Source: Flavobacteriia bacterium (GTDB lineage Bacteria; Bacteroidota; Bacteroidia; Flavobacteriales; Schleiferiaceae). From it: a stretch of DNA of 64,000 bases. How positions within the stretch are numbered: the stretch's first letter is position 1; each line of letters starts with the position of its first letter. Both the position numbers and the translations under genes were made by a program. Under the pieces are notes generated by a model, which saw only the letters and a program-made list of their open reading frames with translations, was not told where the DNA came from and made no database searches. Positions 1 to 64,000 of this stretch are shown in pieces. The stretch lies in assembly GCA_013373425.1 (NCBI GenBank), contig JABXHW010000017.1:1-64000 (forward strand). The letters are read 5' to 3'.

Positions 1-656
1 TTAGTCAATGTAGCACCACCAACTTTAGTCTCTTGCTTCACTTCTTCCATTCTTTCTTCGCTGATGAATTCAGAAACTGGTACTGAATTTCTTGTAGCCA
101 AGCGAGTTAGAGGAATCATACCTGTATCGCTGTGACCACCAATTACCATTCCGTCAACATCAGAGATTGGTGCTTCAAGAGCCTCAGCCAATCTATATTT
201 AAAACGAGCTGAATCCAATGCTCCACCCATTCCAATAATTCTATTTTTCGGTAGACCAGTTGCCTTGTGTGTCAAGTAAGTCATTGTATCCATTGGGTTA
301 GAGATAACCACGAGGATAGTGTCTGGAGAATGCTTCAACACGTTCTCAGTAACCGACTTAACGATTCCTGCGTTAGTACCGATCAACTCTTCGCGAGTCA
401 TACCTGGCTTACGAGGGATACCGCTTGTGATTACTACTACAGATGAACCTGCAGTTTTTGAGTAGTCGTTGGTAGAGCCGATAACCTTAGCGTTGAAACC
501 ATTGAGGGTTGCACATTGGTTGAGGTCCATCGCCTTACCTTCTGCAAAGCCTTCTTTGATATCGAGCAATACGATTTCATCAGCCAACTCTTTCATGGCT
601 GCGTATTCCGCAACACTTGCACCTACGTTACCGGCACCGATTACAGAAATCTTCAT
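1..656 (-). CDS. mdh: Malate dehydrogenase, C-terminus cut by window edge
   Basis: NAD-dependent malate dehydrogenase of the TCA cycle (malate to oxaloacetate), cytoplasmic. The N-terminal Rossmann motif GAGNVG is at residues 7-12; the substrate-loop region SGIPRKPGMTREEL and the catalytic-histidine segment GGHSDTG are both present, which fits the LDH-like MDH group of Bacteroidota. 218 complete codons are visible; the family is about 310 residues, so roughly 90 C-terminal residues lie outside the window. The start at 656 gives the canonical MKISVIGAG beginning. A -7-like element lies about 40 bp upstream. Lactate dehydrogenase is the main alternative, but the motifs favour MDH. Confidence 0.95.
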   Translation of the reverse strand, partial: MKISVIGAGNVGASVAEYAAMKELADEIVLLDIKEGFAEGKAMDLNQCATLNGFNAKVIGSTNDYSKTAGSSVVVITSGIPRKPGMTREELIGTNAGIVKSVTENVLKHSPDTILVVISNPMDTMTYLTHKATGLPKNRIIGMGGALDSARFKYRLAEALEAPISDVDGMVIGGHSDTGMIPLTRLATRNSVPVSEFISEERMEEVKQETKVGGATLT

Positions 657-695
657 GGGTGTATGATATTAAATGAAAAACTGATTTTGGGGCCG

Positions 696-703
696 TAAAG
701 GTA
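696..703 (-). promoter_or_regulatory. Putative -7 element for mdh
   Basis: Read on the minus strand this is TACCTTTA, a 7/8 match to the Bacteroidota -7 consensus TAnnTTTG, 40 bp ahead of the mdh start. No clear -33 TTG was found. The rest of the 657-851 gap is purine-rich on the plus strand and holds no gene I can support. Confidence 0.4.
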
Positions 704-851
704 AGGAGTAGAAAGGATTAAAGGGAGGAAAGGGGGAAGAGATTGTGGTGCGAGGAACATGGACCGAGGCTGGGGGGACCTGGGTGTGATCGACTCCTTG
801 AAAAAACAAAGTCTAGAATATTTTTTACCTTAATGGAAATAAAACTCTCTC

Positions 852-2078
852 ATGAAAAAGCTCTCTCTACTTGTAATCACCGCAACCCTGTTATCGTCTT
901 GCAAACGTGACCCTATTGGTACCGACCCTGGCAACCCAAATTCCTACAGCGTAGAAACGCTTTATACTATCCCACTAGAAAACCAATTTGTTGATAATTG
1001 GTATCTGAAATTTGGGTACACCTCTGGAAAACTCGTCATCCCAACTAAGGATATTATTTTTGGAGAAGTAGGTCTGCTTGGCTTGTATGACATCGATAGC
1101 GATAGTGCAAGAACATTAGATTCCCAATTACGCTCTAGTACATCCAACATTCAACGAAATCAAAAGCCTCTTGTCTCAGGACCGTATGTAATTTTTGAAT
1201 CTACAGAACGTTTTCAGTGTTTTAATGCTTCAACAGGCACGCACGTCTGGGCAAGCGATGTAGCCATACAATCATCCATCAATCACGGATATACTGGTGC
1301 ACACTTCTATGAGGGAAACTTTGTGTATGTCGATGATTGGAATGAGCAAAACAGCACTCCCGAGTGGTCAATTATCTCTACACCCGTGAACTCCTATCAA
1401 CCTGATACGGTTTTCACACAAGCAGAGTTCTCCATTGCTCCGTTAGATGCTCGACCGAACTTTCGATTGGCAAAGAATTCCAATGGAGATGAAATATTGA
1501 CCATCACATGCGGATTGAGCAATTCACTCAACACTTTGGTAAAGTTGATAAACCTTTCAACGGATCAAGTGATGTATACGGACACAATTAATGAAGCACG
1601 CGTATGCTTTCAAGAACTCCTTATACAGGACGATAGAATTGTCATCCCTCTTGATAAGCGAATTTGCTCATACAATCTGAACTCCGGCAGTCGCACATGG
1701 TACACAACTCCATTGGGCAATTCAAGAATTGATTCGAAGTTCTTCATATATGAAGACGAGCTGTTCTATGCATCAACTTCAAATGACGCATGGGTATCGA
1801 TAAATGTCAATACTGGAATGAGAACGAGTAGAGACATTCCAGAAATAGGTGAACTATCTCTGACCGAACGAGATTTCAAAGTAACAGACGGAACCCTCTA
1901 TTATACAACAGCTTTAGAGTTAAGAGCAATTGACTTAGCAACTGGTGAACACTTAATATCTCCTGAAGATAGCCGAAGATTAGGGGAATTCACAGGCGGT
2001 CCTATTTACGTGCCCGAACTAGACATTCTTTTTGCTCATACGCAAGATGAGATTCTGGCCATTCGCTTGAAGAGATAG
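852..2078 (+). CDS. Beta-propeller lipoprotein of unknown function
   Basis: 408 residues. A lipoprotein signal peptide ends in the lipobox LLSSC with the modified cysteine at residue 17, so the protein should be anchored to a membrane, probably the outer membrane. The body contains recurring propeller-blade signatures of the PQQ-like type, such as FNASTGTHVWASD, YNLNSGSRTWY, VNTGMRT and IDLATGEHL, spaced along the chain. Such PQQ-like propellers are usually binding or scaffold modules (BamB is one relative in fold), but no PQQ-enzyme residues were recognised. Stands alone between mdh and gyrB. Function unknown. Confidence 0.8.
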   Translation: MKKLSLLVITATLLSSCKRDPIGTDPGNPNSYSVETLYTIPLENQFVDNWYLKFGYTSGKLVIPTKDIIFGEVGLLGLYDIDSDSARTLDSQLRSSTSNIQRNQKPLVSGPYVIFESTERFQCFNASTGTHVWASDVAIQSSINHGYTGAHFYEGNFVYVDDWNEQNSTPEWSIISTPVNSYQPDTVFTQAEFSIAPLDARPNFRLAKNSNGDEILTITCGLSNSLNTLVKLINLSTDQVMYTDTINEARVCFQELLIQDDRIVIPLDKRICSYNLNSGSRTWYTTPLGNSRIDSKFFIYEDELFYASTSNDAWVSINVNTGMRTSRDIPEIGELSLTERDFKVTDGTLYYTTALELRAIDLATGEHLISPEDSRRLGEFTGGPIYVPELDILFAHTQDEILAIRLKR

Positions 2079-2085
2079 TATTGAA

Positions 2086-2162
2086 GGACAGAGGATTGAG
2101 GACCGGATAGCAACTTCTCACCTACCTGTGTACCTACATCTCTAGGCACCTGTGTACCTACA
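2086..2162. repeat. Degenerate phased short repeats
   Basis: Between the lipoprotein stop and the gyrB terminator. From 2120 to 2159 the sequence falls into five 8-bp units, most ending in CCT; the 15-mer starting at 2124 recurs exactly at 2148 (24 bp = three units). A weaker 7-bp series with GGA starts lies at 2086-2106. No coding potential. Confidence 0.6.
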
Positions 2163-2164
2163 AT

Positions 2165-2193
2165 CAAAAAACTCCCCCGATTTCTCGAGGGAG
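2165..2193 (-). terminator. Rho-independent terminator of gyrB
   Basis: On the minus strand, arms at 2185-2193 and 2172-2180 pair across a four-base loop (9 bp with a G-U pair), followed by a run of T residues. It lies about 30 bp past the gyrB stop. Confidence 0.85.
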
Positions 2194-2223
2194 CTTCAAA
2201 CTCAGTACCTATGTGATAGGTTA

Positions 2224-4244
<2,021 letters not shown>

Positions 4245-4320
4245 AAAAAGCGCGTTTTTCAACATTTTTATCAACATTAAGCCCTTAAAAGGCTTTTCGG
4301 TATGTCGGATACCCTTTTTA

Positions 4321-6045
4321 CTAGAAACGGAACGCGAGACCTAAAATAACGCGTGTCCCTTGCGCTGGGTAACCGTACCACAAATCGTAGTCTTGGTTGA
4401 GTATGTTGTTGAGACTCAGGTAAGCACTGAGATAATCGTTGTATTTATACTCGGCATAGAACCTCCAATCGTAGAAGGTTGGCATATTCGCGTTGGCCGC
4501 ATTTCCTTCTGGCTGGAAGCCTGAACGAGGACCAGTAACGATGAAGTTAGTCTTCAATGTAATCTTCTTCTTCCAGTTGTACGAGAAGTTCAAAGAACCT
4601 CTAAAGTCTGGTAAGTGGTAGGCCAACAAATCATCTGCGCGATTGTACATGAAGTAGGCCGCATTGGCTGAAACCTCAATACCCATAGGGTGGTGATAGG
4701 TAATCTCCGCGCGGGGGGAGAGTACACCCATATCCCCGTATTCCACATTCAAGTATGGATCAAAGCCTGTGCTCAATGCAAGCGAATCTCTAAAGAAGAA
4801 GGCTCGGTTGGAATACAAGAAGTAATCTGCTTGTAGGTTGTAGCCAAATCGACGAGATATTCTTCCGCTGAAGCCGGCATAAATCTTATTGACTCCTGTC
4901 TCACGAACATACACCCCCGGCTGCAGATAAGGGTTCATCTGACTCAGCCCGGACAGACCGTTCAAGTCAACATTACCGATCCACCCACCGAATATGTTGA
5001 GTACATCTCTGACCAATGGAAGTTCTGCTCTAATCTCTGGGAAGAAATACACACGAGTAAGTGAGGTATCCTGAAACTCTCCAGTCAAGTCTGTAGTATT
5101 CGTTCCAACCACATTCACATTCAAGCCCACAGTGAAGTGAATCCCGTTCACCTGATGCTTAACATGAGGAGTAAGTCGGATTGCATAGGTATTCGTGCCT
5201 GTACTATCCGCAGAATAGTCCAGATAGTCGAATCCTGTTCCGAGGTACAAGTCGAGATCACCCGCTGGAATCGTCCAATCTGCATTCGTCTTGATGAAGT
5301 GTTCTTGTGCCGAATAGCGGTCGTGCAAATACTGATAGCTAGCTTCTACCCCTCGAAAGACTTCACTTCCACCTGAACGTGAACGATCGAGCTTGGTGTT
5401 GATGCCATACGTGTAATACCGCTGGCGCATTGGGTCTGTATCAGCAAGCGACTCGTTCACCCCAGCAATTTGCGGTACGCCGTAATAGCTGACATCACGC
5501 AAATTCACATCTACGTCCGTCTTGAAGCGCCAATCCCGGCCAATGTAAGCAAGCCCGCCTCTCAACTGATTCCGCATGGTAAAGTTATCGTTGTACACCA
5601 CTCGGTCTCTCAATGCGCCAGTTTGAGTAGAAAAGTGATCCAAAGCGAGTGACCAATTTAATGAGTTCGATCTTGAATTTGCCAATACTAAAGTGAATTC
5701 AGGTGTAGTGTAATTACCAATACCCAGTTTCACCATGTTCTCAGGAAACCGCTCCACTCGTTGTCGCGTAATCAAGGCTGCAGGAATCGGATCTAACTCC
5801 ACATCGGATTCAACGATGCGCGGTGTGAAATTGTAGGTCACATTCAATTTCTGAGTGGTTGTGTCCTCAAAGTTTGGCTGCAAGCTAATCTTACGCGCTT
5901 CACGGACATTCGCCTCGTAGCGATCAAACACGTTCACATGGATATTGTCCACATCCGCGTCGCTATTCGTAGTATCGGTTTGAGCTGATAGATTCAACCC
6001 AAATAGAATTGCCAAGGTCGTCAGACAGTACTTCGTCGTTCTCAT
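4321..6045 (-). CDS. TonB-receptor-like outer-membrane beta-barrel
   Basis: 574 residues with a signal peptide ending LSAQ. After a short N-terminal linker the chain is dominated by alternating hydrophobic/polar strands typical of a barrel, and ends in GLAFRF, a terminal aromatic of the kind recognised by the BAM machinery. The segment NNILNQDYDLWYGYP resembles the last strands of TonB-dependent receptors. It is too short for a full receptor (usually 650 or more residues) and no plug domain is evident, so it may be a barrel-only relative. Its start overlaps the stop of the upstream TPR gene by 4 bp (ATGA), implying translational coupling and a shared role. Substrate unknown. Confidence 0.75.
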   Translation of the reverse strand: MRTTKYCLTTLAILFGLNLSAQTDTTNSDADVDNIHVNVFDRYEANVREARKISLQPNFEDTTTQKLNVTYNFTPRIVESDVELDPIPAALITRQRVERFPENMVKLGIGNYTTPEFTLVLANSRSNSLNWSLALDHFSTQTGALRDRVVYNDNFTMRNQLRGGLAYIGRDWRFKTDVDVNLRDVSYYGVPQIAGVNESLADTDPMRQRYYTYGINTKLDRSRSGGSEVFRGVEASYQYLHDRYSAQEHFIKTNADWTIPAGDLDLYLGTGFDYLDYSADSTGTNTYAIRLTPHVKHQVNGIHFTVGLNVNVVGTNTTDLTGEFQDTSLTRVYFFPEIRAELPLVRDVLNIFGGWIGNVDLNGLSGLSQMNPYLQPGVYVRETGVNKIYAGFSGRISRRFGYNLQADYFLYSNRAFFFRDSLALSTGFDPYLNVEYGDMGVLSPRAEITYHHPMGIEVSANAAYFMYNRADDLLAYHLPDFRGSLNFSYNWKKKITLKTNFIVTGPRSGFQPEGNAANANMPTFYDWRFYAEYKYNDYLSAYLSLNNILNQDYDLWYGYPAQGTRVILGLAFRF

Positions 6046-9000
6046 TCTTCGTTCATTTCAGGTTGATTGTCGTCTTCGTTGCCCCCATTCGACACATCCT
6101 CAATATTGATTTCCACCTGAGTGGTATCATTCTGCGCTTCCGCTGCAGCCTGAGCGATATTGATTCGCTCCTTTAAGTCGCGTGCGCGTTGGACAATCTC
6201 TTCGGAGAAGTTCTGTTCAACAATAAAATCGATGGTGTACTCGGCTTGGAAGATGTCTTCCAACTTCCAATAGTTCTCAGCCATGATCAGTAGACTCTCA
6301 TAGCGCCATCTTGGATAAACTGGGAGATTCTCAATCATCCAATAAATCTCTTCGTTCGACGCTTCGTAGTTCTCCACTTCCGTGAGGAACTTTGCGATGT
6401 AGTGAGACGCCTCTCCTCTAGCAATCCCAGAAGCTGAATCGCGAATCACTTTGTACACTCTATGCGATGCTTCGTGGCGATTGGTCTTCCACAATCCACG
6501 TGCTTGTATCAACAATCCTGAATTTCTCTCCTGAACCGATAATCCCGGATCTTTCAATGCGATTTCAGCGAATGTCACAGACTGTTCCCAGTCTTCTAAC
6601 TCAGATGCCGCTCTCATTCTACCTACCGATGCTGCTCTGTATCGCTCTGCACTTTGAGCCGATTGAACGACTTGGTTGTAAGCTTCTAGTGCTCTAGTAT
6701 AATTCTCGTTCGCCATAGCGATATGACCGATTTGCAACCATGCTTTCTCGGTGTAGTCATTCACAGGTCCGTTGACCACGCGCTCATACGCGGATCTAGC
6801 GGTTTCCGTATCCCCTTCGCCGAGGCTACACTCCGCCAACAAGAAATTGGCCTTCACCATGTAAACTCCATCAGGGAATCTTTGCAGGTAAGTTTGGAAG
6901 GCAGGAATCGCCTCAACACAACTGCCCAATCCATATTTCTCATAGGCTGCGAGGTACACTGTGCTGTCAAGTGATGCACGCTGAATATCTGCAAAGTCGA
7001 TGCTTTCCACCCAATCGACGTACTCATCTATTCGATTGGCTCTGCTGTAAGACATGCGCGCAATACTGATGGCCTCACGCGCTTCTTCAGTACTCGGATA
7101 TTCCTCTACCAATTGCTTGAATGAATTGATAGCTGCATCATAATCTCCTAGGTTTCTATGGAGAATACCGATTTGATATAACGCTCTTCTCGATTGAACG
7201 CTATTTGGGAAATCTCTTCTGAATCGTTGGAAAACTTCAAGTGATTCTTGGAATCGCGTCTCGCGAAGTAGGGTCGCACCAAGCTCGTATCGTGCATCGG
7301 CCAACAAAGTAGACTGTGGATAGCGAGTAGGCATCGCTCTGAGCTCTGCAATCTTCAAATCCTCTTGATCGGTAAGTCCTAATGTGAGGGCCTTTTGAAA
7401 TGAAGCATAATCGCTTTCTCTTCCTCTGCCCTCAATGTATCTCGAGTAATATGGAATCGCTTGATTGTATCTGCGCTCCATGAAGTAAGAGTCCGCTAAA
7501 CGCAAAGTGGCATCGCTCTTTCGCTCAGCATCTCCTCGGCGACTATCCACAAAAAGTCGGAACGTAGTGGCTGCATCTCCATAATTCTCCATCATAAAGT
7601 GACAGTAGGCCACATTGTATTCAGAGATTGGGAATTCAGTCATTCCGTATGCACCCGACTGGTTCTGGAAGGCCTGATACTCACGAATAGCCGATGGGTA
7701 ATCCTGACGGCGATAATGAATCTCGCCCAACCAAAAGTGCGACTGTGCTGCTACACTAGAATTGATTGGGTACTTCAAGCTATTTGTAAACGATTGTGCC
7801 GATGCTCCCCACTGAAGTCCGTTAAAAAGCTCAACCCCTCGGAAGTACGAAACCTTCTGATACGCCTCACGCATCACCACTGATCCCAAGCCCGCAGCTT
7901 CAATGGCTTGAAGTGCCTTGTCGTAATTCTTAGTGGTGATGTACAAATTGGCCAGCAGCTCATTTACTTGTGAGCGGTGAACCGAATTCGGATAAGTACT
8001 TTGGAAGTTTGAAAGCGCCTCGATCGCATCATCAAATGGGTTCGCCAATTCGTAAGACAACTTCGCGTAGTTGAAATGGGCCTCTTCTACGATACTTGCA
8101 TCTCCCGGGGTTTCCATTGTCGCTTTGAATGCTGAAAGAGCCGCGTTTCTATCGCCAGTTTTCAAGTAACAATCTGCCAGAAGGTAGTACGCTGGTTGCG
8201 CCAATTGGCGGTTTCCAGGAGTGATTTTATTCAGGTGAATCAGTGCATTCGGATAATCTGATGCGGCATGGTAAGACACACCCAATTGATAGTGCTCCTT
8301 CTGCGTCATTCGCCCGCCTCGCTCTTGATACAACTGCAGGTAAGGCAATGCTTCAGCGTATCGCTTCTGACGGAAATAAGCTTGTCCAACGAGTTTCGCA
8401 ATCTCTGCACTTCTCGACTCAACCGCGTTATCGATGAGACTTTCGGCTACTTCGAAGAGCTTGTTGTAATCTCCAGTTTGATAGTAAATCTGAGCTAGAT
8501 AGTATGGAACGAACTGTCCATACGACGGGTTGTCGCGCAGTCCTTCAAATTCACGCAAAGCGGTTACGTAGTTGCTGTCCGCATAATTCAAGTGCGCGTA
8601 GTAATACTTTGCTGAAGGTGCCAGGGAAGATGGTCCGTCTTTAATTTCACGGAAAGCCGCCTTCGCTTCTGGCGCTTGCTCCTCCATAAAGTGACAGTAT
8701 CCTTTCTTGAAATAGTATGTAGCCACATCATTCGGACGCATTTCGCGAACGTCCATCTCGTTCAACCACTCCAGGGCATTGTCGTAATTCCTGCGATTGA
8801 ACAGGTAATCCGCCATTTCCCAAAGAACATCATATCGATAGCTGCTCGTTGGATGGTCGTTTAAAAAGGAACGAACACGATCTTCGGCATCTCTATTCAT
8901 CAAACGAATAGCGCACATGGCGCGGTGGTAGGCTGACTTCTCAACCAAATCAATTTTGTCGTGTGGTGCTTGAGCGATAACCTCTTCGAATCGCTCTGTT

Positions 9001-9143
9001 GCTGCAGCATACATCTGCTGATCATACAACACCATTCCCTCTTCATAGGTATGGTTGAGCGACCTTTCCCATTCCGTTAACTGACCGAACATGGCGAACG
9101 GCATCACGAGGGCAAACATCCAGGTCCAAATTGCTTTTCTCAT
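6042..9143 (-). CDS. Large secreted TPR-repeat protein
   Basis: 1033 residues with a signal peptide (MRKAIWTWMF...FGQ) and then near-continuous tetratricopeptide repeats along almost the whole chain (for example ALEWLNEMD, YAEALPYLQLYQ, YTRALEAYNQVVQ), with a short acidic, disordered C-terminus. TPR superhelices are protein-binding scaffolds; this one should be periplasmic. It overlaps the downstream barrel gene by 4 bp, so the two are probably an outer-membrane complex of scaffold and barrel. A perfect -7 element is 26 bp upstream. I do not recognise the exact family; it has no lipobox. Confidence 0.85.
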   Translation of the reverse strand: MRKAIWTWMFALVMPFAMFGQLTEWERSLNHTYEEGMVLYDQQMYAAATERFEEVIAQAPHDKIDLVEKSAYHRAMCAIRLMNRDAEDRVRSFLNDHPTSSYRYDVLWEMADYLFNRRNYDNALEWLNEMDVREMRPNDVATYYFKKGYCHFMEEQAPEAKAAFREIKDGPSSLAPSAKYYYAHLNYADSNYVTALREFEGLRDNPSYGQFVPYYLAQIYYQTGDYNKLFEVAESLIDNAVESRSAEIAKLVGQAYFRQKRYAEALPYLQLYQERGGRMTQKEHYQLGVSYHAASDYPNALIHLNKITPGNRQLAQPAYYLLADCYLKTGDRNAALSAFKATMETPGDASIVEEAHFNYAKLSYELANPFDDAIEALSNFQSTYPNSVHRSQVNELLANLYITTKNYDKALQAIEAAGLGSVVMREAYQKVSYFRGVELFNGLQWGASAQSFTNSLKYPINSSVAAQSHFWLGEIHYRRQDYPSAIREYQAFQNQSGAYGMTEFPISEYNVAYCHFMMENYGDAATTFRLFVDSRRGDAERKSDATLRLADSYFMERRYNQAIPYYSRYIEGRGRESDYASFQKALTLGLTDQEDLKIAELRAMPTRYPQSTLLADARYELGATLLRETRFQESLEVFQRFRRDFPNSVQSRRALYQIGILHRNLGDYDAAINSFKQLVEEYPSTEEAREAISIARMSYSRANRIDEYVDWVESIDFADIQRASLDSTVYLAAYEKYGLGSCVEAIPAFQTYLQRFPDGVYMVKANFLLAECSLGEGDTETARSAYERVVNGPVNDYTEKAWLQIGHIAMANENYTRALEAYNQVVQSAQSAERYRAASVGRMRAASELEDWEQSVTFAEIALKDPGLSVQERNSGLLIQARGLWKTNRHEASHRVYKVIRDSASGIARGEASHYIAKFLTEVENYEASNEEIYWMIENLPVYPRWRYESLLIMAENYWKLEDIFQAEYTIDFIVEQNFSEEIVQRARDLKERINIAQAAAEAQNDTTQVEINIEDVSNGGNEDDNQPEMNEE

Positions 9144-9168
9144 GGAGACGGATTTCTCTATTATACCT

Positions 9169-9176
9169 CAAAAATA
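9169..9176 (-). promoter_or_regulatory. -7 promoter element of the TPR-barrel operon
   Basis: TATTTTTG on the minus strand, a full consensus match, 26 bp upstream of the TPR gene start at 9143. The rest of the gap to 9328 shows nothing else recognisable. Confidence 0.55.
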
Positions 9177-9328
9177 GCGAGCTAAGACAGTCGATTAACC
9201 CTACCTTTCAGCAGTTATTCAACATCGATTGTTAGCAGCTTTACTCTCTGGCATTCCAAACGCAAAATGTTTGCTATATATTCCCGGTGCCAGTAAATTC
9301 GTTCCTTTATTCGCAACAAACTCTACGC

Positions 9329-10015
9329 ATGAGCGATTCCTCTATCCTTTCCCTTAGCTCCGCACAAATTCACCAACGTGAGCACCTTGTGTTGAGCGAT
9401 GTCAATATCAATATTGAAAAAGGGCAATTCGTTTACCTCATCGGGCAGACTGGCTCGGGGAAATCAAGCTTGCTTAAGACGCTGTACGGCGACTTGCCGT
9501 TGAAAACCGGCTCTGGGAAAATCGTTGGATACGACCTTCAGAAGCTCAAGGAAAAGGACATTCCTTACCTGCGCAGAAAGATTGGAATTGTATTTCAAGA
9601 TTTCCAATTACTCACCGACCGTTCCGTTAAGGAGAACTTGATGTTTGTTTTGAAAGCCACCGGCTGGAAGGACAAGAAGAAAATGGACAAGCGAATAAAC
9701 GAGGTATTGAGTAAGGTGGGCATGGCGACGAAGAGTCATAAGATGCCCCATCAAATTTCGGGGGGTGAGCAACAGCGCGTTGCGATAGCTCGAGCACTTT
9801 TAAACGACCCAGAATTGATTCTGGCCGATGAGCCAACTGGAAACCTCGACCCATACACTTCTGAGGAAATCATGATTCTTCTCAGTGAGATTTGTAAAAA
9901 TGGAAGAGCCATTTTGATGGCCACTCACGACTACTCTCTCATCCTCAAGTTCCCATTCAACACATGGAAGTGTGAAGACGGTCGCGTTGTTGAAACCGTT
10001 CAAAACACGCTTTAA
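9329..10015 (+). CDS. ftsE: FtsE-like ABC transporter ATPase
   Basis: 228 residues, the usual FtsE length. Walker A GQTGSGKS at residues 39-46, Q-loop FQDFQLL, signature [14 protein letters not shown], Walker [10 protein letters not shown] and the H-loop MATHD are all intact. FtsE pairs with the membrane protein FtsX and controls peptidoglycan hydrolases at division; no ftsX is next to it here, which is common in Bacteroidota. The start at 9329 was preferred to 9287 because it gives the standard short N-terminus. Two bases separate it from the following glycosyltransferase. Another LolD/MacB-type ATPase is possible from the motifs alone. Confidence 0.8.
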
Positions 10016-10017
10016 TC

Positions 10018-10902
10018 ATGCTATCCATTCTCATCCCCAACTACGATGAGAACGTGCAAAAACTCGTGCTCGATTTGCATGAGCAAGCTTCTGATCTGGA
10101 TACCCCCTTTGAAATCCTAATCTGTGATCAAGCCGATTCAAGGATTCATTTTGAAGACAACGACAGTCTGAATAAAATGGCATTCGTGCGCTATTTCAAA
10201 TGGAGCGAGCGCTTGGGTAGAGCGGCAAACAGGAATCATCTCGCCGATGAGGCTAAAGGAGATTGGCTCTTTTTTATTGATAGTGATGCTGAACTCATCG
10301 AGAAGGATTCGCTTCAGCGATTCTGGAACGCCAAACACTGGGAAGCGGCCTCTTGCGGCACCATGTATTATCACCAAACTCCACCTGCCGACAAAGAGCT
10401 AATGCTGCGCTGGCGCTTCGGTAGAGAACGCGAAATGAAATCGCCTATTGAGCGAAGTAGAAACCCGTATAACTCGTTTATCTCTTTTGCCTTCTTGATT
10501 GGGAAAGACAGTTTCAACAAGGTTCGCTTCAATGAAAAGGTAACAGAATACGGTCATGAGGACACGCTCTTCGGCAAACAACTGAAGTCCGCTTTCATTC
10601 GCCCCATGCACATCGATGTCAATATTCTTCACCAAGGTCTTATTCCAGCGGAAGCCTTTCTGGAAAAAGTGCGACAGTCGAATCGCAGCTTGAAGATATT
10701 AGCAGAGAACGGTCTAGCAGATGACACCTATGGCGTGTACAAATGGTACGTGCGATTGAAAAAACTCGGTGGCGTAAAAGCAATGAAGCTCTACTTCAAA
10801 AAGAACAAGGCCAAGTTGGAACAGCAGCTGACGAGCGCGGATCCATCTTTGAGAAAACTCGACGTCTACAAGCTCGGCTACTTTTGTGAATTGATGAGTT
10901 GA
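10018..10902 (+). CDS. GT2-family glycosyltransferase
   Basis: 294 residues. The GT-A fold begins at the N-terminus (MLSILIPNYDEN), with the nucleotide-sugar and metal motif in LFFIDSDAEL and a glycosyltransferase-typical NRNHLADEAKG segment just before it. No membrane segments, so a cytoplasmic or peripheral enzyme. It follows ftsE by two bases and is probably cotranscribed with it. The 3' end overlaps the convergent GT4 gene by 25 bp. Donor and acceptor cannot be told. Confidence 0.85.
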   Translation: MLSILIPNYDENVQKLVLDLHEQASDLDTPFEILICDQADSRIHFEDNDSLNKMAFVRYFKWSERLGRAANRNHLADEAKGDWLFFIDSDAELIEKDSLQRFWNAKHWEAASCGTMYYHQTPPADKELMLRWRFGREREMKSPIERSRNPYNSFISFAFLIGKDSFNKVRFNEKVTEYGHEDTLFGKQLKSAFIRPMHIDVNILHQGLIPAEAFLEKVRQSNRSLKILAENGLADDTYGVYKWYVRLKKLGGVKAMKLYFKKNKAKLEQQLTSADPSLRKLDVYKLGYFCELMS

Positions 10903-11996
10903 TTGAGTACTTCTTTCAGAACTTCAGCTTCGCTTTCCCAAGTCAATTCACTCTTCGCTTTATCCAGTCCACCTTGATAAGGAGTTTTCCCTACCTGCAT
11001 TATTTCCTCCATAGCGGATTGAATTTCAGAAACGCGAGAAGAGTCGACTACTTTACCTACTTGATACTCTTCTATAATGCGCTTGACTTCGACTACCTGC
11101 GAACCCAGCACAGGTAATCCAGAATGGATGTAGTCGAATAACTTATTGGGAAGTGAATACATATAGTTCAAGGAGGTCGGTTTATCGAGGCTCAGTCCAA
11201 CGTCGGCAGCTTGGGTGTACGACAACAACTCGGCATAGGGCATCTTTGGAATGAAAATGACCTTCTCCTTCAAGTTATTCTTATCAACATATCTCTTCAA
11301 GCTTGGTACGGCATCACCGTTACCGACAATCAACAGCACTGCTCCATCGACACCCTGAATGGCCTCGACAGCCTCTTCCATGCCTCGCTCCACATTAATA
11401 CCTGCGCCTTGGTTGATAAAAATGAATGCATTCTCAGGTAATCCCAGTTCTGCTCTGGAACGCAGACTCACACTTGCCGGACGCATTCCGATATTCCTAA
11501 CGATATATGGAGTATTTCCACCGTAAGCCTCTTGGAGAAGTAGAGCAATCGATGCATTCACCGTAACTCGGGCTAGGGCTCTGTGATAGAATCGCTTTTC
11601 AATCCAACCCCAAACTCCTTTAATAAATGAGCTGTGCTGTATTTCTGGAACCCCTGTAAAGAATTCATGGCTATCGTAAATGAACGACTTGCCCTTGAGT
11701 CTGGATGCGAGTCCGACAGCAAGTAGCGTATCCAGATCATTGGCTATGTAACCGTCATACTTCGTGAAGAGCAAATGCCAGAAGAGTCGCAAGTTGTAGT
11801 TTGCATAGAACAGCGCACCCTTCTTAAACCACAGTCGAAACCTCAACGTGGAATACCCTGGATTGAAAGGAACTGAGTTGGGTAGATGTCTTCCGATGAA
11901 GGTTACTTCCATGCCTAAGCTTTGTGCGACCGCCACCGTGCGTTGAACACGTTGATCAGTGGATAGGTCGTTCGTAACAGCTATGGCAATCTTCAT
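10878..11996 (-). CDS. GT4-family glycosyltransferase
   Basis: 372 residues from the ATG at 11996 (two codons after an alternative ATG at 12002). GT-B fold: the N-terminal half begins MKIAIAVTNDLSTDQRVQR, a common opening in this group, and the C-terminal half carries the donor-binding region with IVGNGDAVPSL and the LPNKLFDYIHSGLPVL acidic/proline segment. Likely transfers a sugar onto a surface glycan or lipid carrier. It is alone on its strand, convergent with the GT2 gene. Confidence 0.85.
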   Translation of the reverse strand: MKIAIAVTNDLSTDQRVQRTVAVAQSLGMEVTFIGRHLPNSVPFNPGYSTLRFRLWFKKGALFYANYNLRLFWHLLFTKYDGYIANDLDTLLAVGLASRLKGKSFIYDSHEFFTGVPEIQHSSFIKGVWGWIEKRFYHRALARVTVNASIALLLQEAYGGNTPYIVRNIGMRPASVSLRSRAELGLPENAFIFINQGAGINVERGMEEAVEAIQGVDGAVLLIVGNGDAVPSLKRYVDKNNLKEKVIFIPKMPYAELLSYTQAADVGLSLDKPTSLNYMYSLPNKLFDYIHSGLPVLGSQVVEVKRIIEEYQVGKVVDSSRVSEIQSAMEEIMQVGKTPYQGGLDKAKSELTWESEAEVLKEVLNQLINSQK

Positions 11997-12107
11997 CGGC
12001 ATTGCGCAAATAACGCAATTCTGAGTCTATCTGACATAGTGCGCAAATTCTTACAAGCTTATCTATCTGAATAACAGAAATTTGATAAGAGACCAAACCT
12101 CTAACCC

Positions 12108-12221
12108 ATGTTTGTTACAAACGGCGACCCACTCATATTTGTCATTGGTGCTTTCATCGTATTCGCTTGCGCGGCTGTGGTGATGCTTCCATTGTCGAAA
12201 AGCAAGCAGAAAAGCCCCTGA
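12108..12221 (+). CDS. Possible 37-residue single-span membrane peptide
   Basis: An ATG-to-TGA frame of 37 codons. The product has a polar start (MFVTNGDP), one continuous hydrophobic stretch of about 20 residues (LIFVIGAFIVFACAAVVMLP) and a lysine-rich tail (SKSKQK), the layout of a small bitopic inner-membrane protein with a cytoplasmic C-terminus. It ends 20 bp before queA on the same strand. No family recognised. The evidence is composition and position only. Confidence 0.45.
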   Translation: MFVTNGDPLIFVIGAFIVFACAAVVMLPLSKSKQKSP

Positions 12222-12227
12222 GGAATG

Positions 12228-12235
12228 TATCTTTG
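12228..12235 (+). promoter_or_regulatory. -7 promoter element just before queA
   Basis: TATCTTTG, a full match to TAnnTTTG, ending 6 bp before the queA ATG at 12242. If used, the mRNA would have almost no leader. It also supports starting queA at 12242 and not 12167. Confidence 0.5.
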
Positions 12236-12241
12236 CCGCCT

Positions 12242-13456
12242 ATGAGCGCGCATCCAAAGGACATCAAGATTCAGGACTACACCTATGATCTTCCCGATCA
12301 TCGCATCGCTCAGCATCCGCTGGCACAACGCGACGCGTCTAAACTCCTTGTTTCACATTCAGACGGTAGCATCACCGATGCGAACTTCAGAGAACTCCCC
12401 TCCTACTTTGAGCGTGGAGATTTGCTAGTTTTCAATGAAACCCGAGTAATTAGAGCCAGATTGATTTTCCCGCGAGGAGAAGGTCTTCGTCCGATAGAAA
12501 TCTTCTGTTTGGAGCCTTTCGAAATAGACATCGAATCAGCTATGTCGGCTACCGGAAGCGTAGACTTCCAATGTATGGTAGGCAACGCGAAGAAATGGAA
12601 AGATCAGGTTTTAACGTGGAATGATGAATCAGGCGAGGTGATGCTTCACGCTGAGAAGGTCGAGCGACAAGGCGGCACATTCATCGTTCGCTTCACTTGG
12701 AATAGCGATTTACATTTCGCGGCTATCCTAGAAGAATTAGGCAAGATTCCGCTTCCTCCCTATATGCACAGAAACGCCGAGCCTGAAGATCTCGACCGTT
12801 ATCAAACTGTATATGCCACTCGCGATGGATCAGTGGCTGCACCAACCGCAGGGTTGCATTTTACGGACGATGTGCTCAATGGGATTGAAAAGTCGGGCGG
12901 TACGCTAGGACGAGTAATTCTGCACGTCGGTGCCGGAACTTTCAAGCCCGTCAGTGCGGATACGATGGAAGGGCACGACATGCATTCGGAAGCCATCGAG
13001 GTGACTTCGGAACTACTTCAACAGCTCATTGAATCACCAAGAATTACTTCTGTCGGAACTACCTCATGCCGTACACTCGAGTCGCTTTATTGGCTTGGTC
13101 TGAAAGCGTACTACGGTGAGGATATCGATTTCAACAACGTGTATGTCGACCAATGGGAACCGTACCGCGAAGTGGAGATCATCGAACGAAAAGCCGCTCT
13201 TGAAGCGTTGTACCAAGCAATGTCAAAGTCAGGCGTAAAATTGCTTCGAGGCAAGACTCAGATTATCATTGCACCTGGGTACGAATTCAAAGTTGTAAAT
13301 CGACTCATCACCAACTTCCACCAACCAGGAAGTACGCTCATCCTTTTGGTGGCAGCGGCAATTGGAAATGATTGGAAAGCGGTTTATGATCACGCCTTAT
13401 CAAACGACTACAGGTTCTTAAGCTATGGCGACAGTTCGCTTCTTCATATTCATTAA
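12242..13456 (+). CDS. queA: S-adenosylmethionine:tRNA ribosyltransferase-isomerase
   Basis: Makes epoxyqueuosine in tRNA by adding the ribosyl group of SAM to preQ1 at position 34. Family hallmarks are present: LVFNETRVIRARL, RYQTVYA, GSVAAPTAGLHFT, HVGAGTFKPV and the terminal YRFLSYGDSSLL. At 404 residues it is longer than E. coli QueA (356), with additional sequence in the first half, and the usual NFHLPxSTL motif reads NFHQPGSTL. It could be a long Bacteroidota variant or a divergent paralogue of the main QueA. The start at 12242 follows from the family N-terminus and the promoter position. The end overlaps the next gene by 32 bp. Confidence 0.85.
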   Translation: MSAHPKDIKIQDYTYDLPDHRIAQHPLAQRDASKLLVSHSDGSITDANFRELPSYFERGDLLVFNETRVIRARLIFPRGEGLRPIEIFCLEPFEIDIESAMSATGSVDFQCMVGNAKKWKDQVLTWNDESGEVMLHAEKVERQGGTFIVRFTWNSDLHFAAILEELGKIPLPPYMHRNAEPEDLDRYQTVYATRDGSVAAPTAGLHFTDDVLNGIEKSGGTLGRVILHVGAGTFKPVSADTMEGHDMHSEAIEVTSELLQQLIESPRITSVGTTSCRTLESLYWLGLKAYYGEDIDFNNVYVDQWEPYREVEIIERKAALEALYQAMSKSGVKLLRGKTQIIIAPGYEFKVVNRLITNFHQPGSTLILLVAAAIGNDWKAVYDHALSNDYRFLSYGDSSLLHIH

Positions 13457-14615
13457 TCTGTTGCCTCTTCTTGCCTTCGGGCAGGTAGTGCAGCGCATTG
13501 AACTTCCCGATGAAGTGGAAGAAGCAAGCGGTGTCGTTTTTTCTTCCGAAGGGTTCGTTTACATCATCAATGATAGCGGGAATGCGCCTCGGCTCTTTGA
13601 GTTTTCCTACCCACAAATGGAACTTATGGGCAGCTATTTTATTGATGGAATGAATCGCGATTGGGAAGCCATCGCCATGGACCGAGTGGGCTACTTCTAC
13701 ATCTGCGACGTTGGCGATAATCAGAATCAGTACTATCGCAAGACCTACTACCGCTTTCACCGAAGAGACTTGAATCATCAATTCGACACCATCGTTCCGG
13801 AAGTATATCATCTGAACTTACCCGAGGAGAATAGAACGGATCAACATCAGGACTACGACTGGGAAAGCGCTGTGATTTACAGAGGCCAGATTCATCATTT
13901 TAGTAAGAACCGACGAGACCATTATGATGGAACGGTGTTGAGTTTCTCATTCGACCTATTTCAAGATTCGATTGAACGCATCGACAGCACCCGCATTGAC
14001 GGTAGAACGAGGGAGCTGAATTGGATCACGGATGCGACGATTAGTCCTGACGGGAGACATCTATTTCTCTTGAGCTCAACTCGCATTTTTGCTTACCTCG
14101 ATTTTCCACAAGACGACTTTTTCAAGGGGTATCCGATGGAGATACATCTACCCGATCTTCAACAGAGGGAGGGATTATGCTTTACTTCTGCCGAAGAAAT
14201 TGCGATTGTCAGTGAAGACCACCGAATTCTTGGGGACGGAGTACTGGAGCGGGTTGATCTTTCTCCACTATTGCGAGAATATGCTTTGATGCGCAAGGGA
14301 GAAGTGAAACTGGACACCAATGTTTTCGACACTGTCATTCAGTTTCAAGTTGAATCCATCACCGATTCGGAAGTGTATTATGAACTTTACTCTGATGAAG
14401 GACGCGTAGTGAAACGAGGTGCACTGGGCAGCGTTTATGCTGAAATGCCCGTGAACCTAGAAATCGATACACAGGATTTCCCAGCTGGCTACTACATGCT
14501 GAATGTTCTCACCGGGAAAAATGCACATGGCTTCTTTCTGACGAAATACGGAACTTTCAATCCTAGTCCAGACGCCACTGGACCACAAGACCCGACCCAA
14601 CCGGAAGAACGGTAA
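13425..14615 (+). CDS. Secreted propeller-like protein, possible T9SS cargo
   Basis: 396 residues with a signal peptide (FINLLPLLAFGQ). The body has repeated short beta motifs (SSEGFVYIINDSGN, DRVGYFYICDVGDN, SPDGRHLFLLSS) typical of a beta-propeller. The last 100 residues (from about FDTVIQFQVE to FFLTKYG) look like a T9SS type A-like sandwich, including PAGYYMLNV, but a proline-rich tail follows, so this assignment is tentative. It starts inside the 3' end of queA with no in-frame alternative. The 3' end overlaps the convergent PAP2 gene by 53 bp. Function unknown. Confidence 0.75.
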   Translation: MATVRFFIFINLLPLLAFGQVVQRIELPDEVEEASGVVFSSEGFVYIINDSGNAPRLFEFSYPQMELMGSYFIDGMNRDWEAIAMDRVGYFYICDVGDNQNQYYRKTYYRFHRRDLNHQFDTIVPEVYHLNLPEENRTDQHQDYDWESAVIYRGQIHHFSKNRRDHYDGTVLSFSFDLFQDSIERIDSTRIDGRTRELNWITDATISPDGRHLFLLSSTRIFAYLDFPQDDFFKGYPMEIHLPDLQQREGLCFTSAEEIAIVSEDHRILGDGVLERVDLSPLLREYALMRKGEVKLDTNVFDTVIQFQVESITDSEVYYELYSDEGRVVKRGALGSVYAEMPVNLEIDTQDFPAGYYMLNVLTGKNAHGFFLTKYGTFNPSPDATGPQDPTQPEER

Positions 14616-15342
14616 GTCGACTATCATTTTGAACGATAGCTCTACCTACGTACCAACCCAAGGCGGCACCAAAGAACACGTCTGAAGCCCAATGTCTGTC
14701 ATCGTGAATCCGCGACAAGGCAGTCAAGCTCGCCAATGAATAAGCTGTAACCCCCACCCACGGACGATCGGAGTATGAATGCGCATATACGCTGGCCACT
14801 GCAAAAGCTGTGGATGTGTGTCCACTTGGAAATGCATCGTAATCCGGAGAAATACCTGTCGGACCATACCAGAGATCCGATCGAGGAATCTCATACGGTC
14901 GCACTCTATGGGTCATTTGCTTGAGCACCACCGTAGCGCCTCCTGTAAGCACAAAAGCTTTTACCGCCTGAGCAGAAGTACGCTGAAGTCTTTCATCATC
15001 GGTAAAATAGCCAACGCCATAGAGTACCGCGGAACCTCCAAGCGAGTACAGACCACTTCCAATAGGCTCAGCGATATTGGCCGAAAACCATTCGGTCTGC
15101 TCCGTCCGAACAGATTGAAATGCGTTTCGAATTTCCTCATCTTGGGCATAGAGAACGAGTCCTGTGGATACGATTGCGCCAGCCGTCCACCAGCCTTCTT
15201 CGGTCCAATCTCCAAGACTCACCACTTCCACTGGAGATTCATACCATCCTCTCCAATAGGTCGAATCGAATACCTGCCCCTCTACATTGAAAGAAAGCAA
15301 AGTGAAAAAGGGTACTCCTAAAATGAGTTTTGAGAACTTCAT
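14563..15342 (-). CDS. PAP2-family phosphatase
   Basis: 259 residues. The three-part PAP2 active site is complete: KQMTHRVRP, then PSGHTS, then SRIHDDRHWASDV with the histidine and aspartate correctly spaced. It has a signal peptide (LSFNVEGQ) and hydrophobic segments, so it acts at or outside the inner membrane. Such enzymes dephosphorylate undecaprenyl pyrophosphate, phosphatidic acid or related lipid phosphates; the substrate cannot be fixed here. Its start codon is only 3 bp from that of the divergent next gene. Confidence 0.88.
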   Translation of the reverse strand: MKFSKLILGVPFFTLLSFNVEGQVFDSTYWRGWYESPVEVVSLGDWTEEGWWTAGAIVSTGLVLYAQDEEIRNAFQSVRTEQTEWFSANIAEPIGSGLYSLGGSAVLYGVGYFTDDERLQRTSAQAVKAFVLTGGATVVLKQMTHRVRPYEIPRSDLWYGPTGISPDYDAFPSGHTSTAFAVASVYAHSYSDRPWVGVTAYSLASLTALSRIHDDRHWASDVFFGAALGWYVGRAIVQNDSRLTVLPVGSGLVVQWRLD

Positions 15343-15345
15343 GAA

Positions 15346-16320
15346 ATGCTAAAGTATATCATCCTCTTTTCACTTTTCAAGGTATCTGCCAATCTTCACG
15401 CTCAAGAGGCTTTGTCTGTAGTTTGGTACAATGTTGAAAATGCATTCGACACTATTGATGATCCAATCACCCATGATGAAGAATACTTACCTGACAGTGA
15501 AAAGGAATGGGTTTCATGGAAATACTGGACAAAGCTGAATCGCATATCCAAAGTACTGAGAAGCAGCTCGGGGATGCAACCTCCGGATGTTATTGCGGTT
15601 TGTGAGATTGAGAATGCAGACGTCTTGTATCAATTGGTTCATCGACCAGCTCTTCGCGCTGTCGACTATCGTGTGATACACTATGAAAGTCCAGATTTTA
15701 GAGGAATTGATGTAGGGCTTGCTTACAATCCTGCCACCATTCAATTCTTCGCTTCTCGGCAAATTCGAGTACCTATTGACACGATTGACGGCAGGACGAC
15801 AAGAGATATCCTTCTCGCTTCAGCTACTTGGAACGGTGACACGCTTCATTTCTTCGTCAATCATTGGCCTTCGCGACGTGGTGGTCAGGCCGTGTCGAGT
15901 ATTAAGCGAATTACTGCTGCAAGAACACTGATGAGTCAAATCGATTCTCTTGAAATGAAATACTCCTCTCCCAAAATCATTGTTGTGGGCGATTTTAACG
16001 ACGGTCCAGCGGATGAGAGCATTGAGCTTTTAAGATCGAGTGGTTTGCACATTGAAATGACGGATTGGTCGCCAAACCAAGGAACCCACAGACATGCAGG
16101 TCGGTGGGAGTATTTGGATCAATGGATTTGGTCGCAGGCGTTAGACACTGGCACTACCCAGGTAGATACTTCGTACATCTATATGAACGGAGGAATGATT
16201 GAGGAATCTCCGCGCTATCCAGGTATTCAACCGAGGAGAAGTTGGCGAGGGAATCGGTTCACAGGTGGATACTCTGATCATCTTCCCATCGTTCTAAGAA
16301 TAACTCAAGACGGCTCCTAA
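15346..16320 (+). CDS. Secreted endonuclease/exonuclease/phosphatase-family protein
   Basis: 324 residues with a signal peptide ending NLHAQ. The EEP fold motifs are in order: VVWYNVENAFD near the N-terminus, NHWPSRRGG, VVGDFNDGPADES and the terminal YSDHLPIVL with the catalytic Asp-His. This family cleaves phosphodiesters (nuclease, sphingomyelinase or inositol phosphatase); the WYNVEN subgroup is common in Bacteroidota and is usually annotated as an extracellular endonuclease. Its promoter must lie within the divergent PAP2 gene. Confidence 0.88.
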   Translation: MLKYIILFSLFKVSANLHAQEALSVVWYNVENAFDTIDDPITHDEEYLPDSEKEWVSWKYWTKLNRISKVLRSSSGMQPPDVIAVCEIENADVLYQLVHRPALRAVDYRVIHYESPDFRGIDVGLAYNPATIQFFASRQIRVPIDTIDGRTTRDILLASATWNGDTLHFFVNHWPSRRGGQAVSSIKRITAARTLMSQIDSLEMKYSSPKIIVVGDFNDGPADESIELLRSSGLHIEMTDWSPNQGTHRHAGRWEYLDQWIWSQALDTGTTQVDTSYIYMNGGMIEESPRYPGIQPRRSWRGNRFTGGYSDHLPIVLRITQDGS

Positions 16321-16374
16321 CAAATTGAAAGGGCAAGGTTGTAAAAAGGAAGTATCTACTGGTACTAAAATTTC

Positions 16375-16381
16375 TATCTTG
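16375..16381 (+). promoter_or_regulatory. -7-like element before the Omp28-like gene
   Basis: TATCTTG, one base short of TAnnTTTG, ends 9 bp ahead of the ATG at 16391. It argues against the longer frame starting at 16325. Confidence 0.35.
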
Positions 16382-16390
16382 CAATGTTCA

Positions 16391-17365
16391 ATGACAAACA
16401 CAAATCGAATGAAACGATTTCAATGGAAGTGGGTTTTTGCGGCTCCAGCTATTGCACTAGCGGCAATTTCATGCGAAACTCCTGATCCGACTGACGATCC
16501 AAGCTCAAGCTACCCATCGGATGATTTGGTAGTAGACGGCACTCAAAACCTCGGTTTAACTGAGATTACAGCGGTTACTTGCCCAGATTGCCCAGTACGC
16601 CAAGAAGTAATGGAGATTCTTAAAGCTCGCTACCCGGGTCGAATCATTCCAATGTCACTTCACGCTGACACACTCTTTACTCAAACTGCGGCTGACATTT
16701 ACCTCACCTTGGGTGATGATCAGTCTAACCCTTTCAAGCTTTTCATCAATGGCACTCAAGTAGCCAGTGATCCTTTTGAGCTTGTTGATGCGGTGATTCA
16801 AGCCGACGCTCCACCGGTTGTGGGTGTTGCACATGCTACTCGCGAAATTGACACTGCTTGGGTAATTTATCCGAAGGTGGAGATATATGCCGACAATCAG
16901 CGCGACTTGTTCATTCAGAGCTACATTTTGATGGACAATGTAGTGGCTAAACAATATGGCGATATCGACTTAACTCAGCTTTCAAACGACCCACGTCTAC
17001 AGCAAGGCGGTGGCGGTGCCCCAACAACTTGGACTACTGCAGCAGGTGAAGTGGATTCAGTTACCAACTTATACGCTCAGGGTGATGCCTACATGCACCA
17101 TGACGTGCTTCTTTACGGAGGTGTAAATGATACAACCGCTTACGGTATTCCTTTAAGTTTGGTAAACCCACTTGGACAAAACTACTTTGCGGGAGACATC
17201 TTCGGCAATCAGTACACGCCTATGGAAATTTACGTTCCGAAGCCTGACTTCAACATCATTGGTCACGTTAGTGGCGAAATCAAAGTAGTAACCATTGTTT
17301 GGGAACGCTTCGAAGCTACCCCACCAGTGTTTACTTACTTGAACGGATACTACTCCGAGTTCTAA
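16391..17365 (+). CDS. Omp28-like lipoprotein with CPDC motif
   Basis: 324 residues. A lipoprotein signal peptide ends LAAISC (Cys28; Cys22 if the ATG at 16409 is used). After a polar linker the motif LTEITAVTCPDCP begins a thioredoxin-like segment followed by IIPMSLHAD, as in the Omp28-related family of Bacteroidota outer-membrane lipoproteins. The CxxC pair may be redox active or structural. The C-terminal 200 residues are beta-rich. Alone between two terminator/repeat regions. Family assignment is by motif and layout, not by full alignment. Confidence 0.65.
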   Translation: MTNTNRMKRFQWKWVFAAPAIALAAISCETPDPTDDPSSSYPSDDLVVDGTQNLGLTEITAVTCPDCPVRQEVMEILKARYPGRIIPMSLHADTLFTQTAADIYLTLGDDQSNPFKLFINGTQVASDPFELVDAVIQADAPPVVGVAHATREIDTAWVIYPKVEIYADNQRDLFIQSYILMDNVVAKQYGDIDLTQLSNDPRLQQGGGGAPTTWTTAAGEVDSVTNLYAQGDAYMHHDVLLYGGVNDTTAYGIPLSLVNPLGQNYFAGDIFGNQYTPMEIYVPKPDFNIIGHVSGEIKVVTIVWERFEATPPVFTYLNGYYSEF

Positions 17366-17391
17366 GTAGAGAAAGAAATAGAAACATGAGA

Positions 17392-17419
17392 AACCCTGCC
17401 AGAGATGGTGGGGTTTTTT
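17392..17419 (+). terminator. Terminator of the Omp28-like gene
   Basis: Arms AACCCTGCCA and TGGTGGGGTT pair with one mismatch across GAGA and run into a T tract. Confidence 0.8.
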
Positions 17420-17429
17420 GGTATGTGGG

Positions 17430-17485
17430 GACGTGCAGACGTAGGGGCGTGTGTGGCCGGGAGGTACTGGACGTGACGCCGTGTC
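17430..17485. repeat. Degenerate 8-bp phased repeat, GRCGTG type
   Basis: Seven consecutive 8-bp units start at 17430; four of them carry the core RCGTG at the same phase (17430, 17438, 17446, 17470) and a fifth CCGTG at 17478. It follows the terminator and has no convincing coding frame. Confidence 0.55.
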
Positions 17486-17538
17486 CTGTTTGTCGTACTA
17501 GGTTTGATTTGGAATCGTTTGCATTCTAAACAAGAAGC

Positions 17539-17898
17539 ATGAAAAAACAGATTCTATCACTCACAATGGGTTTGTGCACATTGGTTGCCTTTGCCCAAGA
17601 ACCTACCGGAGAGACCATTAAATACACTGCTGGAGATCAAATTGACGTGAGTTCTAATTCTGTCATTACACTAACTGGTGGAGTGACTATCTCCAATTTC
17701 CATAAGCTTGATAGCTTGGTTGCTGAAAGCGCCACCATCAACTTGGAAACTATGGAAGTACACGCAGATGGACTTGAATTTGTGAGATGGCGCTCCATTC
17801 CAGTGAATATCCATTCAGACCTCAACAACACACAGAAGAGCCCAAGTCTCGTCTATCTCGCCAAACAAGACGACGCCGAAGTAACCCTAGCCGAGTAA
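17539..17898 (+). CDS. Small secreted protein of unknown function
   Basis: 119 residues with a clear signal peptide (MKKQILSLTMGLCTLVAFAQ). The mature part has short repeated beta-like turns (SNSVITLTGGVTIS, ESATINLETMEVHADGLEFV) that recall the stacked strands of LptA/OstA-type folds, but I cannot assign that family with confidence. No cysteines in the mature part. Single gene between a repeat region and the yidC terminator. Confidence 0.7.
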   Translation: MKKQILSLTMGLCTLVAFAQEPTGETIKYTAGDQIDVSSNSVITLTGGVTISNFHKLDSLVAESATINLETMEVHADGLEFVRWRSIPVNIHSDLNNTQKSPSLVYLAKQDDAEVTLAE

Positions 17899-17913
17899 CC
17901 CACTCACTTCCCC

Positions 17914-17984
17914 ACCAGCCTACCAGCTCACCAGCTCACTAGGTTACCAGCCCACCAGCTTACCAGCTTACCAGCTCACCAGCC
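17914..17984. repeat. Nine tandem 8-bp ACCAGCTY units
   Basis: Units begin at 17914, 17922, 17930, 17938, 17946, 17954, 17962, 17970 and 17978 (last one 7 bp). Eight keep ACCAGC and the fourth is ACTAGGTT. It fills the gap between a gene stop and the shared terminator. Confidence 0.9.
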
Positions 17985-18019
17985 AAAAAAATAGCCCGGC
18001 ATCACCGGGCTATTTTTTT
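17985..18019. terminator. Bidirectional terminator (small secreted gene / yidC)
   Basis: AATAGCCCGG and CCGGGCTATT pair perfectly across five bases with A and T tracts on the two flanks, so it can stop transcription from both sides. The yidC stop codon touches it. Confidence 0.9.
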
Positions 18020-19793
18020 ACTTCATTCGACGCATACGTCGATTTCCGTCTTGATTCGCTTGCTGTTGTTGCTCCATGGCATCGCTTAAGCGCTTCTGGA
18101 ACTTATTCTGCTTCTTCGGCTTCTTCTTGTTTTCTTGAAGTTTAGCATGCAAGGCATCTTCATTGATGAAGGCGCGGATGGCATACTGCTGACCGAAGGT
18201 GATCAAGTTTGAAATCATGTAGTAATAAGACAGTGCTGCTGCGTAACTGTTGAAGAAGAACAACAACATGAAAGGCATGAAGTAAATGATGTACTTCAAT
18301 TGCGGCATCTGACTGTTTGATCCCGTCATCTGCTGGTTCATGTAAGAGTACATGAAGGTAGAAATGGCCATCAAGATTGTGAACAAACTCACGTGGTCAC
18401 CATAGAAAGGAATCGTGAATGGTAACGTCGCAATGCTATCGTAAGAAGATAGGTCTGTCGCCCACCAGAAGCTTTCCTGACGCAATTCAATCGAAGCAGG
18501 GAAGAATCGGAACATAGCGAAGAGAATCGGCAACTGTACCAACTGAGGGATACAACCACCGAGCGGATTCACTCCCGCTTTGCGGTAGAGCTCCATCGTG
18601 GCTTGCTGCTTCTTCAGAGGATCATCGTCCTTGTGTTTTTCGTTGATCTCTTCAATCTCAGGACGAAGAACTCTCATTTTCGCCATCGACTTGTAACTCT
18701 GGAAGGTCAATGGTGAAAGCGTAAGCTTAATCATTAAGGCCATCAATAGAATGATGAGACCGTAGTTCAATCCATAGCCATCGAGCCAGTTGAAGATACG
18801 AACCACTACTCCGCGTGAAATCCATCCAAAGATTCCCCAACCGAAGTCGATGATCTTATCGTAGCCCATGTCGTACTCCTTGAGGATATCGTACTTATTA
18901 GGGCCGAAGTACATGTTCATATCAACGGCGTACGTGCCATTGACCTCTTGTACATTCACGCGACTTTCGAATGCCTTGATGTATGGCCCAGACTCGTAAG
19001 GAGCAGATTTCATGCTCGCACTATCAAATCTACCTTCAGCAGTAATAATCGTAGAGAAGAACTGATCTTGGTGTGCCAACCAGCGAATGTCCATCGCTTC
19101 TTCGCTATCCACGCCATTCTCGCTGAGTGATTCGCGCTCATTATCGTCGATCTCCCAATAAGAGATTTGAGTCTTTCGCCCTTCGAGGTCTCTCGATTTC
19201 TCTTGTTGAATAGAATTCTGAACCCAATTGAAGCTCAGTGGAAGTGATTCACTCGCCTGACCAGAAACCACAAAGTCGGTTTGATACTCACCTTCCTTCA
19301 ACTCCCAGCGCAAAGAAAGCGGGCCATGAGGCGTAGATGTTGTGAGCTCTAAGCTGTAAGCTGTGCGCTCGGTAATGTCGAACCAAGCATCTTTAGAGTT
19401 CCAATTACCCAAACTAAAGTCGAGCGTCTGGCTGCTGTCTACAAGGCAGAGGTCGGTTGAATCCCAGCTCTTGTAATCCTTGAGTTGTGCTTTTACGATT
19501 TGAGCCCCTTTGTTGGTGAATTGAAGCTTGAGAACTTCATTTTCGATGGTGTAGAATTCTGCCTCGCGAACCATCGCTTGAGCTCCCGTATCTACACTGC
19601 TCGAATCAACAGCGGCTATTTCAGTAGGAGTGGTTGTTTCAGCTTCGGTAGCTTCATCAACAACTTGCTCCGTGTTTGTATTGGATGATTCAGTTGGCTC
19701 ATCCTTGCTCATAAACATGAAATAGAACAGAACGGCGGTAATTAGTAAAAAACCGATGATCTGGTTTCTATCCAGTGAGCTTCTATTTTCCAT
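18018..19793 (-). CDS. yidC: Membrane protein insertase YidC
   Basis: 591 residues. Inserts inner-membrane proteins alone or with SecYEG. One N-terminal span (IIGFLLITAVLFYFMF) is followed by a low-complexity linker and the large periplasmic beta domain of Gram-negative YidC, then the conserved insertase core (YGLNYGLIILLMALMIKL, the cytoplasmic hairpin with MAKMRVLRPEI, GGCIPQLVQLPIL and further spans). The lysine/arginine-rich tail, rich in glutamine, fits ribosome contact. It lies 10 bp after pyrG and is probably cotranscribed. Confidence 0.95.
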   Translation of the reverse strand: MENRSSLDRNQIIGFLLITAVLFYFMFMSKDEPTESSNTNTEQVVDEATEAETTTPTEIAAVDSSSVDTGAQAMVREAEFYTIENEVLKLQFTNKGAQIVKAQLKDYKSWDSTDLCLVDSSQTLDFSLGNWNSKDAWFDITERTAYSLELTTSTPHGPLSLRWELKEGEYQTDFVVSGQASESLPLSFNWVQNSIQQEKSRDLEGRKTQISYWEIDDNERESLSENGVDSEEAMDIRWLAHQDQFFSTIITAEGRFDSASMKSAPYESGPYIKAFESRVNVQEVNGTYAVDMNMYFGPNKYDILKEYDMGYDKIIDFGWGIFGWISRGVVVRIFNWLDGYGLNYGLIILLMALMIKLTLSPLTFQSYKSMAKMRVLRPEIEEINEKHKDDDPLKKQQATMELYRKAGVNPLGGCIPQLVQLPILFAMFRFFPASIELRQESFWWATDLSSYDSIATLPFTIPFYGDHVSLFTILMAISTFMYSYMNQQMTGSNSQMPQLKYIIYFMPFMLLFFFNSYAAALSYYYMISNLITFGQQYAIRAFINEDALHAKLQENKKKPKKQNKFQKRLSDAMEQQQQANQDGNRRMRRMK

Positions 19794-19803
19794 TAGGTTT
19801 GGA

Positions 19804-21435
<1,632 letters not shown>

Positions 21436-21449
21436 TCAAAAAATCTCGG

Positions 21450-21457
21450 CAAAAATA
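21450..21457 (-). promoter_or_regulatory. -7 promoter element of pyrG-yidC
   Basis: TATTTTTG on the minus strand, a full match, 27 bp ahead of the pyrG start. Confidence 0.55.
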
Positions 21458-21501
21458 GGGAAATGCAAGCGGACCCGAAACCGTTCGTGAGCTTTTAGTC
21501 A

Positions 21502-23838
21502 CTAAAAGCTGTATGAAGCAATAACCGTTGGCATAATCGGCAGTTGGTCAACGCGTTTACGCTCTGCAGTATCGTAGTAGAAGATGTTGTTTCTGTTGTA
21601 GATGTTGGTAGCTGCGAACGACAATTCAAGTGTGCTATATCTGCCGAACATCCACGTCTTTTTCACTGTGATATCCATTCTGTGATAGGTAGGAAGGCGC
21701 TTGCTGTTGAGCTCTCCGAGCAAAGTGCCGATCTCGCCGTTCTCCGATTCGTACGGATAGTCGATTACGGGACGGTTATCTCCTCCTGTCCAAGGCAACT
21801 GCTGGTAGTATCCTGCGATAGGTGTGAATGGGAATCCCGTTCCCAAGTTCCATCGAAGATTCACTTCCCAAGTTCTCTCTTTGCCAAAGCGATAGGTACC
21901 CACCAAGTTGGTGTTGTGGCGACGATCAAAGTATGGGTTGTACACCTGTTGTCCGTCGTCGCGTGTCACGCGTGCCCAGCTATAGGTTCCCCAGAAGGTG
22001 AGATTATTCGTAGTGTACTTCACGAGGAAGTCAACTCCATAAGCGATACCTCTTTCGGCGATATACGATCTTCTCAAATACTCCGGACGATCGATGTACG
22101 AAGCATTGTCTGGGTAAATCTTGTTTCTATTTACTGTGGTGATGTTTCTGAAATCTTTGATGTATCCTTCAACATCCAATGTCCAGTTGTCATAGAAATC
22201 GATTTCTGTTCCGAACACAGCGTGATTCGCAGTTTGAAGGCGAGTATCCAAAGCTTCTCCTGTATAGGTAGCAGCTTGCTCGTTTGGAGTAGAAAGAATT
22301 CCATAGAAAAGGTTCACCACATCGCGGTCGCTTGTTGCGGCAAGCAAGTTCTGAGAATACATACCACCTGCGGCTTTGAAACGCAACCACTCAGTAGCGT
22401 TGTACTTCACGCCGAATCGTGGCTCAAACCTAAATTCAGCTAGCGCGCTGTAGTAATGAACGCGCACACCTGGCTCAATCAAGAATCGGTTCGCTTCAAT
22501 CTTGTATTGCGCGTAGGCTCCGAGCTCAGAGGTACTTTGGTTCTGTTCTAAAACACGATTCGCTGAGTTCACATAGTTAAATGAAGTGCTGTAACCGATG
22601 GCCTCCAAACCGTACTTCAACTCGTCGTGATCCCTCATGAAATAAGTGAAATCTAACCCTCCATTAAAGCCAGAGATTCCACTTTGGCGAGGCTGACCTT
22701 CAATTTCATTTGAAGTGATATCGTAGTTGCTAAATGCAAAGTTTCCACTGAGAATTACTCGGCTGGATGACGGAATCGCGGTGAAGTCAGCACCATATCC
22801 ATAGCTGTCCCATGCAATGCTTCTATTTCCTGCAAATCTCACCTGGTCTTGGAAGGAGAAACCGAATACATTGGCTTCAGAACCCGCTCCATTGGAGTAC
22901 GAAAGCTTTGAATAGATATCCTGAAATTCAAATGGAAGTCCGTCGTATTCTGTTTCTACGTATGGGTAGAAAATCTGACTAGACTCCGACAGGAATGACT
23001 TCTTATATGACGTGAGCAAACTCACAGGAGCAAATCCTCTTTCATCCTTTGTGCCGATTGGAATCTCGAGCAAAGCCTTACCCGTGTACGTACTTGCACT
23101 TACCTTTCCCGAAACACGCTGACGATTACCCGCTCGTGTTCTAACGTCGAGTACAGAGCTGTTTCTACTTCCGTATTCAGCATTGAAGCCTGCGGAATAT
23201 ACCTCAGCTGATTTCAAAATGTCGGTATCGAAAACAGAGAAGAAACCAATGCTGTGGAAAGGATTGTAGATGATCATCCCATCCAACAAGGTGAGGTTTT
23301 GAATAGGCGCGCCTCCACGAATGTAAAGCTGTCCACCTTGATCACCAGTAGTTACCACACCTGGCAGCACCTGAAGTGCACGAACCAAATCTGGTTCACC
23401 ACCAATGGAAAAGCGTTGGATATTTTTCATGGAAAGCGACGTAACTCCAGTAAGTACTTGAGTTTGTCGCACCTGACGTTCTGCGTTCACCACCACATCG
23501 CCAATCACAGTGGCTGTGGATTGCAAGTAGACTTGAACAAATTCGTTCTGACCACGAGCTACAGTAACCGAAACAGAATCGGTCTTGTACCCCATATAGC
23601 TAACAATCAAGAGATAGTCGCCAGCGGATAGGTCATTCAATTGGAAATAGCCGTCGATGTTTGCAATTCCGGAAGCTTTCGCCTCACCCGACTGAAGAAG
23701 TCGAACGCCTGCAAAAGGCACTGGAGTTTCAGAATCTCTCTCGTAAATATATCCTCGAACAACCGCTTGGGCCGATGATAACTGAGATACAATCATCAAA
23801 AGCGCAATGCCCAATAGTCTAGCGTACAGAATTTTCAT
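21502..23838 (-). CDS. TonB-dependent receptor with N-terminal CarboxypepD-like domain
   Basis: 778 residues. Signal peptide (QLSSAQ), then a carboxypeptidase-regulatory-like beta sandwich (VVRGYIYERDSETPVPFAGV to about residue 110), the plug domain with VLPGVVTTGDQGGQLYIRGG near residue 170 and the 22-strand barrel ending in a terminal phenylalanine (IASYSF). Imports a large substrate across the outer membrane using TonB energy. No SusD partner is adjacent, so it is not a standard SusCD pair, and the substrate is unknown. It sits between holA and pyrG on the same strand with its own -7 element. Confidence 0.92.
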   Translation of the reverse strand: MKILYARLLGIALLMIVSQLSSAQAVVRGYIYERDSETPVPFAGVRLLQSGEAKASGIANIDGYFQLNDLSAGDYLLIVSYMGYKTDSVSVTVARGQNEFVQVYLQSTATVIGDVVVNAERQVRQTQVLTGVTSLSMKNIQRFSIGGEPDLVRALQVLPGVVTTGDQGGQLYIRGGAPIQNLTLLDGMIIYNPFHSIGFFSVFDTDILKSAEVYSAGFNAEYGSRNSSVLDVRTRAGNRQRVSGKVSASTYTGKALLEIPIGTKDERGFAPVSLLTSYKKSFLSESSQIFYPYVETEYDGLPFEFQDIYSKLSYSNGAGSEANVFGFSFQDQVRFAGNRSIAWDSYGYGADFTAIPSSSRVILSGNFAFSNYDITSNEIEGQPRQSGISGFNGGLDFTYFMRDHDELKYGLEAIGYSTSFNYVNSANRVLEQNQSTSELGAYAQYKIEANRFLIEPGVRVHYYSALAEFRFEPRFGVKYNATEWLRFKAAGGMYSQNLLAATSDRDVVNLFYGILSTPNEQAATYTGEALDTRLQTANHAVFGTEIDFYDNWTLDVEGYIKDFRNITTVNRNKIYPDNASYIDRPEYLRRSYIAERGIAYGVDFLVKYTTNNLTFWGTYSWARVTRDDGQQVYNPYFDRRHNTNLVGTYRFGKERTWEVNLRWNLGTGFPFTPIAGYYQQLPWTGGDNRPVIDYPYESENGEIGTLLGELNSKRLPTYHRMDITVKKTWMFGRYSTLELSFAATNIYNRNNIFYYDTAERKRVDQLPIMPTVIASYSF

Positions 23839-23864
23839 TCATCAAGTGTCTTAGCAGAAGGCCC

Positions 23865-23872
23865 CAAAAATA
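23865..23872 (-). promoter_or_regulatory. -7 promoter element of the TonB-dependent receptor gene
   Basis: TATTTTTG on the minus strand, full consensus, 26 bp ahead of the start at 23838. Confidence 0.55.
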
Positions 23873-23915
23873 GGAAACCATACGAGGCTAACGTCATATT
23901 AACCGCTCGGGTTTG

Positions 23916-24914
23916 CTAATGGAGTATTTTAAAGAGTAATTCTCGGAGGATATCCTCATGGGAAATATCGCCTCCGCCTAGGCCTTTACTGCGTCCGTCG
24001 GCTTCTCGGAGGTAGCCGATAATTCTCAAACATTTGTTCAGATTGTATCGACGACTAGCAGCTGTGTAGTCCTTCACGAAGTACGGATTCACTCGGAGCA
24101 CACCCGCCAATTCATTGGGACTCATACCGGCATGTGTGTGCACTTGAATCACTTTTGTGAAGTAGGAAAAGACCAAACTGATGGTCACTACCAACGGGTT
24201 ATCCTTTGGATTCTGAGCGAAGTAATGAGCGATCTTATTGGCCTTGACAACATCCCCTTCTGCTAATGCTTTCTGAAGCTCGAAGTTGTTGTAGTCTTTG
24301 CTGATTCCAATGTTTCGCTCGATAACATCCGCTGATATTTCCCCGCCTTTCTCGACAACCAACATGAGCTTATCAATCTCCTGCTGCATTCTGCCTAGGT
24401 CGCTACCCACAAATTCAAGTAGGAGAGCAACGGCCTTTGGCGATATCTTATATCCAGCATTTCGGATGATCTTCGAAACCCAATCCGCCACCTGATTATC
24501 GTACAACTTCTTGCTTTCGAATAGCACGTGATTCTTGGCAAGCGATTTAGAAAGGGCTTTTCGCTTATCGAGTTTCTTGTACTTGTAGGCAATGACGAGA
24601 ACAGTGGAAGGCTGAGGTTGATCCGCGTAGCTTTTCAAATCTTCGATGTTCCGAATGTGCTGTGCTTCCTTAACAACAACCACTTGCTTTTCAGACATCA
24701 TCGGAAAGCGTTTAGCCTCAGATATGACATCTTCTGCTTTCACATCCTTTCCGTAAAGTACACTTTGATTGAACCCTTTCTCAGCTTCGTCCAAGACTTC
24801 ATTTTCAAGTCGGTGTACTAGCTGGTCGATGAAGTATGGCTCCTCTCCCATCAGGAAGTAAATTGGACTGTACTTCTTCTCATCGAGTTCTTTATTGATC
24901 GCCTCAAACGTCAT
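23916..24914 (-). CDS. holA: DNA polymerase III subunit delta
   Basis: 332 residues, the usual length. Delta opens the beta clamp within the clamp loader. The start of the family (SPIYFLMGEEPYFIDQLV), the central KALSKSLAKNHVLFE and LLLEFVGSDLGRMQQEIDKL helices, and the C-terminal collar domain (FSYFTKVIQ...LNKCLRIIGYLREADGRSKG) are all recognisable. It lies 51 bp after rlmH and upstream of the receptor gene. Confidence 0.93.
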   Translation of the reverse strand: MTFEAINKELDEKKYSPIYFLMGEEPYFIDQLVHRLENEVLDEAEKGFNQSVLYGKDVKAEDVISEAKRFPMMSEKQVVVVKEAQHIRNIEDLKSYADQPQPSTVLVIAYKYKKLDKRKALSKSLAKNHVLFESKKLYDNQVADWVSKIIRNAGYKISPKAVALLLEFVGSDLGRMQQEIDKLMLVVEKGGEISADVIERNIGISKDYNNFELQKALAEGDVVKANKIAHYFAQNPKDNPLVVTISLVFSYFTKVIQVHTHAGMSPNELAGVLRVNPYFVKDYTAASRRYNLNKCLRIIGYLREADGRSKGLGGGDISHEDILRELLFKILH

Positions 24915-24965
24915 GCGGTCAAAGATAATTGAAGGGATTGGTTCACCTCGAAGTTCATGTGAAAA

Positions 24966-25439
24966 TCAATCGTGGTGATACGGTTCGTTTCTCAAGATGG
25001 TGTATGCGCGGTAGATCTGCTCAGTAAAAAAGAGTCGAATCATTTGATGACTGAAGGTCATATCGCTTAAACTCACTTGAGCTTGGGCGCGTTCGTACAC
25101 TTCTGGTGAAAACCCGAAAGGTCCACCTACCAAAAACACAATCTTGCTCGGTCCAGCATTCATCCATTTCTGAAGTTGATTCGCGAATGCTCTGCTCTTG
25201 AAGCGTTTGCCATTCTCATCGAGGAGCACCACAAAATCTGAAGATTGAATGTTCTTCAACAGCGCCTCTCCTTCCATTTGATTCTGTGCTTGAGCATCGC
25301 GATTCTTCATTCCTTTTAAATCGGGAATTTCCTCCATGGAGAACTTTACATACCGCTTTAGACGTTTATGATACTCAGCAAGGCCTGTCTGAAGATATTT
25401 TTCAGAAGTTCGACCCATGACTCGCAATACTATCTCCAT
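24966..25439 (-). CDS. rlmH: 23S rRNA pseudouridine-1915 N3-methyltransferase
   Basis: 157 residues from the ATG at 25439, the standard length; an in-frame ATG at 25478 would add 13 atypical residues. SPOUT-fold methyltransferase acting on helix 69 of 23S rRNA. The SAM-binding knot residues are in FLVGGPFGFSPEV and SLSDMTFSHQMIRLFFTEQIYRA, and the end is NEPYHHD as in the family. Divergent from nadC with a 63-bp gap; holA follows on the same strand. Confidence 0.95.
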   Translation of the reverse strand: MEIVLRVMGRTSEKYLQTGLAEYHKRLKRYVKFSMEEIPDLKGMKNRDAQAQNQMEGEALLKNIQSSDFVVLLDENGKRFKSRAFANQLQKWMNAGPSKIVFLVGGPFGFSPEVYERAQAQVSLSDMTFSHQMIRLFFTEQIYRAYTILRNEPYHHD

Positions 25440-25502
25440 GAATTTGTCGCTTTGGCTGGAAAGTTCGGAACTTTGCAATGATAGCGAAAATCAACGCCGA
25501 TA

Positions 25503-26354
25503 ATGAATATCCAAGACATCCCCCACCTCCAACGTTCTATTCGTCAAGCACTCAATGAAGATGTTGGCAATGGCGATCACAGTGCACTCAGTTGCATCCC
25601 ATCCACTCACGAAGGTGGAGCTAAGTTGTTGATCAAAGAACCAGGTGTACTTGCCGGCGTGGAGTTAGCCAAGATGGTGCTACACGAAGTCGACGAATCC
25701 ATTGAAGTAGAAGTTCTGATTGAAGATGGAAGTCCGGTTAAACCAGGCGACATCGTCTTTATCGCGAAAGGGAAGACGATTGCCTTGCTTCAAGCAGAGC
25801 GACTTTTATTGAACTACATGCAACGCCTCAGCGGAGTGGCTACAAAGACGGCGCATTACATGAAGTTGGTAGAAGGGACAAAGGCAAAAGTTCTGGACAC
25901 GCGTAAAACTACGCCTGGGTTGCGCTACCTCGAAAAATGGGCAGTTGCGCAGGGTGGCGGATACAATCACCGCATCGGCTTGTTCGATATGATCATGTTG
26001 AAAGACAATCATATTGATTTCGCTGGGGGTATACCTCAAGCAGTAGAAAGAGCAGTGAACTACTTAAAAGAGACGGACATTCAAATCCCCATCGAGGTAG
26101 AAACTCGAAACATGGAAGAGGTGGAGCAAGCGTTGAACTCTCCTGGAGTAGATCGCATCATGTTGGACAATTTTACTCCAGCTCAAACCGTGGAAGCCGT
26201 TAAGTATATCAACGGACGTGTAGAAGTTGAAAGTTCTGGGGGAATTACCGAGGAAACGATTAGGGATTACGCTGAATGTGGTGTAGATTTCATTTCTGTT
26301 GGAGCACTGACGCACAGTGTATCCGGACTCGACATGAGTTTTAAGGCTCTATGA
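25503..26354 (+). CDS. nadC: Nicotinate-nucleotide pyrophosphorylase (carboxylating)
   Basis: 283 residues. Converts quinolinate and PRPP to nicotinate mononucleotide in de novo NAD synthesis. Recognised by the N-terminal EDVGNGDHSA, LNYMQRLSGVAT, the active-site KVLDTRKTTPGLR, HRIGLFDMIMLKDNHI, DRIMLDNFTP and ESSGGIT motifs. The last codons overlap the next gene by 4 bp. No nadA or nadB is nearby. Confidence 0.97.
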   Translation: MNIQDIPHLQRSIRQALNEDVGNGDHSALSCIPSTHEGGAKLLIKEPGVLAGVELAKMVLHEVDESIEVEVLIEDGSPVKPGDIVFIAKGKTIALLQAERLLLNYMQRLSGVATKTAHYMKLVEGTKAKVLDTRKTTPGLRYLEKWAVAQGGGYNHRIGLFDMIMLKDNHIDFAGGIPQAVERAVNYLKETDIQIPIEVETRNMEEVEQALNSPGVDRIMLDNFTPAQTVEAVKYINGRVEVESSGGITEETIRDYAECGVDFISVGALTHSVSGLDMSFKAL

Positions 26355-27286
26355 ATCTCGTAAATCGTTTAAAAGAATCCATCACTCCTGCCGTTGAGCG
26401 GGTGGAACGCATTACTAGCAAAATCATCCTTCCAGGCTTTGATGGCCTGAGTTTGTTTGATGTTGCTTCATTCTTTTTCAAAGGATTATTCGAAGGAGCA
26501 ATTACCACTAGAGCCGGATCGATTTCGTGGTCATTTTTTATTGCCATGTTCCCGGCCATTCTGTTTTTCTTCAGTTTGATTCCCTTTGTCCCAATTGAAG
26601 GATTTCAATCGGAGATTTTCCTCATTCTTGAGGACATTCTCCCTCCCAACACCTATGAGCTAGCGCGTACCACTATAGACGACATCTTAAACCACCGAAG
26701 GGGCGACCTCCTTTCTTTCACCTTCTTGGCAACGATATTCTTCGCAACCAACGGTACGATGTCCCTTATTTCAAATGTGAGCATCACTTTTCACGAGATT
26801 GATTCTCGCAGGTTTTGGCAGCAATACTTAGTAGCGCTCCTTCTCACAGTCGGACTAGGCATTCTCGTTCTCATTGCTGTCGCAGCCATTCTATTCGGCA
26901 CCAACTTAACCGAATGGCTGATCACAGAAAATTACCTGCCAGAATCGAGTGGCGCTATTATTCAAATCGCACGTTATCTCATCCTATTATTGGCTGTTCT
27001 GGTAGGCATGTCGCTTGTGTTCTACTACGGACCAACACGTAAAAAAGCGTGGGGGTTCTTCTCACCGGGCGCGGTCTTAGCAACCTTCCTCATTGTTGTC
27101 ACTTCCTTCGCCTTTGGGTTTTACGTGGATAACTTCAACAGCTACAACAAACTCTACGGCTCCATCGGCGGACTATTGGTCATTATGCTTTGGATCTACA
27201 TCAACTCAATTAGTGTGGTGGTTGGATTTGAGCTGAATGCGAGTATTGCCGGGGCGAAGAAAAGGAGGAGTAGTAGGGGTACTTAG
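26351..27286 (+). CDS. YihY/BrkB-family inner-membrane protein
   Basis: 311 residues with about six hydrophobic spans, starting at FFIAMFPAILFFFSLIPF. The family signature YGSIGGLLVIMLWIYI is near the C-terminus, followed by VVVGFELNA. YihY/BrkB proteins (once misnamed ribonuclease BN) are membrane proteins of uncertain function. The 4-bp overlap with nadC (ATGA) suggests coupled translation. Confidence 0.9.
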   Translation: MNLVNRLKESITPAVERVERITSKIILPGFDGLSLFDVASFFFKGLFEGAITTRAGSISWSFFIAMFPAILFFFSLIPFVPIEGFQSEIFLILEDILPPNTYELARTTIDDILNHRRGDLLSFTFLATIFFATNGTMSLISNVSITFHEIDSRRFWQQYLVALLLTVGLGILVLIAVAAILFGTNLTEWLITENYLPESSGAIIQIARYLILLLAVLVGMSLVFYYGPTRKKAWGFFSPGAVLATFLIVVTSFAFGFYVDNFNSYNKLYGSIGGLLVIMLWIYINSISVVVGFELNASIAGAKKRRSSRGT

Positions 27287-27472
27287 TACTGGGTACTGGG
27301 TACTGGGTACTGGGTACAACCTATCACAGCTAGAAGTGTGCTCTTCTAATGGGGAGAAATTGATCTGAACAAATACTGGATACTGGATACCCAATACTGG
27401 TAGCTGCGTACTTACGTGCATGTGCCCACATGCATACTTGCTCTCCTGCCCACCTGCGCTCCTGCGCTCCTC
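27280..27472. repeat. Cluster of 7-bp and 8-bp phased repeats with a palindrome
   Basis: Four exact TACTGGG units at 27287-27314 plus TAC, preceded by the related TACTTAG at 27280. A second series of TACTGGN units lies at 27374-27401. A palindrome TGCATGTG-cc-CACATGCA occupies 27417-27434, and 8-bp CTCCTGCG-type units run 27443-27472 up to the next gene end. The whole 188-bp gap between two convergent genes is made of this material; no gene is seen. Confidence 0.85.
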
Positions 27473-27474
27473 TA

Positions 27475-28392
27475 TTACAACTCCGACGTACTCAACACAT
27501 GCATAAACATCTTCATCGTCATCTCATCGGATTCCTTTGAAGACTCGTCTGATACTTCGCTGCTATAGCCTGAATCCATTTTGATTTCATTCTTGAGCAC
27601 CCATCCTGTAGCTTGATCGATGATTACTTCACCTTCGAAGTCGTACTCACCAAACATTCCCGCCAGAGCGTTTGAGCCATCTTCTGAAAAGCCGCCGGTA
27701 ACATCAATAAACACTTTACCGTTCTTGATTTCACTCACGGTGTAGTTGAGATCCATAGCGATTGGGATACCGCCTGAATTGGTGGTTTCGGTAGAAGACC
27801 AAGTGTCGCCAACAGAGATAGCATCTATTGGATAGGAAACTGCAGATAGACCAATTTGATCGTTCATTGAGCCGTTGAGGACTTCGTTGCGCATTTGTTC
27901 ACGCATCATCTCCGAAGCTCCTTCACCCTCACCCATGGCTGCCATCATGTGGTCTACCACTTCATCAGGATTGAGCACTTTCACGAATTCTGCTTGAGGA
28001 GTGTACTCCATGTTCATCCGGATTCCGTTGAACATTCTGGCCACCATTGTGATCTCTTCCGATCCTGCAGGGAACGTATTTTCTCCAGTGCGAGAATTGT
28101 ACCTACCTTCCATCCCGTCGGCTTTCAATTCGATTATAATATCTGTGAAGACATACGATAATGCAACGTTCCCTTCGGTTTCTGCATCAATAGCACTTGC
28201 AGTTCCTCCAAACTCCATGGAAATCTCCATTTCCTGCCCCATCATATTCATCTTCATGGTGAAGGCATTCTTTGTACCCACTTCAAAGTCATCGCCTACA
28301 TCCATACGTAGAACAACCGATTCACTTTGAGCACCTGCTGCAAGGCTTACTGAGAGAAGCAACAGACTGAAAAGTCTTTTAAACACTTTCAT
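27475..28392 (-). CDS. Secreted DUF6263-like protein
   Basis: 305 residues from the ATG at 28392; an upstream in-frame ATG at 28437 is excluded because the likely promoter lies between. Signal peptide (RLFSLLLLSVSLAAGAQ) followed by a beta-rich, methionine-rich and acidic chain (KMNMMGQEMEISMEFGG, VGDTWSSTE, EVIIDQATGWVLKNEIKMD) that resembles the DUF6263 family of Bacteroidota envelope proteins. Function unknown. Family name given from likeness of layout and C-terminal segment. Confidence 0.65.
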   Translation of the reverse strand: MKVFKRLFSLLLLSVSLAAGAQSESVVLRMDVGDDFEVGTKNAFTMKMNMMGQEMEISMEFGGTASAIDAETEGNVALSYVFTDIIIELKADGMEGRYNSRTGENTFPAGSEEITMVARMFNGIRMNMEYTPQAEFVKVLNPDEVVDHMMAAMGEGEGASEMMREQMRNEVLNGSMNDQIGLSAVSYPIDAISVGDTWSSTETTNSGGIPIAMDLNYTVSEIKNGKVFIDVTGGFSEDGSNALAGMFGEYDFEGEVIIDQATGWVLKNEIKMDSGYSSEVSDESSKESDEMTMKMFMHVLSTSEL

Positions 28393-28420
28393 TATTTTGA
28401 GAGTTATCATGATTATGTTG

Positions 28421-28428
28421 CTAAGATA
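28421..28428 (-). promoter_or_regulatory. -7-like element for the DUF6263-like gene
   Basis: TATCTTAG on the minus strand (7/8 match), 28 bp upstream of the chosen start. Confidence 0.4.
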
Positions 28429-28514
28429 AATCATCAAAACAATGATTCCTTCGTTATGTTGATTTCTTAGTTATCTTTAAAATCACACATCACAATACCT
28501 ATTAATTCTGAATC

Positions 28515-28964
28515 ATGAAGAAGATTTTTGCATTGATCGCACTGTTCTCATTCACTTCGATTGGAGCATTCGCTCAAAATCCAGATGACATCTTGGGCAT
28601 TTGGTTGAATGAAAGAGAGGATGCTAAAATTGAGATATACAAACAGAACGGGAAGTACTACGGGAAAATCGTTTGGTTGCTCAACGACCGTGAAGATGAT
28701 GGGTCTACACCTAATAGAGATGACAAGAACCCAAATGCAGGTCTGAGAAACCGTCGCGTAATTGGTATCAATATCATGACCGCCTTGGAATGGGATGCCG
28801 ACGATGAGGAATACACCGACGGGGAAATTTATGACCCTCGCTCTGGCAACACGTATTCACTCTATGGATACATCCAAGATGATGGGAAACTTTTCATGAA
28901 AGGATATATGGGATTCAGCTTGATTGGTCGCAGTACTGAATGGACGCGTTCATCGTTGAACTAA
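28515..28964 (+). CDS. DUF2147 secreted protein
   Basis: 149 residues with a signal peptide (FTSIGAFAQ). The mature part matches the DUF2147 layout: ILGIWLNEREDAKIEIYKQ, YYGKIVWL, a DKNPNAGLRNR segment with IGINIM, then ITDGEIYDPRSGNTY-like and the tail KGYMGFSLIGRSTEWTR. A lipocalin-like beta barrel of unknown ligand, extracytoplasmic. Single gene with its own terminator. Confidence 0.9.
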   Translation: MKKIFALIALFSFTSIGAFAQNPDDILGIWLNEREDAKIEIYKQNGKYYGKIVWLLNDREDDGSTPNRDDKNPNAGLRNRRVIGINIMTALEWDADDEEYTDGEIYDPRSGNTYSLYGYIQDDGKLFMKGYMGFSLIGRSTEWTRSSLN

Positions 28965-28985
28965 GCACAAATCCCAACAATTTAC

Positions 28986-29022
28986 AGCCAGCTGTTTCCA
29001 CCGGAATAGCTGGCTTTTTTTT
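28986..29022 (+). terminator. Terminator of the DUF2147 gene
   Basis: Perfect 8-bp stem AGCCAGCT/AGCTGGCT with a 14-base loop followed by eight or more T residues. Confidence 0.9.
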
Positions 29023-31525
29023 ATGGTAATAGACTGATGTAACCCTGACGCTCAATCACCTGTCCGCCGTAAGTCGTGCCGATGAGATAGTATGCATACG
29101 TTCCGAGCTGCAGGTCACTGCCATTCTTGGTTCCATCCCAGAACGGACCGTTGACATCTTCACCGACGTATACCTCATTGCCCCATCGATCTAGAACAAC
29201 CATGCGAACGGTCTCCAAACCGTTCAGCGCATAACGCCACGTATCATTCGTTCCGTCGCCATTCGGTGAGAATGCGGTTGGGATGAAGAGCGACACGTTA
29301 CAGTTTACCTCTTCAACATAGAAGTATGCCGAAAACGGACCGCAAGGTGAAGCGCCGCCAGCGATATAGGTTCCACCTTCATCCACGATCAGAGAATCCC
29401 CAAACTCACCAGTGTCCCAAACGAGTGAATCTGTGTACTCTTCAGGTATTAAGCCTCGCACGGAAAGTAAGGCCTCCTCACCACTACAGAGAATGATGTC
29501 CACAGTTGGATTCGCCGTAACCCCACTTTCTTCGTTGACCACAAATGTGGCTGTAGCTACACAGCCCGCCTTGTAGGCTTGAACGGAATAGTTTCCCCCT
29601 GCCGATACTTGCAATGATGCGGTTCGGTCGCCGGTAGACCAAATCACGCTATCTGGAATAGAACTGGCATTCAAGGTTACTCTAACACTCGATCCTGTGC
29701 AAATGAAATAGCTCGGCTGCACGTTGATGGAGAAATTAACAGCCTCAACTTCAATAGTATCCGTGAGCGTACATCCATTTCTTTCAAAGACCACCCAATA
29801 CGTACCTGTTTGAGTAATATCCAGTGTAAGGTTGCTTGAGCCATCGCTCCAGTTGACATTGGTCGCGTTTGGAGACACCTCCAAGGTGAGAATATCTCCA
29901 TTACAAATCGTTGTATCCGGACCAAGGTAATAGGTGCCATTGCCGTAATCCACGTATACGGAATCGTATTGCCAACAGGTTCCGCTCACGGCGACCCAAG
30001 CATAATACCAACCGGTGTTCCAAGCAGGTCGACTTACTCCTGTGTATCCATCTGCCCAAACCACGCTGTCAATAGGCGGACGAGCCGGGGAATTGTATAC
30101 GACTAAAGTCCCTGTATCTCCCGGACAGATCAATGTAGTATCCACCAGAGCAAGTGGATCTGAAACTGTATCTCTGTAAACTTCAAATGTATCCGTAAAT
30201 GTGGCACAGCTAGAGGTGATGGTCACCCAATGCTGTCCCAGCCCAGGATTGTTGATGGTTCGCGTATTCCCACCATTCGACCATGTATAGTTGGCATTGA
30301 AAACCCGCGGTGCGGTGATAGTCGACGAATCACAAATTGGATAGCGATCCATATCTGAAACTATGAACTGCGACGGGTCGAAGAGGAACTCTCTGTAAAT
30401 GTCAGAGAAGAAAAGCACTTGAGTTACCGGTGCAGTCACCCAGGTTCCATTGTTAGACTTTGGACGGGTATAAATGGTGGTCATGGCCGGACTCACACTA
30501 ATCCTGCCCGGAATATTCGGCTGATTGGGGTTGGTTGCAATGAAACGTCCAAAGTGACCGATAGAATCGCAAATCGTTCCCAGTCCTTGATCTTGATCAG
30601 GCATCAATGTGTTGTAGTACAAATGCACACCATCTGAACCACCGGTGTTATTGTATCCCGTGAGGGTTACTCCCTGTGGAGTAGAAAGACTCACCTGTGC
30701 TACATTGTAGGTGTAGGCACTAACCTCACCTACAGGAGCTTCGGATATCACCCGAGTGAAGTTCCCACCCGTTCCAAAAGTGAAGTCTTGATTATTCGTG
30801 GAGTAATCGGTCACGGTAGTGCCAGTACCATCAAAACGGAAATAAGCTTCTAAGTTGGGCTCGTTACCCTGAAGTTTCTGACACATGAGATCTCTCACTT
30901 CCGTTTGAGTCAAGGCTTTCGACCAAATTGAAAGCTCATCAAGTTCTCCATTTAAAGCGTGGTCTTGTGCCTGAGTATCTCTAAACCCGATTCTTGAAGT
31001 GCCATTAGCGGGATGATGGAAATTGTTTGCCCCCGACCCTGATGTCGATATCGTACGCGGAGCGCCATTCACATAGATATCCGCAGTAGTAGGTCCCGTA
31101 ACCGAAACCGCTAAGTGCACCCACTTACCGAAAACTCCAGGCGCATTGGCTAAAATGGTTCTTCGTCCTTGCTGGGTATAACCAGCGTTGTTCCCCATAT
31201 TCACAAAAATCTGGTCATTCTGGTTGTAGCCCACAACAATTCCAGAATATCCATTACCAACGTAGTTGGATTGAAAAATTGGCCAATTGATTTGAGAAGC
31301 GTTGGCATTCAACTTCATCCAGCAAGTCACTGTAAAAGGATAGTCCAAAGTGGAAAGCCCACTGAGTGTCCTTTCACAGACCGTAGTTGTTGACGTACCA
31401 ATCGACAAGCTCGTCCCGCTACCCGATTGAGCCACGGAGCTATATCCGAGCGCGAGAAAAAATACGATCATCCATAATCGTAGCAAGGATGACGACATGC
31501 TTTGGTGTGTAATGCTTTTGAGCAT
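29021..31525 (-). CDS. LamG-domain T9SS type B secreted protein
   Basis: 834 residues. Signal peptide near the N-terminus (start at 31525, or 31498 giving a more typical signal). A LamG/concanavalin-like domain spans roughly residues 35-230 (LDYPFTVTCWMKLN, LNGELDELSIWSKALTQTEVRDLMC, YFRFDGTG). Several Ig/PKD-like repeats with GTYWV and TITSS motifs follow. The last 90 residues are the gliding-motility C-terminal domain (FIPTAFSPNGDGTNDTW ... YISLLP), the T9SS type B sorting signal. Likely a surface adhesin or glycan-binding protein. Clearly paralogous to the gene at 47539. Confidence 0.9.
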   Translation of the reverse strand: MLKSITHQSMSSSLLRLWMIVFFLALGYSSVAQSGSGTSLSIGTSTTTVCERTLSGLSTLDYPFTVTCWMKLNANASQINWPIFQSNYVGNGYSGIVVGYNQNDQIFVNMGNNAGYTQQGRRTILANAPGVFGKWVHLAVSVTGPTTADIYVNGAPRTISTSGSGANNFHHPANGTSRIGFRDTQAQDHALNGELDELSIWSKALTQTEVRDLMCQKLQGNEPNLEAYFRFDGTGTTVTDYSTNNQDFTFGTGGNFTRVISEAPVGEVSAYTYNVAQVSLSTPQGVTLTGYNNTGGSDGVHLYYNTLMPDQDQGLGTICDSIGHFGRFIATNPNQPNIPGRISVSPAMTTIYTRPKSNNGTWVTAPVTQVLFFSDIYREFLFDPSQFIVSDMDRYPICDSSTITAPRVFNANYTWSNGGNTRTINNPGLGQHWVTITSSCATFTDTFEVYRDTVSDPLALVDTTLICPGDTGTLVVYNSPARPPIDSVVWADGYTGVSRPAWNTGWYYAWVAVSGTCWQYDSVYVDYGNGTYYLGPDTTICNGDILTLEVSPNATNVNWSDGSSNLTLDITQTGTYWVVFERNGCTLTDTIEVEAVNFSINVQPSYFICTGSSVRVTLNASSIPDSVIWSTGDRTASLQVSAGGNYSVQAYKAGCVATATFVVNEESGVTANPTVDIILCSGEEALLSVRGLIPEEYTDSLVWDTGEFGDSLIVDEGGTYIAGGASPCGPFSAYFYVEEVNCNVSLFIPTAFSPNGDGTNDTWRYALNGLETVRMVVLDRWGNEVYVGEDVNGPFWDGTKNGSDLQLGTYAYYLIGTTYGGQVIERQGYISLLP

Positions 31526-31577
31526 TTTGTTCGTTCCTGATTTAGAGAGCTTTAGAAAGATAAGGGTATTCTCGTAT

Positions 31578-32879
31578 CTATTTCGATATCGAATCCAAAT
31601 GCTCTACAATTTGTCCGGCTAAGACATCACGTCCATACTGGGTGTATTGGTTGGATTGAACGTGTAAAGTTTTGCTCAAATATTCAGGGAATACTCTTTC
31701 GAGATAATCACGCACCGGCTCCCACTGACCAAAACCAAAGACTTCTCCTGCTTGAGTTTCGTTGATGATTCGTGCTGAATCCCCTTCCTCCTTTCCAATG
31801 CAAAGAATCGGTCGCTGTGCACCAATGTATTCAAACAGCTTACCTGGCACTACCCCGTCGATATTCGGAGTATCGTTCAGTGGAAGATGTAAGAGCTGTG
31901 AAGATTGCAAATGGCCAATCACTTCCTTGTGAGGAACCCCTTTGATGTATTCAAGGTATTCGGTGAGATTGTGCTTCTCTAGAGAAACAAACACAGCGTG
32001 ATCTACCGGACCAATCAATTTAATCTTGAGATGCTTTTTCAGCTCATCATTCGTTTTCAACAGAGCCTCCAAGGCCTTCCACAAGCTATGCGGATTGCGA
32101 TCGGCATTCATCGATCCAATGTGCGTAATCGTAAACTCTGAATCCAGTACTCCGGAATTGTCGACAAAATCGGCAGGGTCGTAACCGTTGGTCACCACCT
32201 TTACCTCTTTGTTGAACTTCATTTTGTTGAAGTCTCTAGCCCAACTCCACGTAACTGTGACGGCTTCATCTGCTGAGTTGATTACGTTGCGTTCCAGCTT
32301 GTGATGTCGCCTATCCGCTGCTTTGCTCAACTTCAGCTTGTCATAGTAATCAACAAAAGTCCATGGGTCACGGAAGTCGGCTAGCCAAGGGACCTTCGTC
32401 TTGCGCTTTGCGTTCAGAGCTATGATATGTGTTGAATGTGGAGGGCCAGTAGATACGATTGCATCCACTTTGTTCTCCTTCAAATACTTGGTCAGAGCTT
32501 TCGAGGCGGGGCGAATCCAGAAGCGTTTGGCATCTGGAATAAAGATGTTACCACGAATCCAATAGGCTAAAGAGACCAGGGTTTTATTTCCCGAGCTCTC
32601 TTCGAGAAATCCAGGCTGCACCTTCTCATCTTTCTTCTTGCCTGTGAACTTTTTGTAGAGACCAAACGGCTCCCAAATCGGAACGCGTAAGGTTTCCACT
32701 CCTTCAGGGACTTCACTCAGTAAGCTCTCATCGTAGTTGGATATCTCATTATCCGAGACGGTAAAAATTATAGGCTCCCATCCGTAATCGCGCAAGTACT
32801 TACTCATCTTGAGCCAGCGCTGCACTCCTCCTCCACCCATCGGGGGCCAGTGGTAAGTAATGATTAATACCTTCTTCAT
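31578..32879 (-). CDS. GT4-family glycosyltransferase
   Basis: 433 residues, GT-B fold. The N-terminus reads MKKVLIITYHWPPMGGGGVQRW, with the glycine-rich acceptor loop of WbuB-like transferases, and the C-terminal half has ITHIGSMNADRNPHS and VPGKLFEYIGAQRPIL. Cytoplasmic or peripheral. It starts 4 bp inside the end of the heparinase-like gene (ATGA overlap), so the two are translated together. Likely adds a sugar during assembly of the local polysaccharide. Confidence 0.88.
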   Translation of the reverse strand: MKKVLIITYHWPPMGGGGVQRWLKMSKYLRDYGWEPIIFTVSDNEISNYDESLLSEVPEGVETLRVPIWEPFGLYKKFTGKKKDEKVQPGFLEESSGNKTLVSLAYWIRGNIFIPDAKRFWIRPASKALTKYLKENKVDAIVSTGPPHSTHIIALNAKRKTKVPWLADFRDPWTFVDYYDKLKLSKAADRRHHKLERNVINSADEAVTVTWSWARDFNKMKFNKEVKVVTNGYDPADFVDNSGVLDSEFTITHIGSMNADRNPHSLWKALEALLKTNDELKKHLKIKLIGPVDHAVFVSLEKHNLTEYLEYIKGVPHKEVIGHLQSSQLLHLPLNDTPNIDGVVPGKLFEYIGAQRPILCIGKEEGDSARIINETQAGEVFGFGQWEPVRDYLERVFPEYLSKTLHVQSNQYTQYGRDVLAGQIVEHLDSISK

Positions 32880-34678
32880 TCTACTTTCCGTCTTCCGTAT
32901 CCGACTGCTTTGAATTCTACCAATCCTTCGTTCACTTCGAAAGGTTTGTTTGAGGAATCGATAATTCGCACTCCATTTTCAGTGATATGAATATCTCGTA
33001 CTGCTTCGAAACCTCGATGCGAAAGTAAGGCGGTTATTTTGCCTTCGCCAATTTCAAGAAGCTCACATTTAGATTCTATCTTTTGGTGGAACAGACCGAG
33101 AAGTCCGGGTAGAAACGGATTGGGTTCAACGCCCCAATATGGACCATTATGCGCCTTTGCACTTCGCATGGCATTCCGAATTTCCATATCACCGGTGTAG
33201 GTATAGGTTCCAGGATCTAAAACCAAGTCCTTTCCATTCGCCCAGATTTCAACAGACAATTGGTCGTTGTGAAAATGCCCGCGGTATCTGTGTGCACCAT
33301 CTCTGGTCAAGAGCGACATGGCCAAGTAGAACGTATCGGATTTACAAACGACTATTCCCGTGATTGGGAAGTAGGTGTACTTTAGTTCGGTCGGGTTTAA
33401 TTCAACGTGGAGCACCCACTCGTGCTTGTTCGAATGCTTGAACGTTCTATGCTTATCAACATGAACATCCTTCTTCGGGGAAGCTACCTCCTTCAGTTCA
33501 AGTAGCGCAAGATTCTTTATAAAGATAGACTCGAGAGAATCTCCTTCACCAATCAGACCTTTATACATTTCAAAAACAGCGGCAGTCGACTTTCCATTCT
33601 GAATGTATTCTCCAGCTGTTGTCCACTCTCCGGAAGGCGAAAATGAAAAGATGGATCCGCTGTCGTTGTCGCCAAAGTCAGGCAACTCGCCATTTGGCTT
33701 CACAATTGTTCGCATGAAGGTCATTGCGGACTGAGTAATCTCACCCACTTCAGACTTACCGCGTTCATGCCCGAGCCGAGATAAAGCAGCGGTGCCTAGA
33801 ATGAGAAGCTCAGACCCGAGTTTGTGGTAGTACATCGAGCCTTCAAAATTGCCCCCGTCAGAATAAAACTGCTTCTTTGATTCACGTGTGAATTCATCCG
33901 TAATCCATTCCGACTTCTCATGCAACTCCTTCCAATCAGGGAAGTATATCAGCCCGAATAAGAGTCCGACCAAATTGGCCAAATAGTGATTATTCCCCAA
34001 GCCTTCCTTTCGTTCGAGATGATTGAAAACGAAATCGATATGTTGGCGAATAGCCGTTTCAATCTCTGTGGACACTGTTATTCCGCGGTGGCGAAAGATA
34101 TCCGTAATCACCATCCAATTCATCGCTCGGATAGCGACTTCCATAGCGTTCATCCAGTGTACACCCATTCCGATTGGATTGGACTTTAAAAAGTCTTCAA
34201 CCCAAAATTGAAATTCATCGGCAATTTGCTGATTGCCTGAATCCTTATGCTCTGTGATAGCCAACCATTGAGTGAAATGCTGAAACCTAGCCAGCTCCCA
34301 TGGTCGTTTTACATCTGCTTCTGGAACGGATAGGCCCAATCCTAACTGACTTGATGACGGAAGATCAATGTTCCAATCGAAAGAGGCGACAGGGTCGTGT
34401 TGCCATCGAATCCCGTGCTCTCCCTTCCATTCAAACCAACCAGAGCCCAGAACGTCTACTCTAGAAGCACTGAACTTTTCAATCAAATAGTCTTTTGTCT
34501 TTTGATCGACAGATATACTTGAGTTCGATGAAAGCATCGCCGCTAGGCTTCCTCCATTTTGTGGATTAAGGTGAACCTCAGTTTCTTTCTTACCCAGAAA
34601 GCGCTTCGCCATACGTGCAGCAAACACCTTTGGAGGTAGAGAAACAAGGTCGAGAAGAATTGAAAACTTGGAGGCCAC
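32876..34678 (-). CDS. Heparinase II/III-like protein, no signal peptide
   Basis: 600 residues. The N-terminal alpha-toroid includes GLGNNHYLANLVGLLFG and GGNFEGSMYYH; the C-terminal beta-sandwich carries the heparinase II/III signature around GHFHNDQLSVEIWANG and LVLDPGTYTYTGD. Secreted lyases of this family have signal peptides; this one starts MASKFSILLDLVSLPP and has none that I can see. Its position, overlapping a glycosyltransferase, suggests a role in building or editing the polysaccharide inside the cell rather than in degrading external glycans. Activity unproven. Confidence 0.82.
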   Translation of the reverse strand: MASKFSILLDLVSLPPKVFAARMAKRFLGKKETEVHLNPQNGGSLAAMLSSNSSISVDQKTKDYLIEKFSASRVDVLGSGWFEWKGEHGIRWQHDPVASFDWNIDLPSSSQLGLGLSVPEADVKRPWELARFQHFTQWLAITEHKDSGNQQIADEFQFWVEDFLKSNPIGMGVHWMNAMEVAIRAMNWMVITDIFRHRGITVSTEIETAIRQHIDFVFNHLERKEGLGNNHYLANLVGLLFGLIYFPDWKELHEKSEWITDEFTRESKKQFYSDGGNFEGSMYYHKLGSELLILGTAALSRLGHERGKSEVGEITQSAMTFMRTIVKPNGELPDFGDNDSGSIFSFSPSGEWTTAGEYIQNGKSTAAVFEMYKGLIGEGDSLESIFIKNLALLELKEVASPKKDVHVDKHRTFKHSNKHEWVLHVELNPTELKYTYFPITGIVVCKSDTFYLAMSLLTRDGAHRYRGHFHNDQLSVEIWANGKDLVLDPGTYTYTGDMEIRNAMRSAKAHNGPYWGVEPNPFLPGLLGLFHQKIESKCELLEIGEGKITALLSHRGFEAVRDIHITENGVRIIDSSNKPFEVNEGLVEFKAVGYGRRKVE

Positions 34679-34837
34679 GTGAGGTGAAACTTTGAAGCGA
34701 ATATACTTCTAGTGGAAGGAATTATTTGATGTTGAATGTGCACATGTGCCCTCGAATTGAGGATTTGATGTGAGAACGAAGAATTCTTGGGTCCATTGTA
34801 TAACAGCCATCGCCCGATAATTCTCATATTTGCCTTC

Positions 34838-35734
34838 ATGACGTCAGGGGTTGTTTTCATCACAGGAGTTGGACGCTCAGGTACTACTGTACTTCAGAGC
34901 ATGCTGCATTCGCATTCCGCTTTCCACTTCTCTCCTGAGACACACTTTTTTAAGAGATACATTCTCCCCTTTCAGCTCAAAAAGAAGACTCCGTCTGTTC
35001 AAGACCTTTCGCAGGACACCTACTTGAATCGACTATCTGAATCACAGAGAGAGTCGCTCTTTAAAATGAAAATGGACTCCATCGATGAGCTGAAAAGTGC
35101 ATTTCAAGCTATCATGAGCGGAGGAGAAAGCGCTTCGTTTTCGGGAGATAAAGACACGGAGTATGTTCGGTACTTCCCTCATCTAAAACGTCTATTTCCT
35201 GACGCATACATGATTCATATCGTGCGCGATCCAAGAGATGTAGTGGCAAGTCGACTCAAAACGGAATGGGGAGCAAAGCGGAGTCTTGAATTTCACATCG
35301 CCGAGTATCAATACTATCTGAAGAAAGTACGTGCTGAGGGTCCGGCTCTTTTCGGCGATCGATTTATCGAGCTGAAATATGAAGATCTTCTGGAAGCGCC
35401 TGAAGAACAGCTATCCTCCATCCTTTCCAAATTCGGAGAAACCTTCGAACCTCAAATGCTCGAATTCTACAAGAATGACAGCGGGCTTGTGGCTGAGGAT
35501 GAAAAGAAGTGGAAAGGAAATGTTTCGAAGCCTCTTCAGCAGAAGAACAGTGGAAAATGGAAGGCCTCATTTTCACCGAAGGAAGCTGCACTAATTCAGA
35601 AAGGCATCAAGTCGTTTTTCCAAGAAATGAACTATGAGTTAGTCGATGTGAAGCCATCACCAGCAAAGAGACTCAAAGTACGTGTACTCAAAAAACTCTT
35701 TGCAGGTAAAACGCTCAAAGAACAATTGAAATAA
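34838..35734 (+). CDS. Sulfotransferase (first of four)
   Basis: 298 residues. PAPS 5'-phosphosulfate loop GVGRSGTT at residues 10-17 and 3'-phosphate motif IVRDPRDVVASRLK. The start at 34838 puts the loop at the usual distance from the N-terminus; an earlier ATG at 34787 is unlikely. No signal peptide or membrane span, so a cytoplasmic enzyme moving sulfate from PAPS to a small acceptor or glycan. Its stop overlaps the start of the next gene by one base. Confidence 0.88.
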   Translation: MTSGVVFITGVGRSGTTVLQSMLHSHSAFHFSPETHFFKRYILPFQLKKKTPSVQDLSQDTYLNRLSESQRESLFKMKMDSIDELKSAFQAIMSGGESASFSGDKDTEYVRYFPHLKRLFPDAYMIHIVRDPRDVVASRLKTEWGAKRSLEFHIAEYQYYLKKVRAEGPALFGDRFIELKYEDLLEAPEEQLSSILSKFGETFEPQMLEFYKNDSGLVAEDEKKWKGNVSKPLQQKNSGKWKASFSPKEAALIQKGIKSFFQEMNYELVDVKPSPAKRLKVRVLKKLFAGKTLKEQLK

Positions 35735-36804
35735 TGGCCGAGGCTAAACTCATATTCACCACCGATTACGAGATCTTCGGCAATGGATCAGGCAGCGTAG
35801 AGCATTGCATGATCAAGCCCACAGAAGACATGGCGCGTCTGCTGGAAAAGCACGGGGCACGCATGACCGTGTTCTTCGATATTTGCGAATACTGGGCCTT
35901 CAAAGCCGAGTTTGAAAAGGGCACTCTTTCAGAAAACTGGGCGCAACTCATCGAAAGTCAGCTTCAGGACTTGGTGCAAAGAGGTCATGATGTGCAACTT
36001 CACTTTCATCCGCAATGGCTCGATTATGAATTCGATGGGCAAGACTGGAAGTTGAACTTCGACTTGTGGAGAATCGGTGTATTGAAATACGAAGATGAAA
36101 CATATCCGGAACGAGGATTGGATCAACTCTTCAAGCGAGGGAAGGAAACACTGGAGACACTTCTTCAGCCGGTAAAATCCGATTATCGTTGTCATATTTT
36201 CCGTGCAGGCGCATGGAGCATGCAGCCAGAAACAGATGTCCTCAGAGCAATGCGCGAAAATGGGTTTGACATTGACTCCACAGTGGTTCCGGGATTAAAG
36301 TTTGAAGACAACTTCACCAAATACGATTTCACTGCTGCGCCAAAAGACCGACCGCATTGGACGATCCAATCCAATCTGTGTCAACCTGAGCTAGATGGCA
36401 CCATTACTGAGATACCCATCTTCAGCGCCCCAACTCCCTTGGTGACCAACGCCGCGTTCTTATGGATGAAAAGCAATCGTAAAATCGCCTTCAAACCGGA
36501 TGGGTGCTCAGGAACGGCCATTGCAACAGAAGGGAAAGGAAAGTGGCGTAAAATCCTTGAGACCATTACTACATCTCGGAAGATGTTCACCTTCGGGGAT
36601 GCCACTCCTGCTGAAGAAATGAAGTACATGGTGGGAAGAGCCCTTCGCGAGGTGCATCGCATGAATGTGAACTTACCCGTTGTGGCTATTAGTCACCCGA
36701 AGACATTCGCCAACACCGAGGAATTCGACGTTTTCCTAGCCTGGTGTGTCGGTCAGAAAAATGTGGAGTTCAGTACTTACGACAATTACCTCAAGGGCGA
36801 ATAA
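35734..36804 (+). CDS. NodB-like polysaccharide deacetylase family protein
   Basis: 356 residues. The N-terminal IFTTDYEIFG corresponds to the catalytic aspartate motif, and HDVQLHFHPQW supplies the two metal-binding histidines. Between them is the strand LEKHGARMTVFFDI typical of the family. No signal peptide. It probably removes N- or O-acetyl groups from a sugar precursor or growing polymer. It overlaps the sulfotransferase by one base (TAATG) and its end overlaps the convergent GT2 gene by 14 bp. Confidence 0.85.
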   Translation: MAEAKLIFTTDYEIFGNGSGSVEHCMIKPTEDMARLLEKHGARMTVFFDICEYWAFKAEFEKGTLSENWAQLIESQLQDLVQRGHDVQLHFHPQWLDYEFDGQDWKLNFDLWRIGVLKYEDETYPERGLDQLFKRGKETLETLLQPVKSDYRCHIFRAGAWSMQPETDVLRAMRENGFDIDSTVVPGLKFEDNFTKYDFTAAPKDRPHWTIQSNLCQPELDGTITEIPIFSAPTPLVTNAAFLWMKSNRKIAFKPDGCSGTAIATEGKGKWRKILETITTSRKMFTFGDATPAEEMKYMVGRALREVHRMNVNLPVVAISHPKTFANTEEFDVFLAWCVGQKNVEFSTYDNYLKGE

Positions 36805-37654
36805 GCCTTCCTGTAAGCGATTTAACCTCTGAGATAGACACTTTCCTTCCGCTTCCTATTCGTGTAAACCAATAGCGGCAAACCTTGCTGAAACGCTGAA
36901 GGATATTCAGGCTAGGCTGCTTGAGTTGATAGTATATCGCTTTTGCTCCATGATACTTCTCCGCTTTGCGCGTCCAGTTATGGAGGGACAAAAACGTTTG
37001 ATATGCCTCTAATTTACTAGCATTGAAGTCGGACACTCTCCCCTCTTGATGCACATTGAACAAAGCCAGTGGTTGGTCCACCGACCGCATTAAGACATCC
37101 GCCGGTTCTGTCAGTTTCAACCATAGATCCCAATCTTGAAAGGCCTTCAAACTCTCAGAAATTCTCAAATCCGTTCGACGAATCATGACAAAGGAATAGC
37201 TCCCAGGTACATTTTCATATTGAAGATCGGAGTTGAGAATATGAGTAGGTCGACTTCTCCGCGACTTTCCATTTGAGGAAACGGCATAAGAATCACATGA
37301 AACCAGCACAGTTCTTGGGTACTCTTGGAACTCACTGAGTTGGAGCTCTAACTTCCTTGGCAACCACTCATCATCATCGTCTAGAAAGGCGAAGAACTCT
37401 CCTTTCGCGGCGTCCATCGCGATATTCCTTGCAGCTGCCCCTCCTCTTCTATCGCCATTGTTGGCAATCACCACAATTCGAGGATCATTAAAAGTTTGCA
37501 GTACCTCGAAAGTAGATTCCTCGCAATGATCTGGAACCACAATCAACTCCCAATTGGAAAAAGTCTGCTTCTGAACAGATTCAATCGCCGTCTTTAATCG
37601 TTCTGGACGATTATGGGTAGGAATGATAACGCTGACCTTGGGGGAGTTTCCCAT
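36791..37654 (-). CDS. GT2-family glycosyltransferase
   Basis: 287 residues. Classic GT-A start VSVIIPTHNRPERLKTAIESV with the metal-binding DDDDEW and the GGAAARNIAMDAAKGEFFAFLDDDD stretch split around it. Cytoplasmic. Last gene of a three-gene minus-strand set (sulfotransferase, asnB, GT2), 67 bp after asnB. Confidence 0.93.
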   Translation of the reverse strand: MGNSPKVSVIIPTHNRPERLKTAIESVQKQTFSNWELIVVPDHCEESTFEVLQTFNDPRIVVIANNGDRRGGAAARNIAMDAAKGEFFAFLDDDDEWLPRKLELQLSEFQEYPRTVLVSCDSYAVSSNGKSRRSRPTHILNSDLQYENVPGSYSFVMIRRTDLRISESLKAFQDWDLWLKLTEPADVLMRSVDQPLALFNVHQEGRVSDFNASKLEAYQTFLSLHNWTRKAEKYHGAKAIYYQLKQPSLNILQRFSKVCRYWFTRIGSGRKVSISEVKSLTGRLIRP

Positions 37655-37721
37655 TCAATTGTGCTTTGTCCTGTTCAGTGCATTTGAATCAGCAAGGTAC
37701 ATTTCTTCGAGAAAGATGATT

Positions 37722-39512
37722 TTACCAAATTTCCTCAGGTGAGTCTCCTTCGATGAACAAACGCCACCAGATCTCAAAAATGAGCGTCTGCCAGTACAAA
37801 TTGTATTCGTGCATCGACATCTTTCTCTTTTGAAGTAAGGTCGACAAGCGCGCTGAGTCTATGTACCCAGCCATTTGAAGTCGACTATTCCTCAAGAGTT
37901 TGTCGAAATACTCATCCCTGAACGTATCGATGAAGTACCAAATCGGGAAGCCAAACCCTTCCTTCTTTCGAGTGAAATAATCCTCTGAAATGACATCTTT
38001 CGTGGCTTCATACAAAAGAGGCTTCTTCATTTCTGAAGACAACTTAAACTCGGAAGGAGTTTGTAGCGAAAGCTCCACTAGCGTATGATCCAAAAGTGGA
38101 ACGCGGCACTCAATCGAAGCGGCCATGGACATCTTATCTGTCAAGAAAAGGATATCATCTTGAAGGTACCACTGGACATCAGAGCGCATCATGGCATTGG
38201 GGAAGTCGCTGTGCTTTTGTGCTTTAAACAGTGCATCCACTTCCTTTTGCTGAGGCTTGGATTGATAGTGCGGGAAGGTCGATTTAAACTCTTTGAAATA
38301 CCGTCTTCTGTATTTGTCGTAGTAGCTGTAATACAATCCAATTCCATTCACGGCCTTACTTACCAAAGACTTAACGGGACTGTAATTTCTGTGATGTCGG
38401 TAGCCTGCAAATAGCTCGTCACCACCCGCTCCACTTAAAATCACAGTGTCCTCTTTCTTCGAAATTTCTGAAAGCAAATACGTTGGAATTAGCGCACCAT
38501 CGCCGATGGGCTCTTCCATGTGATAGATAAGCTTTGGCAGCATGCCTATCACATCGATGCTGGTCACTTCTCGAACTTGCAGGTTGAGATTGTATCGATT
38601 CGCCAATTCCTTGGCAAACTCGTACTCATCCATCTTCCCCTGGATATCGTTCCAACGAATATGGTAGGCATTGAAAGGTTCTCTTCGTGATCCAGCTAGA
38701 GCACAAATAGCTGAACTATCGGCACCTCCACTTAAAAATGCACCAACTGGAACATCGGAAAGCAATCGATAGTCGATGCTTCGATCTAGACGTTTTCTGT
38801 ATTCTTGAACGAACTCTTCCTTCGACCAGTCCAACGGCTCTGTAGAGGGGTTCCAATAGGATGTTTCCTCCACACCAGATTCTGAATAGGTTAAGTAGTG
38901 CCCGGAACGGACCATCTTGATATTCTTGAAGATGGTCGTCGGACGTGGAATCCAATTTAAATCGAGATAGGAACTCATTCCCACATGGTCGATTTCTCGA
39001 CTCACCTTTCCGGTATTCAGAATGGACTTGAGTTCTGAAGCGAAGAAAATATCACCAGCAGACATTGCATAGTACAGCGGTTTAATTCCCATTCGATCTC
39101 GACCAAGCACTAATTTTCCGCGCTTCTTGTCGATGATGGCAATCGCAAACATGCCATTGATCTTGCTGAAGCAATCGCTGCCATACACCTCGTAAAGCGC
39201 TGGAAGCATCTCTACGTCATTGGTCGTCTTAAACGTATAACCGTGCTTTTCACTCAGCTCCTTCTTGAGCTCCTTGAAATTGTATAGCTCTCCGTTGCAA
39301 ATTGCGATGATGGAGCCATCTTCATTGGAGAAAGGCTGATTACCATTCGCAAGGTCGAGAATGCTCAGTCTCCGCATACCGATGGCATACGTCTCATCGG
39401 TGTAAACCCCTGCCCCATCTGGGCCACGGTGAATTTGCTGCGACTCCATTGCGGAGAGCACACTATCGGGAAATTTATTCTGAAATTGGGTGTAGCCGTA
39501 AATTCCGCACAT
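37722..39512 (-). CDS. asnB: Asparagine synthase-type amidotransferase
   Basis: 596 residues. Begins MCGIYGY, so Cys2 is available as the N-terminal glutaminase nucleophile, with IHRGPDGAG and NGELYNF for glutamine binding. The synthetase half has the PP-loop FLSGGADSSAICAL and the downstream ILSGAGGDELFAGYRHH. Within a glycan cluster such proteins usually amidate sugar carboxylates rather than make free asparagine; either is possible here. It lies 3 bp after a sulfotransferase gene in an operon. Confidence 0.93.
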   Translation of the reverse strand: MCGIYGYTQFQNKFPDSVLSAMESQQIHRGPDGAGVYTDETYAIGMRRLSILDLANGNQPFSNEDGSIIAICNGELYNFKELKKELSEKHGYTFKTTNDVEMLPALYEVYGSDCFSKINGMFAIAIIDKKRGKLVLGRDRMGIKPLYYAMSAGDIFFASELKSILNTGKVSREIDHVGMSSYLDLNWIPRPTTIFKNIKMVRSGHYLTYSESGVEETSYWNPSTEPLDWSKEEFVQEYRKRLDRSIDYRLLSDVPVGAFLSGGADSSAICALAGSRREPFNAYHIRWNDIQGKMDEYEFAKELANRYNLNLQVREVTSIDVIGMLPKLIYHMEEPIGDGALIPTYLLSEISKKEDTVILSGAGGDELFAGYRHHRNYSPVKSLVSKAVNGIGLYYSYYDKYRRRYFKEFKSTFPHYQSKPQQKEVDALFKAQKHSDFPNAMMRSDVQWYLQDDILFLTDKMSMAASIECRVPLLDHTLVELSLQTPSEFKLSSEMKKPLLYEATKDVISEDYFTRKKEGFGFPIWYFIDTFRDEYFDKLLRNSRLQMAGYIDSARLSTLLQKRKMSMHEYNLYWQTLIFEIWWRLFIEGDSPEEIW

Positions 39513-39515
39513 AGA

Positions 39516-40388
39516 TCACCAAGGAGTTTCTCGATTCAAAAATGATGAAAGTTCCTCGTTGAAGGGGGCATAGAAGGCATTTAATTTCTCTCGGGTGGCA
39601 TCGCTAATTGGACTCTTATACTTGCCTTGATTGAAGTTCGTGCGAATCATTCCTTCTGGCATCTCCTTCTCAAGTCCACAATAAGTGGCAATGCCTTTCC
39701 AAGTCTCTTCTGGCCTATCTCTCAGCTCTTCCAGGAATACAGCGTGAAAAGGAATATCGAGTTCCTTCAATCGCTTCAGATAGGTCACATAAATCCCTTT
39801 TGAAATGCACATTCCGAAGGGAGAGTAAAAAGTAGTGTGATCGTAAATCGACTTCGTATCCGTCAAATCGACGTTCTTCAAGAGGTCAAGCTCATACTCC
39901 ACGTAATCATCAAAACTCAACTCTTGATCGATATACCCTTGATCTTCGACATCATACGCGAAGTGCGAGTACGCTCTATTGACCGGGTTTCGCATGATAA
40001 CAAGCACCTTCGGTTGGTTCAAGTGCTTCTTCACTCGCTCCAGTGCGCCAGGTACAAAAATGGCTTGATGGCTGGCATTAACCGTTTTATATCCCTTGTA
40101 CTTCAATGGGAAGTTGAGGAGATATTCAGCGTAGGAGTACTTGTCTTGTGCAAAGGTGTTCTTCTCCTTGGTCTTTCCTGGAACGTATTCTTCGGTGGAG
40201 GTGATGTACTTATAAAGCGATGTAGTTCCACACTTTTGAAACCCCACAATCAATATGCTTGGGGAAGTAAATAAGCTTTTTGCGATTTCCTCTGCCACGC
40301 GGGTTCGCTGCAACCTCTTCATGAGGCGCTTATACGAACTTACGCGCCTCTCTCTCTCAATAAAATGCGATTCAACCGATGACTTCAA
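39516..40388 (-). CDS. Sulfotransferase (second of four)
   Basis: 290 residues. PAPS loop GFQKCGTT at residues 49-56, 3'-phosphate motif IMRNPVNRAYSHFAYD. The N-terminal 45 residues are basic and helical. Resembles the classic carbohydrate sulfotransferase group more than the first copy does. First gene of the minus-strand operon with asnB and GT2. Confidence 0.9.
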   Translation of the reverse strand: MKSSVESHFIERERRVSSYKRLMKRLQRTRVAEEIAKSLFTSPSILIVGFQKCGTTSLYKYITSTEEYVPGKTKEKNTFAQDKYSYAEYLLNFPLKYKGYKTVNASHQAIFVPGALERVKKHLNQPKVLVIMRNPVNRAYSHFAYDVEDQGYIDQELSFDDYVEYELDLLKNVDLTDTKSIYDHTTFYSPFGMCISKGIYVTYLKRLKELDIPFHAVFLEELRDRPEETWKGIATYCGLEKEMPEGMIRTNFNQGKYKSPISDATREKLNAFYAPFNEELSSFLNRETPW

Positions 40389-40416
40389 CTCAACGAGAAA
40401 TTAAAATTTACGCTAA

Positions 40417-40424
40417 CAAATATA
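40417..40424 (-). promoter_or_regulatory. -7 promoter element of the sulfotransferase-asnB-GT2 operon
   Basis: TATATTTG on the minus strand, full match to TAnnTTTG, 28 bp upstream of the start at 40388. Confidence 0.55.
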
Positions 40425-40528
40425 CATTTGAGTTTCACACGAGAAACAGCGTAAAACTCGCTTATTTCCTCGACTTATCCCTACAAAGGTGCTAAGTTAG
40501 TAAGCTCGAACGCGTTTGAAAAAGAGCC

Positions 40529-41599
40529 ATGCCTGAGAAGGAACCTATCGATCTGATTATCAACACTCCCCACATCGGAAATAGCGGAGGCGTTGCTAAC
40601 TTCTATCGGAACCTCGCACCTCACTTTGGTGCAAATATTCTGTTGAATGAAGTGACCTATCCCAACGATCAGAAGCCCTCTCCCCTGCAGCAAATCGGAC
40701 TATTCTTCAAGTTTATTGGTTTGCTTCGAAAGCACAAGAGCGCCAAAGTGCTACTCAACCCATCATTCAACTTTAAGTCGGCCAGAAGAGACAACATCTA
40801 CATCCGACTCGCCAAAATGTACAATCGCGAGGTTCACATCTTTTGGCACGGTTGGGATAAGCAGTTTTATGAGGCTTTGAATTCAAAAAATGGCAAAGGA
40901 TTCACAGAAGTGTACAGCTATCCATCCACACAGTTTGTGCTAGCTTCTGAATTCAAAGATCAACTCGCAAACTTGGGTGTTACCAGCAAGGTAGAATTGG
41001 CTACTACCTGTGTCGATAATTCCCTCATTGAAGGAGCACAAGCGTTGGGAGGGATTCAACCAAAGACACAAATCAAAAAACTCCTCTTCATCTCGAGAAT
41101 TGAGAAGGTGAAAGGAATCTTTGAAACCGTTCAGGCCTTTGCGCAACTGCAGCAAAAGCACCCCAACATCGAATTAAACATTGCCGGAACAGGTGGGGCA
41201 TTTGAGGAGCTGCAAGCCTACATCAAAAGCGAAAAAATCCAGAACATAAACCTATTGGGCTATGTGAGGAATGAGGAGAAACTCAGGTGTTATCTAGAAA
41301 ATGACGCCTTGGTTTTCCCAACCTATCACGGCGAAGGGATGCCGCTCACTTTGCTCGAGAGTTTGAGTTTTGGGCTGGTGATTATCACCACAGACATTGG
41401 TGGTATCAAAGACTTCTTCAACGATAAAATGGGAGCCTTGGTCAAACCACAATCTGTGGATTCAGTGGTTAAAGCGCTGACTCCTTTGATGGAGAATCCC
41501 GAGTCGGTAGAGCAAATCTCTAAGTTCAACTTCCACTATGCCATTGAGAAGTATCAGGCAAAAGATGTAGCAAACCGCTTAGTTGAGCGAATCCTATAA
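40529..41599 (+). CDS. GT4-family glycosyltransferase
   Basis: 356 residues, GT-B. The N-terminus has IINTPHIGNSGGVANFYRNL and the donor site is marked by LLFISRIEKVKGIFETVQAF and the E-x7-E type segment PTYHGEGMPLTLLESLSFGL. Cytoplasmic. A single plus-strand gene between two minus-strand operons; it converges on a sulfotransferase with 5 bp between stops. Confidence 0.92.
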   Translation: MPEKEPIDLIINTPHIGNSGGVANFYRNLAPHFGANILLNEVTYPNDQKPSPLQQIGLFFKFIGLLRKHKSAKVLLNPSFNFKSARRDNIYIRLAKMYNREVHIFWHGWDKQFYEALNSKNGKGFTEVYSYPSTQFVLASEFKDQLANLGVTSKVELATTCVDNSLIEGAQALGGIQPKTQIKKLLFISRIEKVKGIFETVQAFAQLQQKHPNIELNIAGTGGAFEELQAYIKSEKIQNINLLGYVRNEEKLRCYLENDALVFPTYHGEGMPLTLLESLSFGLVIITTDIGGIKDFFNDKMGALVKPQSVDSVVKALTPLMENPESVEQISKFNFHYAIEKYQAKDVANRLVERIL

Positions 41600-41604
41600 G
41601 CTTC

Positions 41605-42483
41605 TTATGCCCATCGGTCATCTATGCCGAAGGCTTTCAGCACGCGCTTGGCAAAGTCTATTTCTCCATCAGAAACGGAATCCTTCCAACTCGTTTTCGA
41701 TGTCAAATCTCCCGCTTTCTTCGATGTCATTTTTGAAGGTCGATTGAGAACATCTTCCAAGTCATCGGCATCAAACTCCAACCTATAAAAGTCGAATATC
41801 GACTGATAGCCTTCCCGAGGCTTAGCCTTCAAATCTTCATAATACACCCAAAGTACTCTGTCTGATTTCATGCTCTGCTCGGCCACCATCGACTCAACGG
41901 CCCAGGATACAAAGTGCTGTTCAAACGGAGTTGAAGCTGAGGCTATCAAATCCAAATGCGGCTTGAGATAATCTTCAACAAGATCGGGCTGGCCGGTAAG
42001 CAAGTGCAAGTTGGGAGGCCACCCCTTCGTGACGCGGCTGAGAGCAACCTGATATGGGTTCCTCACCACATAAACGACCTTCAGAGAGGGAAACTGCTCG
42101 AGCATCCAATGAAGTATCATGCTCACTCGAATGAACTTCACCAATCGCCTTTCTGGTCTCCGATTCCTATTGAACTGATCAATCCATCGGTGACGAACAT
42201 CTCCACTCAGAACCTTCTCCAAATAGTCGCGGAGGTCTTTTCTCTCATCACTTTCACGCAAGTAAAGTCGGGCTTCGAAAGGAATACCTAACACTTTCTT
42301 CTCGTTCAGTGGCTCAAATAGATATCGAAAGGAATTATCCTTATTCAACACTTCCGTCATCCAAGTGGTGCCGCTTCTGCCCTGACCAGCTAGTACGTAG
42401 ACATTCTCCATTCCTCCCTTATCTTCAATCGGCAGGGAGGTATAGAAATAAGACTTGAGTTTGTTGATTTGATACTTCAACAT
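41605..42483 (-). CDS. Sulfotransferase (third of four)
   Basis: 292 residues. PAPS loop GQGRSGTT at residues 33-40, followed by WMTEVLN, and 3'-phosphate motif VVRNPYQVALSRV. A tyrosine-rich segment VLWVYYEDLKAKP matches the family. It is the last gene of an operon with yfhO-like and flippase genes (36 bp after the flippase). Confidence 0.9.
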   Translation of the reverse strand: MLKYQINKLKSYFYTSLPIEDKGGMENVYVLAGQGRSGTTWMTEVLNKDNSFRYLFEPLNEKKVLGIPFEARLYLRESDERKDLRDYLEKVLSGDVRHRWIDQFNRNRRPERRLVKFIRVSMILHWMLEQFPSLKVVYVVRNPYQVALSRVTKGWPPNLHLLTGQPDLVEDYLKPHLDLIASASTPFEQHFVSWAVESMVAEQSMKSDRVLWVYYEDLKAKPREGYQSIFDFYRLEFDADDLEDVLNRPSKMTSKKAGDLTSKTSWKDSVSDGEIDFAKRVLKAFGIDDRWA

Positions 42484-42519
42484 ATCTGTGCAACTAGCAG
42501 CTCGGTTTAAAGGACAAAT

Positions 42520-44013
42520 CTACTTACGTTTCAAGTACCGATTCTTCAAAGCCTTGAATAATTGAGTGAAATCTTCCGATACTTTAAATCGCAGTACCAG
42601 CAATCCAAAGAAGCCGATGGTAATGCTAGATCGGTAGAGGATATCGAGGAAAGGGGAGTCCAGTTTAGGTAGATATTCAGCCACAAAATAGGTCAAGATG
42701 GCGATGATCAATGCGATGCCAGAACTCGACTTGAACGGTTGGTAGTTGAGACGATACCTAACATAAATAGACTTCAAAATATTGATAGACCCCAGAGCCA
42801 CCAGAGTTGCAATACCGGCTCCATTCAGGCCATATTTAGGAATCAAGATAAAATTGAGTCCGATGGCCAAGACTCCCAGGGCCGTGAGTGTGTAGAAATT
42901 GAAGCGATAATACGGTGAGTTCTGAAGAATGTTGGAGTTTACGCCCATCGACATGTCGAATAGCTTAGCTAACCCGATAAAGAGCACCACGTACTTACCA
43001 GTGATATACTCATCTCCCCTTGGCATCAATTCAAACAGCGCATCCAAGTTTGTCCACACGCAGATTAACATCACCGCGCCAACGAGGAACTGATTAAGAG
43101 ATGATTTGTGATATAGCGATTGAACCATATCTCGATCGTCAGAAGCCATAGCTTCGGCTATGAACGGACCTGTAATTTGGGAAACCGCTCTTCGCGGAAG
43201 CTCAATCATCTGGCCGATGAAGAAGGCGATAGAATAAACACCTGCGAAAGAAAGCCCTTTAAAGCTCATCAGCATTACTGAATCGATATTTTTAATCAGT
43301 ACGTCGCTTGTAGCCGCAAGGATTTGGAACAATCCGAAGATGACCATATCCCTTCCGAGCCCACCTTTCAACTTGGACAGCTGAGGCTTGAAATTAAGCG
43401 CCCGCATCCGGAACAAATAGAAGGTCATGATAGCTCCAGAGATGTAATAAATGATGACAAAAAGAATCATCATTCCATCCAAATCGAACCAACTTGCTGC
43501 AAATCCAACTACCAACACCATCGTTAGAACGCGAACCAGAATCTCCTTGATGACAAGCGGGAAAACGTTCTTCTTCAACGTACGGGCATAGCTCTGTCCG
43601 ACGATATAAATTACGCGTGCGAGAACCAGCGGAATCAGCAAGTAGACGTAGGTTGCAAACAATGGAGCTCTGCTCGCGTAATACTCCGTAATCTGATCTT
43701 GAAAGATGAGATAGAGTAACGCAAATAGCAAAAAGCCAAGCAAGGATAGCACTGCCCCAATGAAAAGTAGCCCTTTCGGTTTAGACTCGCCTTCGGCTTT
43801 GAAGTGAGGTAGATAGCGAATGAAAATACTCTGGCTCCCGAGCGGGATGAAAGCCGCAAAAATATTGGCTGCATCCAGGATTACAGAGAGGAGTCCGACC
43901 TCCGCTGTGGTCAGATATTTCGTAAAGAGATACAGCTTTAAAACAAAGCCAAGGGCTACCCCGATAATTAGTACCAGAGTAGCCTGAATGCTTTGTCTAC
44001 GTATCGTTCCCAA
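42520..44013 (-). CDS. Polysaccharide flippase (Wzx/MATE-like)
   Basis: 497 residues with about 14 hydrophobic spans, beginning ATLVLIIGVALGFVLKLYLFTKYL. The opening residues and repeated charged cytoplasmic loops match the polysaccharide-transporter (PST) branch of the MOP superfamily, which moves lipid-linked oligosaccharides across the inner membrane. No polymerase (Wzy) is next to it. It follows the YfhO-like gene by 20 bp. Confidence 0.88.
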   Translation of the reverse strand: MGTIRRQSIQATLVLIIGVALGFVLKLYLFTKYLTTAEVGLLSVILDAANIFAAFIPLGSQSIFIRYLPHFKAEGESKPKGLLFIGAVLSLLGFLLFALLYLIFQDQITEYYASRAPLFATYVYLLIPLVLARVIYIVGQSYARTLKKNVFPLVIKEILVRVLTMVLVVGFAASWFDLDGMMILFVIIYYISGAIMTFYLFRMRALNFKPQLSKLKGGLGRDMVIFGLFQILAATSDVLIKNIDSVMLMSFKGLSFAGVYSIAFFIGQMIELPRRAVSQITGPFIAEAMASDDRDMVQSLYHKSSLNQFLVGAVMLICVWTNLDALFELMPRGDEYITGKYVVLFIGLAKLFDMSMGVNSNILQNSPYYRFNFYTLTALGVLAIGLNFILIPKYGLNGAGIATLVALGSINILKSIYVRYRLNYQPFKSSSGIALIIAILTYFVAEYLPKLDSPFLDILYRSSITIGFFGLLVLRFKVSEDFTQLFKALKNRYLKRK

Positions 44014-44033
44014 GTTATTTGTCTAATTAACGC

Positions 44034-46559
44034 TTACTCTTCGGCGTCTGCTACATTCTCCTCTGAGGAAGGCTTGCGCAAGCGGATAAACACGATTACC
44101 CCAAACACTCCTAGTAGGAGAATCGATCCGATGAGTGAGATTGTGGTACCCGCGTAGTACGACTCCGGCTTGAACACAAACTTAACTTCATGCGCACCTG
44201 CTGGTATATTCATCCCTCGTAGAACGTAGTTTACACGGATATGGTCTACTGGCTCACCATCAATATAAGCCTGCCAATCACCTTCCTCTCCGCGGTAATA
44301 CACCTCAGAGAATACAGCAAACTGATCGCTATTTGCGTTGGTGTTGTAAACCATCTCTTTCGGGTCGTACTGACTCAGGTTGATGGTTCCTTCACCAGAG
44401 AATGTAGTTGCGGTCGGTACGTCTCCGAACTGCTTGTGAACAAGAACTGTATTGGCCGTATTTATTTGACTTAATCCTTCGAGTACCTCACGGGCCGTCT
44501 CTTTCACTTGTACATCCTTGATGAACCAAGCAGCGCCATTTGCGAATGAATTGCTAATTGCTGGAGCACCTGGGTTATAAATCACATACTTGCCATTCAG
44601 CATGTTGAGCACTGGCGTATTCTGGAAAGCCATGTCCATGCCCTGCCCCTGTGTTTGCTGAAGGGTTCGGCCTATCGTCTGAGCTTCATTGGCTAGCACG
44701 TTCTCGAAGAGCTCAAGGTAGCGCTGCAACTTCGCACCGTGATACCCACCAATCGAATGGTGGTAATAGGATGTCATCGCATCATTGAACGGATTGTTCA
44801 AATTGAACACTCGGTAATAGCTCTGATCCTGAAGAATGGAACGGTCGGCAACGGTTGCTTCGAAAGAAGCTTCATACTGACGATCACTCACGAAGTCATC
44901 TGCGTTCACAAACTGGGTATCTACAGTCCATAGGTCAACAATAACCAACGCCGACATCACCAAGAGCGCGCGAGTTTTGTTGAGTGTGTTGCGAACGTAG
45001 AGGAGCAAAGCTCCGAACACTAGTCCGGCAAAAATAAACGAGCGGAAGGCGCTACTTCTTGCCAGCGATGCTCTGTCATCTTTCAACATATCCAGCAATT
45101 CTGGATTTTGAGCCAACTGCTCTTGTGGTGCGTCGAAGGATAGGAACCTAGGGCCGAAAAGGGCAATGGCTAGGAACAATCCCCCAACAATGTAAAAGGC
45201 CTTCTTCAGACTTTTCAGGATGAAATCACTTTCCTTCTCTTTATTCTTAACGATGTAATCCGCCGCGAAGACGCCCATTAATGGCATCAACAAGAAGACA
45301 ATTACAAAGGTCATCGACGGAACGCGGAACTTGTTGTAGAGCGGCAGGTAGTCGAACAGCAAGTTGTTGAACCAAGCCATGTTTTTACCGAGCGCCATGA
45401 AAATTGCCAGAACGACCGATACAATGATCCAGGTCCTGCGTTTGTCTTTAATCAAGATGCATCCAAGGACAAACAAGAAGAATATAGATGCTCCTAGGTA
45501 GTATCCACCCCAGACCAAACCTTGCTCTCCCCAGTAGAATAAGCTTGCGATCGATGCATTTGCCTGCGCTTCTGCAACAGATGCACTGGCCCCTTGTTGA
45601 AGGTAGTATTGCTTTTGCTGTGGGAAGAGTTGATCGTGGATTTCGGTGCCTTCATAGGTTTGTTTCGAACCACCACCCATGATATTTGGAACGATGAGGT
45701 TGAAGGATTCCGTAATCCCATAACTCCAACGCATCGCATAATCTTTATCCAGACCTTCATTGTTTTCACCCGACTCAGCTTTGAGTCCGGATCCACCACC
45801 ACGAATCGTTTCTTGTTGATATTCGTAGACGGTCCACAGGCGCGAAACATTTGGCGCCACGGCCAACATCGCTGCAATGAGAAGAACACCTACAGATTTC
45901 ATGTAGCCGTTAAGTCGGCCTTCCTTGATGGCGCGAATCAACTCGACGATAGAAATCACCGCCGCTACGATAACACCGTAATATGTAATCTGAATGTGGT
46001 TGGCCATAATCCCCATCCCTGCGAAAAGTGATGTAAAGGCCAAGCCCAATAAATACTTTCCTCGATAGGTCAGAAGAATACCCATCAGCATCGGTGCTAG
46101 ATAGCCCGCTGCGCGAATCTTGGCATTGTGCCCGGCACCATAGGATATTATGAAGAAGGCCGAGAATCCAAAGGCTATCGCGCCTATCGCATTCACCCAA
46201 GGGTCCACTTTATAGACGGAACCCAACATATAAAATCCAATCATCAAGAAGGATATCAATCCAATTTGTGACGGCAGAGCAAGCTTCGATAGCTTCTCAA
46301 GGTAGCTCAATAAATTGCCCTCATGCTTGATGTTCATCAGGAATTGTGGCATACCACTGAACATGCTGTTCGTCCACAATGGCTCTTCGCCATTTGCTTC
46401 GCGGTAATCCACGATTTCTTTACTTTTGGCGACACCCAATTTGATATCGTCTTGCTCGATGGTTTTACCACTGAAAGCAGGATAAAAGTAAATGGACGTT
46501 GCAATGATCATGGAGAAGATGGCAACGATATGCGGGATAAACTTCTTGGGGATATTCAT
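44034..46559 (-). CDS. YfhO-family multispanning membrane protein
   Basis: 841 residues with more than ten membrane spans in the first two thirds (starting IVAIFSMIIATSIYFYPAFSG) and a soluble C-terminal domain before a last span (TTISLIGSILLLGVFGVIVFI). The first periplasmic loop carries acidic residues (EQDDIKLG), as in GT-C folds; YfhO proteins act in sugar decoration of cell-envelope polymers in Gram-positives, and their role in Bacteroidota is not settled. It heads an operon with the flippase and a sulfotransferase, which supports a glycan role. Confidence 0.88.
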   Translation of the reverse strand: MNIPKKFIPHIVAIFSMIIATSIYFYPAFSGKTIEQDDIKLGVAKSKEIVDYREANGEEPLWTNSMFSGMPQFLMNIKHEGNLLSYLEKLSKLALPSQIGLISFLMIGFYMLGSVYKVDPWVNAIGAIAFGFSAFFIISYGAGHNAKIRAAGYLAPMLMGILLTYRGKYLLGLAFTSLFAGMGIMANHIQITYYGVIVAAVISIVELIRAIKEGRLNGYMKSVGVLLIAAMLAVAPNVSRLWTVYEYQQETIRGGGSGLKAESGENNEGLDKDYAMRWSYGITESFNLIVPNIMGGGSKQTYEGTEIHDQLFPQQKQYYLQQGASASVAEAQANASIASLFYWGEQGLVWGGYYLGASIFFLFVLGCILIKDKRRTWIIVSVVLAIFMALGKNMAWFNNLLFDYLPLYNKFRVPSMTFVIVFLLMPLMGVFAADYIVKNKEKESDFILKSLKKAFYIVGGLFLAIALFGPRFLSFDAPQEQLAQNPELLDMLKDDRASLARSSAFRSFIFAGLVFGALLLYVRNTLNKTRALLVMSALVIVDLWTVDTQFVNADDFVSDRQYEASFEATVADRSILQDQSYYRVFNLNNPFNDAMTSYYHHSIGGYHGAKLQRYLELFENVLANEAQTIGRTLQQTQGQGMDMAFQNTPVLNMLNGKYVIYNPGAPAISNSFANGAAWFIKDVQVKETAREVLEGLSQINTANTVLVHKQFGDVPTATTFSGEGTINLSQYDPKEMVYNTNANSDQFAVFSEVYYRGEEGDWQAYIDGEPVDHIRVNYVLRGMNIPAGAHEVKFVFKPESYYAGTTISLIGSILLLGVFGVIVFIRLRKPSSEENVADAEE

Positions 46560-46634
46560 AAAGATTCGCGATTCTAGGAATAAGCGCTAAAATAAGATTC
46601 CTGACTATCTAACACAGACAAGTAGTCGATTTAT

Positions 46635-47510
46635 ATGACCAAAGTTCAATCGAAACGTTTTCCCAATGCTGTAATTATCGGCGCGCCCAAGTCGGGCACT
46701 AGTTCGCTGTTCTTTTGGCTTAGCGCTCATCCAGATGTCTGCGGTTCGAAGACCAAGGAAACCTACTTCCTAGCGGACGGTGTGAGCAAGTTCAACCGTG
46801 GATTGAACTTTATCGAGAATGGTTTGGACGCTTATACTAGGCACTTTGAGCATTGCCAGGGGGAGGCCATTCGACTCGAGGCTACAGCTCCCTACATCTA
46901 CATGAACAATCCGTTCACGGTACTTCCGAGTTTAGAAACTCAACCGAAAATCATTGTCATTCTGCGCAAACCATCCGAACGACTGTACTCGCATTACAAG
47001 TTCAATCGCTATCGGATGAAGAATATCGACATGAGCTTTGAGGAATATCTGAACCCTGATAATATCCCCGAAGGCTGGCAAGATTATCTCGAACAAACCG
47101 ATTATCCATTGTGGATTGAGAAATGGCAAAAAGCCGTTGGAAAAGACCGACTTCTCGTCTATCAAATGGAGGAAATGTACCGAGACAAGGTGCAGTTCAT
47201 GATGAAGGTAGCGAGTGATTTGGGCATCAATCCTGAATTCTACGACGGATTCGACTTCTTCCACAGAAACAAAACTGTAGCCGTGAAGAGTAAGAAACTT
47301 CATCGACTCGGATTGAAATTTGAACCGCTCGTTCCGCAGTGGCTTCAGGAGAAAATCATTCCGCTCTACTTGAAAATGAACTCCTCTAAGGTTCCACCTA
47401 TTACGGCTCGAGAAAAGGAACTGAAAGAACAAATTACCCGAGATTACTCCGAGTCTATACACAAATTAAAAGCGCTCGTTCCTACAATTGACCCAACGCT
47501 CTGGGAATAA
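46635..47510 (+). CDS. Sulfotransferase (fourth of four)
   Basis: 291 residues. PAPS loop GAPKSGTS at residues 16-23 followed by SLFFWLSAHPDV, and 3'-phosphate motif ILRKPSERLYSHYKF. This arrangement is typical of heparan/chondroitin-type carbohydrate sulfotransferases. It is divergent from the YfhO-like gene (75-bp gap) and followed after 28 bp by the LamG/T9SS-B gene. Confidence 0.92.
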   Translation: MTKVQSKRFPNAVIIGAPKSGTSSLFFWLSAHPDVCGSKTKETYFLADGVSKFNRGLNFIENGLDAYTRHFEHCQGEAIRLEATAPYIYMNNPFTVLPSLETQPKIIVILRKPSERLYSHYKFNRYRMKNIDMSFEEYLNPDNIPEGWQDYLEQTDYPLWIEKWQKAVGKDRLLVYQMEEMYRDKVQFMMKVASDLGINPEFYDGFDFFHRNKTVAVKSKKLHRLGLKFEPLVPQWLQEKIIPLYLKMNSSKVPPITAREKELKEQITRDYSESIHKLKALVPTIDPTLWE

Positions 47511-47525
47511 ATCCAATTGAACATT

Positions 47526-47533
47526 TAACTTTG
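47526..47533 (+). promoter_or_regulatory. -7 promoter element of the second LamG gene
   Basis: TAACTTTG, full match to TAnnTTTG, ending 5 bp before the ATG at 47539. It suggests separate transcription from the sulfotransferase with nearly no leader. Confidence 0.5.
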
Positions 47534-47538
47534 GAAGA

Positions 47539-49065
47539 ATGTTAAAGCTCTCTATGTTAAATCGTTGGATTTTTCTTCTCAGCCTATTTCTCTCATTAAA
47601 CGCATTTGCTCAACCTCCTGGGCCAGGGAGAAGTATGGACTTTAATGGAGTAACCGGTGAATATCTTGAATTTGATGCCTCACTTGGCCAAGTTAGCTTT
47701 CCGTTCACAATTACAGTCTGGATACGACCCAACACCGATATTGACTTCCAAAGAATATTTGACTCACATGACCAAACAAATGGATATGTGGGAATTCGCT
47801 TTTTATACGTCAATGGCAGACTAACTCTCACAATGGGCGATGGAACCTCTCGGTCTCCCGCTGGACGATGGGGGTACGGCGTCCCTTTCAACTTTACACC
47901 CGGCCAATGGTATCATTTGGCTGTTACCTTTTCATCCCCAACCCAGAGAGTATTCTGGATCAATGGAAATCCAGTTCAAAGCAACCCAGGCGGCGGCACC
48001 GGTTCACAGGTTTTAGCGTGGGATAACACTGTAGGCCGAATGGGAACCAACTTTACGGGTAACCTCATTAGTTATCTCGATGCAGAAATGGACGAATTCA
48101 CTTATTGGGATCGATCATTGACCACATTGGAAATCCGCGATATGATGTGTCACAAGCTCACCGGAAATGAGCCTGATCTCCGAATATATTATCGATTTGA
48201 TGGGACTGGAAACACGGTGACGAATCTAGCCACTGGCGGACCGAATGCCACTATTAACGGCAACTTGAGCAGAATCAATTCAAATGCTCCCATTGGCGAT
48301 AGATCGGTACATAACGGTCACATTGCTGGCGCCTCGGCAACAGGTTTTACAGCAACATCCGATCAGGTAATGGTTGAGCCTGGAAGTGGTGGAGATCCAG
48401 GAACCCATATCTTTTTCATCGATGAGATCCCGGCAAACACAAATGGCATCGATCTCCCTCCATCAATAGAGCATTATTGGGGAGTTTTCAATGTAAACCG
48501 TGGACAAGTCTATTCTGTCGAAACCGTCCTAGGAGGTGCATTAGCGAACGCCGACACCAATGAAATAGAGCTAGCCACGCGTGGAAACAATCACTTTACC
48601 GGCTGGAGTTTAACGGGAGATCAAAACACACCGGCAGAAATATTCTCTGCGATTTACAATTCATGGGGACACTTCACTTTAGCTGAGAACCCCGATTACG
48701 TCCCCCCCCCTGACCCAGATCCAGACCCAGATCCACCTGGAGGCGGAGGCGATACAACAATTGTTGAAGAAGAGGACACGAATGCCTTGGACTGCTATGT
48801 GCTCTTTCCTTCAGCGTTCTCACCAAATGGGGATGGCGTGAATGACCTATTCGGCCCCGGTACCATTTGCGATTTCGACAGCTACAAGCTTCAAATTTTC
48901 AATCGATGGGGACAACGTGTTTTCCTTTCGGACGACTGGGAAGCTAAGTTTGATGGCTACTATTCGGGGCAGAGACTACCGGAAGGCACGTACGTCTACA
49001 AAGCTGAATTTACTGTCGATGGAGAGTATCAGCAAGAATCAGGATACATAACCATACTGCCGTAA
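47539..49065 (+). CDS. LamG-domain T9SS type B secreted protein with C9 tract
   Basis: 508 residues. Signal peptide (LFLSLNAFAQ), LamG-like domain (VSFPFTITVWIRPN, MDEFTYWDRSLTTLEIRDMMC, YYRFDGTGN), a short spacer domain, a Pro-Asp repeat linker followed by glycines near residues 390-405, then a type B sorting domain (FPSAFSPNGDGVNDLF ... YITILP). It is a shorter paralogue of the protein at 29021. A run of nine C at 48702-48710 encodes the start of the linker; a slip there would remove the sorting domain. Likely a surface-exposed binding protein. Confidence 0.9.
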   Translation: MLKLSMLNRWIFLLSLFLSLNAFAQPPGPGRSMDFNGVTGEYLEFDASLGQVSFPFTITVWIRPNTDIDFQRIFDSHDQTNGYVGIRFLYVNGRLTLTMGDGTSRSPAGRWGYGVPFNFTPGQWYHLAVTFSSPTQRVFWINGNPVQSNPGGGTGSQVLAWDNTVGRMGTNFTGNLISYLDAEMDEFTYWDRSLTTLEIRDMMCHKLTGNEPDLRIYYRFDGTGNTVTNLATGGPNATINGNLSRINSNAPIGDRSVHNGHIAGASATGFTATSDQVMVEPGSGGDPGTHIFFIDEIPANTNGIDLPPSIEHYWGVFNVNRGQVYSVETVLGGALANADTNEIELATRGNNHFTGWSLTGDQNTPAEIFSAIYNSWGHFTLAENPDYVPPPDPDPDPDPPGGGGDTTIVEEEDTNALDCYVLFPSAFSPNGDGVNDLFGPGTICDFDSYKLQIFNRWGQRVFLSDDWEAKFDGYYSGQRLPEGTYVYKAEFTVDGEYQQESGYITILP

Positions 49066-49067
49066 AC

Positions 49068-49098
49068 AAAAAGCGAGGCCCTTCGACCTCGCTTTTTT
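49068..49098. terminator. Bidirectional terminator between LamG gene and DUF4834-carB
   Basis: AAAAGCGAGG and CCTCGCTTTT form a perfect stem with an 8-base loop and A/T tracts on both sides; it touches the DUF4834 stop codon. Confidence 0.9.
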
Positions 49099-49336
49099 AT
49101 TTCTCTTCTTCTATCTCTTCGAACTCCACCACTTCGCCAACATCATCCCGAACGGCGCTTTTAGTTTGCCTTGGGTCGTAGCGAACAATGATTTCTTGTT
49201 CCCTGTTCTTTGAAGCGCCCCTTCTACTTCCTTGAGAAGATGAACCTCTACGTTGGGAAAAGAGACGGTCTAGCGTTCGAAAGACGAACCAGGCTAGGAC
49301 CAGGAAGAAAATCGTTCTGAAGAGTCCTGCCACCAT
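49097..49336 (-). CDS. DUF4834 small membrane protein
   Basis: 79 residues: one N-terminal span (LFRTIFFLVLAWFVFRTL), a basic serine-rich linker and an acidic tail (EEIEEEK). This matches DUF4834, found in Flavobacteriia. It starts on the last base of the carB stop, so it is translationally coupled with carB. Function unknown. Confidence 0.85.
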   Translation of the reverse strand: MVAGLFRTIFFLVLAWFVFRTLDRLFSQRRGSSSQGSRRGASKNREQEIIVRYDPRQTKSAVRDDVGEVVEFEEIEEEK

Positions 49337-52185
49337 TACTTGCTCAAGTAAAGGTTGCGCTCGCTATAAATCTTCTTGAATACAGGATCTTTCAAGTTCT
49401 CAATGAAATGAATCTTCTCACCGGTAGATCGCATCTGCGGACCGAGGTTCTTATTCACATTCGGGAACTTGTCGAAGCTAAACACCGGCATCTTGATGGC
49501 CCATCCTTCGAGCTCAGGCTTGAAATCAAAGTCGGTCACCTTGTTCTCACCCAACATCACCTTTGTTGCATAATTCACATATGGCTCGCCGTAGGCTTTA
49601 CAGATGAAAGGAACGGTCCGAGATGCACGTGGATTCGCCTCGATGATGTAAACGGTATCATCCTTAACTGCGAACTGAATATTGATTAGACCTACAGTGT
49701 TCAAAGCCTTAGCGATAGTCACTGTGTGATCCTTGATTTGTTGCATCACCAAATCGCCTAAGTTGAACGGTGGCAATGTAGCATTTGAGTCTCCAGAGTG
49801 TACCCCACAAGGCTCAACGTGCTCCATAATACCGATGATGTACACATTCTCACCATCACAGATTGCATCTGCCTCTGCTTCGATAGCTCCATCCAAGTAG
49901 TGGTCGAGAAGTACGCGGTTACCAGGGAAGTCCTTAAAGAGCTCTACCACGTGGTGCTCGAGTTCTTCGTGATTGATGACAATCTTCATTCCGGCTCCAC
50001 CGAGAACGTAGCTCGGACGAACCAAGATTGGGTAACCTAGTTTTTCTGCTACTTCGCGTGCCTCATCCGGACGTGTGATCACGTCGAACTTAGGATAAGG
50101 AATGTTCACATCTTTCAACGTATTTGAGAAACGACCGCGGTCTTCCGCAAGGTCGAGTGCATCGTAGGAAGTACCCAAGATTGGAATACCGAAGCGCTCG
50201 AGTTTCTCTGCCAACTTCAAGGCAGTCTGACCACCCAACTGAACGATTACACCCTTTGGCTTCTCGTGCAGAATGATGTCGTAAATGTGCTCCCAGAATA
50301 CTGGCTCGAAGTAGAGTTTATCCGCTGTATCGAAATCGGTAGAAACCGTTTCAGGGTTACAGTTGATCATGATAGTTTCATAACCGCACTCTTTAGCTGC
50401 AAGCACACCGTGCACACAACAGTAATCGAATTCAATACCTTGACCAATTCGGTTAGGACCAGAACCCAGTACGATTACTTTCTCTCTATCGCTCACTTCG
50501 CTTTCGTTCTCAGCGTATGGTTCAACGCCAGGCGCATCCATGCTCAGTTCGAAAGTTGAATAGTAGTAAGGAGTCTCTGCAGGGAATTCCGCAGCACATG
50601 TATCTACAAGCTTCCAAACACGGTTGATGCCCATACCGGTTCGCTTGGTGTGAACTTCACTCTCTAGACAGTGCATCATGTGACCCAACTGACGGTCTGC
50701 GAAACCTTTCATCTTTGCGTCGAGAAGGAGGTCGCGTGGAATGCTATCTAGTGTGTGTGTTTCAATTTCTCTTTGCGTGAGCATCAAGTCCTCAATCTGA
50801 CGCAAGAACCACATGTCGATTCTAGTGATCTCGTGGATTTTGCGGAGAGGAATGCCCATCTGCATTGCATCGTAAAGAACGAATACACGGTCCCATGACG
50901 CGTACTCCAACTTGTGGAGGATTTTATCTTGATCAGTAAGTCCTTTTCCGTCGGCACCCAAACCATTTCTCTTCACCTCTAGGGATTGAGCAGCTTTGTG
51001 AAGTGCTTCTTGGAAGGATCTACCGATTCCCATCACCTCACCTACTGACTTCATTTGAATGCCCAATCGACGATTGGCACCTTCAAACTTATCGAAGTTC
51101 CAGCGAGGGATTTTTACGATAACGTAGTCGAGTGTTGGCTCGAAGTACGCCGTAGTTGTTTTCGTGATCTGGTTGTTCAACTCGTCTAGCGTATATCCGA
51201 TAGCGAGCTTAGCAGCTACCTTTGCGATCGGATAACCCGTCGCTTTAGATGCAAGCGCTGAAGAACGAGATACACGTGGATTGATTTCAATCGCTACGAT
51301 ATCTTCTTTCTCATCTGGACTCACCGCAAACTGAACGTTACATCCACCCGCGAAGGTTCCAATAGAGCGCATCATTTTAATGGCCAGGTCACGCATGCGC
51401 TGATATGCCGTATCCGATAAGGTCATTGCAGGCGCTACAGTAATTGAATCACCGGTATGGATACCCATTGGGTCCATGTTCTCAATCGAACAGATGATGA
51501 TTACGTTGTCATTTTTATCGCGAAGCAACTCGAGCTCAAACTCTTTCCATCCAAGAAGAGCTTTGTCGATCATTACTTCGTGAATTGGAGAAATTTCCAA
51601 TCCTCTTTTTAGTGCCTCTTCGAACTCTTCTTTATTGTGAACGAAAGTTGCACCTGAACCACCGAGTGTGTAGCTAGCGCGTACACAAAGTGGGTAACCA
51701 AACTCCTGAGCCACTTCCTTTCCTTTGAGGTATGAAGTAGCTGTTGAAGCTGGGGCCATGCCAATTCCGATTTTCTCCATCAAGAGACGAAACTCTTCAC
51801 GGTCTTCAGTAATGTTGATAGCATCGATATCTACACCGATGATTCTCACATTATTCTCCTCCCACAAACCTTGCTTATCCGCCTCGATACAAAGGTTCAA
51901 TGCAGTCTGTCCACCCATGGTTGGCAATACAGCATCGATATCTCTTTCTTTCAGAATCTTTTCAAGGGATTCTACTTCGAGTGGTAACAAGTAAACGTGG
52001 TCTGCAACCACCTCATCAGTCATGATGGTAGCAGGGTTACTGTTGATCAAGGTCACTTCAATGCCCTCTTCTCTCAAGGAGCGAGAAGCTTGTGAACCTG
52101 AATAGTCAAACTCACAAGCTTGACCAATAACAATAGGACCTGAACCAATGATGAGTACGCGGCGGATGGATGAATCTTTCGGCAT
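49336..52185 (-). CDS. carB: Carbamoyl-phosphate synthase large subunit, no MGS domain
   Basis: 949 residues. Makes carbamoyl phosphate for pyrimidine and arginine synthesis with CarA. Both homologous halves are present: the first begins RRVLIIGSGPIVIGQACEFDYSG, the second VIVLGSGPNRIGQGIEFDYC, each with its ATP-grasp region (SYTLGGSG, SYVLGGAG). The chain stops at YSERNLYLSK, just after the second ATP-grasp. The C-terminal methylglyoxal-synthase-like allosteric domain of E. coli CarB (1073 residues) is absent, which is usual for Flavobacteriia. No frameshift is visible downstream: DUF4834 begins at the stop. Confidence 0.95.
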   Translation of the reverse strand: MPKDSSIRRVLIIGSGPIVIGQACEFDYSGSQASRSLREEGIEVTLINSNPATIMTDEVVADHVYLLPLEVESLEKILKERDIDAVLPTMGGQTALNLCIEADKQGLWEENNVRIIGVDIDAINITEDREEFRLLMEKIGIGMAPASTATSYLKGKEVAQEFGYPLCVRASYTLGGSGATFVHNKEEFEEALKRGLEISPIHEVMIDKALLGWKEFELELLRDKNDNVIIICSIENMDPMGIHTGDSITVAPAMTLSDTAYQRMRDLAIKMMRSIGTFAGGCNVQFAVSPDEKEDIVAIEINPRVSRSSALASKATGYPIAKVAAKLAIGYTLDELNNQITKTTTAYFEPTLDYVIVKIPRWNFDKFEGANRRLGIQMKSVGEVMGIGRSFQEALHKAAQSLEVKRNGLGADGKGLTDQDKILHKLEYASWDRVFVLYDAMQMGIPLRKIHEITRIDMWFLRQIEDLMLTQREIETHTLDSIPRDLLLDAKMKGFADRQLGHMMHCLESEVHTKRTGMGINRVWKLVDTCAAEFPAETPYYYSTFELSMDAPGVEPYAENESEVSDREKVIVLGSGPNRIGQGIEFDYCCVHGVLAAKECGYETIMINCNPETVSTDFDTADKLYFEPVFWEHIYDIILHEKPKGVIVQLGGQTALKLAEKLERFGIPILGTSYDALDLAEDRGRFSNTLKDVNIPYPKFDVITRPDEAREVAEKLGYPILVRPSYVLGGAGMKIVINHEELEHHVVELFKDFPGNRVLLDHYLDGAIEAEADAICDGENVYIIGIMEHVEPCGVHSGDSNATLPPFNLGDLVMQQIKDHTVTIAKALNTVGLINIQFAVKDDTVYIIEANPRASRTVPFICKAYGEPYVNYATKVMLGENKVTDFDFKPELEGWAIKMPVFSFDKFPNVNKNLGPQMRSTGEKIHFIENLKDPVFKKIYSERNLYLSK

Positions 52186-52206
52186 GTGATTTCTATTTAC
52201 GGAACG

Positions 52207-52214
52207 CTAAGGTA
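52207..52214 (-). promoter_or_regulatory. -7-like element of carB
   Basis: TACCTTAG on the minus strand (7/8 match), 21 bp ahead of the carB start and downstream of the rpmH terminator. Confidence 0.4.
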
Positions 52215-52226
52215 ATGAGTAGGCAC

Positions 52227-52256
52227 AAAAAAAAGGTGCTACCCACGGCAACACCT
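52227..52256 (-). terminator. Terminator of rpmH
   Basis: On the minus strand AGGTGT pairs with GCACCT (one G-U pair) across 11 bases and is followed by eight T residues. Confidence 0.75.
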
Positions 52257-52280
52257 CTTAAATCATATATCACTCACATA

Positions 52281-52439
52281 TCAGCCCTTGTGGTTTCCCT
52301 CGTCTGATACGGTAAGTCTCTTTCTTCCTTTTGCACGGCGTGTAGCCAATACACGACGGCCATTAGCCGATGCCATGCGCTCACGGAATCCGTGCTTATT
52401 TCTTCTCTTCCGATTCGAAGGTTGATACGTGCGTTTCAT
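52281..52439 (-). CDS. rpmH: 50S ribosomal protein L34
   Basis: 52 residues, very basic. The protein begins [18 protein letters not shown], followed by [22 protein letters not shown], the invariant L34 signature, then a slightly long tail SDEGNHKG. It is an intact ORF with its own promoter and terminator, upstream of carB on the same strand. In many bacteria rpmH lies beside rnpA and yidC, but here yidC is 32 kb away. Confidence 0.97.
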
Positions 52440-52483
52440 ATCTCTTTATACTTTGATCGTGACCTCTGTCCTCAATTGGGGTG

Positions 52484-52513
52484 CAAATATAAGGCACTCT
52501 TTGAAACTACAAA
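52484..52513 (-). promoter_or_regulatory. Complete Bacteroidota promoter of rpmH
   Basis: On the minus strand, TTTG at 52513-52510 and TATATTTG at 52491-52484 are 18 bp apart, matching both -33 and -7 elements at normal spacing. Predicted leader about 40 nt. The best promoter in the window. Confidence 0.75.
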
Positions 52514-52700
52514 GCCTCTCCGATAAATATTCTTTGAAATATTCTCGTCTTTTGAGACTTGTTGAATCTGTGTGCGAAGATAAGGCGAATTCCCGAAGGA
52601 AAATGCCGTTGACTAAAGTACACCTGTGCATTTATCGAGAGTTAAATACAATTGATAATTCCATGGAGTTCGGCGGACTCCAATTCTTTACCTTCGCAAC

Positions 52701-53492
52701 ATGCAGCTGAATAGTAAAGTGTATTGGATCACAGGGGCTTCCTCGGGAATTGGAGAAGCGCTTGCTAAGCATTTGGTAAGCTTAGGCGATCGCGTAATTC
52801 TTTCCTCCAGACGAGAGGAAGAGCTCAAGCGAGTGCAGAACGAATCCGATCATCCGGAGAATACCGCCATTGTATTGCTCGATTTAGAGAACCACGAAGA
52901 AATGGTGACAGTCACGGAGAAAGCCATTGCTGCCTTTGGTCAGATTGACGTTCTCGTGGCCAACGGAGGCATCGGTCAATTTGGCTCCGTGATGGATAAC
53001 AACTGGGAGGTTGAAAAGAAGGTGGTCGATATTAACCTCCTCGGAAACATGGCTCTGATCAAGAGTATTCTGCCGCACATGATTGAGCGCAAATCGGGCA
53101 GAATCGTAGGCATTGCCTCCATCGCTGGAAAATTCGGTCAACGAAACTTAGCCTCATACTCTGCCTCCAAGGCAGGGTTGATTCTTTGGCTGGAAAGCTT
53201 GAGAGAAGAAGTCTTCGATAAAGGCATTCTTGTACAAGCCGTGAGTCCCGGTTTCATCAAAACCAACGTAACGATTAATGGGCTGCGTCCGGATGGAACC
53301 AAAATCAATAAAGACAGTCCGGCCCAAGAAAACGGAATGCCAACGGATCAATTTGCCCGTAAGATGATGAAAGTCATGGGCTCAAAGAAATTCCACCACT
53401 ACATTGGCCGCAAAGAATTACTAGCGATTCCTTTGCACACTTTTGCGAGAGGATTACTTTACTCCCTCTTAAGAAGAGGATACAAGAAATAG
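52701..53492 (+). CDS. SDR-family oxidoreductase
   Basis: 263 residues. Classical short-chain dehydrogenase: cofactor loop TGASSGIGEALA near residue 11, NGGIG, catalytic serine in IASIAGKFG and the YSASK Tyr/Lys motif, then PGFIKTNV. NAD(P)-dependent; substrate unknown. A TACCTTCG element ends 4 bp before the ATG. The following oxygenase is on the same strand 45 bp downstream. Confidence 0.93.
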   Translation: MQLNSKVYWITGASSGIGEALAKHLVSLGDRVILSSRREEELKRVQNESDHPENTAIVLLDLENHEEMVTVTEKAIAAFGQIDVLVANGGIGQFGSVMDNNWEVEKKVVDINLLGNMALIKSILPHMIERKSGRIVGIASIAGKFGQRNLASYSASKAGLILWLESLREEVFDKGILVQAVSPGFIKTNVTINGLRPDGTKINKDSPAQENGMPTDQFARKMMKVMGSKKFHHYIGRKELLAIPLHTFARGLLYSLLRRGYKK

Positions 53493-53537
53493 GAAGCACA
53501 GAATCGCGTTACCTAATTGTTCGAGATAGAAAGTAGG

Positions 53538-54350
53538 ATGAAACACATCAACGAAAAATATACGACCGAAGAAGCTCGAAAGGAGCTGAAAACTCAATTC
53601 GATAACGGTCATCCTTGCCGACATTTAGTATTAGACGACTTCTTTTCACCAGAAGCAGCGGATACTATGTTCGCGAACTTCCCCCCTCTAGATTCACTCA
53701 ATGTGAAGCGAAAAAGCTTGAATGAGAACAAATCAGAAGACTATCACTTCGAGCGCTGGCATCCCGTGTTTGGTGAAGTACGCGACACCGTTCAAAGCGA
53801 AGAATTCGCAAAATACATGTCTGAGATCACCGGAATCGAAGGACTAAAAACTACGCCCGACTCGTTGGGTTCGGGTGTCCACCAAGGTGGACAAGGGAGT
53901 TATGTGGACGTTCATATTGATGTGAACTACAACCCTGAAACCAACTTGTGGAGACGAATCAATTTGTTGGTGTATCTCAACAAGGAATGGAAAGAAGAGT
54001 ACGGTGGTCATCTTGAATTGTGGGATAAAGAAATGGAGAACTGCGAACAACGCGTTGCTCCATGGCACAACAGAGCAGTGATTTTCTACACCGATGAAAA
54101 CTCACCACACGGTTATTCTAAAATCGATATCCCAGAGCACGAATCACGTAAGTCGTTCTACACCTATTTCTATACTGAAGTTGGCGAAGGATTCAGATAC
54201 TCCGATAGCCGTTTCGTATCTCGACCAGACGACAACTTCCTTCGCAAAGCCGCTACAGGCATGAAGGAGTCAGTGAAAATCAATGCCAAGCGAATCTTGA
54301 AAGCGCTTGGAGTGAAGAGTTTGGACTTCCAGGATAAGAATAAGTACTAG
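53538..54350 (+). CDS. 2-oxoglutarate/Fe(II)-dependent oxygenase
   Basis: 270 residues from the ATG at 53538 (an ATG at 53517 would add seven residues). Double-stranded beta-helix oxygenase of the prolyl-4-hydroxylase-like type: iron ligands in VDVHIDVNYN (His-x-Asp) and the distal NSPHGYSK histidine, with the 2OG-binding arginine in HESRKSFYTYFYTE. NLLVYLNKEWKEEYGGHLELW is a typical core segment. Relatives hydroxylate proteins or sugars. Substrate unknown. Confidence 0.88.
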   Translation: MKHINEKYTTEEARKELKTQFDNGHPCRHLVLDDFFSPEAADTMFANFPPLDSLNVKRKSLNENKSEDYHFERWHPVFGEVRDTVQSEEFAKYMSEITGIEGLKTTPDSLGSGVHQGGQGSYVDVHIDVNYNPETNLWRRINLLVYLNKEWKEEYGGHLELWDKEMENCEQRVAPWHNRAVIFYTDENSPHGYSKIDIPEHESRKSFYTYFYTEVGEGFRYSDSRFVSRPDDNFLRKAATGMKESVKINAKRILKALGVKSLDFQDKNKY

Positions 54351-54353
54351 CAT

Positions 54354-55523
54354 TTGAAGGGGCCCTCTCTCACCCTGTTGCTTCTCCTTCCTTTCCTTGC
54401 ATTTTCGCAATGGGAACAACTCGATGATTTTCCACACCTCCCCTTCGATGATGGCTGTGTCATGGCCACCTCTAATGGGGCATTTATCGGAACCGGACTA
54501 GCCAATAATTTCATAGCTCAAGAGCGATTTTTCTCATGGAGCAACAGCTGGGCAGAGGCTTCACCTCTTCCTTCAGGAAATCGGAGGCAATATGCAGCGG
54601 CCACGGCAAACGGACGCTTCGGCTACCTCTTTGGAGGTATAAACGATGCTCAGTTTTATGGCGATCTGCTGGAGTTTGATTCCCAGTCCGGGTCTTGGAC
54701 CGCCCTTTCTAACTTACCATCTTCTGGGAGAAGCGGAGCCTGTGCATTCTACATCGAAGATGAAATCTATATCGTTGGCGGACTACTAGAATCAGGTCAG
54801 AGAACGAGTGAGGTTTGGAAGTACAACATCGCTTCAGGTTCTTGGGCTGAGGAACCGCGATTTCCGAACGGGTCCGTTTGGAGAGCCGCATATACGAGTC
54901 ACAGTAACTGGGGCTACATGCTATTTGGTAAAGACAGCATCGAACGTTATTCGAGGGCATTATACGCTTATCACCCCAATGAAGGCTGGCAGTATCTGAG
55001 CGATTATCCAGGAACTGGAAAAACCCACGCCGCTCTCGTTTACTTTCATGGTGCGCTGTACACCTTTGGTGGTTCAGACTCCACCGACACTTTTTCCAAT
55101 GAACTCTGGAAGTTCGATCTACAAACTTCAGAGTGGACAATGGCGGACAGTTCATTCCATGTCGGTATTCGAGGAGGTTCAATGTGGATAGAAGATCAGT
55201 ATCTGCACTACGTTGGCGGCTTGGATGAAAACCTCAACCGATCTAAGTCGCATTGGCGGTTCGACCTCACCCCCCAGCTTCAGCTGGATGATGCTATCGT
55301 TCTATATCCCAACCCAGCTTCAGAAGAAATTTATATCGAGTCGGCTGCAAGAATCGAAGATGTTGCACTCTACGATGCCCAAGGGAATGAACTTTCAGTA
55401 CTCGGAGCGATTCAAACTTTCACGGCGAGGCTTGAGACAAATTCACTCCCTAATGGAATGTATATACTCCTGGTACAGACACCCAACGGTGACCTGCGAA
55501 GAAGAGTTATCGTCACGCACTAA
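54354..55523 (+). CDS. Kelch-repeat T9SS type A protein, TTG start
   Basis: 389 residues. Signal peptide (LTLLLLLPFLAFSQ) followed by kelch-like blades (GRFGYLFGGINDAQFYGDLLEFD, DEIYIVGGLLESGQRTSEVWKYN, GALYTFGGSDSTDTFSNELWKFD), then a type A sorting domain (LYPNPASEEIYIES ... LPNGMYILLVQT). The start must be TTG at 54354: an in-frame TAG sits 6 bp before it and the next ATG would remove the signal peptide. Only 3 bp separate it from the oxygenase stop, so they are probably one transcript. Confidence 0.85.
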   Translation: MKGPSLTLLLLLPFLAFSQWEQLDDFPHLPFDDGCVMATSNGAFIGTGLANNFIAQERFFSWSNSWAEASPLPSGNRRQYAAATANGRFGYLFGGINDAQFYGDLLEFDSQSGSWTALSNLPSSGRSGACAFYIEDEIYIVGGLLESGQRTSEVWKYNIASGSWAEEPRFPNGSVWRAAYTSHSNWGYMLFGKDSIERYSRALYAYHPNEGWQYLSDYPGTGKTHAALVYFHGALYTFGGSDSTDTFSNELWKFDLQTSEWTMADSSFHVGIRGGSMWIEDQYLHYVGGLDENLNRSKSHWRFDLTPQLQLDDAIVLYPNPASEEIYIESAARIEDVALYDAQGNELSVLGAIQTFTARLETNSLPNGMYILLVQTPNGDLRRRVIVTH

Positions 55524-55603
55524 AAGGTGACAATTTCGTGTTAATCTCTCGTGCATGTTTAGCGTTCTTCCGAACAGTAAATACATTGCACATGCAACCT
55601 AAA

Positions 55604-55611
55604 TACTTTTA
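55604..55611 (+). promoter_or_regulatory. -7-like element of the small barrel gene
   Basis: TACTTTTA, 7/8 match to TAnnTTTG, with a TTG 15 bp upstream; it ends 3 bp before the ATG at 55615. Confidence 0.45.
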
Positions 55612-55614
55612 AGA

Positions 55615-56325
55615 ATGAAGTTTAAAGCTCTCCTCTTCCTCAACTCATTCATTTTTGTTTCACTGGGTAGTCAAGCGCAAAGCGATACCCTAATTACACT
55701 GGAAGGCGACACCTCCTATGTCAAAATCACCAGGTACAGCGATAACAACATCGCGTATCAGTTTCGAACGGCCGAGGACGTCACCTTTGAAAATGACCTA
55801 GACGACTACTTGTCTGTCGATTTTGCCAATCCAGATTTACCGGATTACGAAGCGCCGAGGCATTGGGCAAAGAGCAGTAGTCTTTCTTTGAGCTTCGGTA
55901 TCGACGAAATCATTACTACTGATGACGTTTTCATTCTCGCCGGAGTAAACCTCGTAGGAGAATCAATGTTATCCCGTCACTGGGGATATCAATTTTCATT
56001 TGGTGGAGGCACCATGTTCGGCAGTTTGCCCTATGAAGATCTGAGATATATTCAAGCTAGTCTGTCAGCAATCTACAGAATTCAAGAGCCTGGCTCGGGC
56101 TGGTCAGCACAGCTTGCGGGCGGCCTCATATATCGCGGCACCGGATTCGACTCAGAGCTCAGTAGCAACCCAGCTCGAGAAGACCTCTTGGGCTTACGGT
56201 TTACCCCAGGCATATTCTTCACCACAAAAGGAGGCTTTGAAATTGGCCTAGAGACTCCAGTCACTTTCTACAACAACAATTCGCTAGGAATCGGTATTCA
56301 GCCTCGAATCGGGTTTAGATTTTAG
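55615..56325 (+). CDS. Small outer-membrane barrel protein, unknown
   Basis: 236 residues. Signal peptide (FVSLGSQAQ), a short N-terminal beta segment (LITLEGDTSYVKITRYSDNN), then alternating strands with glycine and aromatic residues ending in RIGFRF. The terminal phenylalanine and strand pattern fit an 8- to 10-strand outer-membrane barrel. No family recognised. Confidence 0.75.
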   Translation: MKFKALLFLNSFIFVSLGSQAQSDTLITLEGDTSYVKITRYSDNNIAYQFRTAEDVTFENDLDDYLSVDFANPDLPDYEAPRHWAKSSSLSLSFGIDEIITTDDVFILAGVNLVGESMLSRHWGYQFSFGGGTMFGSLPYEDLRYIQASLSAIYRIQEPGSGWSAQLAGGLIYRGTGFDSELSSNPAREDLLGLRFTPGIFFTTKGGFEIGLETPVTFYNNNSLGIGIQPRIGFRF

Positions 56326-56352
56326 AGCCTAGTTATTTGCTATAATAATAAG

Positions 56353-56378
56353 AAAGCCGCCTCATTGGGCGGCTTTTT
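56353..56378. terminator. Bidirectional terminator
   Basis: AGCCGCC and GGCGGCT form a perfect stem with a 6-base loop; a T tract follows on the plus strand and a weaker one on the minus strand, serving the convergent barrel and 1961-residue genes. Confidence 0.85.
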
Positions 56379-56391
56379 GCTTTTCTATCTA

Positions 56392-59300
56392 CTATTCTCG
56401 AATCAGTCGATGGACGGTGGTCCATCCCGACTCGGAGGTGATTCTCAACATGTATACTCCCGGAGGCACGGCGGAGAGGTCAACCACTTGATGATTCGCA
56501 CCTTCCACTGCATGGGTTGTGGCGATCATCTTTCCAGCGATGCTGGTTACGGTAAGTTCTACATCGTTCCAATCTATTTCCTCGGATGAAACGTAGAAGA
56601 TGCCCGAAGATGGGTTAGGGTAAACGCTGAGCGAACTCGCCATCTCTTCTTGGATGCTAATGTTACTTACCACCCAGAAAGATTGTGATACAATTTCCCT
56701 ACACCCAGAGGTATCCTCCGCATCCAATGTAACCTGGAACACTCCTGTGTTGAGGTACGTATGCATCGGATTCTGAATCGTCGATAAGTTGCCATCACCG
56801 AAGTACCATGTCCACTTGCTTGCCGTCAAACTGCTATCACTAAATGTGATTGGAGTATTGATATACAAGGTGTCATCTACCACTGTAGCCCCGTTCATTT
56901 CAGTGCCAAACCCAACATAGAATGGATTTACGGTCACGTACTTCGTGAGTGTATCGAAACCAGAATTGTTCGACACCGTCAGAAGTACTCGGTACGTACC
57001 CGGTCTTTCATATGAGTGCGTTGGGTTTGGAGCTTGTGAGAAGTTGCCATCTCCAAACTGCCAGTGATAGCTTGTTACTGTCCCTTGTGAGTGATCGGAG
57101 AACAAGACCTGACCATCACATGGATCAATGATTCCGTAATTCCAATCGGCTGTCGGACGAGCCGTTGCGGTAGCATTCACACAGAAAGACTGCGACCCTA
57201 CATTGGTCACAACAGTCATGTTTGCTGAGTACGTTGCTGGCGACGTTGGCACAAAGCTCACGGTCACGAGGAGGCTATCATTCGCCGGCACCGAGAAAAT
57301 CTTCGGCGAAGCTTTGAAGACACTGCTCGTAGAAGTGATGTTCGTAACGTTCATTGCCTGACATCCATCGTTCACCACCCAAATAGTAGCCACGCTCGTG
57401 TCGTTAATTTGAGTCGTTGCGATGGCCAAGCAAGTATCCGATAAGCGGAGTTCAGCTTCATCTCTCACATCAAAAATGATTGGAACCACCTTATGAGGTT
57501 GAGTCGGATCATTCGTGAGAATGTTCATATCCGTGGTGTAGATACCTGTAGTTAGGTTGGTCGCCGTAAAGATGAGGTTCTTGTTTACGCTTGATCCGAT
57601 TCCCAAGGTACCAGTGGTAAGCGATGGGAAGGCCAACCACGACGGCAGTCCATAGTTATAGATTTGAACCTGCACCTCGTGGAAGTTGGTATAAGCTGAG
57701 GTGTATGTTACGTAGTTCGAATTCTGAACCGTCATCGCCAAAGTACCATCCGAAAGGAAGGTATTAACGTTCGCTCCAGTTATCACAAACGTAGCAGTAT
57801 CCGCAGTGCCATAAGTAGTGTACGTATTGTAAGTATTCCCAATGGTTACCCCCTCCACATTCAACGTTACATACTCGTTGTAGCTATCAAAATCCCCCTG
57901 ATAAATAACGGTCACTACAATCGAATCAGCGGAAGTCAGTGTATTGCTAAACGAATGACTCGTTGTCGCATAATTCGCAGTGTAGGCAGTATAACTCGTG
58001 TCAGATTGATAGTTCCCGAAGAAGATGTCGTACGTCATCGCTCCTTGACCGGTATTCGCAATAGCATACCTCTCAATTCCAAAATTGTCGCACTTATTCA
58101 TTATCACCTCGAGTGTATCTGAAGCGGTCGATAACACTGGTGCACCCAATCCTTTTCCAGAAACACAAAGTCCAAGTGTATCGCTGAGCGCGAAGAAGTT
58201 CAATGTATCGTTCTGTAGTCCCATAGTGCTCGGCGCGTATGAAATCGCCACTGCCATTGAGTCTCCTGGAGCGATACGAATCGGCAAGCCACTCGCAATC
58301 GCAAAGTCGCCGCTTGTGCTGCCATAGGAACCTACGTGAAGTGTATCACATCCAAGGTTGTACACCATAGTAGTATCGTAGGCGGTAAGACCAACAATCA
58401 GCGAGTCAAAATCAACACAAGCACTCGACAATCCCAATTCAGCTTCACCAGCCAAATCTAGAACGAATGGCACTTCAACTACAGGGTAGCTCGGGTCATT
58501 GGTTCGGATAGTCATCGTTCCGTTGTGTCTTCCATTTGGCAATCCAGAAGCGAGCATGACGATGCCAAATGAAGAAGAATCATTCATCTGTGCACTGTCC
58601 TGAGCAGTGGTTGCATACGCCCAATCTATCGTATTCTTAGAATGCATATAGTTGATTGCATTTGCCAAGCCCAACTGAAGATCGGTGTTGAAATAGTAGA
58701 AGTCGTATCCGTAATAAAGCACCTCTCCTGCTCCGTAGCTATCCTCAGCTACTGTATGGAAGCCTGTACTGTAAGCGTATCCAAGAACATTTACTGTCGG
58801 AGAAGTGAAGCTATTGCTGCGAATCAAGCCTGTATTCACGAAAGCACTCGTATTCGTTCCAGCAAAAACTGGGTGATTCGGGTCGGTGATATTTAGATAA
58901 GTCGGCGCCGAAGTCGTCGTAGACGAATGTGGCATCAATCCAAATAAAGTTGAACCAGAGTTGGCTAGAATCACAACCTTTCCTCCGCTAGACACATAAT
59001 TCTGAATCACCGGTGTGAAAGCAGAAACTTGAGACGTCAGCAAGTACTCCATTTCAGGAATCAACAAAACATCTGCATTGGCCAAGTCATTGCTCAAAGC
59101 GGTAGCCGTCTGCGCAACCGACTCAATCACATTCGCATTGGCGAAATACGTTGAGATTACCGTCATGGTATATGGATACTCTCTCGATGCATCGGCACCC
59201 GTCTTAAGCACCGTTAAGTTGAGTGCCTGACCTGAAGATTGAAGTGAGTCTACCGTAAAGTGTAGTGTGCTCAATCCACCCAAGTTCGATACGTTGATCG

Positions 59301-62277
59301 GTACATAAATCGAGTCAGAACAATCGGTGGTGGAAACGTAAATCGAATCTGGAGTGACATCGAAATTTGGAGCACCAATTCCCAAGGCTGTTAAGCAGAT
59401 GGTCTGAACCGTGTCGTTATTTGCCACGCTGATGGTATCAGAATAAGTCCCAACCAAAGTGGAATTGAAGGTAATTCTGATGTAGGTGCTGTCGCCAGGC
59501 CCCACAGTGGTTGTATCGCTTGTCGCCGTAAAATCAGGATGCGTAGAATTGAACCCGGTGAGATTCAAATCGGCACAACCACTGTTGTACACCAAGACAG
59601 AATCCTGAATCGTGTTTCCATTAATTACATTACCAAAATCGACACAACCCGATTGAACCAAATTGATGGTCGGAGCTCCATTTACAGTGATATTGACGTT
59701 GCGAATGAGGTATTGCTGATTTGGGTCATTCACCTCGATTACTAATGGATAGTTGTACACCCCTGTAACGAGATCTGCAATGTGGACAGTTGCGTTCACC
59801 CAAATACTATCACCTGGAGTAACTGTACCGGAAGAAGGGTTGAATGTAAACCGACTGTTGACCCCTTTAATCTCGAAATCGTCGACGATGTAGTTGTCGA
59901 TGGTAGAGCTCGAGTAAGAAGTTTGACGGAATCTAACTTGAACGTTGCCCGTAACAGGGATGTGATATGAGAAGTACTGTGCAGTCGTATTATACGATGA
60001 TACAAAGCCAAGGTTGTACCAAGTAAACCCATTCGTTGAATACTCGATGTAGAGTGTTTCTGATCCGTCCGGATCCTCACAGTTTGTACTTGAGAAACCT
60101 GGAATCGCCCAGAAGGTCACCGAGTCATTTCCCGTACTGTTGAAAGCTGTAGTTGTTGCATAACGGTTACTACCTGTGAATGCCAACGAATTCGATCCGC
60201 TATTCGTCCAACAGTTTGGTCCAATCACATTTGAACCTATACTTTGCCAAATAGAGCTCGGAGTTGTTCCCGCTTCAAAGTCATCTGCGAAGAGTGAACC
60301 CGAAAGCGCCTGCCAAGTGAGGTTAGCTGTACCATCGTTGTGGACGTAAAACCCGAAGTTCAAACTGTCGTTACAACCGTTAGAAACCAGGTTCAACGTT
60401 GTAGTATCCATTCTGCCAATCGGCGAAGCCAAGCCAGTACCGGTAATGCAGACCGATGTGTTGGTTGCGTTGTTATCGAAATAGATGGTATCTGAATAAG
60501 CGCCAATCGTGTTAGGACTGATATCAACAAACACCCAAGCCGTATCGAATGGTGGCACTATGAGTTGAGACACATCCGTTGTAATATCCGCATTAGTACT
60601 AGCGATGCTTGAGATGTTCAATGAGTCACATCCCGCATTGATAACACGAATCGAGTCTTGGTAGGACTGTGAAGTGAAAACACTGCCGAAGTTGATACAT
60701 GATTTATCTAAAGCGATGCTCGGTGCTCCCGTCACATCCACCACAAATGGAATGTACTTTACGCTATCAGCTCCTGAGGCATTTGTGCGCAAAACCACTT
60801 CGTAGTTGTACACGCCACTCGTCATGCCTGCGGTATTGATTGAAGCGTTGATACTTGCGCTGTTGCCAGCCGTCAACTGACCAGAGCTTGACGATAAAGT
60901 AAGTGGTTCAGGATATACTGTTCCGACCTTGATATCGTCAAATCCTGTGATTGCCGCTGAGGTCCCCGTCCATGCCGAGAAGTGACGAACACTTGAAATA
61001 AAGTTATTGTAGAAAGTGATATTGGAAGCGATGAGGTTACCATCCTGATATAAGTCGAAGGTTTTAGCGCTCCAATCGATATTTTTAATCTCAATGTGAC
61101 TCCAAGTATTGGTAGTCATTGTGAGATAGTAAGTTGTAGTTCCTGTGTAAACGCGCAAGCTGTTATAGCGCAGATAGAAAAACACCATACGCCCCGCATT
61201 CGGGTTAGCTGGATCTTCATTCACACCAGCATAGCCTTGATATGACGTGTAGTTTACAGGATTGATGTAGAAGGACACTTCATTAGGTTGAGCAGACGGG
61301 AAAGTCGCATTCACCCCGGCGTCATAACCAGTAGCACCTGATAACTGCATGTATGTATTTCCCGAAGGAGCAGATCCCACAACCCTACTTGCTGCAAATG
61401 AGCTGCTAGCATTAGGAGAAACGGAAAATGCACCAAACGAAGATTCAAAATTCTCGTTAAGTGCAAATGGCGGAGGAGGTGGAAGTTCTCTACTCTCCAA
61501 TGAATATCCCAAAGTAGATGAAGTGCTCGAAATTGTGAAGGAGTTACTAGCTACTCCACCGCAGCTCACAGAGGTGTACAGCGAATCAGGGCTCACACTG
61601 TATATCGGATTCCCTTGAACGGTAATCGTTTGCGTCGCGGTGTCGGATGAACCTGTGCAGCCCGTAATAATCAGTTGAACTTGGTATGTTCCTGAAGTAG
61701 TATAAGTGTGTGTTGGGTTGAACTTTGAGGATGTAGTTCCATCGCCAAAATCCCATGAAGCTGAAGCAGCCCCAGTTGATGTACTGGTAAATGATACTGG
61801 CCAATTCAATGGAGGAGTAGAAACGCTAGTGGAGAAAGAAGCCACCGGCGCACCAGTAGCCCCATTCGTCCAATTCATCGCGAATCCACTACTGGTAACG
61901 GAACCGTCTGATGAGAAGATAATGGTTGCCGCTCCACTGGGGATGGTGATGCTGTTACCTCCGCTAGGTAACGAAGACCCTCTTTGGTCGACGATAAGTG
62001 AACCTGAAGTTCCAATGCCGTCGTATATACGAACTCTGTCGCAGCAGCTTTCTGTTTGAAAAGCGGTGAAGGTTACCGAAAGATTCGGACCTGGAGGATC
62101 GAGATAGAAAGTTCCGTAGGATGAATTCGAGTAATTACCCGAAGGACCTGCATGGTCGTAAAGTGTTCCTGTGCAAGCAGATGAGGAGTCAATACCCGAG
62201 TAAGGCATATTCACTTGCGCAAGCAGTGTCAAGTTACCCAAGATGAAGAAGGCACTTGTAGCGAGAGCTCTTAGCAT
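56392..62277 (-). CDS. Giant multidomain secreted protein (CUB, PKD, Hydin repeats, T9SS A)
   Basis: 1961 residues. Signal peptide, then a CUB-like domain (residues about 30-140, ESCCDRVRIYDG), a PKD domain (ASWDFGDGTTSSKFNPTHTY), a LamG-like/Ig segment, then at least four ASPM/SPD-2/Hydin-type 'choice-of-anchor' repeats (CINFGSVFTSQSYQDSIRV, CVDFGNVINGNTIQDSVLV, CVDFDSLIVGLTAYDTTMV and others). Between two repeats is a segment of about 200 residues with DVLLIPEMEYLL and SSGGKVVILANSG that looks like a GATase-like Rossmann domain. Two more PKD domains precede the type A sorting domain (VYPNPSSGIFYVSSEE). Likely a large surface adhesin; the insert's role is unknown. Confidence 0.88.
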   Translation of the reverse strand: MLRALATSAFFILGNLTLLAQVNMPYSGIDSSSACTGTLYDHAGPSGNYSNSSYGTFYLDPPGPNLSVTFTAFQTESCCDRVRIYDGIGTSGSLIVDQRGSSLPSGGNSITIPSGAATIIFSSDGSVTSSGFAMNWTNGATGAPVASFSTSVSTPPLNWPVSFTSTSTGAASASWDFGDGTTSSKFNPTHTYTTSGTYQVQLIITGCTGSSDTATQTITVQGNPIYSVSPDSLYTSVSCGGVASNSFTISSTSSTLGYSLESRELPPPPPFALNENFESSFGAFSVSPNASSSFAASRVVGSAPSGNTYMQLSGATGYDAGVNATFPSAQPNEVSFYINPVNYTSYQGYAGVNEDPANPNAGRMVFFYLRYNSLRVYTGTTTYYLTMTTNTWSHIEIKNIDWSAKTFDLYQDGNLIASNITFYNNFISSVRHFSAWTGTSAAITGFDDIKVGTVYPEPLTLSSSSGQLTAGNSASINASINTAGMTSGVYNYEVVLRTNASGADSVKYIPFVVDVTGAPSIALDKSCINFGSVFTSQSYQDSIRVINAGCDSLNISSIASTNADITTDVSQLIVPPFDTAWVFVDISPNTIGAYSDTIYFDNNATNTSVCITGTGLASPIGRMDTTTLNLVSNGCNDSLNFGFYVHNDGTANLTWQALSGSLFADDFEAGTTPSSIWQSIGSNVIGPNCWTNSGSNSLAFTGSNRYATTTAFNSTGNDSVTFWAIPGFSSTNCEDPDGSETLYIEYSTNGFTWYNLGFVSSYNTTAQYFSYHIPVTGNVQVRFRQTSYSSSTIDNYIVDDFEIKGVNSRFTFNPSSGTVTPGDSIWVNATVHIADLVTGVYNYPLVIEVNDPNQQYLIRNVNITVNGAPTINLVQSGCVDFGNVINGNTIQDSVLVYNSGCADLNLTGFNSTHPDFTATSDTTTVGPGDSTYIRITFNSTLVGTYSDTISVANNDTVQTICLTALGIGAPNFDVTPDSIYVSTTDCSDSIYVPINVSNLGGLSTLHFTVDSLQSSGQALNLTVLKTGADASREYPYTMTVISTYFANANVIESVAQTATALSNDLANADVLLIPEMEYLLTSQVSAFTPVIQNYVSSGGKVVILANSGSTLFGLMPHSSTTTSAPTYLNITDPNHPVFAGTNTSAFVNTGLIRSNSFTSPTVNVLGYAYSTGFHTVAEDSYGAGEVLYYGYDFYYFNTDLQLGLANAINYMHSKNTIDWAYATTAQDSAQMNDSSSFGIVMLASGLPNGRHNGTMTIRTNDPSYPVVEVPFVLDLAGEAELGLSSACVDFDSLIVGLTAYDTTMVYNLGCDTLHVGSYGSTSGDFAIASGLPIRIAPGDSMAVAISYAPSTMGLQNDTLNFFALSDTLGLCVSGKGLGAPVLSTASDTLEVIMNKCDNFGIERYAIANTGQGAMTYDIFFGNYQSDTSYTAYTANYATTSHSFSNTLTSADSIVVTVIYQGDFDSYNEYVTLNVEGVTIGNTYNTYTTYGTADTATFVITGANVNTFLSDGTLAMTVQNSNYVTYTSAYTNFHEVQVQIYNYGLPSWLAFPSLTTGTLGIGSSVNKNLIFTATNLTTGIYTTDMNILTNDPTQPHKVVPIIFDVRDEAELRLSDTCLAIATTQINDTSVATIWVVNDGCQAMNVTNITSTSSVFKASPKIFSVPANDSLLVTVSFVPTSPATYSANMTVVTNVGSQSFCVNATATARPTADWNYGIIDPCDGQVLFSDHSQGTVTSYHWQFGDGNFSQAPNPTHSYERPGTYRVLLTVSNNSGFDTLTKYVTVNPFYVGFGTEMNGATVVDDTLYINTPITFSDSSLTASKWTWYFGDGNLSTIQNPMHTYLNTGVFQVTLDAEDTSGCREIVSQSFWVVSNISIQEEMASSLSVYPNPSSGIFYVSSEEIDWNDVELTVTSIAGKMIATTHAVEGANHQVVDLSAVPPGVYMLRITSESGWTTVHRLIRE

Positions 62278-62298
62278 GTTTCAGTTTTTATAGTCAGG

Positions 62299-62306
62299 CA
62301 AAAGTA
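62299..62306 (-). promoter_or_regulatory. -7 promoter element of the 1961-residue gene
   Basis: TACTTTTG on the minus strand, full match to TAnnTTTG, 21 bp ahead of the start at 62277. The rest of 62307-62468 shows nothing I can assign. Confidence 0.55.
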
Positions 62307-62468
62307 GTTCAGAAATGAGTAGGTTTCGTTTCGCATATGTGAATTCTCTCATTCTCACGCAGTAAGGTTTCAATTATCGTTCCACGATTGATTAGACAGA
62401 AAGAGCCCGAGAGCCGACATGATTGCGATAATTTTCTTAATTTCTTGGCTTACTTTAAACTTGAAATC

Positions 62469-63218
62469 ATGCGCTCTCTCCTATTACTACTCTCACTAGT
62501 GTTCATCGCTTGCGGTACGGATGAACCCGGGAAAACCCTCAATCAAGTAAAAGCTGGTCAACAGTCGGGAATGACAGTCACCAATGTGGGCGACACGATT
62601 TACTACGTCGGTAATCAAAATTCTTATACAATTGATGTCTTTGGAGACAATTCCCAAGAGATTAAAATCCAGCTTATACCCTACAACGTGATTACCTGCG
62701 TGGATCCAAAGGCTCTCTTGATCAGCAACACCGTTGAATTTGATAAGCTCAACCAGGTTTATCACCCTTTTAAGGATTCAATTGTCACCACTCCACAATG
62801 GGACCCCAACCAGAACATGTACTTGTCACAAGTGAATGTCGCCTGGCTCTGCAATGATCCCGTAAACGGAAGTCCAGTGAACTACACTAATCTCAGTTTG
62901 TGGGACAATCATACTTCATCACTTTCCTCGAACTGGATGAAGTTGAACAACGGCCAAGAAAACCTCCTACCCGAAGGTGGACTGAACCTACCGTACTCAC
63001 GAACCATTCAAGACACGATTTACAAGATTTACGATTCTAAGAATCCACCTAACTGTGGCGCTACCTTCCACGGGAATGAGCGCGCTTACTTCATGTTCAA
63101 GGCCACGAAGTCAAATCAAGAATACATTGGTTGGATCCTCGTTCGCAAAAAATTCGGGAACTCCGATTATGTGTACATCGACTCATGGGCGATAAGTGAA
63201 GCACCTATTCAGAATTAA
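62469..63218 (+). CDS. Lipoprotein of unknown function
   Basis: 249 residues from the ATG at 62469; an upstream in-frame ATG at 62388 would bury the signal peptide. Lipobox VFIAC with the modified cysteine at residue 15. The mature part is beta-rich with four cysteines, some likely paired (VITCVDPKA, WLCNDPV, PPNCGATF). No family recognised. A weak hairpin (ACCACA/TGTGGT, 63219-63239) follows the stop. Confidence 0.75.
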   Translation: MRSLLLLLSLVFIACGTDEPGKTLNQVKAGQQSGMTVTNVGDTIYYVGNQNSYTIDVFGDNSQEIKIQLIPYNVITCVDPKALLISNTVEFDKLNQVYHPFKDSIVTTPQWDPNQNMYLSQVNVAWLCNDPVNGSPVNYTNLSLWDNHTSSLSSNWMKLNNGQENLLPEGGLNLPYSRTIQDTIYKIYDSKNPPNCGATFHGNERAYFMFKATKSNQEYIGWILVRKKFGNSDYVYIDSWAISEAPIQN

Positions 63219-63270
63219 ACCACAATTATTTAGTGTGGTCATTTGAAAGGAACTTGCGACCTTTGCGGCC

Positions 63271-64000
63271 ATGCAAAATGAAGAGAAAAAAGCGAAACGC
63301 TTGTCGAAGGACTCCCTTCGTCAGATTTTCAAGCTTTATGAATATATCCGACCATTCCGCGGGGTCTTCCTCATCGGAATGGTCTTTTTGGTTTTATCGT
63401 CACTTTCAAACTTGGCGCTTCCTATGCTCTTAGGTGAGTTGCTAGATCGGGAGAACGAAACGGTAAACCTTGAGAATATCAATGAAATTGGACTTATGCT
63501 TGTGGGCTTGCTCATTGCTCAAGCGGTGTTCAGCTATGGAAGAGTTCGCACATTCGTGTACGTGACTGAGAATGCGCTGGCTAAGCTCCGTCAGGTGACC
63601 TACCAACATCTCATAAGGTTGCCTATTCAGTTCTTCAACCAAAGAAGAGTTGGGGAGCTGAATTCTCGAATCTCAAGCGACATTACTCAGTTGCAGGAGA
63701 CGATGACCACTACGCTTGCAGAATTCGTCAGACAATTAATCATTATTATCGGAGGTATCACTTTGATGGTTATAACCTCTTGGAAGTTGGCGCTATTCAC
63801 ATTGGCTATTCTTCCTCCAATGGTATTGATAGCTGTTTTCTTCGGAAGGTTTATTAGAAAGTACTCTAAGAAGTTTCAAGCTGAAGTGGCCGAAAGCAAC
63901 ACCATTGTTGAAGAGAGCCTGCAGGGTATATATAATGTGAAGGCTTTTGCAAACGAGTTCTTAGAAATTACTCGATATCGCAAGAAGACCGATGAAGTTG
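63271..64000 (+). CDS. MsbA-type ABC exporter, 3' end outside the window
   Basis: 243 codons visible. A basic, cytoplasmic N-terminus (MQNEEKKAKRLSKDSLRQ) leads into the transmembrane half of a type IV (MsbA-like) ABC exporter: FLIGMVFLVLSSLSNLALPMLLGELLD, LRQVTYQHLIRLPIQFFNQRRVGELNSRISSD and NTIVEESLQGIYNVKAFANE are typical. The ATPase half is beyond position 64000. An element with a TTTG core sits 5 bp before the ATG. Lipid A, lipid or peptide export cannot be told apart from this half. Confidence 0.9.
   Translation, partial: MQNEEKKAKRLSKDSLRQIFKLYEYIRPFRGVFLIGMVFLVLSSLSNLALPMLLGELLDRENETVNLENINEIGLMLVGLLIAQAVFSYGRVRTFVYVTENALAKLRQVTYQHLIRLPIQFFNQRRVGELNSRISSDITQLQETMTTTLAEFVRQLIIIIGGITLMVITSWKLALFTLAILPPMVLIAVFFGRFIRKYSKKFQAEVAESNTIVEESLQGIYNVKAFANEFLEITRYRKKTDEV

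Follow-up and report, generated by a model that had tools for sequence, protein, structure and literature searches.

The octamer array at 17914-17985 belongs to a recurring class of intergenic 7- and 8-bp repeat islands in this genome, built from a small set of words that return at many loci. The 8-bp members are most clearly located directly behind intrinsic terminators, where the sense strand is the G-rich one. These arrays are probably long simple-sequence repeats (LSSR) of the 5-11-nt type, grown by slippage past gene ends and copied between loci within the species. How short tandem words come to occupy many unlinked spacers within a single bacterial genome is a long-standing question, raised by the heptamers of cyanobacteria and Beggiatoaceae, and the post-terminator position together with the strand rule offers a measurable clue to mechanism.

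We looked at the array within the window, the whole 64,000-nt stretch of DNA that was analysed. Its units run in the order ACCAGCCT ACCAGCTC ACCAGCTC ACTAGGTT ACCAGCCC ACCAGCTT ACCAGCTT ACCAGCTC ACCAGCCA without any indel; eight of the nine start with ACCAGC, five are exact ACCAGCTY, and the odd unit, ACTAGGTT, derives from a related word. Identity reaches 0.79 at lag 8 against 0.10-0.33 at the remaining lags below 16, and TRF reported both period 8 (8.9 copies, score 86) and period 24 (score 107). Within the spacer (17899-18017), the lag-7/8 score of 32.5 was reached by 0 of 10,000 dinucleotide shuffles, whose maximum was 14.5. Therefore, the nine phased copies with an 8-bp period that the first-pass annotation had seen after a gene stop are real, and as a tandem array longer than expected by chance they have the length of an LSSR of the 5-11-nt type. 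The array sits between the 3' ends of two genes (Table 1) and adjoins the A-run of a two-way terminator, which is common to yidC on the opposite strand. Reading from yidC, one meets the stop, the hairpin, the T-run and immediately [GGTGAGCT]n.

Table 1. Coordinates of the repeat islands of the window and of their neighbours
Feature	Position	Strand	Remarks
Weak AGGTACAC-type series behind terminator, spacer after gyrB (2120 series)	2079..2223	-	Not above chance alone
G-rich, weakly 8-bp-phased GGACGTGC-type stretch behind terminator (17430 series)	17366..17500	+	Not above chance alone
ORF, 119 aa, no Pfam match	17539..17898	+	Stop at 17898, 16 bp ahead of octamer array
Octamer array	17914..17985	+	Nine units, ACCAGCTC family; reads as G-rich [GGTGAGCT]n from the yidC side
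Two-way intrinsic terminator (A-run, GC hairpin, T-run)	17985..18019	.	From sequence; detected as terminator of the minus-strand gene ending at 18018
yidC (membrane protein insertase)	18018..19793	-	Pfam 60KD_IMP and YidC_periplas; converges on octamer array
Left heptamer array [GTACTGG]n of E1	27279..27317	+	Begins at brkB stop codon
E1 copy (last heptamers, core, ATACTGG units, ACGTGC motif)	27304..27421	+	Model R1, 95.9 bits, E 2.9e-27
Right octamer array [TGCGCTCC]n	27439..27471	+	Adjoins stop of minus-strand DUF6263 gene

Three companion series in the window had been grouped with this array, and the grouping held in part. The series at 27280-27472 is strong, being matched by 0 of 2,000 shuffles, but those at 2120 and 17430 are individually not above chance, as their gapless lag-7/8 scores were reached by 134 and 324 of 2,000 shuffles, respectively. 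Both of the latter are located after a terminator, and the 17430 series is similar to a recurring octamer family.

Spacer self-matching was measured against dinucleotide shuffles over 761 kb, in 61 stretches that include the window and cover about a quarter of the genome; 12 of the 61 are the window itself or were fetched for a repeat, and the remaining 49 (569 kb) make up the unbiased subset. Results showed excesses at lags 7, 8, 14, 16, 21 and 24, with lag 8 at the top (z = +13.9), and smaller excesses, for which we have no explanation, at lags 4-6 and 12. The unbiased subset gave z = +11.6 at lag 8, +6.3 at lag 7, +5.5 at lag 16, +6.7 at lag 21 and +4.4 at lag 24. The lag-8 enrichment over shuffled intergenic sequence on which the first-pass annotation had staked its recurring class of islands is thus present over this quarter of the genome. 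When 150 nt were trimmed from each end of the unbiased stretches, lag 8 retained z = +9.2 and lag 7 only +2.5, so that the heptamer signal is largely that of contig ends and of E1, a dispersed element described below. Intergenic arrays have a period of 7, 8, 14, 16 or 24 in 76 of 78 cases (41 of 43 in the unbiased subset), and arrays within ORFs show no peak at periods 7 or 8 or their multiples. The short-contig assembly of this genome frequently breaks at 7/8-bp arrays, which hold 20 of the 73 readable contig ends, or 17 of 66 when the ends of repeat-fetched stretches are left aside.

The proposal of a unit that merely differs between loci was not supported when the units themselves were compared. 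The 40 arrays of period 7 or 14 divide into a TACTGGG-related family of 35 and an ACCCGTT family of 5, and the 36 arrays of period 8, 16 or 24 contain families of 10, 6, 4 and 4 members, of ACCAGCTC, CTGCGTTC, TAGACTTA and GGACGTGC types, respectively. Units from different loci were at most one change apart in 459 of 772 heptamer pairs (null about 17-20) and in 56 of 621 octamer pairs (null about 5). Words are therefore common to loci far above chance rather than freely changing between them, and purely local slippage cannot be the whole story. Three tandem TACTGGG-type units occur at 49 places in this genome and in 0 of 59 relatives; two tandem ACCAGCTY units occur at 18 places here and in 3 of the 59 relatives, and are absent from both congeners. 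Across 84,980 species genomes, ACCAGCTC in three copies was found in 32 scattered stretches, so the word itself is not unique. Single perfect ACCAGCTC arrays were also seen in two further genera of the family (G003:C7:113207-113262 and G004:C13:14170-14193), by chance, old inheritance or transfer.

Few words at many loci and a species-private vocabulary would suit a telomerase-like reverse transcriptase that adds words at breaks from an RNA template. We regard this as extremely improbable, considering that the genome (96% complete) yields a single RVT_1 match, the reverse transcriptase of a type VI retron, and that, for 11 array units, the 3.5-kb neighbourhood of the retron holds no run longer than 9 nt of any of them. 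The retron itself lies at L223:1366-2786 (contig C44), where the reverse transcriptase, an HTH gene and a small protein match PADLOC RT_VI, HTH_VI and SP_VI.

All-against-all spacer comparison showed that the island at 27280-27472 is a copy of E1, an element of about 125 bp in total made up, in order, of [GTACTGG]n, a roughly 52-bp core, [ATACTGG]2-4, an ACGTGC-rich motif and, frequently, [CTGCGTTC]n. A sequence-only model found 30 full-length copies (at least 51 bits) and 51 rows at E <= 0.01 in this genome, and the same model found 0 copies in 17 relatives. The core has a mean identity of about 70% to the consensus and a near-constant length, and the adjoining heptamers, which flank it in direct and not inverted orientation, are nearly invariant; covarying pairs, palindromes and a conserved fold are absent from E1. 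With 30 homologous copies at unlinked sites, E1 has the copy number of a non-autonomous mobile element and demonstrates copying between loci directly. For the diverged core beside nearly invariant end heptamers, selection or repeated homogenisation fits as well as neutral copying, and it is possible that the arrays have a function.

We also observed a second dispersed sequence, E2, of about 220 bp, whose ends are GC-rich and roughly inverted around a AACGTTTAC core and which adjoins octamer arrays at L025:8957-9470, L028:13959-14505 and L107:9764-10245, with a similar sequence in L267 of the congener G002. Another spacer sequence, marked by long imperfect hairpins (CTTCGGAATC...), is repeated at L095:1450-1953 and L109:1-457, the two copies being 66% alike over 254 columns.

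The islands might be parts of non-autonomous mobile elements, with the E1 heptamers as putative protein-binding ends and the octamer arrays as remnants of cassettes such as E2. The homologous E1 copies with their conserved ends, their absence from the 17 relatives and the repetition of E2 between octamer arrays speak for this reading, which we nevertheless consider rather unlikely. The heptamers stand in direct orientation around the core, and neither target duplication, empty strain nor transposase was identified; the E1 island of the window had no match among phage or plasmid records. Moreover, the ACCAGCTC-family octamer arrays have no flank in common beyond the array sequence, the sole strong flank match among them coming from overlapping windows of one spacer. 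As they have no common flanking sequence, the octamer arrays would have spread without flanks, presumably as short arrays copied between loci in repair or recombination.

Both neighbours were seen for 17 E1 copies, and in 9 of these the flanking genes converge (p = 0.008 relative to the fraction of spacer bases in convergent spacers). This preference and the location of the islands past gene ends could also be those of BIME/REP-like sites for topoisomerase or another protein, absorbing supercoils at gene 3' ends; REPs are described, in a section of PMC3733652, as lying mostly between unidirectional and convergent ORFs and as gyrase targets. Such sites are a very improbable explanation here, since E1 has neither palindrome nor conserved fold, the binding is purely hypothetical, and one congener (G001) has no islands at the same spacers.

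The position of the 8-bp class was measured at gene ends. At least 40 nt of spacer follow 255 gene ends, and 46 of these have a detectable terminator with at least 30 nt beyond it; the next 60 nt were scored. Lag-8 self-match was 0.378, against 0.255-0.301 at the other lags from 4 to 12, and G-C skew was +0.213 (interval 0.107 to 0.318), with G exceeding C in 31 of 46 segments (p = 0.013). The unbiased subset (n = 30) gave a lag-8 match of 0.36, a skew of +0.242 (0.124 to 0.356) and G over C in 21 of 30 (p = 0.021). Elsewhere, the post-terminator lag-8 match was 0.260 in G001 (n = 18), 0.284 in G002 (n = 19) and 0.301 in eight other genomes (n = 50), and the skew intervals include zero in all of these.

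The strand rule rests on these post-terminator segments and not on the asymmetry of convergent spacers. In the full sample, where 12 of the 61 stretches are the window or repeat-fetched, arrays number 2.63 per kb in convergent, 0.83 in tandem and 0.42 in divergent spacers; in the 49 unbiased stretches the convergent preference is not significant (5/33 vs 10/144 spacers, p = 0.12), and it was dropped for arrays in general and retained for E1 only. In convergent spacers of the array sample, G exceeds C in 11 of 15 arrays of the left half and C exceeds G in 9 of 12 arrays of the right half (Fisher p = 0.016, the arrays not being independent). Each array is therefore C-rich for read-through from the opposite gene. 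Judged from sequence, the arrays could thus be candidate two-way fail-safe terminators, C-rich, G-poor and regularly spaced toward the neighbour's antisense strand, like Rho loading sites. The genome has rho, and rut sites, also treated in part of PMC11018626, are characterised in a portion of PMC6407284 as unstructured RNA, rich in C and poor in G, with cytosines at regular intervals. We hold this to be improbable, considering that the spacing given in the same portion of PMC6407284 is 11-13 nt over 78 nt, not 7-8, the period of the array being 8; that the asymmetry is weak across all convergent spacers of at least 60 bp (left G>C 21/43, right C>G 24/43); that the convergent over-representation fades in the unbiased subset; and that G001 has no arrays. 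Pairing between G-rich left arms and C-rich right arms was disfavoured by the absence of extra RNA structure: spacers with arrays folded no better (mean z -1.47, n = 24) than those without (-1.40, n = 94). An Rfam search on 6 sources returned nothing.

We also compared the same spacers in the two congeners. The brkB/DUF6263 spacer measures 188 bp with E1 in this genome and about 130 bp with a terminator and without E1 in G001, which is too distant for a boundary to be read; in G002 it exceeds 1 kb and contains E2-like sequence and a [CCAACCCT]n array behind the terminator. Past yidC, G002 has an array of a different word, [GAGGCAA]n, 7 bp long and G-rich in sense, ahead of the terminator, and G001 has no array. 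Two tandem copies of CCAACCCT occur at 36 places in G002 and in 0 of the other 36 genomes searched, this genome included. Lag excesses are present in G002 (z = +4.8 at lag 7, +6.1 at lag 8 and +4.1 at lag 16), with nothing comparable in G001 (+2.6 at lag 7, +1.3 at lag 8). A few words are alike here and in G002 (TAGACTTA/AGTCTATA type); AGTCYATA in two copies, expected in both genomes, was found in G002 only. Thus, the main words differ between species of one genus, and at two spacers in three species they turn over. As the same spacers carry different words in two congeners and none in the third, gains, spread and losses can be put in order and tested, and the islands, whose words differ between related species at the same gaps, are well suited to tests of repeat growth and spread. 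In G001, which is without 7/8-bp islands, we also noticed a 23-bp tandem repeat of five copies in a spacer (L129:6615-6729).

One locus bears on array growth. A ACCAGCTC array with one and the same flank stands at the end of contig C57, with about 2.5 copies of the unit, and at the start of contig C54, with at least 6.9, and the last 56 nt of C57 are present in C54. This suggests two array lengths in the sequenced sample, although with one pair of contig ends an assembly artefact is possible. Slippage-driven growth, as first proposed, gains some support from this apparent whole-unit length change, but as local slippage alone it fails on the shared words. Slippage accounts for tandem growth, phase and length change; left unexplained by slippage alone are the 7/8-bp unit, hardly ever 5 or 6, the G-rich sense strand and the shared words, and for the last of these copying between loci is needed. 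Loss of mismatch repair as the cause of the arrays was ruled out by the presence of MutS in this genome and in 4 of 4 relatives searched.

What slippage leaves unexplained could point to a process at transcription ends that writes and rewrites G-rich sense words after terminators. The words would have a fixed length of 7-8 bp and come from a small species-private vocabulary, with a ruler provided by the transcription machinery and not by ordinary slippage. The 8-bp ruler could, for instance, lie in how long the RNA-DNA hybrid is or in synthesis primed by R-loops; the latter, we would guess, fits the strand rule. We find this reading unlikely and favour LSSR growth with copying between loci. 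Whole units would be gained and lost by replication slippage in untranslated DNA, for which the two-length locus provides support, and arrays accumulate past gene ends; a few unit families recur genome-wide, partly within the E1 cassette, whose copies are homologous.

Degenerate heptamers located in many spacers are also known from the STRR of heterocystous cyanobacteria, whose spread is unexplained. The likeness lies in such heptamers across many spacers; octamers, among them the unit of the 17914-17985 array, and the post-terminator position are added here, with no cyanobacterial link. In a search for such repeats in spacers of Bacteroidetes or in the family of the host, whose partial coverage does not imply absence from print, only PMC4679880 came close. 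The portion of PMC4679880 concerned with the TAACTGA heptamer reports direct repeats in marine Beggiatoaceae, some Cyanobacteria and five Bacteroidetes, with long arrays in some Bacteroidetes and shorter spacers without repeats in relatives. One heptamer is thus repeated across many intergenic sites there as well, but it is a single word, mostly just upstream of start codons, whereas here other words lie past gene ends; two copies of TAACTGA were found at 0 of 271 loci. The islands resemble REP/BIME in having many lineage-specific intergenic copies, mostly past gene 3' ends, and differ in being direct repeats, with E1 free of any conserved hairpin, REPs being 20-40-bp palindromes as defined in a passage of PMC3733652. 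The closest likeness is to LSSR of the 5-11-nt type (Mrazek et al. 2007, as summarised in part of PMC4679880), tandem arrays of 5-11-nt units in scattered lineages in which heptamers are prominent and slippage has been proposed. Unlike these, the arrays of this genome use units of 7 and 8 only, draw on few words common to dozens of loci, follow a strand rule after terminators and have one family carried by a dispersed cassette.

Follow-up and report, generated by a model that had tools for sequence, protein, structure and literature searches.

A candidate exchangeable sulfated-glycan cassette with four sulfotransferase genes at a fixed chromosomal locus of Phaeocystidibacter

Four intact genes for PAPS-type sulfotransferases (ST1 to ST4) lie within 12.7 kb in a genome of the marine Bacteroidota genus Phaeocystidibacter, which raises the question of what such a locus makes and whether the four enzymes belong together. 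The window analyzed here is a stretch of 64,000 nucleotides (contig JABXHW010000017.1, positions 1 to 64,000), whose relevant features are listed in Table 1. An earlier note had read the region as a cluster for a polysaccharide sulfated at several positions by four mutually dissimilar sulfotransferases, with one enzyme for each position as a possibility. The PAPS loops and matching 3'-phosphate motifs on which it relied, the latter taken straight from the translations, were confirmed: all four genes are full-length ORFs with zero internal stops, and each product has both PAPS motifs and passes the Pfam threshold for Sulfotransfer_1 or Sulfotransfer_3 (PF00685/PF13469; E 9e-34 to 2e-10), as is expected of PAPS-dependent sulfotransferases. 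The mutual dissimilarity applies only between two pairs. No similarity was detected by pairwise comparison between ST1/ST3 and ST2/ST4, but ST2 resembles ST4 (28% over 133 aa, E 8e-10) and ST1 resembles ST3 (23% over 294 columns, E 2e-6). ST2 and ST4 fall into a heparan-sulfate-type branch, while ST1 and ST3 form a second, loose group. The profile of ST4 matches heparan sulfate N- and 3-O-sulfotransferases (E 3e-18 to 1e-15), and both ST4 and ST2 align with NDST, 3-OST and 3RNL across the PAPS-binding half; identity is low, however, and the two are bacterial proteins of ~290 aa that lack the deacetylase domain and have a glycan as candidate acceptor. ST1 resembles CurM and tyrosylprotein sulfotransferases, its nearest solved relatives, and the best solved relatives of ST3 are cytosolic SULT1 enzymes. 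Because these relatives act on polyketides, tyrosine or small molecules, not every sulfotransferase need target the local glycan.

Table 1. Features of the locus and its flanks (positions in the window).
Feature	Position	Strand	Remarks
Fixed left flank: rlmH, nadC, yihY, (27475-28437), DUF2147 gene	24966-28964		Order identical in Phaeocystidibacter, Owenweeksia and other genera
LamG + CHU_C surface protein (CHU_C, type IX secretion signal)	29021-31525	-	Not in the exchanged segment; 47-48% within the genus
GT4 glycosyltransferase	31578-32879	-	67-70% to O. hongkongensis and G018; 33% to P. luteus
Heparinase II/III-like protein	32876-34678	-	Candidate motifs NNHYL, YYHKLG, HFHND conserved in three genera
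ST1 sulfotransferase (Sulfotransfer_3)	34787-35734	+	PAPS loop GVGRSGTT; 3'-phosphate motif RDPRDVVAS
NodB-like deacetylase candidate	35734-36804	+	Start overlaps ST1 stop
GT2 glycosyltransferase	36791-37654	-	Pfam
AsnB-like glutamine amidotransferase	37722-39512	-	Pfam; candidate for uronic acid amidation
ST2 sulfotransferase	39516-40388	-	PAPS loop GFQKCGTT; 3'-phosphate motif RNPVNRAYS
GT4 glycosyltransferase	40529-41599	+	Pfam
ST3 sulfotransferase	41605-42483	-	PAPS loop GQGRSGTT; 3'-phosphate motif RNPYQVALS
PST-type flippase (Wzx)	42520-44013	-	PF01943, 38.7 bits (cut-off 28.2)
YfhO-like GT-C membrane protein	44034-46559	-	Q36/D38 invariant, first loop region; predicted OST-like fold
ST4 sulfotransferase	46635-47510	+	PAPS loop GAPKSGTS; 3'-phosphate motif RKPSERLYS
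LamG + CHU_C surface protein	47539-49065	+	Probably part of the exchanged segment, as its closest relative is in O. hongkongensis
Fixed right flank: carB	49336-52185	-	94-95% within the genus

Pfam also bore out most of the proposed neighbors, namely two GT4 and one GT2 transferases, the amidotransferase, the flippase and the heparinase II/III-like protein, whose gene shares a 4 bp overlap with the first GT4 gene. The proposed deacetylase is a weaker assignment: the window protein has no significant Pfam match, and its ortholog in Owenweeksia hongkongensis matches Polysacc_deac_1 only at E 0.0026. In addition, the fold could not be read from a single-sequence structure model (pLDDT 32), and a sequence search of solved structures returned implausible matches only.

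The segment from ~31.55 to 49.2 kb is best read as an exchangeable cassette whose place in the chromosome is the same throughout the family. Locus order is conserved in many genera, with the variable region bounded by rlmH-nadC-yihY-DUF2147 on one side and carB on the other; known RNA elements or tRNAs that could mark an insertion site were not found. The cassette is nearest to those of O. hongkongensis and the family genome G018 (60-65% identity for the YfhO-like protein, 67-70% for GT4). Within its own genus the corresponding values are 42% and 33%, yet carB is 94-95% identical. The trees, built by quick searches under a simple model, are incongruent in the same sense: carB groups Phaeocystidibacter with a support of 97, whereas a genus clade is rejected for the YfhO-like protein (AU p=3e-16). 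A recent arrival of foreign DNA, as judged by base composition, was rejected; since the G+C content of the cassette equals that of its flanks, the exchange would be old or have occurred between similar genomes.

Sulfotransferases are encoded in 87 of the 88 family genomes. The four in the window are nevertheless not conserved as a set, for each is distributed independently among relatives, an outcome that the earlier note had itself named as refuting the set. ST4 is the only widespread one, no close relative of ST2 was found in the 88 family genomes, and ST3 is nearly private to the window genome. ST1 travels with the deacetylase-like gene, as the pair recurs in the family genome G005 and both genes lie near each other in G018. 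This independence refutes the set but does not count against sulfation itself, as the cassettes found at this position in relatives bring along different sulfotransferases of their own: three in P. luteus and two in a third congener (G001), mostly different from those of the window, and three in O. hongkongensis. Every Phaeocystidibacter cassette at the carB spot has at least two among its glycan genes. Of the original reading, the glycan cluster and the integrity of its sulfotransferases stand, and their status as one functional set falls; the cassette probably makes a surface glycan that carries sulfate at several places.

The earlier note had proposed looking for PAPS synthesis elsewhere in the genome, and cysD, cysN and cysC are indeed present there, contiguous at a locus (C61) that adjoins a sulfate/anion symporter-like gene. 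A sulfite reductase domain was not found in this 96% complete genome, although 11 of the 14 controls have one; sulfation is therefore probably the main use of the PAPS. Another seven or eight sulfotransferases are encoded outside the cassette.

The most conserved gene of the region is the one for the YfhO-like protein, which is oriented divergently from ST4. It is present in 80 of the 88 family genomes (55 of the 56 good ones) and lies on the carB contig, at most 21 kb away, in 53 of them. ST4 does not always accompany it: in one genus (g6) the YfhO-like gene stays beside carB and ST4 is on a different contig; in G018, ST4 is likewise absent beside it. The resemblance to YfhO that had been noticed falls just under the threshold of the Pfam model (PF09586; 26.7 bits, gathering cut-off 28.5). 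Across 18 proteins the consensus is QDD, with Q36 and D38 invariant, and many transmembrane helices, an acidic DXD/DDX-type outer-loop motif and the predicted fold place the protein in the GT-C superfamily. Its model aligns with yeast STT3 (Z 21.2, 425 residues, 4.5 A) and also with PglB (Z 18.4), PMT (16.8), ArnT (14.8) and the AftD fold, and the protein thus models as an oligosaccharyltransferase-like GT-C enzyme with putative catalysis. By sequence, a profile search of solved structures gave zero oligosaccharyltransferases (STT3/PglB/AglB) among its matches, so that the likeness to them is one of fold, at ~9% identity.

Taken together, these features are somewhat more in favor of than against an exchangeable sulfated-glycan locus whose product is transferred in the periplasm by the YfhO-like protein. 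The sulfate on the glycan, the order of steps and the acceptor are deduced here from gene families. Glycosyltransferases would assemble an oligosaccharide on undecaprenyl phosphate, and the sulfotransferases would sulfate it in the cytoplasm with PAPS supplied by cysDNC from outside the locus, with further sugars modified by the amidotransferase and the deacetylase-like protein. After the flippase has turned the glycan to the periplasm, the YfhO-like protein, as the constant part of the locus, would move it, or a lipid-linked sugar thereof, to an acceptor that might be a protein or a lipid/LPS core, in which case no Wzy would be needed in the locus. Species would swap in different cassettes with different sulfotransferases, and the sulfation pattern would consequently vary like a serotype.

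A possible though less probable alternative is that the locus is a conventional capsule or EPS cluster of the Wzx/Wzy type, which borrows its polymerase and exporter from other clusters, and that the YfhO-like protein adds a side sugar only. Here, the model would be B. subtilis YfhO, without which lipoteichoic acid lacks GlcNAc and for which a C55-P sugar was proposed as donor (PMC5836110); the matches to AftD, PMT and ArnT are compatible with such a role. Wzz/Wzc-like, EpsG-like and Wzy_C proteins are encoded at C61 and C21, next to further sulfotransferases; the earlier note had suggested looking for wzy elsewhere in the genome. However, these two clusters seem complete in themselves, with flippase and polymerase-type genes of their own, and the cassette itself has the flippase with no Wzy, Wzz or Wza among its ORFs (ORF list and Pfam), in line with the earlier observation that the window lacks Wzy and Wza/Wzc.

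Rather unlikely is a second alternative, by which the locus would correspond, in this family, to the outer-glycan locus (LFG) of Bacteroidota protein O-glycosylation. The product here would be a sulfated glycan linked to protein, and the YfhO-like protein would serve as the ligase or oligosaccharyltransferase. The LFG locus (PMC12871550) shares a fixed flank, one Wzx flippase, a conserved glycosyltransferase and species-specific middle genes; its ligase and OTase are undiscovered, and the predicted fold of the YfhO-like protein would fit. Against this, LFG loci are recognized by a flank of metG and wzx and by a terminal pair of conserved glycosyltransferases, while the flanks here are nadC/yihY/DUF2147 and carB, and the LFG review reports no sulfotransferases or sulfate and does not mention a YfhO-like protein. 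The excess of D-[ST]-hydrophobic motifs is alike in secreted and cytoplasmic proteins (ratios of 1.44 vs 1.45, in a small set from part of the genome) and thus does not discriminate. It is doubtful that a Bacteroidota glycoprotein pathway has its still undiscovered ligase or oligosaccharyltransferase in the YfhO-like protein, which in this marine family would hang a species-specific, multiply sulfated, cassette-encoded glycan on surface proteins.

Sulfated polysaccharides were termed exclusive to cyanobacteria among bacteria as recently as in a 2021 report (PMC8205485), and later structures came from marine gammaproteobacteria, namely the capsular polysaccharides of Vibrio sp. KMM 8419 (PMC11641403) and Cobetia marina KMM 1449 (PMC11766843), with sulfate established by NMR. 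Like the Phaeocystidibacter locus, these are variable glycan loci of marine bacteria that combine sulfotransferases, three in the Vibrio region, with glycosyltransferases. They differ in being ABC-transporter capsules with PAPS genes in-cluster, whereas the present locus has a Wzx-type flippase, PAPS genes elsewhere, a constant YfhO-like protein and a family-wide fixed position, and its sulfate is predicted from genes alone. The synechan xss cluster of Synechocystis likewise joins sulfotransferases of distinct subfamilies, glycosyltransferases and Wzx, but is plasmid-borne with two sulfotransferases and a complete Wzx/Wzy/PCP set, the accessible part of its description making no mention of a YfhO-like protein (PMC8205485). 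A putative sulfated GAG-like cluster of Pontiella sulfatireligans, from another phylum and also predicted from genes, has GT2/GT4 genes, a yfhO gene and a single sulfotransferase together (PMC7356697). A literature search found no paper joining sulfotransferases and Cryomorphaceae. If the favored reading of a periplasmically transferred, exchangeable sulfated glycan is true, sulfation would vary as a surface trait, much as serotypes do, across a family that carries sulfotransferases almost throughout, with relevance to phage receptors, cell recognition and the cycling of marine sulfated glycans. The constant GT-C partner would then stand as a specific candidate for the transfer of glycans in the periplasm.

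That the sulfotransferases are mostly hitch-hikers in a variable locus, acting on lipids, proteins or small molecules, is improbable: the solved relatives of ST1 and ST3 and the nearly private ST2 and ST3 would suit it, but the grouping of ST4 and ST2 with glycan-sulfating enzymes and the recurrence of sulfotransferases amid the glycan genes of all Phaeocystidibacter cassettes argue against it. Their number in the window is high but not unique, since among 93 sulfotransferase-bearing loci, mostly retrieved via ST4 similarity and with some places counted twice, only two further loci have four within 13 kb and 11 have three.

The four sulfotransferases (STs) of the window are real and intact and lie where the earlier note had placed them, as established by translation of the open reading frames and Pfam matches (see table), and sequence comparison detects distant kinship within two pairs, ST2-ST4 and ST1-ST3. 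The remaining genes of the cassette, the variable glycan-gene segment holding the STs, match the inventory of that note, except that the YfhO match falls below the Pfam cut-off and the deacetylase is weakly supported. ST1 and the deacetylase-like gene are also paired in Owenweeksia hongkongensis (59% each), and G018, a further relative, has the two genes as well. ST2 and ST3 are almost without relatives across the genomes of the family.

Features in the window and at related loci
Feature	Position	Strand	Pfam match	Nearest among solved structures
LamG + CHU_C protein, GT4 side	29021-31525			
GT4	31578-32879	-		
Heparinase II/III-like protein	32876-34678			
ST1	34787-35734	+	Sulfotransfer_3, E 8.7e-34	CurM and tyrosylprotein sulfotransferases
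Deacetylase-like	35734-36804	+		
ST2	39516-40388	-	Sulfotransfer_1, E 1.9e-10	3RNL and heparan sulfate sulfotransferases
ST3	41605-42483	-	Sulfotransfer_1, E 2.6e-16	cytosolic SULT1
YfhO-like	44034-46559	-		
ST4	46635-47510	+	Sulfotransfer_1, E 7.2e-12	3RNL and heparan sulfate sulfotransferases
LamG + CHU_C protein, carB side	47539-49065			
carB	49336-52185	-		
Own genome, L044 (contig C54), 854-aa ORF	8715-11279		Sulfotransfer_3, piecewise	
Own genome, L039 (contig C61), glycan cluster	75-95 kb			
AG-913-I23, L133, multi-ST cluster	9099-16341			

Comparison of some twenty family genomes revealed a constant frame for this locus, with rlmH, nadC, yihY and DUF2147 on one side and carB on the other, enclosing a YfhO-like gene, usually with a divergent ST4, plus flippase and GT4 genes and others that vary. 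Of 88 family genomes, 80 carry the YfhO-like gene (55 of the 56 good ones), which, by our own count from ST4 and YfhO-like searches of the family, lies at most 2 kb from ST4 in 25 genomes; in genus g6 and part of g11, the two are found on different contigs. Within Phaeocystidibacter, three different cassettes occupy this one spot, carrying four STs in the window, three in P. luteus and two in G001. The latter two cassettes include an ST4 ortholog (38-40% to that of the window), and their other STs are not orthologous to ST1-ST3. In the carB tree the window joins G001 and P. luteus at support 97, with 94-95% identity. In the tree of the YfhO-like protein, as in that of GT4, it is placed with O. 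hongkongensis and G018; for the YfhO-like protein, a topology constrained to a single clade for the genus is worse by 399 log-likelihood units (AU p=3e-16). Within the genus, identity drops from 94% for carB to 42% for the YfhO-like protein, which is 65% identical to that of O. hongkongensis. The exchanged stretch covers at least GT4 through ST4 and probably the LamG protein on the carB side, the one on the GT4 side being outside it; base composition carries no mark of the exchanged segment. Similar type IX secretion cargo is found at the same locus in O. hongkongensis, P. luteus, G020 and G011, and the two LamG + CHU_C proteins flanking the cassette could serve as lectins or as glycan carriers. 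The heparinase II/III-like protein, encoded with GT4 in three genera, retains candidate catalytic motifs, has no obvious signal peptide and might be a cytoplasmic lyase or uronyl epimerase.

A model of the YfhO-like protein built from 18 homologs (pLDDT 77, pTM 0.79) most resembles the catalytic subunits of oligosaccharyltransferases (yeast STT3, Z 21.2 over 425 residues at 4.5 A; PglB, 18.4), followed by AftD, PMT and ArnT. These enzymes act on the membrane face turned to the outside or the lumen, where they use polyprenyl-phosphate- or -pyrophosphate-linked sugars. The likeness is one of predicted fold, as a sequence-only search gave no link to oligosaccharyltransferase-type enzymes. The consensus QDD near residue 37, with Q36 and D38 invariant in the alignment, is compatible with the modified DXD motif known from GT-C enzymes. 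Since PAPS is cytoplasmic, sulfation would take place in the cytoplasm, ahead of flipping, and the flipped oligosaccharide would then be transferred en bloc by the YfhO-like protein, which is the simplest reading because the locus has a flippase and no Wzy. The main rival is that this protein adds a side chain to a polymer. In Bacillus subtilis, YfhO is needed for lipoteichoic acid glycosylation (PMC5836110).

Sulfated capsules of established structure are specified by ST-bearing clusters in Vibrio and Cobetia (PMC11641403, PMC11766843), synechan is described as a cyanobacterial sulfated polysaccharide with an ST-bearing cluster (PMC8205485), and a putative GAG-like cluster of Pontiella holds stf and yfhO (PMC7356697); an ST-bearing glycan cluster is therefore of a known kind. 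New here are the family-wide fixed locus, the swapping of its ST sets and a GT-C partner that stays constant. The plan is similar to that of LFG, the outer-glycan locus of Bacteroidota O-glycosylation, but LFG has other flanks and sulfate is not reported for it (PMC12871550); membership is not claimed.

Parts that the earlier note found lacking in the window do exist in the genome, in separate clusters: cysN, cysD and cysC are contiguous, followed by a Na/sulfate-symporter-like gene, and polymerase-type genes occur on contigs C61 (Wzz/Wzc-like protein, flippase, EpsG-like polymerase, two STs) and C21 (flippase, one ST, Wzy_C protein). No sulfite/nitrite reductase domain scored above the cut-off in this 96% complete genome, whereas such a domain is present in 11 of the 14 control genomes; together with the presence of cysN-cysD-cysC, this suggests that PAPS is probably made chiefly for sulfation, although the missing 4% could hold a reductase gene. 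Seven or eight further STs are distributed over C21, C29, C54 and C61. The C61 cluster, a second glycan cluster of this genome, also encodes NusG-like and two AsnB-like proteins, and the long ORF on C54, with the ST-like PAPS loop GWPRSGTS, is predicted to be a large fused sulfotransferase. APS kinase occurs in some member of 18 of the 19 genera of the family; most of the small g6 genomes (e.g. G057, G025, G041, G046, G113) have 2-7 sulfotransferase matches without it, and in many of them PF01507 is represented only by a shorter, CysH-sized protein. Another multi-ST cluster, in the single-cell Bacteroidetes AG-913-I23, presents a flippase followed by three back-to-back ST4-like genes and a fourth 4 kb further on.
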